This document shows positions 1 to 64,000 of a DNA stretch of 64,000 nucleotides, one piece after another (position 1 is the stretch's first letter; each line of letters begins with the position of its first letter). Below the pieces are notes generated by a model that had not been told where the DNA came from, did not search any database, and saw only the letters and a program-made list of their open reading frames with translations. This DNA comes from Sphagnum magellanicum (lineage: Eukaryota; Streptophyta; Sphagnopsida; Sphagnales; Sphagnaceae). The stretch is from positions 10,732,038-10,796,037 of the forward strand of contig CM038923.1 of assembly GCA_021904315.1 (NCBI GenBank), written 5' to 3'. The translations under genes were made by a program, and so were the position numbers.

Positions 1-3000
1 TTTTAGTTGCAAATTAAATAGGGTGTCATGTACCTTGCGATCGAAAACGGATCATTTCGGTCACAATCTAGACATGGGGTGACCTATCTAGCCAAAAATC
101 ACTTTGTCAATATTTTCCATGTGGCAAATGATCTTGACATGTGTTAGTTATGAGGTTATTAAATACGTGTTCATTAATTATGGCCCATGGGTAAACAATA
201 GGAATAAAAAATGTTCCAAAAAATTTACTATGTAAATGTTAACCTATGTGTTGAGATCATTGCAAAAACCAATGCATTCAAACTAACACCGATGTGACAA
301 CCAACATGAAAATGACACATCACATTGGTTTTTAGAACCTTGCTTGATATATCAAATTTAGAAATGCAAACAAAAAAGGGATTAATTTCATATTATAAGA
401 AAAAAGAATAACATCATTGAAAAAAAATGTGGATGCAAACCATGTTATTGTTGCAAAAACATTTGAAAAGGAAGTGAACAATTCAATAACAAAGAATATG
501 TTTATATTCTTTCATAAAGGATGACGTGTAATAGAAAGAACTTTTCAAAGAGCTTGGTCTCTTGATTGTGAAAAACAATTTACCTATGTAGTTTGTGGAA
601 AACATTTGGTTTAAGTGTCTAGCATTCAATAACTATGTCCAAGAATTCATTTCCAAGTTCAAAAAGGTAATTTTCATAATATTTATTATCATGTTCAATG
701 GAAAATATTAATAAATTATATGTTCTATCAACCTTGGTAAAATTTACAATTGATTTTTGAATGCCAAAAGGAATCCATGATGTGTTTGCTTTGGTTATTA
801 ATTTTTTGGTGGGAGTTAATTGGTAGTCAAAACATATTGTCGCCATTAAATTGTTTGAAATTACCAAAAAATATTTGGCTTGAAGTTTGACATATTTATT
901 AGATGGAATTCTAGGAAAATGCATTATTAGATGGTTCATTTTTAAAGAAAAAAATAATCAACAAAAATCCATTTTATCATACCATTGGTTAAAAGGTAAA
1001 AATCCATGTAACAAAAGCAATAATATCCATATTAATAGGACTTGAAATAAATATTCCAAATGTTTATACCTTTTAGTTTTATTGTTTTAAAATTTGAGGA
1101 TAGACAACAATGTTAAGAACTTATGAAAATATGTTTCAATTTTGGCCATAAAAAATCCTTAGTTAAAATTTGGTTATGATTTCTAAAGGAAGGATTTCAC
1201 ATAAAAATTTATCATTTCATTTTACACCATATACTAAGACATTATAAATAATTTGAGATGAAACTGAATATGAACCTTTTAATTTTCTACTATTCCAATT
1301 AGCCAACCAATTCATATTTTTTGACTTCAAAAGTCTATTGTTAAAAATGAGTGTATTTTTTTTTTCTTCAATTACATAGGTCTCTTCATAAGCAAGTTGT
1401 TACAAGGTGCCAATTGACTAAATGTAAATTATATTATTCATTAATAGTGTCCAAGGAAAGGACACCTTGCAAAAATGGACATGCCAACAAAAGTGAGCCA
1501 CCATATTGTGCATTTACCTGACCATCAACATTTGCATCCCTTGGTAGAGTTTGAAAGTAGTTTTGTTGACCAAAGACTTAATGAAGATTATCATTTGGAT
1601 ACCTTTGAGCAAATTGCAAATACAAACGAACTAGCAAAAAAAGATCTTGTCAACATGAAACTTTTCATTTTCAAATAGTACCAAGTGGATGTGAAAGGCA
1701 TCAATATTTTCTTCAATGGTGGGAGACACATGAATCAATGTTTCCTTTTTTTCCCCTTATGTTATTACATTAATCACAAAAGAAGTTTATAAAAAGATCC
1801 TTAAGGACTATGCTTAGGAGTTTTGAAAAGTTTTTAAGAAGATCCAAAAAATATGTATAAATTTTTTTACAAACATTAAAAGAACTTTTTAAAGGACTTA
1901 GGGTCAAAACACGTAACTAAGAGCCAAAAAGGGCGTTGGATGTTAGAGATAATTAGTCAAAATCAGACATTCATTTTTTTATTACCATTTACAACCATAG
2001 TAATCATGGCAAATTAGTCATTTTTCCCTCATATAAATGTCAAGGAACTTAAAGTAAAAATTCATTCAATCCAATTTTAAGTTTTGGTTTTAATTTAGAA
2101 CGTTTGAAAATGTACACCTATTGCATTAAATGGAGTCAATTTTGCAAAGAACTATCAAAAGGACTCATATAATAAAAGAATTTTCATTGAAAAATATATA
2201 GATGATAAGAACATATTAGCCACATTCAAAAATCAATCGTATTTTAAAACTTTTTAAAACTTTAAAAATTCAAAAAATGTTTCGAAATTACTTCAAAATT
2301 TCAGAGCTTCAAGAGTCCTTTACCACATATAAATGGGTTATAATGTACATGATGTATGAAGAAAAGTTATAGCTTAGAGTATAATAAACTTAAAGAATTT
2401 GAATTTTTAATTTTTGGTGATGAATTAAATTTTTTATCATTTTTCAAGATGAAACATGAATATGTAAGGAGTCTATACACTTTTAAAGATTCATATTTAT
2501 TCAATAATGACTAACAAAAAAAATGTGATGCATTGGGGAACATTTAAATATTTTTTGGAACAAGTTACAAAAAAATTCATTCAAAAATTCATTTGCATGT
2601 AAACGTTTTTTTGGGAAAAAAGACATGCAGTCCTTTTCCAAAGTAATCCCCTTGGCTCCTAGTTATAGGTTTGACCCCTTAATTAGTGTAACCTTCTAAA
2701 ATAATTATCAATAGAAATTTATTAAAAACTTGGTTCAAGGAAACTTTTAGAAAAATGATTCACATAAGTTTCTAGAATACATAGTTGACAAAAACTTGTA
2801 GAAAACATGGTTGGTAGTAGTTTTAATTAAAAGACATGGTTAGTGAAGGTTTGTAGAAGGATTAGTAGGCACGAATTTCTAGAAGGTGAACTTATAAAAA
2901 ATTCCATATAACATAAATAGAAGGGTTAAGTGCACCATCCTTATATTTTGTTAATGCAAGTTGTGGCCTTAATTTATACTCTTAATTTAACATGTATGTC

Positions 3001-3924
3001 TAACTTGCATCATGCTTTGTTTAAGTAGGGTGCCAATCCTTTAAGGCGACATAAAAATAATATCTTGAGTAACTTTTGTAGTTTTTTTATGGAAATTTCA
3101 AAATGATAACAATTTAAAAATGATTATAACATTGTTTTAAATGGAAAATTAAGCACAATAAGAAAATCATGATTTCAAAAGGTGAATTAGATGCAATTGG
3201 TTTTGCATGGTATTTTATAGGTATTTTACGTTTGTCCAAAACATCACACCTTCATTGCATCATACGAAAATAATATGTTACATAAATCACTTTGTGCAAC
3301 AAATTAAGCCATGAATAGGTAACATATATATGTGCATTGGCCCTAATAGAATCAACAACAACCCACTATAATCTTTACAATTTGACTGAATTGAAAAAAT
3401 TATCCACCTTTCAAAATGCCCCTTTTTGTAATCTATGACATTGTGTCACCTCTTTATCTATTCAAAATGATTTGTACTAACATCCTATAAAGTTTTCAAA
3501 TAAAAACTTTATTGGTTCAGTGCCATAATGACCAATTTGTTGATTTATGTGGATTACAAGAAAACAAGGGTTTTTTTACTGGAAAAATTGCTCAATAGGT
3601 ATCCCAAATGACCCCTATCCAACTTGAACAAGGTGCCATATTGGACAAGTCATTTTGGACCAAGCCATTTTAATTGGGTCTTTTTGGTTGGTTTTTTTTA
3701 TTGAATTTTTTTACTGTTGTTTTTACTCATCAACAATATTTTGATAGTAATTATATATGATTTTATTTTAAAATAATCATAACATATATATATATATATA
3801 TAAATTTAGCCACTTGCATTATTTAATTTAAGCTAGGTGGCCACCTTTAGACCTACTTGTCTAGGCAACCTAAGTTAGTTATTTAAGCCACATAAAGCCA
3901 AGGTAGTTTAGGTAACCAATGTTG
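1..3924. other. AT-rich non-coding sequence, no gene recognised
   Basis: I see no supported gene here. The reading frames are short, AT-driven and without recognisable motifs. The longest candidate, 67 codons near 1,475-1,678, has a faint look of a hAT transposase tail but nothing diagnostic. The stretch holds homopolymer runs and an (AT)n tract at about 3,784-3,802. Confidence 0.6.
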
Positions 3925-3996
3925 TATGTGCGAGGACTTGAACTCCTCACCTCCACTTTGGGGAATCAAATTTTTACCATTGGATTACCACTTCAA
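3925..3996 (-). repeat. tRNA-derived SINE head (box A and box B)
   Basis: On the minus strand this reads like the 5' head of a tRNA-derived SINE. The box B region forms a canonical T-arm: 5-bp stem GAGGA/TCCTC around the loop GTTCAAG (3,932-3,948). Upstream in the minus direction, TGGTAATCCAATGG fills the box A position. There is no full cloverleaf or anticodon arm, so it is not a functional tRNA. A related, shorter copy appears near 12,371-12,420. The 3' tail and target duplications were not found. Confidence 0.5.
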
Positions 3997-6900
3997 AAAT
4001 TGAAATAATTTGTTAACATATTGTAATAAACTTGATTGAACTTTTTGTTTTGATGTACATACTGTAACATTCATCAATGAACTTCAATATTTTTGTATTA
4101 CATATTTAAGTAGGAGGTTATACCATGTACCAAGTATCTACTTAGATAACATGTAGGTACTTACACCTAGTAGGCTAATACATACCATTAACTCAATTAA
4201 TAAATAATTAATAAAAATAAAAAGCAATGATTGATTAATTACTATCAATTATAATAAATAATAAAATAAAATAAAATAAAAGATTAATAGTTTATTATTT
4301 CCCATTAATTACTAAATATTTAAATATAAATAATAATAATATACTATTAATGATTGATTTTTAAAATTTAAATTATTGGTGATTGATTATTGATTAATTA
4401 ATTAATATGAATTAATAATTATTGATAATTTTATATTGAATACCATTAAATATTGTAAATTACTATCAAGTATTAACCAAAAAAATTAGATAAAATTAAT
4501 AATTCAATAATAGTAATTAATCAATTAACAACTTGATGGATAAATTAGTTCTTGATTATTAATTAACATTTATTTGGTGACTAATTAATTATATAAAATA
4601 TTAATCATAAATTATGGAATATTAACTATCAATTGTTAAATATAAGTTAATTAATGTATTAAGTTTAAGTACCTATATGTGCCTAAAAGTAACATGTATG
4701 TATCATATTAAATTTTATAAGTACCTACTAGGTGTAATATGCCTAACTTAAGGCCTATTAGCTATGAACTTAAGTTTGGTATGTACCCTAAGCAAAATAA
4801 ACTTGTAGGTGAAATAGACAAATTAATATGGTTGATTTGATTAAGTGCCAAATTAGACTGGCCATTTTGACTAATTGTAAATCACAATGGTTATTGAATG
4901 TGGTCAATTTGACTAAGCCTTGGTCATCTTCGTGGACCTCTAACCTTTTTTAACAGATGTTTAGTTTGTTGCGTGATTAAAAAAGTCACTTTAGTCAAAT
5001 GTTTCAATCAAAAGTAATTCGTGTTTTTCATGCTTTACGCCTTTAATCAAAACGACCATTCCCCTTGGTCAATGTGGACATTTTAGTCAAGTTGGACCTT
5101 CTGAAAAGTCACATTTTCTTGTAGTCCAATGTGGTATTTTCCTTATTCCTTCTTGAATATTGTGAAATACTTGTTCGAGATAATAAGAGGCACCATGCAT
5201 CTATTGAATTGTGGTCCCCTAATTGGTCACTATACAAAATACAAGTTATGTGGATTCATTAAAACTAAATTTTTTTCTCGATTATGGCCTTTATTTTGCA
5301 ACTAACCCATGGGTATTCCAAAATACAAAAGCCATTGGATACTTTATTGTTTTTGTGCCACCCTAAAGGACTAACACCCATTAATAAAATCATTTAATTT
5401 TTGTTCATTGTTTGTATTATTGTCTTGTCCCTGACACCTTTCTTGTCAAATGTTAGGAATTGTTGAATCATTCATTGAAATGGAAAGGATTTTTCCTTAG
5501 TTAATTTTTAAACTAATATTAAGAAATGTCATTTACAAACAAAAAATTTAAAGAAGTTAATATTTATGAGAAGTCTAGTGATATTTTGAAAACCCATTTA
5601 ATACAAATTTCAAATTTTGGTACCATGCCCAAGTCTATAAAAATTTGATTAAGAAAAAAAAGAACCAAACAAGTTTTTCAAATCCTATGTGAAAACTAGA
5701 TTCAATAGTTTTCAACAAAATGAATATTGCCCAATATTAGTTTGGATTAATGTTTGGCAAGTATTCTAGAAATTGAACTGAACCCCTATTGGGTATCATG
5801 GAGGTTCTTAAGGTTCATAATCAAAGTTTTCTAAAAATCAAATGAACAATTTTAATATAGAACCATGGTTTTCAAAAAATTGAAAAAGTAAAATATTCAC
5901 CCATGGAATTGCCAAATGTTTTTGAAGTTTTTAAAAGAACTTTGAATTGATGGTTTTTTTTAAAAATCAATTTCTTCATAAACTTGGAACTAGTAGTTTC
6001 CAAATTTTGAGATATATTAGAAACTAAAATTAGTAGGCATTCACAAAATCAAATACCCACCCTACACTAGATTCATCGTAGCATCACATATTGACATTAA
6101 AAATAGACCATGGAATATAATATCTTGAAGGAACAAGAACAAGAGGGGAAAGGAAGGAGGAAACTTTGTAAACACCATTAATACAACAACACAGGGTTGG
6201 AGGAAACTAAAGTGGGATAAAAGGAACAAATATGGCAATAGCCTAAAGGTACAAATGTTTTTCTTTCTAAAAGCAAAGCAACAACCATTAGCACACCATT
6301 GATTGGAAGCCAATTATGTACAAGAAAATGGGCACCTTATTGGTTTATATTATGGTTTGTAAGCACCTTAAACATGTCATGTAATAGTTAGCAAGGCATC
6401 CCATCCTTGAAATTAATGGGTTCACATGCATATACTTGTCTTTATTTTAGTATCATATTCACTTGTATTCATACAAACATAAGCATTATTGGCACCCCCC
6501 ATAATCAACCCTTGCCATGTTAGCAAAAAGTGCAAGGTGAGATTCAATTAAATAAGGGATTGGAACATGGTAGGAATATTCCATTATTATTTGTTATTAT
6601 TTTCTTCATGTTCAGCAAAATAGGCTATTTGTTTATTTTTAGTTTTTGAACCACTTAAGGTATCAATATCAATTTTTTCTTAAAAAAGATTCATTGGACA
6701 ACACGAAGTCTTGTTCTCTTGCATTACCAAAATTTAATAAGATAACACTAAAAATGGACATTTTCATTATTTAACCTAGTTAGTTTTTATGTAAAATAAT
6801 TAGTCAATTAAGACATTTTTAGTGGGTCATTTCAAATAGTCACATGTTGCACAAAGAAATTTCATAATTATATTTATAATCAAAATTTTGAAATCCTAAG

Positions 6901-7104
6901 ATTTTCTAAAACATTTCAAGCAATTTGGTCCCAATTTTTTTAATTTCGAAAAATCTAACCACATGGCATCCAACAATCATAGCATTGTGTTGTCCATCAC
7001 CATAAACAAATGTCATTCATATTTTCAAAATGATAATTCATTTGTACATATTATATAGATATACACACATGTACACATATGTGTGTTTGTACCTGTGTAT
7101 GCAT
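3997..7104. other. AT-rich non-coding sequence
   Basis: No gene is supported. The stretch from 4,190 to 4,660 is almost pure A/T built from TTAATTA-like words. The rest is ordinary AT-rich sequence with TAGGTAC-like words around 4,100-4,180 and 4,670-4,770. An 83-codon reading frame at 6,062-6,313 has no motif and biased composition. Confidence 0.55.
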
Positions 7105-7172
7105 TTGCACAAATTTGAACCCATAATTTCATGGAAGAAATGTCAGTGCCTTAACCATCAAGGGACATAAGT
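7105..7172 (-). repeat. tRNA-derived SINE head
   Basis: The minus strand carries TGATGGTTAAGGC in the box A position and GGGTTCAAAT in the box B position, about 37 bases apart. That is the normal internal Pol III promoter spacing of tRNA-derived SINEs. The spacer is not tRNA-like enough to be a gene. The body and tail of the element were not delimited. Confidence 0.5.
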
Positions 7173-8224
7173 TCTTTTGTAAATTAAGGGGCAAAGTTTT
7201 ACTTTAACTTGTTCAATGAGAAATTTGTTAGAAATCCGCACTTTGACATGCATTTTTAAAATCAAAATGTATTGAAACAAAACAATAAATGTATGATCTT
7301 GAAGCTTATTCAAATATATATTCAGAAAATTAATTATAATTTTAAAACTTTCACATTAAAGTGTCAAAAATGTTATTGAAAGAACTATAGTTTGAACAAC
7401 TCAATTTTACTATTTCTACACAACTTATTTTGCTCACTTTGAAACCTTGCTCAAACATTACATTCAAGATCATAAACTCAAAATTTAAAGATGAATTTCA
7501 CTATTAGAGTACATTCCTTAATTTTTTGAATTGATTATAAAATTTATATCTATAAAAATATTTACTATTAATTCACACATGTAAAATGATTTCAATACAT
7601 TTTTTTGTCATTGTAGATGTTCTAAAAAAACATTTATCTAATAACTCTTTTTTTTAAAATTACAATGTGTAAACCATAGGTATAAATAATGAAAATATGA
7701 TTAAATGCAAGTTGCATTATAAAATTTGGATATTTAAAAAAAAGTATCAATGATATTTAATTATATATATATAATGAATTAACATTACATAACCTTGGAT
7801 TAATCTAAAACATTTCCCTGACCACAATGTTTTAGTAAATTATATGTAATGGTTGAATTCAAAGGAATGATTATATTTCATAGTTTTTATTATAAAATTT
7901 AAAATTAATTTGATTATTAAAGTACATTCCACACTTTTTTTAATGATTATAAATTTTATATTTATGAAAATAATTACAATTATTATTCATGTAAAATGAT
8001 TTTAAATGTTTCAACATATTTTCTACCATCCTAAATGTTTGAAAATCATAATTTATTTTTTCTCTATTATTTTTTTATAATATATAAGTTGAAGGTATAA
8101 ATAATGAAAGTAGGAGTTAATGCAAGTGGCATCATATTGTTTAGTTATTCTAAAGGAGTTATATTTAGATATCAAAATTTCAAATCGATAGTCTATATTA
8201 TGGTTGTTTTAGGAAATTTGTTAT
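7173..8224. other. AT-rich non-coding sequence
   Basis: No gene or clear element is visible. There are two loosely similar segments (around 7,600-7,740 and 8,000-8,130), each running from a TGTAAAATGATTT-type word through a run of T to AAGGTATAAATAATGAAA. They suggest an old, degenerate local duplication. Confidence 0.4.
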
Positions 8225-8990
8225 ATAACTTAAATGGTAATCATCCATAAGAAGATGTGGAAAAAATGGTGATCATGAATACAAATATTTAAGAAAATAT
8301 AACTATAAACCAAATAATAAATAAAAATATTTAATGAAATTTTTATATTTATGGCTACAGATTGAAAACAATGTATAAATATTTGGTGATTTAAAAAATA
8401 TTTGTAAATGATTTTGGGTTATTTTGGGTTTGGATATGATCTTGATGTAAGTCATTCATTTCCCTTTCAACCCACATAGCTTCTCTATTTAAATAACCCA
8501 ATCTCTCTACATAAATCCTCATAATGTGAATGATCAATGTATCGAATAATATTTCTACTACCTTTAATCCTCAATTCAAGAAATGCCAACTAAATCATTT
8601 AGAGCACATTTGGAGCACGTACATACCTTCATGTTTGCAAAGTGAATCATATTGGTAACAAGATCTTTGGGTGATGTGGCAACATTGCACAAGTCTAAAT
8701 TTGAACTATTTTGGTAATTTTGGAAACATGTGGATGGATGATAATGTATCATGTTGGATGGATGAAACATAGTGTAACAAGTTATAATTTTGGTCCAACT
8801 TTGCCAATACCATAGTACCTTTTTAGGTTCGACAATTATTAAATTATTTTTGGAAATTATCTTGAATTTCTTTAAAATTATCAAATTGAATTGTCATTTT
8901 TTTTATAAATTAAAAAGGAGGATTTGTTTGAAAGTTTATTTCATTATATTAAAGGGTTAAAGTCTAGGAAGCCTACCAAAAAAGCTCACC
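8225..8990 (+). repeat. Dispersed repeat family R1, diverged copy
   Basis: This segment shares ordered landmarks with 40,536-41,190: TGGTGATCAT, ATAACTATAAACCA, GGCTACA.ATTGAAAAC, then TAGTACC.TTTTAGGTTCG, and finally AAGCCTACCAAAAAAGCTC. The landmarks keep their order and rough spacing but the sequence between them is diverged and of unequal length. The family is otherwise unidentified. It has no coding potential, so it could be a non-autonomous element. Confidence 0.4.
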
Positions 8991-9249
8991 ATATTTAATT
9001 CTGAAATTTAAAATTATTATTTTTTAATTACCAAAGTAGAATTCGAAAAATTAAATAATTATTTGGCACTTGAGTGCCAAATTTGGTACTATGCTAGATG
9101 ATTATTTAAAATTCAATATCTCCCTTATCTTAAGTGCAAAACTTATGAAATAAATTTCATTAAATTCCAATTGTTGACAAATTTATAACATTATCAAATA
9201 TGCAACCTAATTCCTTTGAATTTTTTTTTGATTTTTTTATTGTAAAAAT

Positions 9250-9770
9250 GCTTAGTGTTTTAGGATTAATAACATACCTAGATAATAACATGGTCCTTTA
9301 AGTATAGGTTATTAAATATTTGAAAATTTAATAAAAGGCTAGTAGCTAACCTATAGCTATAGAAAGCTCAATATTGAATTAAACCTATGCAAACTCACTA
9401 ATAAAAAGCTTGCATAGGTCTAGGTCTAGCCTTTAGGCCTAGATGCCATGTGGCCTAGGTCTACACCTAGCCTAAACACCATGCCATTTAAATCTTGGCT
9501 TAATTAATTAGGTGTCACTTGGCCTATGCTTAAAGTTATTTATGTGTCAAGCATGGCATTCCATAGGCTTAGGCATGGCTAATTAGGTGTCACATGGCAT
9601 GGCCTAAATTTAGGTGATTCATAGCTTAGTTCAAAGCCTACCTTGGGTGCCACATAAGACATTTAATTAACCTAAGGTGGTTAGACCTAGTTTAACCAAG
9701 CCTAAATGCCATGTAGTTAGCTAATAATTACTAGTTTCAACTAAGATCATATTATAATATTATTAAATTT
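9250..9770. repeat. GCCTA/TAGGC-rich low-complexity tract
   Basis: The sequence is dominated by overlapping CCTAGG, GCCTA, TAGGTGTCAC and GGCATGGC words in both orientations. It looks like a decayed simple repeat or self-complementary array. No coding frame is supported. Confidence 0.45.
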
Positions 9771-10689
9771 ATTAATTATTATAAGTATATGAATGTAATT
9801 AACCTAGCCTAGAACTAATTACAATAATGATAATATTATTTTTATTGTTATTATCATCGCCTATTGGCTATTATTATCTACAATAATCAATAAATAGATT
9901 AAGCTAGTTAGTTATTATAAGCAGTAGTTGTTCTAATAGTTTAGTAATTGGGAACTAGATACCTAAAACCACCCAACACTAAACATAAGCCTAAGTCACT
10001 GAACATTTTTCAATACCTTTTTCATTCTTTAACAAAATTGAACAATTTTTTATGTCATTGGAAGTGTAAACTGGAGGATTACAAATGTTTTGTAAGCACC
10101 AAAAACAAAAGAGCAATGGAGAAAGCACAAGAAAAGGAGGAGACAAGTGATATTTTATATTAAATTTTTTGAAGAAATATCTTAGACCCTCTTTAGTTTC
10201 AAGCGCCAAATCTTCCTCATATTTAGTTTATTTTCTGTGATCTAAAAACTTAAGGTGTGTCAACTAAGGATCTACAAGAGATCTTTCGCTAGAAAAAATC
10301 AAGGTTTTTTCAATTAGTTTCAATGACTAATTTCTAGTTGTAGACATCATTTGCGACTATATTTCCTTTAGTTGCAAACAATATTAGTCATAAATGACAA
10401 CCATTCATGGATGGAAAGAAGAGACAACAAAATATATGTTCATCCATTGATCCACTATATATGTATTGTCACTTGCAACTAGTTTGCAATTAATTTGGTT
10501 TACATTGTGCTCTTGTGGTATACTACCATGTGTCACTAATTTAATATATTTTCAATATTATTATTCTATTTATGAAATTATGAAATAATCTAAAACATCC
10601 AATTTATATGTTTGGATGGTTTTTAATTGTGGCATGTGGCACAATCAAAATGTGCCATGTGGCATATTAATTCAATTTGTTCAAAATCA

Positions 10690-10850
10690 ATTTAAGTAAG
10701 TATGTAAGAAGGTCAAACTAGGTAGGTAGGTAGGATCTACCTACCTACCTACTTAAGCTAGATATCTACTTAGGTAAGTAGATAGGTAAATAGTTAGAGG
10801 TTAATAAGTTGATTAGGGAGGTAGGGTAGCTATGAGGTAGGTACATAAAT
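10690..10850. repeat. TAGG/CCTA microsatellite with perfect hairpin
   Basis: A (TAGG)n run switches directly into a (CCTA)n run. Positions 10,719-10,732 and 10,738-10,751 form a perfect 14-bp stem around a 5-base loop. Degenerate TAGGTAAG words continue to about 10,850. Confidence 0.7.
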
Positions 10851-12370
10851 TATTATTTTAAAATTTGGGTTAAGCCTTTTAATTGGCTCATTCCATATGG
10901 CCCATTTTTTGAATTCAAAAATGTGAGGCAAAAACCTTCTATATATACTTTCCAGGATGAGAATTCAAGACAAGCCTTGTGGAATAAATTTCGAACTTGG
11001 AGCTTATTTGCAAATTGTTTTGCAATTAGAAAGTTTAATTGCAAACTAATTCCAAGTATACAATTTATTCCAAATCTTTTATCTTAAAATCTTTATGTTT
11101 GTAAATTATACACTTCAATAGATAAATGATTAACTAAGTACTTAATTAATTACCTAATAAATTGCTTGACTAAATCATTAACCAAAAAAAATAGACTAAT
11201 TACACATAGTGATAATTCATAAATAAAGTTTATTTACATAATTATAGAATTAACTAATTAATTAAAATATGATTCGATATATAAAAATGAAGATTCAATT
11301 CATTTAAAATGTTAATTATTACGTAATATAATATCTTATTAAATAATAACTCTATTTTTATTCAAAATATTAAATATTAATGTAAAATTTTATGTTAAAA
11401 TTATTTTTATTTTTTCAAATAAATTTGTATTGGTTACAAATAAAATAACTTATTTTAATTCAATTACTATGGTTATAGTAATTAAGTTGATTATTTTAAT
11501 TGTAGTAAAATTATTTTGAATATTTTGAATATTTTGAATATATAATATTTAAAAATATAAATGTATATTTTAATTTATTTTAATATAATCATGGAATTAC
11601 AATAATTACATCAAATAATCTTTTTGTTTAAAAATTACTATGCATATTTACTTTCAATTATAAAATATATAGTTATTTCAATTAATGTATAACTATTATA
11701 ATTATAGTGACTTTACAATAATGTTAGATTAATTGTAGTAATTAGTTTTACTATAATTATTGGAATTATTTATGACTAATAGATCATAATAATTTTTGTA
11801 AAAATATTACCATTATGCATAACCCATCATATACACATGTACATCTTAATATGCACCCATATAGTAGTGAGTAGAATACATATAATACACTATTCAAAAC
11901 CCATACACTTTATAATACGCAAAATACACTTTGAATAAACATAAGGTTGTAATTCATTTACCACATTTGCAACTAGTGGGACATAGATTGGTCTTCTTGG
12001 ATGAATACCATGTTATAAATTGTCCAAGGAAGAATGAATAAAACATTAGTTGCAAGGTAGTTGGAATGTAGTTGCAAGCACAACCAAATGCAAAAAATAA
12101 TTGTAGAAATAACCAATGATAGTTGCAAACGACAAATAGTCGCAAGTAATCACATTGATTGGTTAAAAAAACCTAGTTTGTTTTTAGGGTTTGTACTCAA
12201 AAAGCAAAAAAGTAATGACCAAATAATTTAATTTCAAAATCCAAAATTGTTTTAACATGTTTATCACCAAACATGAACCCCATTACACAAAACAACCCAT
12301 GCATATCCTCTTCCTTGACCAAATTGAAAATTTGTTGTAACTTTGAAAACATTGAAGGCCACAAATATTA
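10851..12370. other. AT-rich non-coding sequence
   Basis: No gene is supported. From 11,100 to 11,800 the sequence is almost entirely A/T with TAATTA words. The short frames in this interval carry no motif. Confidence 0.5.
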
Positions 12371-12420
12371 TTTGAGTGGTAAAAACAAAGGAAAAATTTG
12401 TGAGGATTTGACCTCCTTTG
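12371..12420 (+). repeat. Possible SINE head related to the copy near 3.9 kb
   Basis: AGTGGTAAAAACAAAGG, AAAAATTT and a T-arm-like GAGG-ATTTGAC-CTCC follow the same order as the minus-strand element near 3.93 kb, with about 18 bases deleted between. Box B is degenerate (ATTTGAC for GTTCAAG), so this is a decayed family member at best. Confidence 0.35.
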
Positions 12421-12545
12421 AAATTTGAAATTTATGGTCATAAATGTTTACCTTAATTGAAATTAAATTGCAACCTAATTGCAATTAAATTATAACTAGG
12501 GTGTAACTACAAATTTTATGTTATATTGATTGTCATAGTGTCACC

Positions 12546-13338
12546 AAAAAGGAGAGGGACCAAACAACAACCAGACCCCTCAAGTTGATCTCACTTTGAC
12601 AGAACGAGAATCAAGCAATCACACCTCAAAGAAACATCATAGCAACATCCAGGCAGCTAGATTCACACAAGAGATTCATTATTGGAAAAAGAAAAATCTT
12701 TCCGGAGCCTCTGCAAATGCGGCTCCCACACAGAATCTCAAGGACCAAAACATATAGTTCGAATTTCACACAGATCCTTGTCCACACAAGCTTCCTCTAG
12801 CTACAGAACGTTCATCAGTTGTCTAACAACTGTTCAGACACAATTGACTTGACTTTCACCAGATTCAGGAGCTAGCCATCCACTAGTCACTAACGTAGCA
12901 AAAGAAATCAGCAACTAGCCATCTTCTGAGCTCCTCAGCATCTTCCAAAAACTTCTACCTCACCTCAGTTCACCTCCACCTTCCAAGACAAATCCTTTCT
13001 TCTACTATGCCCTCTCTCTGAACTCCCTAGCTCGATCTGCCTTCCTCCCAAAAAAAACTAGGACTCTTCGCTCCATTGCAGTTCTCCTCCTCATTGAATT
13101 GTTAGCTCCGGGGCCATCATGCATCCTAACCACCTTGAATCATAAAAGCCAGCACGTCCTTTGCCATAATTTTGTGCCGTCCTCCTCAAGTGTGGTGAGC
13201 ATCCATGATCACACCAGAGTAGCTGCCATGCATAGTTGCAGTAATGAGACGTAATGCGCAGCCAACCAAGTGACAGTGTAAAAATCAGGATCAGAATCAG
13301 CGTAGCTCCATTGTTTGGTCACCCCATGTCCGGTTACA
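12546..13338 (-). mobile_element. 3' LTR of Ty3/gypsy retrotransposon
   Basis: This roughly 790-bp repeat matches 21,221-22,837 once an 821-bp nested insertion there is removed. In element sense it starts TGTAACC and ends near CTCTCCTTTT. Differences between the two LTRs run at a few per cent, so insertion is not recent. The outer edge is uncertain by a few bases because ACCAAAA continues the match on both sides. I found no matching 5-bp target duplication outside the two LTRs. Confidence 0.85.
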
Positions 13339-13357
13339 TATGTCACCCCTCCGTTCC
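13339..13357 (-). promoter_or_regulatory. Polypurine tract region
   Basis: Directly upstream of the 3' LTR in element sense lies GGAACGGAGGGG followed by TGACATA and then the LTR start TGTAACC. A purine-rich block at this place is the expected plus-strand primer site of an LTR retrotransposon. Confidence 0.6.
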
Positions 13358-13380
13358 TTGAAAAGTTGAGTCCTTCAGCT

Positions 13381-13911
13381 TCATTCTTGTTGGACATAAT
13401 AAATTTGAAGATCACGACGAGACCTCTCCCACTGGCGCCCATCAGCACCCTGAATAATGCAAATTCGACTGCCTTCCTCAAATTCCAGATTTCCCTTTCC
13501 GTCAGTGTGCCCAACGAACAGGTACGAACCTTCCCAACTGGCAGTAAGAGCTCTCCTCTTGCCTGGTTTCTTCATTTTCACCATTGTCTCACCTACAACC
13601 AGGCCCTCAAAGACATGCTTACCTCTCCTGGTCGCATAGGTCACCCTTTGCTTCTTCTGCGCTTGTTCTATATTGAACAATACATTCTTGTGTATGCTTG
13701 CAATGAGCTTCATCTTTTGCAGAAATTGTGCAGCCATAGCTTCAACGCCAATGTTGTCATCAGTCTCATCAGTAAGTGCTTGCAGGTAGTTGTCCACCCT
13801 AAGACGAGGTGTTCGACCAGTTAGGATCATGTATGGTGAGAATTTGGTGCTAGACTGAATCCCACACCTATATCCAAATAATACCTTGGCCAAATCCAAA
13901 TAATAATTCAT
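13381..13911 (-). pseudogene. Integrase C-terminal part (gypsy pol)
   Basis: This 176-codon frame continues the integrase of the neighbouring frame after a frameshift. It begins with the end of the catalytic domain (KVLFGYRCGIQSSTKFSPY, the usual YNTSVHSSTGFSP-like segment). It ends with a module reading RALTASWEGSYLFVG, a degenerate GPY/F-type integrase tail with S for P. No chromodomain follows: the frame stops at YYVQQE about 40 bases before the polypurine tract. That argues against a typical chromovirus with a terminal chromodomain, though loss by decay cannot be excluded. Confidence 0.75.
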
Positions 13912-14623
13912 CCCAACAATCTACAGCCTCCGGTGTTGCGGCAAGAACGGTGATTCCATGTTTAATAGTCTTGATCAAACGTTCCACCATTCCATTACAC
14001 TGCGGCCATTGAGGCGCAGTGTGCTGATGTTGGATGCCATAATCTCTGCACATAATGTCGAACTCTATTGCCCATTTGCCTCCATTGTCCATAAGTATGA
14101 ACTTGGGAACGCCATATCTGCAGATGATGTCATCTTCTAGGAAGCTAGCTGTAGTCTTAGCCCCATGATCACCCACAGCCTTCGCTTCACACCACTTAGA
14201 GTAGTGGTCGATTACTACCAGAAGGTACATGTTCCCCGACTTGGTTGCAAGTAGTGGTCTGGCAGTATCCATGGCCACCCGATGGAACAGGTCACAAACA
14301 GGTATGCTCCTCATCTCTTCATCTTCCGACCACACGCTTCCTATCCTTCTAACCATCTGGCATCGTTGGCATGTCTTCACAACAATTCTTACATCCCCAG
14401 TCCGATGATGCCAAAAGTACCTCCTGCATACCTCAATCAACATCCTTTCTTCTCCAGCATGCCCGAGATCCTCATGTATTTGGATCACCAGTGGAGTCCT
14501 TTTCTGGCTTGGGCACATACAGATCCCTAAAGTAGAGCCTTTCGTTCCTGATGTAGTAATTAGACACTCTTTTCCTAACCCTCTTGCTTTTTTCAACATC
14601 CATTGTGTCAGGTAGTACCCCAT
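13868..14623 (-). pseudogene. Integrase zinc-binding and catalytic core (gypsy pol)
   Basis: Retroviral-type integrase. The zinc-binding HHCC module is intact: HEDLGH followed about 30 residues later by CQRC. The catalytic D,D,E residues are visible in MDTARP, LMDNGG and NGMVERLIKTIKHG. The upstream linker (frame 14,472-14,765, ending in KRVSNYYIRNERLYF) lies in another frame, so a frameshift near 14,490-14,520 separates it from the zinc finger. The C-terminus is shifted again into the next frame. With those breaks no complete enzyme is encoded. Confidence 0.85.
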
Positions 14624-14765
14624 CTCTCAGTAGTGTCAGGCAGGTAGCATTGCTCCAAATGTCGCCAGTCCTAATGTCGTCCTCGTGGTCTTCTTCTTCA
14701 CTAGGTTCTGTGGGATCCAACTCAAGATCATCAGATTCTGTAAGCTTCTGAGCAGCTAGGACCAA
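14472..14765 (-). pseudogene. RNase H-integrase linker of gypsy pol
   Basis: This frame starts with an acidic stretch (EPSEEEDHEDD) and ends with RVSNYYIRNERLYFRDLYVPKP. That ending is the segment normally found just before the integrase zinc finger. It is out of frame with both neighbours. Confidence 0.6.
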
Positions 14766-14944
14766 TTCCAGCTACTGACGCTTGTCATAATGTCTGATGA
14801 TTTCCTTTCATGGCTCTTGCTTTCTATGCCCAGTTCCCATCCCTTCATCAGTGACAGCTCCCACCACTTCCACACGTGGGTCGTCTGCCTTAGCTTGGTG
14901 ATTTGTGGGGCTCAAAGTTCTCGTTCCCTGTAATTCTTCTTGAG

Positions 14945-15600
14945 TTAGGGAATTGCTGTGTCCCTGCAGCGGGCTTGTCTCAGTAACCACATCCAGCATG
15001 AGTAGCTGGTGTTCTTCCAAACCATACCTTCGATTGATATCGGAACAACACCTCTGGTGCTTGGCAAATTCCCGTGATGTCCTCCTGAATCCAAACCAGT
15101 CTGAATGTTGATCACACCGAACAGCAAACATTTCTTCAGTTGGGTCATCTCGTGGAGGCCCAACATCCTGAATTTCCCTATTAAATCGTCATCTTCTGAG
15201 GCTTTCCCAACGGGATTCCTACTCAAAGCATCCACGTTGGTGTGCCTTAAGCCTGGTCGGTGTACAATTTTAAAGTCGAAGTCCTGAAGCAGGTGGATCC
15301 ACCTTCCTTTTCTGCCACTTGCATCCGACACCATCGCTAGCCATTCGAGTGGCTTGTGGTCAGTTCTAAGAGTGAAACGGGTCCTGTGCAGGTATTGCCT
15401 GAAGTGCATGATACCCCATATTAGCACGTAACACTCCCCCTCCATGGGGTGAAATTTTCTTTGTGCCACCGTCAGACCCTTGTTGGCATATGCCACGACT
15501 TTCTCAAATCGACCCTCCTTTTGAGACAGGATAGCGCCGACGCCTCTTGTTGACCAGTCAACATCCAGGCAGAAGGGCCTGCTGAAGTCAGGTCATATCA
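14945..15600 (-). pseudogene. RNase H domain of gypsy pol
   Basis: RNase H of the Ty3/gypsy polyprotein. All visible acidic active-site positions are kept: CLDVDWSTRGVGAILSQ (read upstream of the first Met), GECYVLIWG and LRTDHKPLEWL. The domain ends in VDALSRNP, a standard marker of the RNase H end in gypsy pol (ADALSR). The frame then runs about 80 residues into a poorly conserved linker. It is in the same frame as the short RT-connection segment upstream but in a different frame from the RT palm. Confidence 0.8.
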
Positions 15601-15781
15601 GTGTGGGAGCATCGACCAGTGCCTTCTTCAAAGTGTCAAACGCTTGTTGACAGTCTCGACTCCACACAAACGCCACATCCTTCCTCGTAAGATCGAACAA
15701 TGGACCAGTTAATCGTGAGTAACCTTGAACATACTTCCAGTAATATCCAGTCAGTCCCAGGAATGATCTGACGTTTGTCAC
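15593..15781 (-). pseudogene. RT thumb/connection segment of gypsy pol
   Basis: The peptide contains RSFLGLTGYYWKYVQGYS and PLFDLTRKDVAFVW. These match the usual gypsy region after the palm (FLGLTGYYR.FI..YS, then PL..L.K....W). It is frameshifted relative to the RT palm, with the break at about 15,780-15,800. Confidence 0.8.
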
Positions 15782-16557
15782 CGTTCTTGGCTCAGGGAAG
15801 GCACGACTGCATCAATCTTCCCAGGATCTGGTTTAGCACCCCTCTCACTAACCACATGGCCTAAAAATGTGATGCTCCTGGCAGCAAAACAACATTTTCC
15901 TAGGTTCAGTTTCAAGTTCACTTCCCTTAGTTTGGAAAGCACGGCTTCTAAGTGTCGAAGATGAACCTCCCAGCTCTCACTATGGACATTGAGGTCGTCC
16001 ACAAATACCTTCAGAAATTTATCTCCTAATTCCTTGAAAACCAAAGACATCGTCCTGGTAAAAGTGCTAGTGGCATTCTTGAGGCCAAAGGGCATGACAG
16101 TCCAGTCGTACAACCCGGTCTTGGTGACCAGTGCCGTCTTCTTCATGTCGTCAGGGGCCATACGAATTTGCCAAAAGCCTGACTGCAAGTCTAATGCAGT
16201 GAACCAAACTGACTTTCCCAGTTGGGATATTACATCCTCAACTAGGGGCATGGGAAACGAATCCTTCCTGGTCTGCAGATTGAGGGGCTTGTAGTCCCCA
16301 CAGAATTTCCTACTGCCATCCTTCTTCACTGGTAGGGTCACCTGACAGGCGTACTCAGAATCACTAGGCCTCATTTCGCCCAGATCCACCAATACGTCTA
16401 TTTGTCGTTTTACTTTGGCCTCCTCCCAGTATGACAATCGTCCAAGCGCTACCCTACAAGGTGGGAATCCTTGCATATCGATGGAGTGTTCCTTGACTGT
16501 GCAACAACCTAACTCCCCTTTATTCCAAGCAAACACGTCTTGGTACCTTTCCAGCAT
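15778..16557 (-). pseudogene. Reverse transcriptase of gypsy pol
   Basis: Reverse transcriptase fingers and palm, about 250 codons. It opens with RYQDVFAWNKGELG, the usual N-terminal RT segment. It keeps TLPVKKDGSRKFCGDYKPLN, catalytic LDLQSGFWQI, MPFGLKNATSTFTR and the catalytic box FVDDL. The polymerase active site itself looks intact. The frame is lost just after FLGHVVSERGAKPDPGKI, so the polyprotein is broken. It lies downstream of protease and upstream of RNase H and integrase, the Ty3/gypsy order. Confidence 0.9.
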
Positions 16558-16704
16558 TCTTCAGAGTAGCTGCCCTTTTTGTTCGTCCAGGTTCTGATCA
16601 ACATAGAGCTTCTGACAGATGTCCTCCCACCTTGAGCTCACCCTTGGGTCATCTGTGGACACAATCTGGTCCCTGAAGTTGTCGCAGAGAGCAGCATCGT
16701 TCAG

Positions 16705-16905
16705 TTACTGAACTTGCAACAGTACGGGTACTTCCACATGATTCAGACCATCTGCAAGAGCCTGCTTCTTTTGTTCTGCATCCGCCACCCACTTAATCCA
16801 GTCGGCATAGTCGTCGGCATCTGTAATTTCTTCTCGCATGAAGTTATCAGCTTGTTCTTGCAATGTTAGCTGCAGAATCTGTTGAGGTCCTTCCATCAAC
16901 ACCAA
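16705..16905 (-). pseudogene. Protease-RT spacer of gypsy pol
   Basis: A 66-codon frame without a recognisable catalytic motif (DDYADWIKWVADAEQKK). Its place between protease and RT, and its same frame as both, mark it as the variable linker of the polyprotein. Stops separate it from its neighbours. Confidence 0.5.
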
Positions 16906-17025
16906 CTCCTCAAGTTCAGTGTTTCCGAATTCAGATTTGTCACTGATCGATCTCGACCGTTGACACTCCTTGTCACAATCCCCAGACGTATCAGAGTTCG
17001 AGCCTGATACTTGCGCATCCAGTTG

Positions 17026-17380
17026 TTAGGTTTCAATGTCCTCATTCACACATGGCCTTCCCATGAGCCCGTCGACTCCTTCAGCAGAACGTGAATCGTT
17101 TTGCATCAGGGGCTCCGAGTTTAGCGGCTGCATCATATTCACCATGGTCAAAGGCAGCATTTCCACGTCGGGTTCCAGACCATGTCTTACTTGGATCCGT
17201 CCTTGCTCCACATCGACGATTGCCCCAATTTTAATTAGGAAGTCAAGCCCAAGCAACACATCATAGTTGTCGGTATCCACCACCATGAAGGTCATGGCGC
17301 ACTATACTCCTCCAGCTTTGACCGACACTTCATCGATCCGTCCCAAGGCCTGCGTGACTACTCCAGATGCGGTCTTGTAG
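17026..17380 (-). pseudogene. Retropepsin protease, C-terminal half
   Basis: This is the second half of a gypsy aspartic protease. It reads TYKTASGVVTQALGRIDEVS, an in-frame stop, then FMVVDTDNYDVLLGLDFLIKIGAIVD. The DVLLGLDFL motif is the typical retropepsin flap-to-C-terminus segment. The first half lies about 1.6 kb away at 18,929-19,246, separated by an insertion. Confidence 0.8.
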
Positions 17381-17639
17381 GTCTATGTGAGGATTTCTTG
17401 CACACTTCCACCACTAAGATATGCACTCACAAAAAACCCTGTTAGAAGTGGAACTACTATGTAGTATGTAGTTGAAGTTTAATGAGTTAGGTGGTTCGAA
17501 GTAAGTAATGAAATTTACTAAAAATCTAATGCGTTGTGTCCAAATCTCATGATTTTATTTTTATTTTATTTTATTTTATTTATGTCTTTGACCAAAAGTT
17601 AAGCTCGAAACTAAAAACCACTTGTTTAGATTGAGGGAA

Positions 17640-18098
17640 AAAACAACAACTCAACCTCCTCTACTTTCACAAATGCAATTCCTTCACAACAAAACTGATG
17701 ATGCTGAATTTTTGGGACAAGCTTCTACACATTTCAATCTATAACTGATCTAATTTTGAGACAAATCCAATGGTGGATTTGAAAGAAAAAATTAATTAAA
17801 CCAAAAGTCCAGAGGCTTTCCCATGGAAATCATTCCATGAAACCCACTTCAACACCCTCTACTTTCAACAATTGTAACTCCCTCACAGCAAAACCGATGA
17901 TGCTGAATTTTTGGGAGGAGCTTTTACACCTTTTGAACTAACACTAAACTAATTTTGAAATAAATCCAACGGTGGATTTGAGAGAAACAATTAATTAAAC
18001 CAAAGTCCAAAGGCTTTCCCATGGAAATCATTCCATGAAACCCACTTCAACACCCTCTACTTTCAACAACTGTAACTCCCTCATAGCAAAATCGATGA
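17640..18098. repeat. About 198-bp tandem repeat, 2.3 copies
   Basis: The word GATGATGCTGAATTTTTGGGA starts at 17,697 and again at 17,896, and a third copy begins at about 18,094 but is cut off. Units share CCTCTACTTTCA, GGTGGATTTGA, AATTAATTAAACCAAA and CTTTCCCATGGAAATCATTCC. The third unit breaks off where the GC-richer frame begins. Confidence 0.85.
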
Positions 18099-18427
18099 AT
18101 GTTTCTCAACGGCCACGCGAAGAAGAACCGCCCAGGAGAGTGGTGCGCACTCAAGTCGCTCGTTCAGTATGGGATCGTCGATTGTCTCCTAACCCACATG
18201 CTTTAGCAATTTATTTAGAGTTTGTTCCTGCTTGTGGAACCGTGCCAAAAAGATTTGAAGAGCGCCAGTGTGAAGATGATGATGTCCGTCTCCATTGTCG
18301 AACGTGGGTTCCCGGTTATGGCCATTATTGTTGGCTACGAGGCCCGATCAACCCACTTCCCTTGGAGCATCGAACCGAGTACCTCGCTCACACCATTCGC
18401 TGCATCCTAGATTTTTTACAACTGTGA
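18098..18427 (+). CDS. Unrecognised 110-codon frame inside the insertion
   Basis: An open frame starts at ATG (MNVSQRPREEEPPRRVV) directly after the broken third tandem unit. It runs about 110 codons to a stop. A longer in-frame start lies at 18,035 inside the repeat. Composition is clearly GC-richer than the surroundings and the predicted peptide is not low-complexity: basic N-terminus, then CRTWVPGYGHYCWLRGP and a C-terminal EYLAHTIRCILDFL. I recognise no domain. It may be a captured host exon, a retrocopy, or chance. Nothing shows that it is expressed. Confidence 0.3.
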   Translation, partial: NVSQRPREEEPPRRVVRTQVARSVWDRRLSPNPHALAIYLEFVPACGTVPKRFEERQCEDDDVRLHCRTWVPGYGHYCWLRGPINPLPLEHRTEYLAHTIRCILDFLQL

Positions 18428-18928
18428 TCTATCTTTTAAGTTAGTTATTCAGCTGTAATTCACCTGAGGCTACTCAGGCGGAAGTGTTTAATACTTAAGT
18501 TTGAATTGATTATATTTAGAAGTCCGATAGAAGTGAAACTAAATAAAGATGTATTAGGACTACATCCTAACAATCTTATAAGTACATCATTAGTGTTTGA
18601 AGATTCTTCTATAGACTAACTTAACCTTGTCATGGCGAAATGTTATTGTTAATTATGGGCTTGTATTTCCTATCTATCAATAAATCACATCTAATTCTAC
18701 ATCCCCTTTCCCTTCTCTTCAACATAAAAAGGATAATGTACTCTAAAAGGTTTACTAGGTGCTTAACTGATTAAGCATTACATCAACTGAAATAAAGAAA
18801 GTATTATATGCCTGGAAATATCACAAAGGCTGATTCAACTATTAATAATCATTACTTGGAGGCTTATAAGCATTCCAATCATTAGTACTAAAGAAAATTA
18901 CGGAACTAAGGCTTAACTAATTATTGAG

Positions 18929-19246
18929 CTATAATCCATGGCTCATAGTCTCCGATTCGGAAATTAAGTGCATCATACCCAACTCTCTAACTACTGCAGC
19001 CGCCATGACAGACATGGATGCTCTAGTGTCCACTAGTCCCTTAATTAGGGAGCCGTTTATCTCTACCGTCAAATGCAAGGTTTTACTTCTGTGTGTCTTG
19101 TTAATGCAGATTCTCCGCAACATCAGAGTTGCAGACACCATCGTCACTTGATTACTGGCGACTTCTGCATCCTTCTTTCTTCTAGCAACCTTCACCAGAT
19201 TTTCCAGTTGCTCCAACTCGCCTGGTATCATCATAACTGTCTCCAT
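18929..19246 (-). pseudogene. Retropepsin protease, N-terminal half
   Basis: The frame contains LHLTVEINGSLIKGLVDTRASMSVM, the start of a gypsy aspartic protease. The catalytic motif normally reads DTGA(S/T). Here it is DTRAS, so glycine is replaced by arginine and the enzyme would probably be inactive. It shares its frame with gag upstream, separated by one TGA. It ends where the 1.56 kb insertion begins. Confidence 0.8.
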
Positions 19247-19309
19247 CGATGTCAGTGAGATCTTCCCTTTTATGAAATGGGAAAGGATCTTTGACCTGAT
19301 GGAGTCCTC

Positions 19310-20341
19310 TCAATTCACCACAGTGTTGTCTTCTGCAACATCAGTCGATGGTACAGTACTCGCCGGGGGCATTTCAATAGGTAGCCTACGTCTGGGCACA
19401 CGAACATGTGAGAACACATTTTCATTCCCACATAATTCATTGAGTTGTTGTAAAGTTGCTACTTCATCATTCAACAACACTTCAAGGAAATTTGCCGCTC
19501 CAGAATGCGATTTCGCATCCTTAGATTTCCTCCAACACTTGTCTTTTGAATGCCCGAGACCCGAACAGAAAGAACATTTCACACCACAGTTTTCTGTCCT
19601 ATGAGGCATGCCACATTTGGTGCATTTCGGCCGTGGCTCATTCAACCTTGGACAGGTCGTGGCTATATGGTCCCTTCCCTTACAGACTTGACATTCTTTA
19701 GGTAGGGTAGAAAAAGATGATGGGATAGAGTTCGGCACACTTCCCCTAAAAAAATTGATCAGCGTGTTGTTTAGAGTAGCAACTTGATGTTCCATCAGCG
19801 TCTCTACTACTCCCACCTCTTGCTCCTCCTTTAAAGGTTCGAATGGAGTCTCTCCAAGCTCGCCCAACATTCGTTCAAACTTGGTAGCTGCACCCACCAG
19901 CTCCTCAATGTCAGCAAAAGTTCTTACGACGCATAATTTTCGAATTTCAGGCTTTAGTCTGGCCAAAAACCTCCGTTTCTATTCGGTGTCTGGTATTCGA
20001 CTTCTCTGGAACAACCTGTCCAAACGTTCAAAATACTTCTGAACCCTCTCCCTGGGTTCTTGCTTGATGGCATCGAGCTTCACTCGTATGTCATCAGCAT
20101 CCACACTCCCGTACTTCTGTACGATCAGTGTCTTCAGCTCCAGCCAATCGGCTGGTGCCGGTTGTAACCTTCTGAACCACTTTCTGGCCCTGCCTCTCAA
20201 GTTGAGCTTGACGATCTTAAAAAGCTTGTCTGCATTGAGGTCTCGCACCTCAGCAGCCATGCTGAGCCTTTCTGCCCAATCACCAACGTCTTCATGGTCC
20301 CTTCCCCAAAACAATTCATCCATGCCCTGGGGACTGGTCAT
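19310..20341 (-). pseudogene. gag: capsid-like domain plus three zinc knuckles
   Basis: Gag of the gypsy element. The first 120 codons (from 20,341) form a Retrotrans_gag-type domain: LFWGRDHEDVGDWAERLSMA, LRGRARKWFRRL and LIVQKYG. One in-frame stop at about 19,979 separates them from the second part. That part carries three CCHC zinc knuckles: CQVCKGRDHIATTC, CTKCGMPHRTENC (spacing one residue short) and CSFCSGLGHSKDKC. A TGA near 19,310 separates gag from protease in the same frame. Start Met (MTSPQGMDE) is the first ATG before the conserved domain. Confidence 0.85.
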
Positions 20342-20626
20342 CTTTCAGAATTTCAGCGATAACAGAAACAAGATGTAACACTCCTCACCACACATAGACC
20401 CTCAAATCACAAAAACAAAATTGATCAGCTCCTCGGCTTCTGCAGTTCGATTCTAACTCTTGAAAGAAAAAAATTTGCTTGAGTCATCGATCAAACTCAG
20501 ACCGAGCGCCCTCAGCTACAAGTATCAAAGGTTCAAAATTTGATGGAAAAATGGAGAAACATTGCTCATCTGTGGATTCCTGCTGGAATTGCCACTTTGA
20601 TGCCGAATCGCGCCACACCCACCAGC

Positions 20627-21143
20627 TTATGAGACGGGACCTCGTTCCGGAATGCTCCACAGGACTATACGATCTCCAATTTGGAACAGGTCCTCCACAC
20701 CAAGAATGTAGAATCTAGGAAAATGGTTAGCTGAGAGAGTTGACTTGGGGATCCAAATGTCTCCCAGTCTAGGCACATTGCACTGCCTCTCAGCAAACAA
20801 TGGCGTCACCCTACGCAAGGTAGGTGGTGTAGTGGTATTGTGTCTGTAATTGTGAGATTGACACCCACCCCCTGGTTCCATTACTCACCTTCACCTAGAC
20901 CTCAGCTCGGGTGTAAAAACCACTATGAGCTATTTCAATCACTATATCTCCTACTTTGGCCTCATCGGGATCTATTCCTACAATAGTTATCACACCAAAT
21001 CCCAAGGAATATAATACCACGGCCCCTCTCGGTGGCAATACACCCTGAACAGTGTAAAAGTCGAACCTATGGATGATTCTTTGCTCACGAGTCTCCTGTA
21101 CTAGTTCTTCCACTTCTATATCATCTGCACCAGTCGAGGACAT
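20627..21143 (-). other. Leader region of the gypsy element with two short frames
   Basis: Between the primer-binding site and gag lie two frames. One (21,143-20,895) begins MSSTGADDIEVEELVQETRE, the other (20,881-20,627) begins MEPGGGCQSH; they are in different frames. Neither shows a known domain. The first is the first ATG after the primer-binding site and could be a gag leader peptide, but stops in the gag frame separate both from gag. Confidence 0.35.
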
Positions 21144-21205
21144 GTTTCCTTAACTACCATCACACCTGGGTCTTCATATGTTATACCGAAACCCACTGGA
21201 TCCAA

Positions 21206-21220
21206 CCTGTTCTGATACCA
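21206..21220 (-). promoter_or_regulatory. Primer-binding site, initiator tRNA-Met type
   Basis: In element sense the sequence next to the 5' LTR reads TGGTATCAGAACAGG. It matches the plant initiator tRNA-Met primer site TGGTATCAGAGC with one change. This fixes the minus-strand orientation of the element. Confidence 0.8.
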
Positions 21221-22837
21221 AAAGGAGAGGGACCAAACAACAACTAGACCCCTCAAGTTGATCTCACTCTGATAGAACGAGAATCAAACAATCACACCTC
21301 AAAGAAACATCATAGCAACATCCAGGCAGCTAGATTCACACGAGAGATTCATTATTGGAAAAAAAAAAATCTCTTCGGAGCCTCTGCAGATGCGGCTCCC
21401 ACACAGAATCTCAAGGACCAAAACATATAGTTCGGATTTCACATAGATCCTTGTCCACACAAGCTTCCTCTAGCTACAGAGCGTTCATCAGTCGTTTAAC
21501 AATTGCTCAAACACGATCGACCTGACTTTCACCAGATTCAGGAGCTAGCCATCCACTAGTCACTAACGCAGCGGAAGAAATCAGCAACTAGCCATCTTCT
21601 GAGCTCTTCAGTGTCACAACCCCACTTTGGCCAAGTGTGGGGGTGAAGCCCAACACTTGGAAAAGTTGGAGGTTTGGAGTCCTCCGGGACTCCCGAATGT
21701 TTAGAGTTCAACAGCAAGGCCCAAAACACCTTGCATTAGGGTGTTTTTGGTGTCATTGGAAAGGTCTTGAAACTTAGATATCGAAAATGGCCTCGCATTG
21801 GCCATTCGGACATCTGCAGCCCAAGTTATGGGCAAACGAAGGGCCGGGAGTCAAATTGGCAGTTTGACTCCCGACCACTAAAAGTCAAGAATCAACCTTT
21901 CCCAAACGTCGCCTTGAAGAGTGCAACACGGCATTGGAAAGCTCTTGACAAGAGCTATAATTTTGATTCAGGACTCGTCCCAATCCGAGTTTGGGGCGAG
22001 GAGCTATGGCCGCTCAAAGTTCCGGGAGTCCAACCAGGACACTTTCGGGACTCCATTTCGGGAGTCCCAACAAAATGTGCCATTCGGATGTAGCCTCCGC
22101 GACCAGCCGCAAAGAATACTATATGGGGGAAGGTGGTGGCTTCCCCCGAGTCCGGGCCGTGGTGAGTCTTGTGTGTCCAAGTGCCCGTGACAAGTCCCAA
22201 CACCCAAGGGTGTCCCGAATGCTAAACTAACTCGATTTGGTTGGTTTTTGGATGCAGATTCACACGAGCTAAACTAGTCCCTCTTCTTAGTTTAATCCCT
22301 GGGCTCCCAACTCGACCATCTACCCCTTTTTAGGGTTGGAAGCCAGGAGCGTGCTACTAAGTCTCAACTTTCCGCAACTTGATTTTGTGAAACCCTCAAG
22401 TGGGTTTCACCCCATGACTTGGGAGTGCATCATTCAGCATCTTCCAAAAACTTCTACCTCACCTCAGTTCACCTCCACCCTCCAAGATAGATCCTCTCCT
22501 CTACTATGCCCTCTCTCTGAACTCCCTAGCTCGATCTGCCTTCCTCCCCAAAAAAACTAGGACTCTCCGCTCCATTTTAGCTCTCCTCCTCATTGAATTG
22601 TCAGCTCCGGCGCTGTCATGCATCCTAACCACCTTGAATCATAAAAGCCATCACCTCCTTTGCCATAATTCTGTGTCGTCCTCCTCAAGTGTGGTGAGCA
22701 TCCATGATCACACCAGAGCAACCGCCATGCATAGTTGCAGTACTGAGATGTAATGCGCAGCCAACCAACTGACAATGCAAAAATCAGGATCAGAATCAGC
22801 GTAGCTCCATTGTTTGGTCACCCCATGTCTGGTTACA
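21221..22837 (-). mobile_element. 5' LTR of the gypsy element, interrupted by a solo LTR
   Basis: It matches 12,546-13,338 base for base in long stretches, with scattered substitutions. The match is interrupted between TCTTCAG and CATCTTCC by an 821-bp insert plus a 5-bp duplication. The outer end in element sense is TGTAACC. Net LTR length without the insert is about 790 bp. Confidence 0.85.
21612..22432. mobile_element. Nested solo LTR with 5-bp target duplication
   Basis: The insert begins TGTCACAACCCC and ends GAGTGCATCA, so it has TG...CA ends. It is flanked on both sides by TTCAG (21,607-21,611 and 22,433-22,437). It is absent from the partner LTR. Size, ends and duplication fit a solo LTR left by recombination of another gypsy element. 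TGTCACAACCCC at the left end suggests plus orientation, but the reverse complement also starts TG. Short frames within it are not real genes. Confidence 0.85.
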
Positions 22838-22974
22838 ATGGCTTCCAAGTTTGTAAACTATATAACAAAGTTAATGAAAATTAAACATTTTGAAATAATA
22901 AATGGCACTTAAAATAAGCTAATAAAAAAAGGTTTGACCTTAAAGGCCACATCGTAAAAAATAAAATTATCCTA

Positions 22975-23165
22975 TACTTACTTATTTAGTTTAAACCTAC
23001 TACCTACCTATTTACCTAGGCCTATATATTTATATACGTACCCTATGTAAACTTAGGTTAAGTAAGTTTATATAAATAGGTAGGCCTTCTTTCCTACCTA
23101 CTTATTTACTTTAGCGCCAACCTACCTACCTACCTACCTACCTACCTACCTACCTAGGTGTAGCC
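22975..23165. repeat. CCTA microsatellite and degenerate tract
   Basis: A perfect (CCTA)n run of about nine units lies at 23,120-23,156. Imperfect CTACCTA/TAGGTA words surround it. The same word family recurs near 10.7, 27.5, 37.2 and 49.1 kb. Confidence 0.75.
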
Positions 23166-23479
23166 ATTTACATCTAGTTATGGCCATGTGTCAATGAATT
23201 ATTGGCTGGATTTTTTGTCTAACCTACTTGTAACATAATCAAAATTACAACTTGTTATTTGATGACATCATGATTTGTCAACAAATGAAATTCATCCAAT
23301 GGGAAGTTGAAGTTGAAAACAACCTTCAACTATACTGGTGGATGTCAATTTCAATTGAAATGGTCAAAAATAGCTATTACTATGGCGTTAACATGTGGCT
23401 GTCACTTTCAAGTGCAATGTCATTTTCAACTTGTACTTGTGAATTTTTTTAATCAGCAGTTGGAAAAAGAAATTTGTAA

Positions 23480-23635
23480 TTGAAAAATATAATTTGTAGT
23501 TGGAAAGGTAATGATCAACTATATTTGTAGTTGAAAAATATAATTTGTAGTTGGAAAGGTAATGATCAACTATATTTTTAGTTGAAAAATATAATTTGTA
23601 GTTGGAAAGGTCATTATAAACTATATTTGTAGTTG
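23480..23635. repeat. 51-bp tandem repeat, about three copies
   Basis: TTGAAAAATATAATTTG begins at 23,480, 23,531 and 23,582, giving an exact 51-bp period. Units differ by only a few bases. The third decays after TCATTATAAAC. Confidence 0.85.
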
Positions 23636-24529
23636 AACTTGAGTTGTAAATGTAATTGGAAAAAGGGGGGTTTTCTATTAATGTGTTGTATTAAGACATT
23701 ATACCATTTATGATGCCTTTATCATCCTTCCCCCAAAACTATCATAAGCCATTTTGACAATATCCTAGTTATGCATGCCATGGTGAAAAATAAGAATTGG
23801 ATCCAACTTGTAGCCAAAACAATTAAAATTTAAGTTAGCCCCATAGTTAAATACAACCTTGTGAGTAGGGGCATTGTATTATAAACGACAAAAATACCCA
23901 TCCCCAAGCATTTCAAAATTAAGCAGTGGTTATGATTGCTTTTGGTACATGTTAGTATGATTGCACCTAGGTGTGTTGTTGGGTCAAACTTTTCAAAGGT
24001 GTGAAGTTGGAATGGGTAGGGTGATGTAATTGTAATGGCCAAAGAAAATCACAATTTTTGTTAAAAAGCCATTGCATAAGAAGAACAAGGTGATGAAAAT
24101 GACTCGAGTTCAAGCTTGTTGTCATCTTCTATATTGTAGGAAATAAGATTTTTTTTTGTTTTTTGATGGAGAAAAAAAAGGAAACAAGGAAAAAAAACCA
24201 AGGAAGAAGAAAAATGTTGGGGTGGGTACGTAGAATAGGGTAGGTAGGAGGAGGGACACCAAAAAAAGTGGGGGGTGTGAAGGGGAAGGCAAAAATTAAA
24301 CTATTCAATATAAATTTTCACCACTTTTAACGTTATGTGAGCATAATAGTCCAATTTCTTGAAGACATTTTTGTTTTCCACATTGGCTCACACCTTGTTT
24401 AGAATGTTGTTGGGTAGAATTGAAATGGGGGCTTAATCAAATTTGGCAACAATCTTGCTAGATCTTTTCCTTGTTGTTTTAGCTTGCATTTTTTGATAGT
24501 TATGGCCATGTTGTACTTGCAATATGGTG
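23636..24529. other. Non-coding sequence, purine-rich patch
   Basis: No gene is supported. A strand-asymmetric purine-rich patch (GAAAAAAAAGG, GGAAGAAG, GGAGGAGGG) lies at about 24,165-24,290. Confidence 0.4.
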
Positions 24530-26620
24530 GTGTTATTCCACAATGTGGTGCCACATATCATCTAGGTGGAAATATTGCATTTGACATAATGGACTTTCAT
24601 GTAACTTCCCACCAATAGCCTTGCCATTTTTTGAAGACCAATGTTCACTAAATGCTTTCAATGATGTAGGTTTTCGTTGGGCTTGTTCATGCCTTGTTGC
24701 TTTTTTAGCTATCCTTTCTTGTGCTTTTCTTTCCTTGTTTTCAATCATATTTTGTGTTCTATGTTCACATTTTTTTTGTTTGTTTCTTCCTTTTTTGTTG
24801 TTGCTAATGGCCTTTTTCCAAATTTGTGACAAGAGTACAAATTATCAAGTTATGTATCCTAACCTCATCAAATCTAAGAATGTCATTGACTTTTTCTAGG
24901 AAGTAATGGTGACAATGGTCCAACATGTTTCTGGTATGAAATCACTTGCTACTTCTTAAAGTTCAAAGGACCTATGTCTTAAATTTTCTTGAACGAACAT
25001 CTTCATTAAATTTGACATTTTTTGAATTTCTAAAATGCATCTTGGAGGAAATGTTGTATTGGGTCCCATTTTGCCTCCATTGCCCTCTTGTTCAAAGGCC
25101 AAATTCTTATGGTGAAGAATCCTTTTTGAATGCTCATTAATGTTAGAGCCCTTTTTAATGCCACTTGGAAACCATTGGGCTAAATCTTCTTTCTATTCAT
25201 ATTTGTGCTTGTTGGTTAGCCCCCCTTGTTACTTGTGCTTCAAAATTATCTTAAATGGGTAAAATCACATGAATAGGAACCAATTCAAACATAACTAATC
25301 CTTATTTTAAATGTGTACAAGTTTCAATTGTGTTTTATTTGTATAACTCCATTTTTAATTATCAATCTAGCATCTGAATAAGTTTGAAAATAATCCAATG
25401 AATATAAAATACCTTTCAACATGTTTTAAAGTTTGTAAACAATGTTTTTTTAGCACAATGAAACAATGTTAAAACATTGTTTGAGCACTATTGTTCAACA
25501 CTATTTTAGAACTTTTTGAAAATTTAGTGCTACCACATTAACTTATTAGGGTTAGTCATAGCAATTCAAGAGGGTGTTGTTGGCTCCTATTAGCATGTTT
25601 TTACCCAAATGACTTGAATATTCATACATTTAGTGGCTAAAGCACATGAAATGTATGAATTAGTAAGGTAAGAAAGTCCAACTTGACGTTTTTAGCTTGT
25701 TTCATAGTTTTAATGGTCATATGGGAGCCATGACCATTGAGGATTTAAAAATGTTAGTTTGTAAGAGAAATCCTATCCATTGTAAAAATCATCAATTTCA
25801 CAAAATGTGCAATCCAACTTAAGAATAATTGAATGTCCATCCAAGCCTTAGGCTTCATGGCCATTGTGGCATTACTTTCATAATACACAATGTAGTTTCT
25901 CCACATTTTTTTGCCCTTGAAAATATAAAAATTGGGAATATTTTCTCCCCTAACATTGATGCATGTGAGAATAGTAAGCCATTTTCGTTATTTTGGTATA
26001 ATCGTATGAACATTGTTAGATCCTTTCTTGGTTATTATTCCTCCTCATATATCCACCTCTTTTAGCTTGAGCCCTTGATTTGTCATCACTCCAAATGTGT
26101 GCCAAGTCATACTTAGGAAGTTCTCTAAATTACATTGTAAAAACTAATGAGATTTTTTGTTGGATAGTGTTTTCGCCATTGTCACCTCCAACCCTTGAAC
26201 CACATTTAAGCTTAATTTATGATGTTTCATTTTGAAATAGTTCCACTAACTCCTTTTGGGAATGCCATGTGCAAATGGTTTACCCTTTCTTGTGTTATTT
26301 CAATAACCTTGAATTTCAATTGTTAAAGTGATATTGATAGGCCCATGTTCTACATGTCCAACACCCAATTCACAAGTTGTTTTTCTTTCTAGCATAGATA
26401 AGGTACCTTCTTTCTCATGTAAGTGCAAGATTTGATATTTGCATCAAGGTGGTCTCTAAAGGAGGTTGTTGGGATTCCCAACACATGAGTTGCAATAGTT
26501 ATTTTTGCACCATTTTCTATTGCCTTTATTGCTTTCCTCAAGTAGCTTTCATCATTCCAATTTTCATTCACTCTTCTTTTACAAGGTTTAAGTACATTGT
26601 GAGGTTTTTGAGATTGACTA
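24530..26620 (-). pseudogene. pogo/Tigger-type DDE transposase, degraded
   Basis: A cut-and-paste transposase of the pogo/Tigger group, read on the minus strand through many stops. In order: an HTH_psq-like N-terminus (WNDESYLRKAIKAIENG, GIPTTSFRDHL, from 26,571); a CENP-B-type second helix-turn-helix (EKQLVNWVLDM, then QLKFKVIEITQERV); the DDE core (ATMAMKPKAWMD, then ILNGHGSHMTIKTM); the C-terminal marker FFTIRIWPLNKRAM (about 25,070-25,130); and a lysine-rich tail (about 24,533-24,830). The second catalytic Asp of the usual LDGHxSH motif is Asn here. No terminal inverted repeats were located. It ends just outside the left edge of the 8 kb inverted repeat. Confidence 0.8.
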
Positions 26621-27469
26621 CCTTTTGAACTATAATAGGACTATGAGTTGTTGCAAAACAATGATGTGTGGTCAAGTTGATTAATCACATCACATAATAT
26701 GGAATGAATTGTTGAGTGCAATTGCTTTTAAAATTCTTCCTAGTTTGTAGGCCCTTTTTGGTTTTATGCATCTTGCATTAATGAAGTATTGTTTCATTAT
26801 TGTCTTTTGCCTCATGTGTTTCCATTTCTCCTTTTTTTGCATTAGTGATATTGATTCTTTCTCCTTATGCATCTTTTATCAATGATGTCATGCTCATTAT
26901 ATCCTTCATTATCTACTATCTTCTTCATCTTTCATTCTCCATCACTCACAATAATTCTTTTTAGACTTGTTAATTTTTCATTAACTTCACATTCTTTTTA
27001 CATTCCCCTTGAGTGGAAGATGCTTTATTTGGAGGTGGAGATTTTCAAATGAAAATTTGTGTAAGAAAAAAAGGATCACCACCCATTATGCTCTTGAAAA
27101 TTTCCTTAAAACTACATATATATATATAATGAACAAAAACAAAAAATTGATGAAGGGTAGCATCATACATTTAATTTAAAGAAAAATAAAATTTCAAAAC
27201 ATATCATTCATACACATTGAAATTTACTACATTCATGTGCAAAATATCCTTAGATCAACTTAAAACCATTCAAAAGATAAACCATACAATAATTGGAGGC
27301 CATGCTTAAACTATATATCATAAATTCAAATTTCAACATAAATCGTTGGTTGCTACGCTAATAATAACATTCAATTTCACTTTTTAATGTGTGCTTCAAA
27401 TCAAAATGATAATGTTTTAAAAATCACATGGTGGGTTTAAAAATCCTATTGACTTATCCTAAAGCTTGA

Positions 27470-27790
27470 AGCTACTACCTTTTTACCTACCTACTTACCT
27501 AGTTAGCATTTAACACACCTACCTAACTATAAACCTAGGTTAAATAGGTAAGTAGTTTAGGTACCAAGGTTACCCTACCTAAACTACCTAAAAATGTACT
27601 TATGTACTTAAACTACTTACCTATTTAACTACCCACCTAAGCTATCTACCTATCCACAGACTTAAAATATCTAATTATATACCTACCTACCTAGGTATGT
27701 ACTAAAACATCTGACTTATTTTCTACCTACCTACCTTGATTACCAACCTACCTATAACTTATATAAAATATGTTTTTAACATCAAGCCAA
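27470..27790. repeat. CCTA-rich degenerate tract (arm A)
   Basis: Degenerate CTACCTA/TTACCTA words over about 320 bases. The mirror copy in the opposite arm is at about 49,020-49,330. Confidence 0.7.
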
Positions 27791-28302
27791 TCACCCAAAT
27801 GTTTGACAACCTAACTTTCAAATAGGTACCCATGAATACATTAACATGCCATTTTAATTGTTATTTGCTATGACCTAGTTGCAAGATATGAATAATCAAA
27901 TTATGTCAACAAACACCAAAAGTCAAAGTGAATACATGTGAAAATCAATCATTAGTGTAATCAAACAAAATTCAATTGTCAAATTACAAGATTAAAAAGG
28001 TGATCATGTTTGAAGATGTAAGTTGAAATGTATTCAATCATAATGAATTGGTAAATTGTGTGTTTGAACTTTTAAATTTATAAAATTTCATGACCTTGAC
28101 ATATTCCACATAGTCAATTACCAAAATATATTATCCTTTTGTTGGATACAATGCACATAGTCAATTTACCAAAATATATTATCCTTTTGTTGGATACAAT
28201 GTAGAAAAATAAATTGTTTGTTGTTTGTAAACAACATGACATGATGCATATTGCTTCATGAAAATTGTGTGTACCCTTTGCCAATGTTTTTTGAAGGGAA
28301 TT

Positions 28303-28555
28303 TTTTTAAAGCCAAAGTGGTGACCATCCTTAGGAATAGTCTTGTTATATACAAAATATGAAATACAAATCCTTAATCATCCTTTCATGTTTTTGGCTAC
28401 ACAATGAAAACCAAATATAGAAATTTGGTGACTTATTTTTCTCACTTTTGGCAATCCAAAATCACTTCATTTTTAAATTTTTACTTTTCATCTCACATCT
28501 TGTCAAAATTTCGTCAATAAAAAAAAGTCTACATGATGCCTTTTAATTCACATTT
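28303..28555 (+). repeat. Dispersed repeat family R1, partial copy
   Basis: AGCCAAAGTGGTGACCAT, TTAATCATCCTTTC, GGCTACACAATGAAAACCAA and CAATAAAAAAAA follow in the same order and spacing as at 40,536-40,790. The two copies are diverged by tens of per cent, so this homology is much older than the inverted duplication that contains it. Confidence 0.65.
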
Positions 28556-29639
28556 GCATGAGAATTGTGTGAACATAAACAAGTCACTCCATTGTTATCT
28601 GTACCAAATTAGTTTTCCATTCTGGATTTCATATTAATGTCCACCTAAAGGAAGTCATGTTGAGATCCTTGTGTGGAATTGTATGGTACATAGTTTCGTG
28701 TCCAAAAGGCTTCAAGGATGTAACAATTTTGCCATGTTCCATTCTTGTAGCAAGATTCTCCACACTTTTCTACAACTTTGATGGCAACCATATAAGAATT
28801 TTGCCACGTAGCCAAATTCCACCATTGAAATGGTAGGCTACCTTGATTACATTAAATAAGCTTAAAACTTAGCCATTTTCTCATAAGTGTGATGTCAGGA
28901 GGTTCATAGGAAAAATAGTTGTAGCACGTGAATGAAGGTCATTTGTGTTTTTATAGTGTTCAATGTACATCACAAGCAGCATATATTTTGGGGACAAATT
29001 TTTGCATCGTGGCAACCAAAAAAATCAGAGAAAATTGGAGAAATTCCCCAAACGTTTGAAAGAAAAAATTGGAAAAAAAACTCCTGATGACAATACCGTT
29101 TTTGGCTCTCAGATAAAGGGATAGCTGATTATTGAAAATAGAGTTTAGTGGTAAATATATTCTTGAAAAATACAAAACATGGAGGATGGTATTGCATCAG
29201 AAGCAGGGTTTTTCTTTTCAATTTTGTGAGCTAGGTGGACTGGCCATCATCCACACTTAGAGGACTTAGCCTAATTTGGCTACAAGTCATAGAGGGAAGT
29301 AGAAACCAATTGGGACCATGCCAAAAACTATCTGGCGTCTAAATCTGGCGATTTCAGAAAAGAGTCCTCCAAAGGATAGCAAGTTTGGGCCATTTTTTCC
29401 AAAAAATATCCTTGGAATGAGTCGCAGCCCCATTTTTTGGTCAGCAAGTGGTGAAATGTCGCCCCAGAAGAAATTGCTGATCAGGAGTGACATTAAAGAG
29501 GTTCCAGAATATTAGTTTGAGCGAACAAGATTTGGATGCAAAAGGTTTCAAAACTGAAATCTTTGTGTTTGAAGGTTCAACAAGATTGTGTTCATGCACT
29601 CTGAAATGACTAGATGCTCGGGGTAATGGCCTTAGATGG

Positions 29640-30181
29640 GGTGTTCCTTAGGTAAGCACCTTCAGGAGGCAGAGTGGAGGCCAGGGGTGCTTACTTTGAG
29701 GGTGTTACCCAGTGTAAGTACTCACAAGAAATTCCATTTTTCCAGGAAAAGAAAGAAAAAAGATGGCAGGCGCTTGAAAAAACGAAATGCTGGCTCTTGC
29801 ATTTTGTTTTTGGAAACACTCTCCTCTTGTGGATGAAAAACTACCCTCTGTAAGGGTACCTCTGGATACACTAGAAAATTTCGGGTAAGCCTTGACTTGT
29901 TAAAAGATGTTAGTTGTTGGAGGCGAACATCAAGAGTAAAAACAAACATGTCTCATGGGATAAAAATTCATTTGGTTGAAAAGACTAAACCAAATGCTTG
30001 TGTTACTTCAGGAAGTAATACAACTGAAAGTAATTCAAGTTCCATGGCGTCTGATCAGTATGCTTTAATGGCCTGCTTGTTTTACCACATAGCATGGAAA
30101 CAACTACCTAGATCAGCACTTCTTTTTGTGCCAAAATTTTGCCACTTGGCTACAAAATGGGCCAAATACACCAGATTTTGA
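29640..30181 (+). other. Unrecognised frame with perfect inter-arm conservation
   Basis: One frame is open from about 29,636 to 30,181 apart from a single TGA near 29,834. The last 94 codons (starting LLKDVSCWRRTSRVKTN) are identical at nucleotide level in the opposite arm (46,629-46,913), while flanking sequence shows substitutions and indels. The peptide has a Ser/Asn/Thr-rich middle and no domain I recognise. It could be a decayed exon or simply a gene-converted patch. No start or splice context is convincing. Confidence 0.3.
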
Positions 30182-32328
30182 AAAGAAAAAAATTCGAAAA
30201 TCATCAGATTTCTACAATTTGTTCCAGCAGGTAGCCAAATTGTAGCATGCTTCTTAATTTTTTCTACTTTCATATCTTTAATATAGCCAATTTTGGCTAA
30301 ATACTCTTGCGGATGGTCACCAATGTGGCTACATCACAAAATTGGGAAGAAAAAGAGAAAAAACCCTCATCTAGATACATATGCTCTTGTCTAAAATTCA
30401 TGAATTATAGCAAAATTGTGTTCAAATTGATGATCCTCTAGCCTATTATTCTATCTTATAATTTGCCACTGTTGAGAAATCAGGCATTTTGCACGTAAAC
30501 GAACAATTCACTTGAAAAAAAATCATGCTTGCATTTTCGTAGGCTTGTCATATACATGATCTACAAACAAAGAAAAAGTTCAACTGAATTTAACATGACT
30601 GAAGGCATTTTGCTTGTGAAAACCAAAGCTTGACTTATTTGAACATTCTTTACTTGAGGGTCATTTTCGTCATTAAATAATCCATAAAATAGTTAAAATA
30701 ATTTTCATGAGAATATGAAGCTGAGGTGTGGGAAAAACCATCACAATTATGGAAGGCCACCATCTGAATAATTTCACTCCGAATATAGCAATATCATACT
30801 AGATCATGAAAGGATAGTATATTCAAAATTAAAAGCGAATTAATTTTTTTTGAAAATAATAATTATTCATCTTGTCAATGTTAAAACTGACTATAGCCTA
30901 AGTACATAGGCTATCTATAATTTCTGTGCAGGGCAAAGCCCTAAAATGAGAGCATTCTCGAAATGAAGGGGCCTAGCACGAGGTTATAATGAGTCAAGCC
31001 CCGCATTTTGGGAATGTCCCTCACCCATGGTCCTTACCTATCATATAAGCACAAGAGAAAATTTATTATGAACCAAACCTACGTGCATCAGGAAGAGTAG
31101 GAGTGGGAGGGATATTACATGTACTCCTGAATATTATGTGCATCAGGAAAAGTTTAACTAAAATAGAGACTAAATTTGTCAAGAGGCATCTACATATAAC
31201 TGACATTACTTCTTCAAGTTGTGAAGAATAATAGCACGTACACAATTCTGGAATTGTGCAATCCTCTTTTCATCTTTTCTTGGCCAAAGTAAACATACTT
31301 GGGAAACACACCTGGGGGAGACGCGGTAGATAGAGATTTACAATTGCCTGTTTGCAGGAATGCAGTTGTTCAATCTTGGGCAAATGATATTGGAACCCGT
31401 TGCAAAAAATCCCAAAATCTACTTGTTTTGGGGGTAAACTATAGAACAGAAAAAAAGTTGTGCTGTTATATGAACCTCAACAAAATAAACTATCCTTTGA
31501 AGACATCATTTTTTTGGGTGGTGATTTTTTTCAAAAATGGAAAAAAAGAATTAAAAAAACCTTCCCAATCACCAAAAGGTGAGAATAAATAAATAAATCT
31601 TTGAAGAAATACGGCCAGAGTCTACATCAGGTTCCAATAGTAGCTAACAATATGGAACGATAATTTTTTAAAAAAAAAAAATTCATATTTTGGTAATGGC
31701 CAAAATTGTCCAAATCATCTTGTGGATGATGGAGTTATTTGAATTAAAAAGAAAAATACTTATTTTCATAAAAAAACACCAGATCATTTGGACTTTCTTG
31801 ACGAAACCAGAATCAATATGTACATTTAAAAAATAATATCCATTTTTAATTCTTACAATTTTCTTTTCACTATAAACATAAAAATAATATGTTAGAAAAG
31901 TAGAGCTCGACTATATCGAAGAAAAAACATTAGAAAATGGAAATGCAATTGAAATTCAGATTACATTTTCCCCTGTAGCCAGATATGCGAGATGTAAGAT
32001 CATGAAGTCCCTACTATATGCTAACACATGAAGAACTAGAAGGCACCTTAAAAAATCTTTGCAAATTAAGCAAGAAAACGGCATGTGTAGATGAAGCCCA
32101 GATTAAGGGAGAAAACGCCTAATTATATCTGCGCAGATGAAGGAAAAAAAAACGCTTTGTATTTGTGCAGATTAATCAAGAAAACCCAGAGAGAGAACAG
32201 CACAAAATTTCGTTAAGCTCATCAGCATCTGCAGCTCATCCGGATAAGGTAAGCAAGAACCGCAGCAGCTAGCGACCTCCAAGCCGTGTACGTGCGGTCC
32301 AGCGCTGCACGTTCGAAGTCCCCGTCCC
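30182..32328. other. Arm A sequence upstream of PEBP copy A
   Basis: No supported gene. It contains GCCACxxGGCTACAAAAT-like words, a small island at 30,900-31,420 with no motif, and the far upstream region of PEBP copy A. The corresponding region in the other arm has an extra segment of roughly 150-190 bp near 45,535-45,690. Confidence 0.4.
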
Positions 32329-32355
32329 GATTGGCTCTCAGTCGCTCCTATATAA
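32329..32355 (+). promoter_or_regulatory. Putative core promoter of PEBP copy A (CCAAT + TATA)
   Basis: ATTGG (reverse CCAAT box) lies about 15 bases before TATATAA (32,349-32,355), with GC-rich sequence just upstream. The same elements are conserved in the opposite arm. The TATA box is about 220 bases before the first ATG, so a leader of about 190 bases is expected. Confidence 0.6.
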
Positions 32356-32576
32356 TCCGTCTGCACCTCGCAGTTTCGGTATGTGCTCAGATTTGCAATC
32401 CATCAGCTGCACCATAAGGAAGAACTCTCGGGCTAGTACTGATCCCAGCGCGATCTGATCGGCCAGGACTGGCTGGCTGACATATTTCTTGGGGCTTTTT
32501 TTAATCTGTAGTGGGCCAGTAGTGTTGCGTGGTGGCTGCACTGTCCGAAACCCAGTCTAAAATTCTCATCACCATC

Positions 32577-34409
32577 ATGGGGTTCATGATCCCTGCAGTC
32601 ATGAAGAAGAAGCTCAGGCCCTCGTTTGGCACTTTAAGGTTCATGGTGGTGCTTATAGCAGTTGTCGTGCCAGCGTTCCTTGCTTCTCACGGTGCGTTTT
32701 TGTTACTTCTGACTAGCCAATATTATAAGTAGCTTCTGACAGCAGCTTCGAGCTGGACTGCAGTAGCATCGACTGCTTGCTAGCTTGATGCGTTCAATCA
32801 GATCATGAGTTTAATCTTGAAGTCATGAAAGGGGTCTTGTTTGCAGAATAATCCAGATTGGAAGTACCTCGATGCAAAGGAATCATTTGTTGCTTCATGC
32901 TGACTAGTGCGGTAGCCAGGTCAGACGTAAAAAGGATGAGATCAGAAGACACGGTAAAATTGGAACATGTATAGCAAATGCTCGAGTAGAAGTTCGCAGG
33001 AAGAAAGCTGGCCGGCCGTAGGAAGAAATCTTGAACTAGCACTAATTACAAGTGGGATACCAGACCTGATCTATTGCTCGATAAGTTCCGGTAAAGATTA
33101 GGTAAAGTTTTCCAGCTGAAATTGTGATCTGGTGCTAGGATCCGATGGCTGCTGCAGGCCTACCGGAATTGGATCTGGTGAAGAGTAATCAGGGAACACT
33201 GACACCGGCAGAGACTTACGTGGAATCATGTGAATGACATGCTGCAGGAAATGCCCAATGCTTGAATCCATCACCGGAGCTGCTGTTCTATAGAGGTGCG
33301 ATAATCCCAGATGTGATCCAATCGGTGCCATGCGAATTCCAGCAACTTCAAATATATTATCCTGGTGTCATTTCCCAGGTGTCCTTCAATCAATCTCTCT
33401 TCCAAAACCAAACCTCGGGCGGCGCCTCACGTGGAAGTGTTGGGGGCTGGAGGTGTTTTTTTGGGATGTTACACCTTGCTAATGGTCGATCCTGATGCTC
33501 CGAGCCTTAGCGAGATCATACACTGGATTGTCACCGACATCCCTTGGGATCTGTCTCCACTTTCAGGTACGCCGGCCCGTATTCGAACATATACTTAGCC
33601 TGAGTGTTGTTCAAGTTTCCGGCAGCTAAGCCAAATGGTCCTGGGATAACACTAGAAACTAATCCACGTCTTGTAGCTTAGGAATCTTGTGTTTCTCAGT
33701 AAACCGATTCTCTCATGTCTTGAGCTCCTGATCGTGATCGAAGTCGAGTTTAATGACTGTGGACCCAAGTTGTTTTTTTCCCTGATCCGACTAGGCCTGA
33801 GGTCCAAAGCCATGCAATGTCTCATCGCGTCGAAAGTTGAAATGCCAGGACATTTGTTTGACAAAATGCTTTCCGAATAAATATATGCAGAGATTACTAC
33901 CGCGAACGTCGTTTTGCCATACATACCCCCGACACCAATCGCTGGAAGGCACCGTTATATACTCCTCTTGTGTGAGCAAGTACGTCGTTCTGCATCTCTA
34001 AACCTGTGGCAAGAGCTTGCCTATTAGATCTGATCTTTGGATTCCAAGAGACGATCCGCAAGGAGCCGAACGAATTGAACCGCCTTACGTTAATTGAAAG
34101 GAACATTGTACTGTTCTTAGGATATCAGAGGGCATATTAATTCACCGGACATGTTATAGAAGAACATTTTAGCTTCTGGAGTGATCGTCAATATGTTAAT
34201 CATCTTTGAATGCTGCGCGTCTAGCTAGCTGCCGGTCCTAATTGGATTAATGTTGGTGGGTGGTGTTGTACTGATGTTTGCAGAGAAATTGTACTTTCAA
34301 CCCACCAGCACCTGGGCGTATTCTTTTCAGTGCAGAAGGGTTCGCATCGGTTAATGGCCTTGTAGGACCTGTTTCAGGCATTTATTTCGGGGTCACAGCA
34401 GGTGAATAG
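32577..34409 (+). pseudogene. Secreted-type PEBP gene, copy A (frameshifted)
   Basis: Four-exon PEBP-superfamily gene: exons 32,577-32,691, 33,248-33,566, 33,891-33,979 and 34,284-34,409, introns of 556, 324 and 304 bases, all GT-AG. Exon 1 encodes a signal peptide (MKKKLRPS then FMVVLIAVVVPAFLA). Exon 2 carries GAIIPDVI and YTLLMVDPDAPS. Exon 3 carries PYIPPTPIAGRHRYILLL. Exon 4 ends PVSGIYFGVTAGE and stop. One extra G in exon 2 (CTCGGGCGGC for CTCGGCGGC in B and C, about 33,417) shifts the frame before DPDAP, so this copy is broken unless it is a sequencing error. It also shares a 15-bp deletion with copy B and is the most diverged in exon 4. Confidence 0.8.
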
Positions 34410-34559
34410 ATCAGATTGAATATTGATGGATTCCCCAACTTGGGCATGATCTAATAAGCTTCCGATGTCAGTCCTGGTAAGTCTCGTCCCTCGTGCAGCT
34501 TAACTAGCTTGAGATCAGGATTGACAATTATTTATAGTACTAGTGCTTCTTGTTGCCGT

Positions 34560-34700
34560 GATATATAGAGATCGTGGAGACTTGACCTTGTTGCACCAGT
34601 CCAGGGCGTAAGCGCAACGGCCGCATAACAACAACGACCACCGTTGCAGCTTGCACCAGGGCCGTCAACAGATCTGTGGTTGCAGTTCCCAGGTTAAGGC
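34560..34700 (+). other. GC-rich conserved island 3' of PEBP copy A
   Basis: A GC-rich stretch (CCAGGGCGTAAGCGCAACGG ... CACCAGGGCCGTCAACAG) stands out in AT-rich DNA. It is kept nearly unchanged in all three copies (also about 41,980-42,070 and 51,600-51,700). It could be 3' UTR or a regulatory element. No motif identified. Confidence 0.35.
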
Positions 34701-34917
34701 ATTTCATGATTTTTAAGATTAAAATGGATAACTAAATAAACTAGGAGCATTTTATATAACAGGAATTTTAGACATTTTCAGGAAGAGCAGGTTGAGACAC
34801 GTTCATGCCCAAGAAACCCAAAGCCATATTTTTATTTTTCTATTATGGATTTAATAAAGGATCTTTTGCTCCATAGAGGTCCAGCATTAAGTACCTGAAA
34901 TCATAGTTCATATCATT

Positions 34918-37900
34918 TAAACACATGTTGTAATGTCTATTGGTGTTATTTAGACATGAAAGTCATGCACAAGACTTTTGTGTTCAAATATTTCACAACA
35001 TTCATGTTTAATTAATATGAACCAATGATCAAAATTAATTCATTCGCACTCCTACGTTTGTTTAAGTGGTCCATATTAAACCCACACTTGGGTTATTATT
35101 AATTTTTATTTTTTGACGTGTGAAGACTACGTTTATTAATAACAATCAGTGCTAAACATGTGGAAGAAAGTGTGACCTTTTTGGAAGGTGGTGAAGTTCA
35201 CAATTTCAATTTTGAAAATAATTGTGTGCTAGACTTTATTGTTGAACCTTTGGAAGACCCCAACCCCTACTACATTATTTTTCAACCCTATTAACTTTAA
35301 ATGAACTTGAAACATTCCAACCCTATTAGATTTCACACATGTTTAAAGGATCTCAACACCCATTAGATTAGCATAGGTGGATTGTAAATAAGATAACATT
35401 GTAGATAATGGGGACCACATGAAAATAGTAAGGGGGCATGTATCAAAAGGAAAATGACATTATGCAAAACTTGAAGCCTTTCAAGACCCAACCGTGTTAG
35501 TAGATGATGGATGGTTATTAAGGTCAAAAAGTTTTCTAGGCCAATTTTTAAGAATTGTAATTTTGTATCAAAAATCAAACTTAACTGATTTTTTATGTAA
35601 ACTAATTTTACATTTCTATCAATTTTACATTCTGAAAATTGACATTTCAATTCTGGAAATTGTTGTTTAAATTCAAAAAACTAATTTGATCTAAAAATTG
35701 ATATTTGAATTCTAAATTATTATTTTCGAATCTAAAAATTAGTATTTGAATTCAAAAACATTTATTGAGTCTAAAAATCGACATCTTTATTTTAAATATT
35801 TTTACTTCAACTTGAAATTTGATATTTGAATTCTGAAGTTTTTAATTAAAATTTTAAGAAATTACTTGACTTGAAAGTTAAAATTTGAATTTCAAATTAT
35901 TATTTTGGATTTTCGAAATTAATATTTCAATTTAGAAAATTATTAATTGAGTTTAAAATGGACATTTTAATTTTGAATATTATTATTTGAATCTGAAAAT
36001 TGACATTTCAATTCTGAAATTTGTTATTTGATCTAAAAATTGAAATTTGAATTCTGAATTACTATTTTGGAATCTGAAATTTATATTTTAATTCAAAAAA
36101 TTATTGATTGATTTTTACGGGTTTTTTCTAGTAGTGTTATCCATAGTAGATCACTTTTATAATTAATTAGAAATGATTATGTTTATTAAATTTAAGTTAC
36201 ATTAAATAATGATTGTTATACCATAGATCTGTATATTATATAATTTATATTCTTACATTAGAAGAAATAAATGTAATGAATGTGACATTACTTTAAAATC
36301 ATTGTAATTACTTCAAATAAAAATTAATTAGTATGTGCATAATTATTTTTTAATTGAACATAATTATTCACTCTTTGTAATTTATGACTTTAAACCTGAA
36401 TTAAAAATTTATAGAAATTTTATAGTAATTATGAAAATTAATGTTATGTTTAAAAAATTATTGTATTTATAGTTAATAATTACCAAGAGAAAAAAATTAC
36501 TTGACGTTTAATAATTTTTACAACTATAAATACAATTATAAAATAAATAATGTAATTAGTTAAATAATATTTTAAAATTTTTTTGGTGAAAATCTACTTT
36601 CTAATAGCAATTGTTAATTCATTATTTATAATTTTAACTTAAATATTTTAAATAGTTAAATTTTAAATTGTAGTCATTAAATTAATTTTACATTAACCAT
36701 ATTATATATAATTCAATCAGATTCTAAAAAGTAATACAATATTTTAAAATATTTTAGTTATTTAATTATTTAAGAATTATGTATTAATAATTTGTGAATA
36801 ACTAGATAGTTTGTTAAATATTAAAAAGTTATTGCTTATTTAAGTAATTGATAATGAATACTGAATATTTGTAGTGTATAATTTATAATTTAAGTATATG
36901 TAAATTTAATCATGATTAATTAAATGATTATTTAATTACCTAGTACTTGAATTGTTTAGAAATCTAAAAATTAGGAAAGTAAAGCTTGGAGAAAGTTTTG
37001 GAATTACAACTTAGTTTATAGGGAAGTTGCAACTTCAAAACCTATCCCATATTGTTTGTTTTTCATTCCTATTTTGAACATTATATAAACATGGGGTGTG
37101 GTCGTCCATTTCACATTAAAAAATTTGTGCACATGGGATGAGCTAATAAAAAAATTCAACCCAAAAGAAAAAAACAAATTATGCACATTTCTAAAGTACT
37201 TACCTTCCTTACCTACTTATCTACTTAGTTACGAAGGTACCTAATTTGACCTACCCACCTAGGTCGATTTATGTACTTACCTACCTAAATACATACCTAT
37301 ATGAATAAGTATTTAACTTAGGAAGGTATAACTTAATAATAATATTTTAAATAATCAAATATTAAGACACGTGCTAGCACATCATTTGCCCTCAATTGTG
37401 ACCAAAATAATTGCATCTTAATCGCATGTGACAATATGTATACAAAGTCAAAGGATGAAATGTACTTGTTGATTTTTTTCTTTCATATAATACCCTTTGT
37501 CATTTGCGAGTAATTTATCACATGCGACTTGTCTTAGGCGGTTAAAGGTATTTTAGTTACAAAATGTCTCTTGCGACTAAATTTAATCACAAAGACTAGT
37601 CGAAAATACATGTTTTTCTTCTAGTGATTGTAACATTGTTTATTATTATTTACTTGTTTTTTCCTTAAGACAAAGTGGTAGGCTATTTGCTTAACCTTCT
37701 TCCACCTATTTTAAAGTGATTATTTGTCATTAAACACTAATATATTTGAGGTGTTCAAGTTTGTATTGATTTTCAATTAAGTACCCAAAAACACCTAGGA
37801 ATTCACTAGGCGGGCCTAACAATGGCAAAATATGCTTCAATCATCGACATACACATCGTGTTCCAACTATGTGCAATGGTGCCACATCGATAAGAAATTC

Positions 37901-40044
37901 GTCACAAAAATAATGCCGCCCAATTTATGAATTGTTAATTTGAACAAATGAAGGCACACATGTTGGAGGTGCACACATCAACAACAAGGAACCCAATAAT
38001 TGCACAAAACCAAATGCTTTTGACTATGGTACAAATGGTGAATGCAAAAGTGGCACTTAAGGCTTGGGTCAATTGGAAGACCATTCTAGGTGGTCAAGGG
38101 ACCAATCTATCTATGTATTGAGCACAAATGTTTCCACCACATCTCCCAATTGTTCTTAAACCAATACTATTCAAGTCGATCAATTGCACCCTTGTCAATG
38201 GTGGTCATGGAACCACATGGGAGTCGAGCTCTAATTCCATGGTCATTAATTGAATTGTTGAATGCCCGTGTGAACAAAATCCACCCCCCCACTCACTTAG
38301 GCTAACATTTCTATTAGGTTCAAAACATAGATGAAGCCATGGATGGAAACTTGGGGGCCCAAGAGTAAATGGAAGCAAACTTGGAGGTTGTAGTTGAAAT
38401 GACATCATAGGATCGCACCTGGGGCATTCTAGGGGCATTTTGTTTTTTGACATGCCTTGTTTGATACCCACTAGATACCCACTAGCTATCATGGGAAAAA
38501 ATGGAAAACAATGGAAAAAACCATGAATTTTTACACTATGTAATGCCTTAAGCTGCAAGCATTACCTGAATTGTGCCCATTTCAGCTTTACCTCATGTAA
38601 CCCTTTGTTCTAGTAATGCATGTGATCAAGGGCATTATCCTACACTTACTTTAAGGATAATCCACCCAATAGGTTTACCCCCACACATAACTTATTTTCC
38701 TCAAAGTTGTCAACAAAAAAAATGCAATATAGTAGAATGCATTGTTCATGAGTCCAAGAAATAATCATTTTCAATGTTGTTGGTTAAATCGTCCTTAAAT
38801 CCACTTGATATTGGTCCCCAAGAGAAATAATAAAAGTTGAAGGATATGTATTGTGGACACAAAATTCATAATCAGTGGGGTTGAAGAAACATCGCGCAAA
38901 CCAATATGGGTGTGTTCATAATAAAAAGAGCCAAGGACTGCATGTACACATAAAATCTTGCACCCCTATGACTTTGAAAAATGATAACATGAGTTGTAAG
39001 GATTATAATTTGATGAAATCATTTGATACTTATGAATTTTGTGGGGTGAAATCATGATCAAGTATCCATTTTCTGATCCTTGTCAAGAAAAGTGTAAAAT
39101 AGCCATAAATCATGCCTTAACATATCAAATTTTTAAATATTATTTAATTTAATGATCAATATGAACATATTCTTTGAATTTATGTCAATGATATTGAAAA
39201 ATCACATGTTTAAAATAGATTTAAGTAGATTTTTAAAAATTGCACGTAATTTTTTTTTTTACTTTCTATGTTAGCTAAAGAAACAAAATAGGTTTCAAGT
39301 AGATGAAATATTGAAGTTTTTTATTTTCTTGGTTAATGGCCATCTAAATTTTATTTATGCACTTTCAACCCTCTAAGGTAAAAATAATAATAAATCAATC
39401 TTTTAATATAAAAATATTTTTGAACACAATTCCACTAATCAATTTCAAAAATACTTTTGACCTACGTTTAGTACACTAAAGTTTTCCAAATTTTGTATAC
39501 AACATATTATAAACTCAATATTATGCACCATGATGGTTTGACAATGATTAAAAAGGTTTCAAATCTACTTTCTTGCATTTATGTATAAAAATATGCCTAC
39601 AATTATTCATAGCTACTTTTGTTATATACTTGATCATTATTTCACCTTATGTAATTTTGATATGTTTCATTTGTCATAAAGTGTATAGTAAGGAATGGAT
39701 AGTTCAATGTGTTCAAAGTGTTAAAATTTTGAATGTCTTTTATCTTACGTAAAAGCAAACCATCAATTTTGAAAAATTGTGGATGACAATATATTGATGA
39801 TTATGAGGGCATGGTATCATTAAAAATTTGAATATGTGTTTTATGTTTATTATCCACAATAGTCCTTTTTTAATGTCTAAATGTGCTTTTGATCATTAAA
39901 ACTACATAATTTTAAGAACTTCCTCAAACAAAAGACATATATTTTGGTATAAACGAAAGCAAGGTTACATTTTTATGAATATTGAATGTGTTATATAACA
40001 TTACTTCTTTTTTTTAATATATGTTCTACTCCATTTGAAATGAT
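34918..40044. other. Unique spacer between the arms, no gene recognised
   Basis: This spacer is not duplicated. It holds a degenerate AT-rich repeat (35,640-36,115), a nearly pure A/T stretch (36,120-37,000), a CCTA-rich tract (37,190-37,330) and several short frames near 38,090-38,760 that show no motif. Confidence 0.5.
35640..36115. repeat. Degenerate tandem repeat (TCTAAAAATTGATATTTGAATTC-like)
   Basis: The words TCTAAAAATTGA, ATTTGAATTC and TTATTATTT alternate over about 470 bases with a unit near 57 bases and strong decay. EcoRI-like GAATTC words recur because of the repeat. No coding potential. Confidence 0.6.
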
Positions 40045-43000
40045 CAATGTGAAAGAAAGGTATGTTTGATGAACTCAATGTATGATGTATCATTGAAGGT
40101 TTGAAACACATATTATTTAAAAAATATTGACATGTCTACTTTTGTTGAAATCTACACATTTGATTTACTTGAAAATCTATCATTAAGAAAATAGATTTAA
40201 TTACATATTGTTCAAAAATTCATGTGGATTAAACTTTCAAAATTGGCACTATCATCCAATAATGGGCCCTATTCAAAACATGGAGGCCATGTTTTAGACT
40301 TGAAAAAACATAGTCCTTACAAAGGACCTACACTTGGGGCCCATTGGTTCTTTTTATTGTGAATGCACCCATATGTGTGTGGGCTACTTGCAATCAATGC
40401 CAACTCTCACATTCTCATTTCTGAAACTAATTTTTAGCGTGCAAAAAAACATGGTGCTAACCATTTAAAAAATGGCAACTTCATGCTGAAATAAGTTCTA
40501 TTTCCACTTTAGTGCTTTTTTAAGGAATTTTTATTTGTAGCCAAAGTGGTGATCATTGATAGGAACATCTTAGCTATAAACCAGAAATAAATTACAAATA
40601 TTTAATCATCTTTCTATATTTTGGTTACACAATGAAAACCAAGTATACAATTCTAGCAATTTTTACTTTTTTTCCCCTCACTTCTAGTGACTAAAGACTT
40701 ACAAAAACACTTCTTTTTCGAATTTTGAGTTTTGAATTTCACCTTTTGATGAAATTTTACCAATAAAAAAAACTATTCCATTGCCATTGCATGCAGGTGC
40801 CATCAGCATGTCTAGAAGCATAAGGTAGACAATCTTTTTGTAAACCCTGGGGCACTCATCTAATCATATATATTGTAGTACCCTTTTCAGGTTCGGTGGG
40901 GATTACATTATTTTTTAAAATATCAAATTTTCTTGAAATTGCTTGTTTCAAATGCCAAAATTTAAGGAAATTACAAGAGAGGGCAAAATACAGAATTTGG
41001 TGGAAGCCCAAGACCCAATCCACCAGCATTGCATGTATCATGTATCGTGTATCCAATAATTGAGAACATATTTCTATGCTATAATTTGTTAGAACTTTAT
41101 GTCTCTCCATTTTTGCAAAAAGAAGCAATAAAATGTTTAGAGGTTTAGAGTCAAGAGAACCTGCCAAAGAAGCTACCTATATTACCAGTGTAAAATGAGT
41201 TGTTTTCACAGACATTTGCCACTGTTGTGAAATCTAAAAATTGAGAAAAACAGCACCCTAACATAACCACCATGTTTTCGGCAAGAGCTGTTGAGAGGAC
41301 CCCATAGAAATAGAGAAACATGAAAGTAAGTAAATGTCTCTCTATTGAGAACAATATGAATATATTAGAAAGTTGTAAATTTTTCCCCTATTCTTTGGTT
41401 CATAGGATTCATCCTTCCAATGCATTGGAACTTAGGATGGAATTGTACCTACCTATTTCATTTAGTTATCCAGCTGACGATAGTAAGCAGAAGTGCTCCA
41501 GATTTATTATGACAAATTAAGTTCATCAAAACTATCCCTGCAAAAATCAACAAATCACATCCAAATTTTTGAAACTCAAAAAACCTAAAAGTCAAACCTT
41601 GCATTTAGAATTTCATAATGCCAATGAAAATTACCAAAAAGTTCCGAATATGATAACCATAACCTAGATAGTACAAACACCAATTATTAGACTTTACATA
41701 GTAGAGATCAAAGTAATTAACTTTCAATTTAATGCACTGATCAAAATGATATGAACTATGATTTAAGGTACTTAATGCTGGACCTCTATGGAGCAAAAGA
41801 TCCTTTATTAAATCCATAATAGAAAAATAAAAATATGGCTTTGGGTTTCTTGGGCATGAACGTGTCTCAACCTGCTCTTCCTGAAAATGTCTAAAATTCC
41901 TGTTATATAAAATGCTCCTAGTTTATTTAGTTATCCATTTTAATCTTAAAAATCATGAAATGCCTTAACCTGGGAACTGCAACCACAGATCTGTTGACGG
42001 CCCTGGTGCAAGCTGCAACGGTGGTCGTTGTTGTTATGCGGCCGTTGCGCTTACGCCCTGGACTGGTGCAACAAGGTCAAGTCTCCACGATCTCTATATA
42101 TCACGGCAACAAGAAGCACTAGTACTATAAATAATTGTCAATCCTGATCTCAAGCTAGTTAAGCTGCACGAGGGACGAGACTTACCAGGACTGACATCGG
42201 AAGCTTATTAGATCATGCCCAAGTTGGGGAATCCATCAATATTCAATCTGATCTATTCACCTGCTGTGACCCCGAAATAAATGCCTGAAACAGGTCCTAT
42301 AAGGCCATAAAGCGATACGAACGCTTCTACACTGAAAAGAATACGCCCGGGTGGTGGTGGTGGGTTGAAAGTACAATTTGTCTGCAAACATCAGTACAAC
42401 ACCACCCACCAACATTAATCCAATTAGGACCGGCAGCTAGCTAGATGCGCAGCATTCAAAGATGATTAACATATTGACGATCACTCCAGAAGCTAAAATG
42501 TTCTTCTATAACATGTCCGGTGAATTAATATGCCCTCTGATATCCTAAGAACAGTACAATGTTCCTTTCAATTAACGTAAGGCGGTTCAATTCGTTCGGC
42601 TCCTTGCGGATCGTCTCTTGGAATCCAAAGATCAGATCTGATAGGCAAGCTCTTGCCACAGGTTTAGAGATGCAGAACGACGTACTTGCTCATACAAGAG
42701 GAGTATATAACGGTGCCTTCCAGCGATTGGTGTCGGGGGTATGTATGGCAAAACGACGTTCGCGGTAGTAATCTCTGCATATATTTATTCGGAAAGCATT
42801 TTGTCAAACAAATGTCCTGGCATTTCAACTTTCGACGCGATGAGACATTGCATGGCTTTGAACCTCAGGCCTAGTCGGATCAGGGTAAAAAACAACTTGG
42901 GTCCACAGTCATTAAACTTGACTTCCATCACGATCAGGAGCTCAAGACATGAGAGAATCGGTTTACTGAGAAACACAAGATTCCTAAGCTACAAGACGTG

Positions 43001-43866
43001 GATTAGTTTCTAGTGTTATCCCAGGACCATTTGGCTTAGCTGCCGAAAACTTGAACAACACTCAGGCTAAGTATATGTTCGAATACGGGCCGGCGTACCT
43101 GAAAGTGGAGACAGATCCCAAGGGATGTCGGTGACAATCCAGTGTATGATCTCGCTAAGGCTCGGAGCATCAGGATCGACCATTAGCAAGGTGTAACATC
43201 CCAAAAAAACACCTCCAGCCCCCAACACTTCCACGTGAGGCGCCGCCGAGGTTTGGTTTTGGAAGAGAGATTGATTGAAGGACACCTGGGAAATGACACC
43301 AGGATAATATATTTGAAGTTGCTGGAATTCGCATGGCACCGATTGGATCACATCTGGGATTATCGCACCTCTATAGAACAGCAGCTCCGGTGATGGATTC
43401 AAGCATTGGCCATTTCCTGCAGCATTTCATTCACATGATTCCTCGTAAGTGTCTGCCGGTGTCAGTGTTCCCTGATTACTCTTCACCAGATCCAATTGCG
43501 GTAGGCCTGCAGCAGCGATCGGATCCTAGCACCAAATCACAATTTCAGCTGGAAAACTTTACCTAATCTTTACCGGAACTTATCGAGCAATAGATCAGGT
43601 CTGGTATCCCACTTGTAATTAGTGCTACTTCAAGATTTCTTCCTACGGCCGGCCAGCTTTCTTCCTGCGAACTTCTACTCGAGCATTTGCTATACATGTT
43701 CCAATTTTACCGTGTCTTCTGATCTCATCCTTTCTACGTCTGACCTGGCTACCGCACTAGTCAGCATGAAGCAAACAAATGATTCCTTTGCATCGAGGTA
43801 CTTCCAATCTGGATTATTCTGCAAACAAGACCCCTTTCATGACTTCAAGATTAAACTCATGATCTG
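40045..43866 (+). repeat. Inverted repeat 2, left arm
   Basis: About 3.8 kb that recurs as reverse complement at 49,786-53,615. It spans part of the spacer, the left edge of block B and PEBP copy B up to intron 1. Both ends can be placed: CAATGTGAAAGAAAGG at 40,045, and CTTCAAGATTAAACTCATGATC ending at about 43,866. Confidence 0.88.
40536..41190 (+). repeat. Dispersed repeat family R1, best copy
   Basis: Landmarks in order: AGCCAAAGTGGTGATCAT, GGTTACACAATGAAAACC, ACCAATAAAAAAAA, TAGTACCCTTTTCAGGTTCGG and AACCTGCCAAAGAAGCTACC. The first half matches 28,303-28,555 and the whole series matches 8,225-8,990. A reverse copy lies at 52,486-53,130 as part of the inverted repeat. A 103-codon minus-strand frame here shows no motif. 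Confidence 0.6.
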
Positions 43867-44088
43867 ATTGAACGCATCAAGCTAGCAAGCAGTCGATGCT
43901 ACTGCAGTCCAGCTCGAAGCTGCTGTCAGAAGCTACTTATAATATTGGCTAGTCAGAAGTAACAAAAACGCACCGTGAGAAGCAAGGAACGCTGGCACGA
44001 CAACTGCTATAAGCACCACCATGAACCTTAAAGTGCCAAACGAGGGCCTGAGCTTCTTCTTCATGACTGCAGGGATCATGAACCCCAT
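42253..44088 (-). CDS. Predicted secreted PEBP-family protein, copy B (intact frame)
   Basis: Four exons on the minus strand: 44,088-43,974, 43,416-43,099, 42,774-42,686 and 42,381-42,253; all introns GT-AG, phases 1, 1, 0; total 217 codons including stop. The 216-residue protein has a signal peptide (hydrophobic core about residues 22-36, cleavage likely near 39-42), four cysteines (43, 67, 112, 177) and three N-glycosylation sequons (86, 92, 176). PEBP hallmarks are GAIIPDVI (55-62), YTLLMVDPDAP (113-123), GRHR (163-166) and the C-terminal PVSGIYF. DPDxP and GxHR line the anion/ligand pocket in this superfamily. Start is the first in-frame ATG; a second Met at residue 9 (MKKKLRPS) would also give a signal peptide. 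Five residues after DAPS are missing relative to copy C. Function is not inferred beyond extracellular ligand binding. Confidence 0.8.
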
Positions 44089-44308
44089 GATGGTGATGAG
44101 AATTTTAGACTGGGTTTCGGACTGTGCAGCCACCAGGCAACACTACTGGCCCACTACAGATTTAAAAAGCCCCAAGAAATATGTCAGCCAGCCAGTCCTG
44201 GCCGATCAGATCGCGCTGGGATCAGTACTAGCCCGAGAGTTCTTCCTTATGGTGCAGCTGATGGATTGCAAATCTGAGCACATACCGAAACTGCGAGGCG
44301 CAGACGGA

Positions 44309-44337
44309 TTATATAGGAGCGACTGAGAGCCAATCGT
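44309..44337 (-). promoter_or_regulatory. Putative core promoter of PEBP copy B (TATA + CCAAT)
   Basis: On the minus strand, TATATAA (complement of 44,309-44,315) is preceded by ATTGGCTCTCAGTCGCTCC, the same arrangement as in arm A. It lies about 220 bases upstream of the start codon. Confidence 0.6.
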
Positions 44338-47300
44338 GACGGGGACTTCGAACGTGCAGCGCTGGACCGCACGTACACGGCTTGGAGGTCGCTAGCTGCT
44401 GCGGTTCTTGCTTACCTTATCCGGATGAGCTGCAGATGCTAATGAGCTGAACGAAATTTTGTGCTATTCTCTCTCTGGGTTTTCTTGATTAATGTGCACA
44501 AATACAAAGCGTTTTTTCTTTCTTCATCTGCGCAGATATAATTAGGCGTTTTCTCCCTTAGTCTGGGCTTCATCTACACATGGCGTTTTCTTGCTTAATT
44601 TGCAAAGATTTTTTAAGGTGCCTTCTAGTTCTTCATGTGTTAGCATATAGTAGGGACTTCATGATCTTACATCTCGCATATCTGGCTACAGGGGAAAATG
44701 TAATCTGAATTTCAATTGCATTTCCATTTTCTAATGTTTTTTCTTCGATAAAGTCGCGCTCTACTTTTCTAACATATTCTTTTTATGTTTATAGTGAAAA
44801 GAAAATTGTAAGAATTACAAATGGATATTCTTTTTTAAACGTACATATTGATTCTGGTTTCGTCAAGAAAGTCCAAATGATCTGGTGTTTTTTTATGAAA
44901 ATAAGTATTTTTCTTTTTAATTCAAATAACTCCATCATCCACAAGATGATTTGGACAATTTTGGCCATTACCAAAATATGAATTTTGTTTTTCAAAAAAA
45001 TTATGGGTCCATATCGTTAGCTACTATTGGAACCTGATGTAGACTGTGGCCGTATTTCTTCAAAGATTTATTTATTTATTCTCACATTTTGGTGATTGGG
45101 AAGGTTTTTTTAATTCTTTTTTTCCATTTTTGAAAAAAATCACCACCCAAAAAAATGATGTCTTCAAAGGATAGTTTATTTTGTTGAGGTTCATATAACA
45201 GCACAACTTTTTTTCTGTTCTATAGTTTAACCCCAAAACAAGTAGATTTTGGGATTTTTTGCAACGGGTTCCAATATCATTTGCCCAAGACTGAACAACT
45301 GCATTCCTGCAAACAGGAATTGTAAATCTCTATCTACCGCGTCTCCCCCAGGTGTGTTTCCCAAGTATGTTTACTTTGGCCAAGGAAAAGATGAAAAGAG
45401 GATTGCACAATTCCAGAATTGTGTACGTGCCATTATTCTTCACTACTTGAAGAAGTAATGTCAGTTATATGTAGATGCCTCTTGACAAATTTAGTCTCTA
45501 TTTTAGTTAAACTTTTCAAGAGGTACGTACATAGCACACTCCCAAAAAATCCTAGTGTATTTAGACGCCAGGCACAATTATATGCATCAATTTCCCTCCT
45601 CAAATATGGGAGGGATATTGTGCTACTCCGCAGTAGTGGGAGGGAAATTGTGCCTACTCATAAGTGTAAGAAGCCTCCCACCATTCAGGAGTACACATAA
45701 TATCCCTCCCACTCCTACTCTTCCTGATGTAAGTAGGTTTGGTTCATAATAAATTTTGCCTTGTGCTTATATGATAGGTAAAGACCATGGGTGAGGGACA
45801 TTCCCAAAATGCGGGCTCGACTCATTATAACCTCGTGCTAGGCCCCTTCATTTTGAGAATGCTCTCATTTTAGGGCTTTTCCCTGCACAGAAATTATAGA
45901 TACCCTATGTACTTAGGCTAGAGTCAGTTTTGACGTTGACAAGATGAATAATTATTATTTTCAAAAAAATTAATTCGTTTTAAATTTTGAATATACTATC
46001 CTTTCATGATCTAGTATGATATTGCTATATTCGGAGTGAAATTATTCAGATGGCGGCCTTCCATAATTGTGACGGTTTTTCCCACACCTCAACTTCATAT
46101 TCTCATGAAAATTATTTTAACTATTTTATGGATTATTTAATGACGAAAATGACCCTCAAATAAAGAATGTTCAAATAAGTCAAGCTTTGGTTTTCACAAG
46201 CAAAATGCCTTCAGCATGTTAAATTCAGTTGAACTTTTTTTTTGTTTGTAGATCATGTACATGACAAGCCTAGGAAAATGCAAGCACGATTTTTTTTTCA
46301 AGTGAATTGTTCGTTTACATACAATGCCTGATTTCTCAACAGTGGCAAATTATAAGATAGAATAATAGGCTAGAGGATCATCAATTTGAACACAATTTTG
46401 CTATAATTCATGAATTTCAGACAAGAGCATATGTATCTAGATGAGGGTTTTTTCTCTTTTTCTTCCCAATTTTGTGATGTAGCCACATTGGCGACCATCC
46501 GCAAGAGTATTTAGCCAAAATTGGCTATATTAAAGATATGAAAGTAGAAAAAATTAAGAATCATGCTACAATTTGGCTACCTGCTGGAACATGTTGTAGA
46601 AATCTGATGATTTTCGAATTTTTTCTTTTCAAAATCTGGTGTATTTGGCCCATTTTGTAGCCAAGTGGCAAAATTTTGGCACAAAAAGAAGTGCTGATCT
46701 AGGTAGTTGTTTCCATGCTATGTGGTAAAACAAGCAGGCCATTAAAGCATACTGATCAGACGCCATGGAACTTGAATTACTTTCAGTTGTATTACTTCCT
46801 GAAGTAACACAAGCATTTGGTTTAGTCTTTTCAACCAAATGAATTTTTATCCCATGAGACATGTTTGTTTTTACTCTTGATGTTCGCCTCCAACAACTAA
46901 CATCTTTTAACAAGTCAAGGCTTACCCGAAATTTTCTAGTGTATCAAGAGGTACCCTTACAGTGGGTAGTTTTTCATCCACAAGAGGAGAGTGTTTCCAA
47001 AAACAAAATGCAAGAGCCAGCATTTCGTTTTTTCAAGCGCCTGCCATTTTTTTCTTTCTTTTCCTGGAAAAATGGAATTTCTTGTGAGTACTTACACTGG
47101 GTAACACCCTCAAAGTAAGCACCCCTGGCCTCCACTCTGCCTCCTGAAGGTGCTTACCTAAGGAACACCCCATCTAAGGCCATTCCCCCAGCATCTAATC
47201 ATTTCAGAGTGCATGAACGCAATCTTGTTGAACCTTCAAACACAAAGATTTCAGTTTTGAAACCTTTTGCATCCAAATCTTGTTTGCTCAAACTAATATT

Positions 47301-49619
47301 CTGGAACCTCTTTAATGTCACTCCTGATCAGCAATTTCTTCTGGGGCGACATTTCACCACTTGCTGACCAAAAAATGGGGCTGCGACTCATTCCAAGGAT
47401 ATTTTTTGGAAAAAATGGCCCAAACTTGCTATACTGTGGAGGACTCTTTTCTGAAATCGCCAGATTTAGACGCCAGATAGTTTTTGGCATGGTTCCAATT
47501 TGTTTCTACTTCCCTGTATGACTTGTAGCCAAATTTGGCTAAGTCCTCTAAGTGTGGATGATGGCCAGTCCACCTAGCTCACAAAATTGAAAAGAAAAAC
47601 CCTGCTTCTGATGCAATACCATCCTCCATGTTTTGTATTTTTCAAAAATATATTTACCACTAAACTCTATGTTCAATAATCAGCTATCCCTTTATTGGAG
47701 AGCCAAAAAAACTCTATTTTCAATAATCAGCTAACCCTTTTTCTGAGAGCCAAAAACGGTATTGTCATCAGGAGTTTTTTTCCAATTTTTTGCTTTCAAA
47801 CGTTTGGGGAATTTCTTCAATTTTCTCTGATTTTTTTTGGTCCCCACAATGCAAAAATTTGTCCCCAAAATATATGCTGCTTGTGATGTGCATCGAACAC
47901 TAAAAAAACACAAATGACCTTCATTCACTTCCTACAACTATTTTTCCTATGAACCTCCTGACATCACACTTATGAGAAAATGGTTAAGTTTCAAACTTAT
48001 TTCATGTAATCAAGGTAGCCTACCATTTCAATGCTGGAATTTGGCTACATGGCAAAATTCTTATATGGTTGCCATCAAAGTTGTAGAAAAGTGTGGAGAA
48101 TCTTGCTACAAGAATGGAACATGGCAAAATTGTTACATCCTTGAAGCCTTTTGGACACGAAACTATGTACCATACAATTCCAGACAAGGATCTCAACATG
48201 ACTTCCTGTAGGTGGACATTAATATGAAATCCAGAATGGAAAACTAATTTGGTACAGATAACAATGGAGTGACTTGTTTATGTTCGCACAATTCTCATGC
48301 AAATGTGAATTCAAAGGCATCATGTAGACTTTTTTTTATTGATGAAATTTTGACAAGATGAAAAATAAAAATTTGAAAATGAAGTGATTTTGGAATGCCA
48401 AAAGTGAGAAAAATAAATCATCAAATTTCTATATTTGGTTTTCATTGTGTAGCCAAAAACATGAAAGGATGATTAAGGATTTGTATTTCATATTTTGTAT
48501 ATAACAAGATTATTCCTAAGGATGGTCACCACTTTGGCTTTAAAAAAATTCCCTTTAAAAAACATTGGCAAAGGGTACACACAATTTTCATGAAGCAATA
48601 TGCATCATGTCATGTTGTTTACAAACAATTTATTTTTTCTAGATTGTATCCAACAAAAGGATAATATATTTTGGTAGTTGACTATGTGCAATATGTCAAG
48701 GTCATGAAACTTTATAAATTTATAAGTTCAAACACACAATTTACCAATTCATTGTGATTGAATACATTTCAACTGACATCTTCAAACATGGTCACCTTTT
48801 TAATCTTGTAATTTGACAATTGAATTTTGTTTGATTACACTAATGATTGATTTTCACATGTATTCACATTGACTTTTGGTGATTGTTGAAATAATTTGAT
48901 TATTCATATCCTGCAACTAGGTCACAGCAAATAACAATTAAAATAGCATATTAATGTATTCATGGGTACCTATTTGAAAGTTAGGTTGTCAAACATTTGG
49001 GTGATTGGCTTGATGTTAAAAACATATTTTATATGAGTTATAGGTAGGTTGGTAATCAAGGTAGGTAGGTAGAAAATAAGTTAAATGTTTTAGTACGTAC
49101 CTAGGTAGGTAGGTATATAATTAGATATTTTAAGTCCTTGGATAGGTAGATAGCTTAGGTGGGTAGTTAAATAGATAAGTAGTGTAAGTACATAAGTACA
49201 TTCTTAGGTAGTTTAGGTAGGGTAACCTTGGTACCTAGACTACTTACCTATTTAACCTAGGTTTATAGTTAGGTAGGTGTGTTAAATGTTAACTAGGTAA
49301 GTAGGTAGGTAAAAAGGTAGTAGTTTCAAGCTTTAGGATAAGTCAATAGGATTTTAAATCCCACCATGTGATTTTAAAACATTATCATTTTGATTTGAAG
49401 CACACGTTAAAAAGTGAAATTGAATGTTATTATTAGTGTAGCAGCCAATGATTTATGTTGAAATTTAAATTCAAGATATTCAGTTTAACCATGGCCTCCA
49501 ATTATTGTATGGTTTATCTTTTGAATGGCTTTAAGTTGATCTAAGGATATTTTGCACATGAATGTAGTAAATTTCAATGTGTATGAATGATATGTTTTGA
49601 AATTTTTTTTTTTAAAAAA
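44338..49619. other. Arm B sequence upstream of PEBP copy B
   Basis: Mirror of arm A upstream sequence; no supported gene. It contains the reverse copies of the R1 fragment (about 48,290-48,545), the CCTA tract (about 49,020-49,330) and the perfectly conserved 94-codon frame (46,629-46,913). Confidence 0.5.
45535..45690. repeat. Arm B-specific expansion of GGGAGGG(A)ATTGTG words
   Basis: GGGAGGGATATTGTG, GGGAGGGAAATTGTG and TGGGAGGG words recur here, and most of the segment is absent from arm A near 31,090-31,180. It may be a local duplication or the remnant of a small insertion. Confidence 0.5.
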
Positions 49620-49659
49620 TTAAATGTATGATGCTACCCTTCATCAATTTTGTGTTTTT

Positions 49660-49692
49660 GTTCATTATATATATATATATATATATATATAG
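49660..49692. repeat. (AT)n microsatellite
   Basis: A perfect AT dinucleotide run, longer than the matching run in arm A at about 27,114-27,128. The length difference between arms shows independent slippage since duplication. Confidence 0.9.
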
Positions 49693-50248
49693 CATAATGG
49701 GTGGTGATCCTTTTTTTGTTACACAAATTTTCACCTCCAAATAAAGCATCTTCCACTCAAGGGGAATGTAAAAAAAATGTGAAGATCATGAGTTTAATCT
49801 TGAAGTCATGAAAGGGGTCTTGTTTGCAGAATAATCCAGATTGGAAGTACCTCGATGCAAAGGAATCATTTGTTGTTTCATGTTTCATGCTGACTAGTGC
49901 GGTAGCCAGGTCAGACGTAGAAAGGATGAGATCAGAAGACACGGTAAAATTGGAACATGTATAGCAAATGCTCGAGTAGAAGTTCGCAGGAAGAAAGCTG
50001 GCCGGCCGTAGGAAGAAATCTTGAACTAGCACTAATTACAAGTGGGATACCAGACCTGATCTATTGCTCGATAAGTTCCGGTAAAGATTAGGTAAAGTTT
50101 TCCAGCTGAAATTGTGATTTGGTGCTAGGATCCGATGGCTGCTGCAGGCCTACCGCAATTGGATCTGGTGAAGAGTAATCAGGGAACACTAAAGAATGAC
50201 ACACACAGGCAGAGACTTACGTGGAATCATGCGAATGATATGCTGCAG

Positions 50249-51424
50249 GAAATGCCCAATGCTTGAATCCATCACCGGAGCTGCTGTTCTATAGAGGTGC
50301 GATAATCCCAGATGTGATCCAATCGGTGCCATGCGAATTCCAGCAACTTCAAATATATTCTCATGGTGTCATTTCCCAGGTGTCCTTCAATCAATCTCTC
50401 TTCCAAAACCAAACCTCGGCGGCGCCTCACGTGGAAGTGTTGGGGGCTGGAGGTGTTTTTTTGGGATGTTACACCTTGCTAATGGTCGATCCTGATGCTC
50501 CAAGTCCGACCGATACGAGCCTTAGCGAGATCATACACTGGATTGTCACCGACATCCCTTGGGATCTGTCTCCACTTTCAGGTACGCCGGCCCGTATTCG
50601 AACATATACTTAGCCTGAGTGTTGTTCAAGTTTCCGGCAGCTAAGCCAAATGGTCCTGGGATAACACTAGAAACTAATCCACGTCTTGTAGCTTAGGAAT
50701 CTTGTGTTTCTCAGTAAACCGATTCTCTCATGTCTTGAGCTCCTGATCGTGATCGAAGTCGAGTTTAATGACTGTGGACCCAAGTTGTTTTTTACGCTGA
50801 TCCGACTAGGCCTGAGGTCCAAAGCCAGGCAATGTCTCATCGCGTCGAAAGTTGAAATGCCAGGACATTTGTTTGACAAAATGCTTGCCGAATAAATATA
50901 TGCAGAGATTACTACCGCGAACGTCGTTTTGCCATACTTAGCCCCGACGCCAATCGCTGGAAGGCACCGTTATATACTCCTCTTGTATGAGCAAGTACGT
51001 CGTTCTGCATCTCTAAACCTGTGGCAACAGCTTGCCTATTAGATCTGATCTTTGGATTCCAAGAGACGATCCGCAAGGAGCCGAACGAATTGAACCGCCT
51101 TACGTTAGTTGAAAGCAACATTGTACTGTTCTTAGGATATCAGAGGGCATATTAATTCACCGTACATGTTATAGAAGAACATTTTAGCTTCTGGAGTGAT
51201 CGTCAATATGTTAATCATCTTTGAATGCTGCGCGTCTAGCTAGCTGCCGGTCCTAATTGGATTAATGTTGGTGGGTGGTGTTGTACTGATGTTTGCAGAC
51301 AAATTGTACTTTCAACCCACCAGCACCCGGGCGTATTCTTTTCGATGTAGAAGTGTTCGTATCGCTTTATAACCTTACAGGACCTGTTGCAGGCATTTAT
51401 TTCGGGGTCACAGCAGGTGAATAG
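50249..51424 (+). pseudogene. Secreted-type PEBP gene, copy C (lacks exon 1)
   Basis: Exons 2-4 are present and open: 50,249-50,581, 50,906-50,994 and 51,299-51,424, with introns of 324 and 304 bases and intact GT-AG sites. Exon 1, the signal peptide, TATA and CCAAT boxes are missing because the block begins in intron 1. The core is the most family-like of the three: DPDAPSPTDTSLSEIIHW has the length of the usual PEBP motif, exon 3 reads PYLAPTPIAGRHRYILLLYEQ and exon 4 ends YNLTGPVAGIYFGVTAGE. It has no frameshift. Without a first exon it is probably a 5'-truncated pseudogene, unless a new upstream exon is spliced in. Confidence 0.75.
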
Positions 51425-52485
51425 ATCAGATTGAATATTGATGGACTCCCAACTTGGGCATGATCTAATAAGCTTCCGATGTCAGTCCTGGTAAGTCTTG
51501 TCCCTCGTGCAGCTTAACTAGCTTGAGATCAGGATTCGCAATTATTTATAGTACTAGTGCTTCTTGTTGCCGTGATATATAGAGATCATGGAGACTTCAC
51601 CTTGTTGCACCAGTCCAGGGCGTAAGCGCAACGGCCGCATAACAACAACGACCACCGTTGCAGCTTGCACCAGGGCCGTCAACAGATCTGTGGTCGCAGT
51701 TCCCAAGTTAAGGCATTTCATGATTTTTAATATTAAAATGGATAACTAAATAAACTAGGAGCATTTTATATAACAGGAATTTTAGACATTTTCAGGAAGA
51801 GCAGGTTGAGACACGTTCATGCCCAAGAAACCCAAAGCCATATTTTTATTTTTCTATTATGGATTTAATAAAGGATCTTTTGCTCCATAGAGGTCCAGCA
51901 TTAAGTACCTTAAATCATATCATTTTGATCAGTGCATTAAATTGAAAGTTAATTACCTTGATCTCTACTATGTAAAGTCTAATAATTGGTGTTTATACTA
52001 TCTAAGTTATGGTTATCATATTCGGAACTTTTTGGTAATTTTCATTGGCATTATGAAATTCTAAATGCAAGGTTTGACTTTTAGGTTTTTGGAGTTTCAA
52101 AAATTTCGATGTGATTTGTCGATTTTTGCAGGGATAGTTTTCATGAACTTAATTTGTCATAATAAATCTGGAGCACTTCTGCTTACTATCGTCAGCTGGA
52201 TAACTAAATGAAATAGGTAGGTACAATTCCATCCTAAGTTCGAATGCATTGGAAGGATGAATCCTATGAACCAAAGGATAGGGGAAAAATTTACAACTTT
52301 CTAATATATTCATATTGTTCTCAATAGAGAGACATTTACTTCCTTTCATGTTTCTCTATTTCTATGGGGTCCTCTCAACAGCTCTTGCCGAAAACATGGT
52401 GGTTATGTTAGGGTGCTGTTTTTCTCAATTTTTAGATTTCACAACAGTGGCAAATGTCTGTGAAAACAACTCATTTTACACTGGT

Positions 52486-53130
52486 AATATAGGTAGCTTC
52501 TTTGGCAGGTTCTCTTGACTCTAAACCTCTAAACATTTTATTGCTTCTTTTTGCAAAAATGGAGAGATATAATGTTCTAACAAATTATAGCATAAAAATA
52601 TGTTGTCAATTATTGGATACACGATACATGCAATGCTGGTGGATTGGGTCTTGGGCTTCCACCAAATTCTGTATTTTGCCCTCTCTTGTAATTTCCTTAA
52701 ATTTTGGCATTTGAAACAAGCAATTTCAAGAAAATTTGATATTTTAAAAAATAATTTAATTCCCACCGAACCTGAAAAGGGTACTACAATATATATGATT
52801 AGATGAGTGCCCCAGGGTTTACAAAAAGATTGTCTACCTTATGCTTCTAGACATGCTGATGGCACCTGCATGCAATGGCAATGGAATAGTTTTTTTTATT
52901 GGTAAAATTTCATCAAAAGGTGAAAGTCAAAATTCGAAATTCGAAAAAGAAGTGTTTTTGTAAGTCTTTAGTCACTAGAAGTGAGGGGGAAAAAAATAAA
53001 AATTGCTAGAATTGTATACTTGGTTTTCATTGTGTAGCCAAAATATAGAAAGATGATTAAATATTTGTAATTTATTTCTGGTTTATAGCTAAGATTTTCC
53101 TATCAATGATCACCGCTTTGGCTACAAAGA
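52486..53130 (-). repeat. Dispersed repeat family R1, inverted copy
   Basis: Reverse complement of the copy at 40,536-41,190, carried along as part of block C. Small frames in both orientations (for example 52,315-52,518) are conserved between copies only because the whole block is. Confidence 0.6.
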
Positions 53131-53859
53131 AGAATTCCTTAAAAAAGCACTAAAGTGGAAATAGAACTTATTTCAGCATGAAGCTGTCATTTTTTAAAAG
53201 GTTAGCACCATGTTTTTTTGCACGCTAAAAACTAGTCTCAGAAATGAGAATTTGAGAGTTGGCATTGATTGCAAGTAGCCCACACATATGGGTGCATTCA
53301 CAATAAAAAGACCCAATGGGCCCCAAGTGTAGGTCCTTTGTAAGTACTATGTTTTTTCAAGTCTGAAACATGGCCTCCATGTTTTGAATAGGGCCCATTA
53401 TTGGATGATAGTGCCAATTTTAAAATTTTAATTCACATGAATTTTTGAACAATATATAATTAAATCTATTTTCTTAATGATAGATTTTCAAGTAAATCAA
53501 ATGTGTAGATTTCAACAAAAGTAGACATGTCAATATTTTTTAAATAATATGTGTTTCAAACCTTCAATGATACATTATACATTGAGTTCATCAAACATAC
53601 CTTTCTTTCACATTGGTGGGTTTCAATATATAAATTTTCAAAAAAACACACCAATACCCCAATGGGGGTTGGATTGAATTTCATCTAGATTGAACCCAAA
53701 ATGGGTTTTCTCCAATTAGTGCATTGGTGAGTGTTGGGTCAAACTAACCATCCACAACTTAATTGTTATTGGGTTGGGAAATGTATCCCAATGTTGGCTA
53801 GTTATTAAAAAAACATTTAGTTATCAATAACCTATTTGATGATGATCGATTTTAAAAAA

Positions 53860-54345
53860 TTGGGTAAAAAACCTACTCACCTAACATGAAACACATAAAA
53901 AACCAACATAGGCAATTATGGGTCATTTATTGAATTTTTTAAATTTGATAACCTACTTGGATGTTTGGAATTTTCATCTAAGTAGGTTATAAATCATGAA
54001 GACTTAAAATTATAATAACTTGTTTAATTTTTTCATATGTGTAGGTTATCAACCGAGGTAGTTTACCAAATGTGAAGTGACATGACTATTAATAACGTAC
54101 CTAACAATTATTGATTTTAAAAAACTAATTAAAAAATAATGAACCTACCTACTTGGTAGGAAAAACATGGAGAATAATTTAAATGTTTATGGGTTGGTTA
54201 TTGAATTTTTAAAATTTGATAATCCTACCTAAATGTTTGGAATTTTCACCTAGGTAAATTATGAATCTTAGGACTTATATTTTTAAATATGCATGAAGGT
54301 TATCAATCCAAGTAGGTTATTGAATGTGAAGTATGGCCAAGATGT
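53860..54345 (+). repeat. Degenerate 273-bp tandem duplication
   Basis: GATTTTAAAAAA, TTATTGAATTTTT, TTTGATAA(T)CCTAC, TGTTTGGAATTTTCA and GGTTATCAA.C occur twice in order. TTGGAATTTTC starts at 53,964 and 54,237, a period of 273. No coding potential. Confidence 0.65.
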
Positions 54346-57050
54346 GGAAAATGGCGTCATTTAATAATGGGCATTCAAACTTTTGAAGTTCGATTATAGA
54401 ATACAAGTTAGATTTTTGTTAATTCTTAGTGGATTGCAATTTGTAGGGTGCCACATAAAAGCATGTTGTGGGACTCCATGCCAGATCAATATCCATGGGG
54501 ATCACACACAAAAATCTTGAAGGTAGCTACATAGGGAATGTAACATGTAGCTTTCATGATCAAGATAGGATTTTGAAAACTAACCATTATGCATATTGAA
54601 TAGTTGTTACCCAAAAATAAAAATAAAATTTGATACAACAAGAAATCTTGTCCTTTACAACTTAGCCCCCATGCAATTAAAATGTTTTATTTTACTATAA
54701 TTTGACCAATAATAAAAGTTTGCATTAATTTGTGGAAACAAATAAGCAACGTTGTTTAATTCACTATGTTGTTCATTAGTAGGGAAATTACAATCCTAAT
54801 TTCTTTCTTGGTAATTAAAAGATGTGACCAAAAGCCTCATTCATCACAAAATGTTTTAGCGATTCTCTTTAAGTTTTGTTCATTATCAACATCACTACAT
54901 ACATGGATGCATTCATGTGTAACAAGTTGTTGACAATTCATCAACATTTTTTGGCCCAAGGAGAATTATGCAATTCCTAAATATGAACCTCAAAACAATG
55001 CAAGGATTTTGGCTAAATTCTAACAAAAACAACATGATGATAGTAAAGATCTTTATCTATATGATTTTGTTGCATCTAAAAAACCTTTGAGTAAAGGACA
55101 AAGTATTAAATTGAAATATTAGATCCCTATTGTAACGATTGTTACGCTCACATGAAATAAGTTCCAATTTCTTTGCACTTAAATATCCTAATCAATTTAA
55201 TAAAATTCTAAAAGCAATCAAACTTTCATCACACAACACCAATTGATATATTAAAGCACATGAATACATGAAAATTTTGGACATTAATGTGGTAGTGTAG
55301 TTAATTATAGTGTTAGGCTCAAGTTCTAATGCTATGGTTGCATTAATAGAAGTAATAGTAAAGATCTAAAATTTAGGTCAAAAGTGCCAAAAAATGAATG
55401 TTGTAAGGTAAAATCATAAGATATTTAGAACCTTCACTCTTTGTTTTAAAAACTAGCATTGTCCATACATTCATTCTATAGAAAGTAAAACTTACTGATG
55501 TGATTACTATGTTGTAACATGACCTTTAAATCACTTTAGTGGTTGTTATAGTTGTTCATTAGTGGAAAATGACCCTTTTCAACCAAAGAGTTTCTACCTA
55601 CATGTTGTTTCCAACTATGTTCCAATTGCACTTTTTTTATATTTAAATAAATTAATGGTGATTGTCATTTAAATTGATATGTCTACTAATTTGGTGGACA
55701 ATTGAAAACAAGTCTTAACTAAAGGGTCATCTTCAAAATATTCTTGGCATCAACAAACATTTCAATTGACATATAGTTGAGATGTCGATTAAAACAATGA
55801 TGTCGCTAAACACCATGTTTTTGGGACAAATACAATTTTCTTTTTATCTTTTTAATAGTCCTTAGTAATTATTTGTTTTTCCCAACTACCACTTGGCATT
55901 ACAATCGACCCATGTTCCTTCTTATGTGCATGTGGACTTTAATCATATTTTTGTTACTTACAATGTTTTGCATGGACTCAATTTGTGGTTGGTTTTATAA
56001 TAGTCATAATTTTACATTATATGTTTGAAAGGATGCAAGTACACTAAAGAAACTAGACTATGAAATGTGGCCAAAATTACAATAACCCACATATGGGTCA
56101 TGAAATATGTAGTGGATTTTTGGAATGGATTTGTAATAGTTGAGTGAGAGAATAGGGATTGGCTTTTTAGGCCAAACATGCAATATTCATATTTGGGTGG
56201 GCATTAGTTGTTGTGATCTCTTGAATTTCAAATGGTATTTTTGATATGTGGGTATTGCATTTTGTGAAAATATTGATCATCTTCAAACAACAATTGCCAA
56301 AATATGTTTGATACATGCATATGGGTGGAAATATAGGGGTTGGTTTGTTTACCAAACTTGCAATATTTAGATTTGGGTCACAAAATATTCATTGGTTGAT
56401 GTGGTCTATTGCATTTGAAATAGCATTGTTTTTGTATGTGAGCATTATATTTTGAAATTAGATCTTTAACTATTTCAAAATATTCTTTGAACAATAATTG
56501 TCAAGATATGCAATACCCACATCTTATCATTTAAGAAATCATAATATTAGGGTAGGTTAATGCTTATGTATGCAAATCACTGCTCCCATAAATGTATATA
56601 TGAAAAATTTCCCCCAAAATCTAACTTAGGTTTGATTTTAATTAGTGTAAAGAAAGTGCAAATGTCATAAATGTTTGTTATCTACTTAACTTTAAATCTA
56701 TTGTTTATCATCTGATTAAACTAAGTACACCATGCATTAAACGGTTCAAAGTGGAGATAAAAGTTTGAATTTGACATCACAGAATTACATACTATTGCAA
56801 TACTTGCATTTGAAGCTAGTAATTTATTTTCATCAAGGGCTCAAATATGACTAAAATAGCTATTGGTATAGTCATTTGCAATACCTACATTCTACACTAC
56901 AACTTCATTGATTAATGTCAATAATGTGCAAGTGCTAGCTAGATACCAGTATGGATGGCTAAGTAGGTAGGTAAGGGGGTTGGTAATTGATAATTGGTAG
57001 GTAGGACCAAAATGGAAGGTAGTATGTAGTTGAGATCATAGTTGGGAAAA
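54346..57050. other. AT-rich non-coding sequence
   Basis: No gene or element recognised. Short frames have no motifs. Confidence 0.45.
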
Positions 57051-59350
57051 AAACCAGAGGAAAAAGAAACCAAGGGAAAATTAAAAGTAGGTCAGCACAA
57101 AAATGTTTGACTATGGTACCATGGAGATTAACACAGGTTCAAGAACTAGACGAAAAATCTCACCCCATCCAGTCGACAAAACAATCAGTTAGTGCATTAT
57201 TAGGTGCTGGTTCACTGCGGCTGTTGTGGATGAACTCCAACTATTGAGTCCATGTTGGGTCTCACCTTAACAACCCATCATGTAAAACAACTGTCTTAAA
57301 GGTAGGTAGGATAGGATAGTAGGTGAAATCACTAGATAAATAGATGATTAGTATTGGTGTTGTGAAATCCTTTGATTTTGTTAACCTCTGGTTTTGGGTT
57401 TTTGAAAAAAGTGGAAAGAAGTGGTGGGCTTTCATGAAACAACCCACAAAGAAGTTATCTTTTAGAGATTGATTCTTTGATAAAACCCTAAACTCTAAAA
57501 TGGAAAAATAACAGCCAGGAAAGCAGGTTCAGAATCCAGATCCTCTGATGGGAGGAACTTTGGCTTTCTCTGCTTTTTGCAAAATCTGTCCTATATACAT
57601 ACTGGAATGTTTTCATATTACTTAGGTACCGTCAAACCAAACCTGAAGCTTGTTTTTGGGACTGGCATCTAATACTCATTTCCCAAAATTTGAAAAATCC
57701 AATGATGATTCCAACAAGTCATAATTGGGGATTGGGCCAAGTACTCTGGACACTGGCAAAAGACTTAAAAGTTAGGACTATTACTTACAAGGAAGATTGG
57801 AGTTCAGGAGGGAGGGATATCATCATTCATATATATATATATATATATATATAGGTCTTTATTGGATCCAAACCATGGGGCCCCTTGATGCGCTTTTGGT
57901 ACCATAGGAAAGACCTTGAAGAGGCAGTAACATTTGTCATTTCACAATTTTCGGACTAATGAGGAAAAAGTTATTGAATGTAGAGTGATTTATGTAATTG
58001 GAAATTAATTAAAAATCATAAATATAGCTTTTTTCACAATAGGGTTTTTTTGGAGATTTGTACTTTCCTAACTTTAAGAGGTTTTTTCTGGAAAGTTGTA
58101 GACTTAAACATGGTCACACTTATTGAATTGTTGCATCCAATTCATCTCTCCACCTAATCACAACAAAAAGACCAAAGATTTTATTCTAGGGAATTATACA
58201 GCTCTAATAAAATGTCTTCAGATACTTCCGCTTCTAAACTAAATCCAAACCGATCCATCAAAGACCATGCCAAAACACTAACATATGTTTGGCACCTTAG
58301 AATTTAGGGTAGAGATGTACCCAACATGACGATCATCTACAAGAAGATTTTGCCAAATTTGAGACTATAAACCAGATATTAAAGTTTTAAAAAAGAATCA
58401 CCCTTCTACAATTTCACCTATCTGCTGCAATCTATTGTAGAAATCCAGGGATATGTAATAGAATTATTTAAATCTGGCGAAATTGGGCCATTTTCCACGT
58501 TAAAAACCCCTTTGTATAGGTGAAAACCAGATTTTTTTCAGGTTAATTCACCACAACAGAAAAAAAGCCCCTGCCTGAAACCATGATAAAATGGTCATGT
58601 AATGATGTAAATTGTAGAACTAGTCATCTAATCAGCATATATAATTTTCACTAGTGTGGCCTGTGCCATTGGCCCAAGTGTGAACCCATTACAAAATAGG
58701 GAAACTCAACATGTGAACATTGTTTTGTAATGTATGTATCAATTTTTTGAATAGCCAAATATGAAAGGAAATCGTGCTTTAATTGAATGGTAAGCCTTCA
58801 GGTGTTACCACGTTCTCAACTGATTTTTTCCTTCCAAAACCTGGGTTTTTGGAATTTATTTGAACTTTCAGCAGCAGAAATTACTTTAAATCAATATCTC
58901 CCACGTTCTGAATCCAAATCTTACCAAGTAAATTCCATTAAATCCTGCTCATCAAGATCTTTCCAATAACGCCAAAGCCACATTCCAATTCCTCTGAATT
59001 TTTCAGCTACAATTTAATTTAATTTTCAGTGAAGAAATTATTCAATATTCAAGAACTTTTGCACCGCAAGTTCAAACGCCATGAAACCAAGCCGATGCGC
59101 CCCTCCTCCTCGAGAGCTTTCCAAAGAGACCAAGAACTTGATTTGAACATCCTGGTTTGGTGGAGCTCATAACTACAAAACAAAACAAACAAACTACCTT
59201 CCTTCATAGATAGATTAGAGACAAAATATTGGCCTAGTTATAACTATTAGGGAGATTGTCCACGAGAAAAACCTTAGAACTCAAAAGTGAGAACACACCA
59301 GAAACCTGAAACTATCTGAAATATCAAAGACTAGCAAATCTATCAACATT
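57050..59350. other. More complex sequence, possible decayed LTR or intronic DNA
   Basis: Base composition is less AT-biased than the surroundings. Stretches such as TTGGTACCATAGGAAAGACCTTGAAG and CATCAAGATCTTTCCAATAACGCC resemble text commonly seen in plant LTRs. An (AT)n microsatellite lies at about 57,830-57,853. I found no paired LTR ends, and frames such as 58,787-58,969 are short and motif-free. Confidence 0.3.
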
Positions 59351-61907
59351 TGGAATCTATCAACACACACCCTTACTAGGATTCCATTGTAGTTTTTGTA
59401 CTGTATGCAAAATTATTTTATCTAGCACTGTATACAAGCTTTCAGCATTGGGCCATAGAAATACAGTGGGCCATATTGATGATCACCAACCAGGTGTTGA
59501 CTCCACACTCACTTTGCCCATGAATGATTAAATTACTAAAGCTATCTTAGGGTTTAGGGTTCACTTCGACAATGAATTAAATACTTAATTTCTGTCTACA
59601 TGTCTAAAATGCCCGTTTGCTTTAACAAACTGAAAAACATGACATGACCACTTTCTCTACTTAATGTCCAAGATGAAGCCTCAGAGCTGCTTGTGAGTTG
59701 TGATTTGCTTACAACGCATGTGATCCCATTAACTTGATTTCATGTAAAACATTATTTTAAGATACGGCCTCTTGTGAGGGAACCACTTGTTGTATTCATA
59801 TCACCATATCTAACCATGGTTATTAACTATGTACTAGCCGCTAACCATGCACATGCATTACTTACCTATTTGTCACAAGTATCTTACCTATTTAAGAACC
59901 TCCAATGTGCCCACTTACTCCAATGTGCCCACTTACATTCCCCACTTATTTTATCTATGATACTCACCTATTTACAGAAGTAGTTAGTAGTTACCATGGT
60001 AGTAGTGATTTTATGGATAACTTTATAATCTTTTGATAATCTTCTATTACGGCATAATCTTCTACCTTGGAAGATTTTGTGACATGGTTTTTTAGTCTTA
60101 AACATTAGGAGTTGTCATCCATGTGACATGTGGGCACTGTTGAGGACCAGGAATATTATCCCAATATTATGTCTTTTCACATGAACAAAACAGGGCAAGT
60201 TGCAATGTCCAGCATCCAGGGTGGAGGGGTGGGGATCAACTTATGAAAATTGGTCCCTTTAATTCCACACAAAGGGCACACTAAATTTGATCATGTCTTT
60301 TATCAATAGGTATTTCACCTTATTTTAAGGTAAATGATGATGCTTTTTATTAATCCTAAAATGCTTCTAATATGTGATTCTTTTTTTGTTGTCAATCTTG
60401 GCCCCAAGCATAGATCTTGGCAAGGCTAACCATTGTTCCTTAATGAAGGACACGTAGTATTTCCATTATTTTTAAAAAATTCATTAAGAAACTTGAGTTG
60501 AGACTAAAGAGATGATATTTCTCATTTTTTTCACATGGAAGCCCACACCCTTGATTTGCACATGTTCTGCCACAACGTCATTGTTTTCTAGGGGATGTGG
60601 TTTTGGTAATGGCAAATGTGATCATGATCACCAACCACAAGGATTAATCTACTTCCATATACATCCAGTTCACAAGGAGATGTCCCTTTGTTGTACATCA
60701 CTAAATCATAACAATTATTTGGTGGCCTGTAATAAGTTTATGCAAATTGCAATTGAGGTTATTGCAGGTTATGTAGGTGGGCAAAATAACAATATATCAA
60801 AGGTGAAAAATCAATACTTTTAGGGGTAGGGGGATGACACGTTTAGTGGGAGGCCTTTTCTCTAAGCCTTTATGTCATTTGAGAACACTAAAATGACAAT
60901 ACTATGTAGAGTTCCCTTGTTTGAGAACCTAATTAGGGTAGTTGGAAAATGTTTTTCCATATCAAAATGCACATATTCTTTTTTAACAGGATGGACCATC
61001 TAAGCTTAATGAGCCTTTCTGAACCCAGCAAGAAGTCCATTGGAAAAAAGAAGTCAAAAACTGAAAAAGTAAATTATGGGATAAGACATTTGTTCCATCA
61101 TCCATGGAAATCTAACCACAAAAGGGTTGTTTTCATTTTGAGTAGGTACGATGATAGCAGATAAACCCTAGATTCCATCTCCCTCGTCTATGTATGATTC
61201 ATCCATCTGTATAGATGGAACCATTATTTTGGCAGTGGGCACCTGTACCAATTTTTACATGTTAGCTGAGTAAAAAAACTTCAGAATATATGTTAGTTGG
61301 GTTAATGTATACGAGTGTTTGATATTTTCAAATGTAGATGCTACATTTTCCTTTTTGGAGAGATGTGGGGAAAATGCAAGGTGAAGGTTGAGATAAATTG
61401 CAACATGTGTAAATTGTACAAATAAGAGACATTGGTAAGTGGGTGTGGGCAATTAAATACGGAATAAAGAAGAACCGTGTAAGTCAAAAATATTTCACTA
61501 GTTGTATTAATTCAAACAAAGCTATCATAATTGAGTACATTGAAAAATGTGGCTTCAACACATATAATATATCATATGATTCACGTACCTGGCCCTAATA
61601 TATTATATTGCATGTATTTGAACATTCAAATACTTCATTTTACAATGAACATCTTGGGTGTCAAGCAGTTTTTGCACAAGATTTATGGATGGATACTCAA
61701 TATTCATTCTCAGCTTGATGCACTTTCTGTCCATGCAACTGATTCATTTCCTGAACACTTGAACGAGTTCAGTAATAGATCTTGGGTATCTTCTCTAGTT
61801 CAGGCCCCTAAAGTTCCTCTTCTGCATGGTTCTTAGCCATCATCTTCTTTCTTTCTTTTGGGAACACAACAGCAGACCTGATCTGGCCGGCATGGCTTTC
61901 ACTGCAC
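59350..61907. other. Non-coding sequence with short unconvincing frames
   Basis: Three frames of about 70-103 codons (60,512-60,823; 60,949-61,164; 61,531-61,836) lack domains, although the last ends in a less biased stretch (LDALSVHATDSFPEHLNEF). A short exact duplication CAATGTGCCCACTTAC occurs twice at about 59,911-59,936. None is called as a gene. Confidence 0.35.
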
Positions 61908-61990
61908 ACCAAAGAGTTTGAACCCAAAATCTGTTTTGAGGTTCCAGGGTTCCGTATAGAGGTTATACCACTGAGCCGTCACCCCTGGGA
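61908..61990 (-). repeat. tRNA-derived SINE head
   Basis: The minus strand reads ACGGCTCAGTGGTAT (box A, strong tRNA D-arm likeness), then about 40 bases, then TGGGTTCAAACTC (box B). The spacer cannot fold into an anticodon arm of normal size, so this is a SINE head rather than a tRNA gene. It is the best-preserved Pol III promoter in the window. Confidence 0.55.
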
Positions 61991-62569
61991 TACTCTTGGC
62001 CAGCATCATGCTACTGAGTTACTGTCTGAAGTACCACGTGACGAATTCATGTAAAGGGCACTCTGTGTCCCAAAGAATTTAGGATGCTCTTAGCTTCCCC
62101 ATCATTAGGTTTCAAGTTTCACCCAGTGTTGTGTGTTTATCTGAATGTATAGAGAACTGTCAGTTCTGGTTTTTTAAATATTTCAGAATCAGAGAACTGC
62201 CAGTTCCAGTTCTCTGAAAAAAATTCAGAATCAGACATGTTGGTTACCACCAGTGTTGTCCAGGTATATCATTTACTCAAATTTACCCTTTGGGTATGGG
62301 TCAGGTGTATTATTTATCCTACTTTAAAAAAAAATTAATATACCTTAATCAAATGTGCACCCAAAGGTATGTAAATTTGAAAAAATATACCCATTTCATA
62401 GCCCTAGATATATCTTTAAAATATCCATACTTGAAGCTAGTATGTTCTCAAACCTAGGTAAATTTGTTAGGGTAAGTTTTACCTAAACCCTAAAATGACA
62501 ACTTCAACCCTAAAATCATTATCATTGTTTTCCGAGGATCATTATGCAAGGTTTTTACTTTTCAGAATT

Positions 62570-63070
62570 GTTCTCAAGTTTCCAATTCATGCTCAGATTT
62601 TCAATATGCTCCAAGTTCGTGCTCAAGTTTTCAATGAGTTCCAAATAATTCATGTTTAGGTTTCTAGGCTCTTGCTCAAGTTTCTAGGTTTGCAATGTGT
62701 TCCAAGTTTGTCCTCAAGTTTCTAATGTGCTCTAAGTAGTTCATCCTTGGGTTTCCAGGGTCATGCTCAAGTTTCAAATGTGCTCCAAGTAGTTTATGCT
62801 TAGGTTCATGCTCAAGTTTCAAATGTGCTCCAAGTAATTTATGCTCAGGTTTCTAGGTTTTTAATGCGTTTTGTGCTCATGTTTCCAAGTTTCTAACGTG
62901 TTCTAACTTCTTGTTCAAGTTTTTAGGTTTCTAGTGTGCTCTAAGTTCATGTTCAAGTCTTTAAGCTATGAGTGCAAATGTTCATGTTTTCAGGGTGTTC
63001 CAAGTTCATACTGAAGTTTTTAGTGCTCCACGTAATTTGTGGTCCAATTTCCAGCATTTCTAATGCTCAA
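62570..63070 (+). repeat. Degenerate tandem repeat (TGCTCAAGTTTC/ATGTGCTCCAAGT)
   Basis: Alternating words TGCTCAAGTTTC, AATGTGCTCCAAGT, AGTTCATGCTCAGG and TTTCTAGGTTT repeat over 500 bases with unit lengths from about 30 to 60. The pattern is a decayed minisatellite with no coding potential. Confidence 0.7.
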
Positions 63071-63455
63071 ATTTTCAATTTGTGCAATACTAATCACAAA
63101 TTTAGTATGCAACAAATTAATAATGAAAATCATGCAAAGTTTGTTCATTCATAAGTTTGTACATTTTACACACAAATATCATGTGTTGAAAACATGTTTG
63201 ACACATGAATAAATGTATTAACAAATGAAGTACAAACCTATGAATAAATGAATGTCACACAAATTTCACATGTTTCAATAAATTCGTGTGTTAAATGTGT
63301 CTTCAATGCATGATATCAATGCATGAAATGTATGAATTATGAATGAATTTTTTTTTCATGATTTTCATTATTAAATTGTGAGATGTTAAGTTTGTGATTA
63401 GTAAGTTGTTGAACAAATATATTTTCAACAATTTGTGTTCAAGTTTCCAAGTCCA

Positions 63456-63850
63456 TGCTTTGGGTGTGTGTGTGTGTGTGTTATTTGTGTGTGGGTGTGT
63501 AATAGGTTGTTGGACAAATAACAAATTAATAACATTGAATTACAGCAACAAGTCAAAGGGCAACAATAATTTGAGTATGACATGTAATAGGTGTGTGTGT
63601 GGAAAACTATTATTAGCTAAGTTGTTTTTAATAACATCATTGGGTTTCCAATAATTGTAATTGGGCAAACAACTAAAATGATGTTTCTACGAACAACATT
63701 GGGTTTTTAACAACTATAGGTCGGTGAACAACTAAGGTTTTTAATTATGGTGTGTGTGTGTGTGTGTGTAATAGTAACATTGGGTTTTTCTGCACATGTA
63801 GGTTGGCAAATAGTTAAGGTTTCCAATTAAGGTGCATGTGTGTGTGAAAA
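63456..63850. repeat. Cluster of (GT)n microsatellites
   Basis: GT runs occur at about 63,461-63,480, 63,590-63,602, 63,748-63,769 and 63,834-63,846, separated by similar AACATTGGGTTT and AACAACTAAGGTTT words. The cluster therefore probably arose by duplication of a GT-containing unit. Confidence 0.75.
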
Positions 63851-64000
63851 TTTGTTTTTTTTTTAAAAAAATGTAAAGAAAAAATTTTAATACATTTTTT
63901 CCCCTATAGTTTACAATGGCAAATAATACCCCAACAACCCAAAAGAGTTTGTCCTTCCAAATGGCAATGCACCCCCATCCATAATTGTAATTATTGGTTC

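What the first reader, a model, noticed from the sequence alone, without database searches (positions are those of the whole stretch)
42253..44088. A plant PEBP gene that appears to encode a secreted, glycosylated protein
Seen: a four-exon model with intact frame and GT-AG sites encodes 216 residues with a signal peptide, four cysteines, three N-glycosylation sequons, DPDAP and GRHR. Known: plant PEBPs of the FT, TFL1 and MFT groups are cytosolic or nuclear and lack signal peptides; secreted PEBPs with a PDVI motif are known from animals. Inferred: this is an unusual extracellular PEBP lineage in a plant.
Basis: partly seen in the sequence, partly recalled or inferred. Interest (0 to 1): 0.8.

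Follow-up and report, generated by a model that had tools for sequence, protein, structure and literature searches.

The report
Secreted florigen-fold protein family in peat moss
A peat-moss gene related to the plant flowering signal FT carries a conserved export leader, disulfide-type cysteines and sugar-attachment sites, and belongs to a family of probably secreted proteins that falls outside the FT and MFT groups.

The parts
43974..44088 (-). exon 1: start codon, basic n-region, hydrophobic leader MVVLIAVVVPAFLA; ends phase 1
   Evidence: model; GT donor; same protein as P0001; leader kept in 14 of 14 rows
43099..43416 (-). exon 2: QC(43), PDVI, C67, sequons N86 and N92, C112, DPDAP, HW; ends phase 1
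   Evidence: PF01161
42686..42774 (-). exon 3: pocket segment PxPxxGRHRY to LLLYEQ; ends phase 0
   Evidence: P160, G163 and H165 in 59 of 59 rows
42253..42381 (-). exon 4: sequon N176 with C177, C-terminal helix and strand, stop
   Evidence: exon 4 excess divergence in five of six copy pairs
43417..43973 (-). intron 1 (557 bp), GT-AG, phase 1
42775..43098 (-). intron 2 (324 bp), GT-AG, phase 1; matches in place and phase the last intron of Sphagnum MFT (after SQ)
42382..42685 (-). intron 3 (304 bp), GT-AG, phase 0, right after LLYEQ; Sphagnum MFT reads through this point
32577..34409 (+). second copy, near-identical inverted duplicate; broken by one extra base in exon 2
   Evidence: 31147-34918 vs 45517-41744, 98.25%
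49783..51424 (+). third copy, lacks exon 1 (similarity begins inside intron 1); has five loop codons that the focal gene lacks

Best explanation
The gene encodes a PEBP-fold protein that enters the secretory pathway. Inferred steps: the basic/hydrophobic leader targets the ribosome to the ER and is cut near residues 39-42; the mature protein is N-glycosylated at up to three sites, closed by two disulfides (C43-C67, C112-C177) and released to the cell wall space. The conserved anion pocket (D119, D121, H130, H165 and the P/G loop) then binds a phosphorylated or other anionic ligand, as in other PEBPs, while the fast-changing exon-4 face meets a partner that itself changes (microbial or reproductive). 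It belongs to a Sphagnum family of leader-bearing PEBPs that groups with leaderless fern proteins and lies outside FT and MFT (TFL1 was not in the tree; PMC8408984 has it closer to FT than to MFT). Shown: gene structure, fold prediction, conservation, tree, paralogs. Inferred: secretion, disulfides, glycans, ligand, partner.
Against: No SignalP, proteomic or localisation result was available. The RNA-sized contigs are 78-89% identical relatives, not this copy. Focal vs C17c gives dN 0.046 and dS 0.039, which fits relaxed constraint as well as selection. The focal protein lacks 5 loop residues after DPDAP that the 13 other rows keep, and 3 near residue 79. An annotated isoform (P0015) departs from the PEBP sequence where exon 3 should follow. 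In the sixth copy pair (50k copy and C17c) exon 4 is identical while the other exons differ by 4.5%, which points to some gene conversion. The tree program warned that long branches meet at the A1 branch in both trees, and the tested groups were named after the first tree had been seen.
Confidence: 0.65

Rival explanations
1. The leader is not cut: the protein is a signal-anchored (type II) membrane PEBP or an ER/vacuole protein facing the lumen, not an apoplastic one.
For: The model shows one helix 17-38; the leader is long (cut site would lie near 39-42). Closterium P0077 and P0067 also have strong N-terminal hydrophobic stretches.
Against: Small residues follow the hydrophobic core (SHGN-A/G-QC in 13 of 14 rows, SLGNAQC in P0014), a usual cleavage context (rule recalled), and the core is about 14 residues, short for a membrane span. 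No C-terminal HDEL/KDEL (sequence).
Confidence: 0.2
2. The focal copy is a decaying duplicate: the family is real and secreted, but this member is not functional.
For: Two of the four copies found in the C17 cluster are broken; loop deletions in the focal copy; dN/dS about 1.2 against C17c; odd isoform P0015.
Against: All four exons are open with intact splice sites; exons 1-3 differ from the 33k copy at only 2 of 522 aligned sites, that copy's extra base aside; pocket residues and all four cysteines are intact; model confidence stays high despite the deletion.
Confidence: 0.25
3. The gene came from an animal by horizontal transfer, which would explain the leader and the animal-like PDVI.
For: The AU test does not reject group A with animal PEBPs (p 0.304). 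In the profile search a two-domain Bactrocera protein scored slightly above the fern proteins (238 against 233 bits).
Against: In the best tree group A joins group B and ferns (98/95). That Bactrocera protein has 34% identity, the fern one 54%, to the first query row. Intron 2 sits in phase 1 at the same place as in group B and, after SQ, in Sphagnum MFT; animal intron positions were not checked. D60-V61 is general.
Confidence: 0.06
4. An ordinary cytosolic MFT-type PEBP with a chance hydrophobic 5' extension or wrong exon 1.
For: Plant PEBPs in print are cytosolic or nuclear (recalled); P0097 shows that annotations can carry a leader-like start upstream of a usual MFT start.
Against: Exon 1 is joined to exon 2 on RNA-sized contigs and in annotated proteins of five other species and is highly conserved; MFT grouping is rejected (p 0.0073 for A, 0.00019 for A plus B).
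Confidence: 0.03

Closest known systems
Plant FT/TFL1/CEN (florigen family)
   Different: Leader, four cysteines and sequons; three of four Hd3a 14-3-3 contacts (recalled) replaced: R64 to L, F103 to S, R132 to C, with P96 kept; outside the FT clade (TFL1 not in the tree)
MFT (the only PEBP type reported for mosses in PMC8408984, passages seen)
   Same: Fold; one intron in the same place and phase (after SQ, phase 1)
   Different: Sphagnum MFT has introns before DPDAP and after HW that this gene lacks, and reads through where this gene has its last intron; I in place of W at the FT Y85 position; grouping rejected
Fern proteins P0036 (Ceratopteris), P0044 (Adiantum) and the unnamed P0042
   Same: Highest identity outside Sphagnum-type rows among single-domain hits listed: 52-54% to the first group B row; same clade; Ceratopteris isoform P0046 departs right after FKQ with V, as retention of an intron there would give
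   Different: No leader (KD 0.6-1.3); F at the position where fern PFT proteins are said to share W with MFT (PMC8408984 passage)
Secreted PEBPs of animals and bacteria (PEBP4, a fly protein, a gall-wasp protein, YbcL)
   Same: PEBPs known or predicted to be secreted, as listed in PMC8793217 (passage)
   Different: Not in the animal clade of the best tree, though the AU test leaves it open (p 0.304); PEBP4 itself was not in the tree
Predicted extracellular PEBP of the parasitic plant Orobanche cumana
   Same: A plant PEBP predicted as secreted (PMC11606015, section 18)
   Different: Sequence not seen here; prediction only, one of 22 predicted secretory genes in a mapped interval

Membership tests
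PEBP superfamily (PF01161) | Profile match over the curated cut-off | tested here: met
   55.5 bits against 24
PEBP superfamily (PF01161) | PEBP fold | tested here: met
PEBP superfamily (PF01161) | Anion pocket residues (D, D, H, G, H; role recalled) | tested here: met
   D119, H130, G163, H165 in 59 of 59 rows; D121 in 58 of 59
FT/TFL1 | Inside the FT clade | tested here: not met
   8 FT rows form a clade at 100/98 without it; TFL1 rows were not in the tree
FT/TFL1 | 14-3-3 contacts of Hd3a (R64, P96, F103, R132; positions recalled) | tested here: not met
   L110, P137, S144, C177; the MFT row P0062 also has D, P, Q, P, so this does not separate it from MFT
MFT | Groups with MFT | tested here: not met
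   AU p 0.0073 (group A), 0.00019 (A plus B)
MFT | Intron pattern of MFT | tested here: not met
   the intron after SQ is shared; those before DPDAP and after HW are absent; one after LLYEQ is extra
Secreted proteins (ER signal peptide) | Basic n-region and hydrophobic core at the N-terminus, conserved | tested here: met
   KD 3.16, net charge +5; 14 of 14 rows
Secreted proteins (ER signal peptide) | Cleavage and export | not testable with these tools
   no SignalP, proteome or imaging
Secreted animal PEBPs | Common descent with animal PEBPs rather than plant ones | tested here: inconclusive
   best tree against it, AU p 0.304 does not reject
Fern PFT clade of PMC8408984 | W at the FT Y85 / MFT W position | tested here: not met
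   I128 in the focal protein, F in P0036 and P0044; PFT sequences themselves not seen

The most novel reading that the evidence does not exclude
Land plants have a further deep PEBP lineage besides FT/TFL1 and MFT, present in peat mosses and ferns and lost or unseen elsewhere. In Sphagnum it was turned into a family of extracellular, disulfide-bonded glycoproteins, and the C17 members are under diversifying selection on their exon-4 face, as expected of proteins that recognise microbes or gametes at the cell surface.
Probability: 0.33. Interest if true: 0.82.

Novelty: new variant of a known kind. Interest (0 to 1): 0.62.

Why it matters
Plant PEBPs are studied as cell-internal, cell-to-cell moving flowering signals. 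A family that looks secreted, outside FT and MFT, changes the starting point for how that family evolved: the survey seen here in passages (PMC8408984) says mosses have only MFT-like PEBPs and notes that divergent members may have been missed. It also offers a PEBP pocket in the plant cell wall, where ligand and partner can be tested without the 14-3-3/FD machinery, in a genus that builds peat.

Tried and rejected
Structure from the 14 close rows alone failed (mean pLDDT 30.9); a wider alignment of 59 rows, picked by me out of the 140 fetched, gave 87.2.

A search with the N-terminal half of the chromosome-10 protein listed 15 hits; the named ones are Sphagnum. Other mosses, liverworts and hornworts are therefore not shown to have the family. 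That is weak evidence of absence: the search needs shared 5-residue words, and only 7993 candidates were scored and 120 of 462 hits listed.

The first tree has 49 rows of my choice, three algal or unnamed leader-bearing rows among them. P0092 joined group A on an end branch of 1.57. With P0067, P0077 and P0092 dropped, the Sphagnum-plus-fern side went from 94/93 (with P0092 inside) to 98/95. Group B alone is weak there (75/39), and A plus B is 86/70. Whether algal leader-bearing PEBPs belong here is open; the three did not group together.

Animal origin: disfavoured by the tree and by introns, not rejected by AU. PDVI as an animal mark: rejected. P0018-P0023 were not used as evidence of isoforms, since several (P0018-P0021) end in GTPARIRT-type stretches read from intron 2, like gene calls on unspliced DNA. 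No Rfam match at the gathering score and no tRNA in the window. Nine literature searches listed no paper on secreted moss PEBPs; several lists were capped (for example 20 of 569).

Full report
What is there. On the minus strand, exons 44088-43974, 43416-43099, 42774-42686 and 42381-42253 join by three GT-AG introns in phases 1, 1 and 0 into 216 codons. The product matches PF01161 (E 9.7e-15). It is identical to a database protein of Sphagnum magellanicum, CY35_17G058300, recorded as hypothetical; the contig length given there, 19,854,503, equals that of contig C17 of the window's genome. The window is therefore taken to be S. magellanicum, contig C17.

Leader, cysteines, sequons. The first 41 residues hold a basic stretch (net +5) and a strongly hydrophobic core (KD 3.16), then SHGNG-QC. 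Of 14 aligned full-length rows (P0001-P0014, the focal protein included), all have the leader; C43 and C67 are in 14, C112 and C177 in 13 each, and the single row without C112 (P0014, S. compactum) is also the one without C177. That joint loss fits two disulfides, C43-C67 and C112-C177. Sequons average 4.0 in the 14 rows and 0.67 in 73 FT/MFT-type rows of under 200 aa taken from the list; 72 of those 73 have no 12-residue stretch over KD 1.91 in their first 60 residues. The exception, P0097, has its leader upstream of a usual MFT start. The family rows were scanned over 75 residues, since some begin upstream. SignalP was not available. There is no ATG in frame between codons 23 and 117, so this reading frame cannot give a leaderless PEBP from an internal ATG (sequence).

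Splicing and expression. P0002-P0006 and P0009-P0011 span all four exons on contigs whose longest are 1042-1464 bases. The focal gene needs 1836 bp with 1185 bp of intron, so these are best read as spliced RNA. They are 78-89% identical relatives, not the focal copy; its own RNA was not seen. An annotated isoform (P0015) leaves the PEBP sequence where exon 3 should follow.

A family. The profile search of the genome gave 15 matching pieces. From them I modelled seven intact leader-bearing genes: focal and C17c (group A1), two on C4 (A2), and one each on C17 (3.7 Mb), C16 and C10 (group B). All seven have a hydrophobic N-terminus (KD 2.74-3.16) and share the last two introns in phase (1, 0) and aligned place; the four A genes have one more intron at the end of the leader. 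The same search also found one MFT-type gene on C13 (its exons read as P0085, which falls in the MFT clade), two bacterial-type genes on C8 (type named from recall) and a C6 piece with two stops inside. Two further copies of the focal gene lie in the window: 32577-34409, broken by one extra base in exon 2, and 49783-51424, without exon 1. They sit in large duplications, 31147-34918 against 45517-41744 at 98.25% being the closest. Repeated attempts to search the genome with the protein itself did not complete (listed under Tried and rejected), so more members may exist.

Placement. With 46 rows (three long algal or unnamed rows left out), Sphagnum A and B and three fern or fern-like proteins form one side of a branch at 98/95; A and B alone reach 86/70, which is not firm, and B alone 75/39. 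MFT grouping is rejected (A: p 0.0073; A plus B: p 0.00019). A with animals is not rejected (p 0.304). With those rows in (49 rows) the same side, P0092 included, stands at 94/93. Both trees carry a warning that long branches meet at A1, the groups were named after the first tree was seen, and no TFL1 or PEBP4 row was included. Introns help: the Sphagnum MFT exon before GREIV ends TCT CAA G^GT, as do those of three of these genes (C17a, C16, C4b), and the other four end in the same phase at the aligned place, which ties them to the plant family. The intron right after LL(F/Y)xQ is in all seven leader-bearing genes and not in Sphagnum MFT, and the Ceratopteris isoform P0046 departs from P0036 exactly there with a valine, as intron retention would give. 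The fern proteins have no leader, so a leader was gained on the Sphagnum side or lost in ferns.

Fast change. Group A1 proteins of S. magellanicum (focal and C17c) are 78-86% identical to those of five other species, while the C10 protein keeps 91-94% to three of them (A1 orthology is uncertain in a multi-copy cluster). Among the four C17 copies, exon 4 differs by 6-11% in five of six pairs (introns 1.3-2.6%; Fisher p 0.025 to 3.3e-07; pairs not independent) and by 0% in the sixth, where the other exons differ by 4.5%. Of five pairs counted by codon, one is identical and the others show 8N:1S, 8N:0S, 8N:0S and 13N:1S. Diversifying selection and patchwise conversion both remain possible; one of the copies (33k) is itself broken. 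Focal against C17c overall gives dN 0.046, dS 0.039; group B pairs give dN/dS of about 0.27 to 0.43 and the A2 pair 0.58.

Against print. PMC8408984 (passages) states that liverworts, mosses, hornworts and lycophytes have a single, MFT-like clade, and that more divergent members may have been missed. PMC8793217 (passages) lists PEBP4, a fly protein, a gall-wasp protein and YbcL as known or predicted secreted; no plant is named in that passage. PMC11606015 (passages and section 18) lists a predicted extracellular PEBP in Orobanche cumana. Nine literature searches listed no paper on secreted moss PEBPs; the lists were partly capped.

Verdict. A real, conserved, probably secreted PEBP family of peat mosses, outside FT and MFT. 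The fold is known and secreted PEBPs exist elsewhere, so I call it a new variant of a known kind.

Noticed in passing
window 42253-42381, 34284-34409, 51299-51424; L012 3667-3792: Exon 4 of the C17 copies differs 6-11% in five of six pairs, nearly all amino-acid changing in the pairs counted, while introns differ 1.3-2.6%.
   Followed up: partly
window 26978-53615: Large inverted and direct duplications (26978-31132 with 49791-45683, 31147-34918 with 45517-41744, 40045-43865 with 53615-49783) carry the gene copies.
   Followed up: partly
window about 12547-22837, minus strand: An LTR retrotransposon, of Ty3/Gypsy type by recall, with reverse transcriptase, RNase H and integrase domains and repeat pairs near both ends.
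   Followed up: partly
P0092 and P0067 (unnamed sources), P0077 (Closterium): Other PEBPs with strong N-terminal hydrophobic stretches; they do not group together in the tree.
   Followed up: partly
P0036, P0044 (ferns) and P0042 (unnamed, fern-like): A PEBP type (RNFLHW, GPAPPEGxHRYVFLLFKQ) outside FT and MFT in the tree that does not show the W reported for fern PFT.
   Followed up: partly
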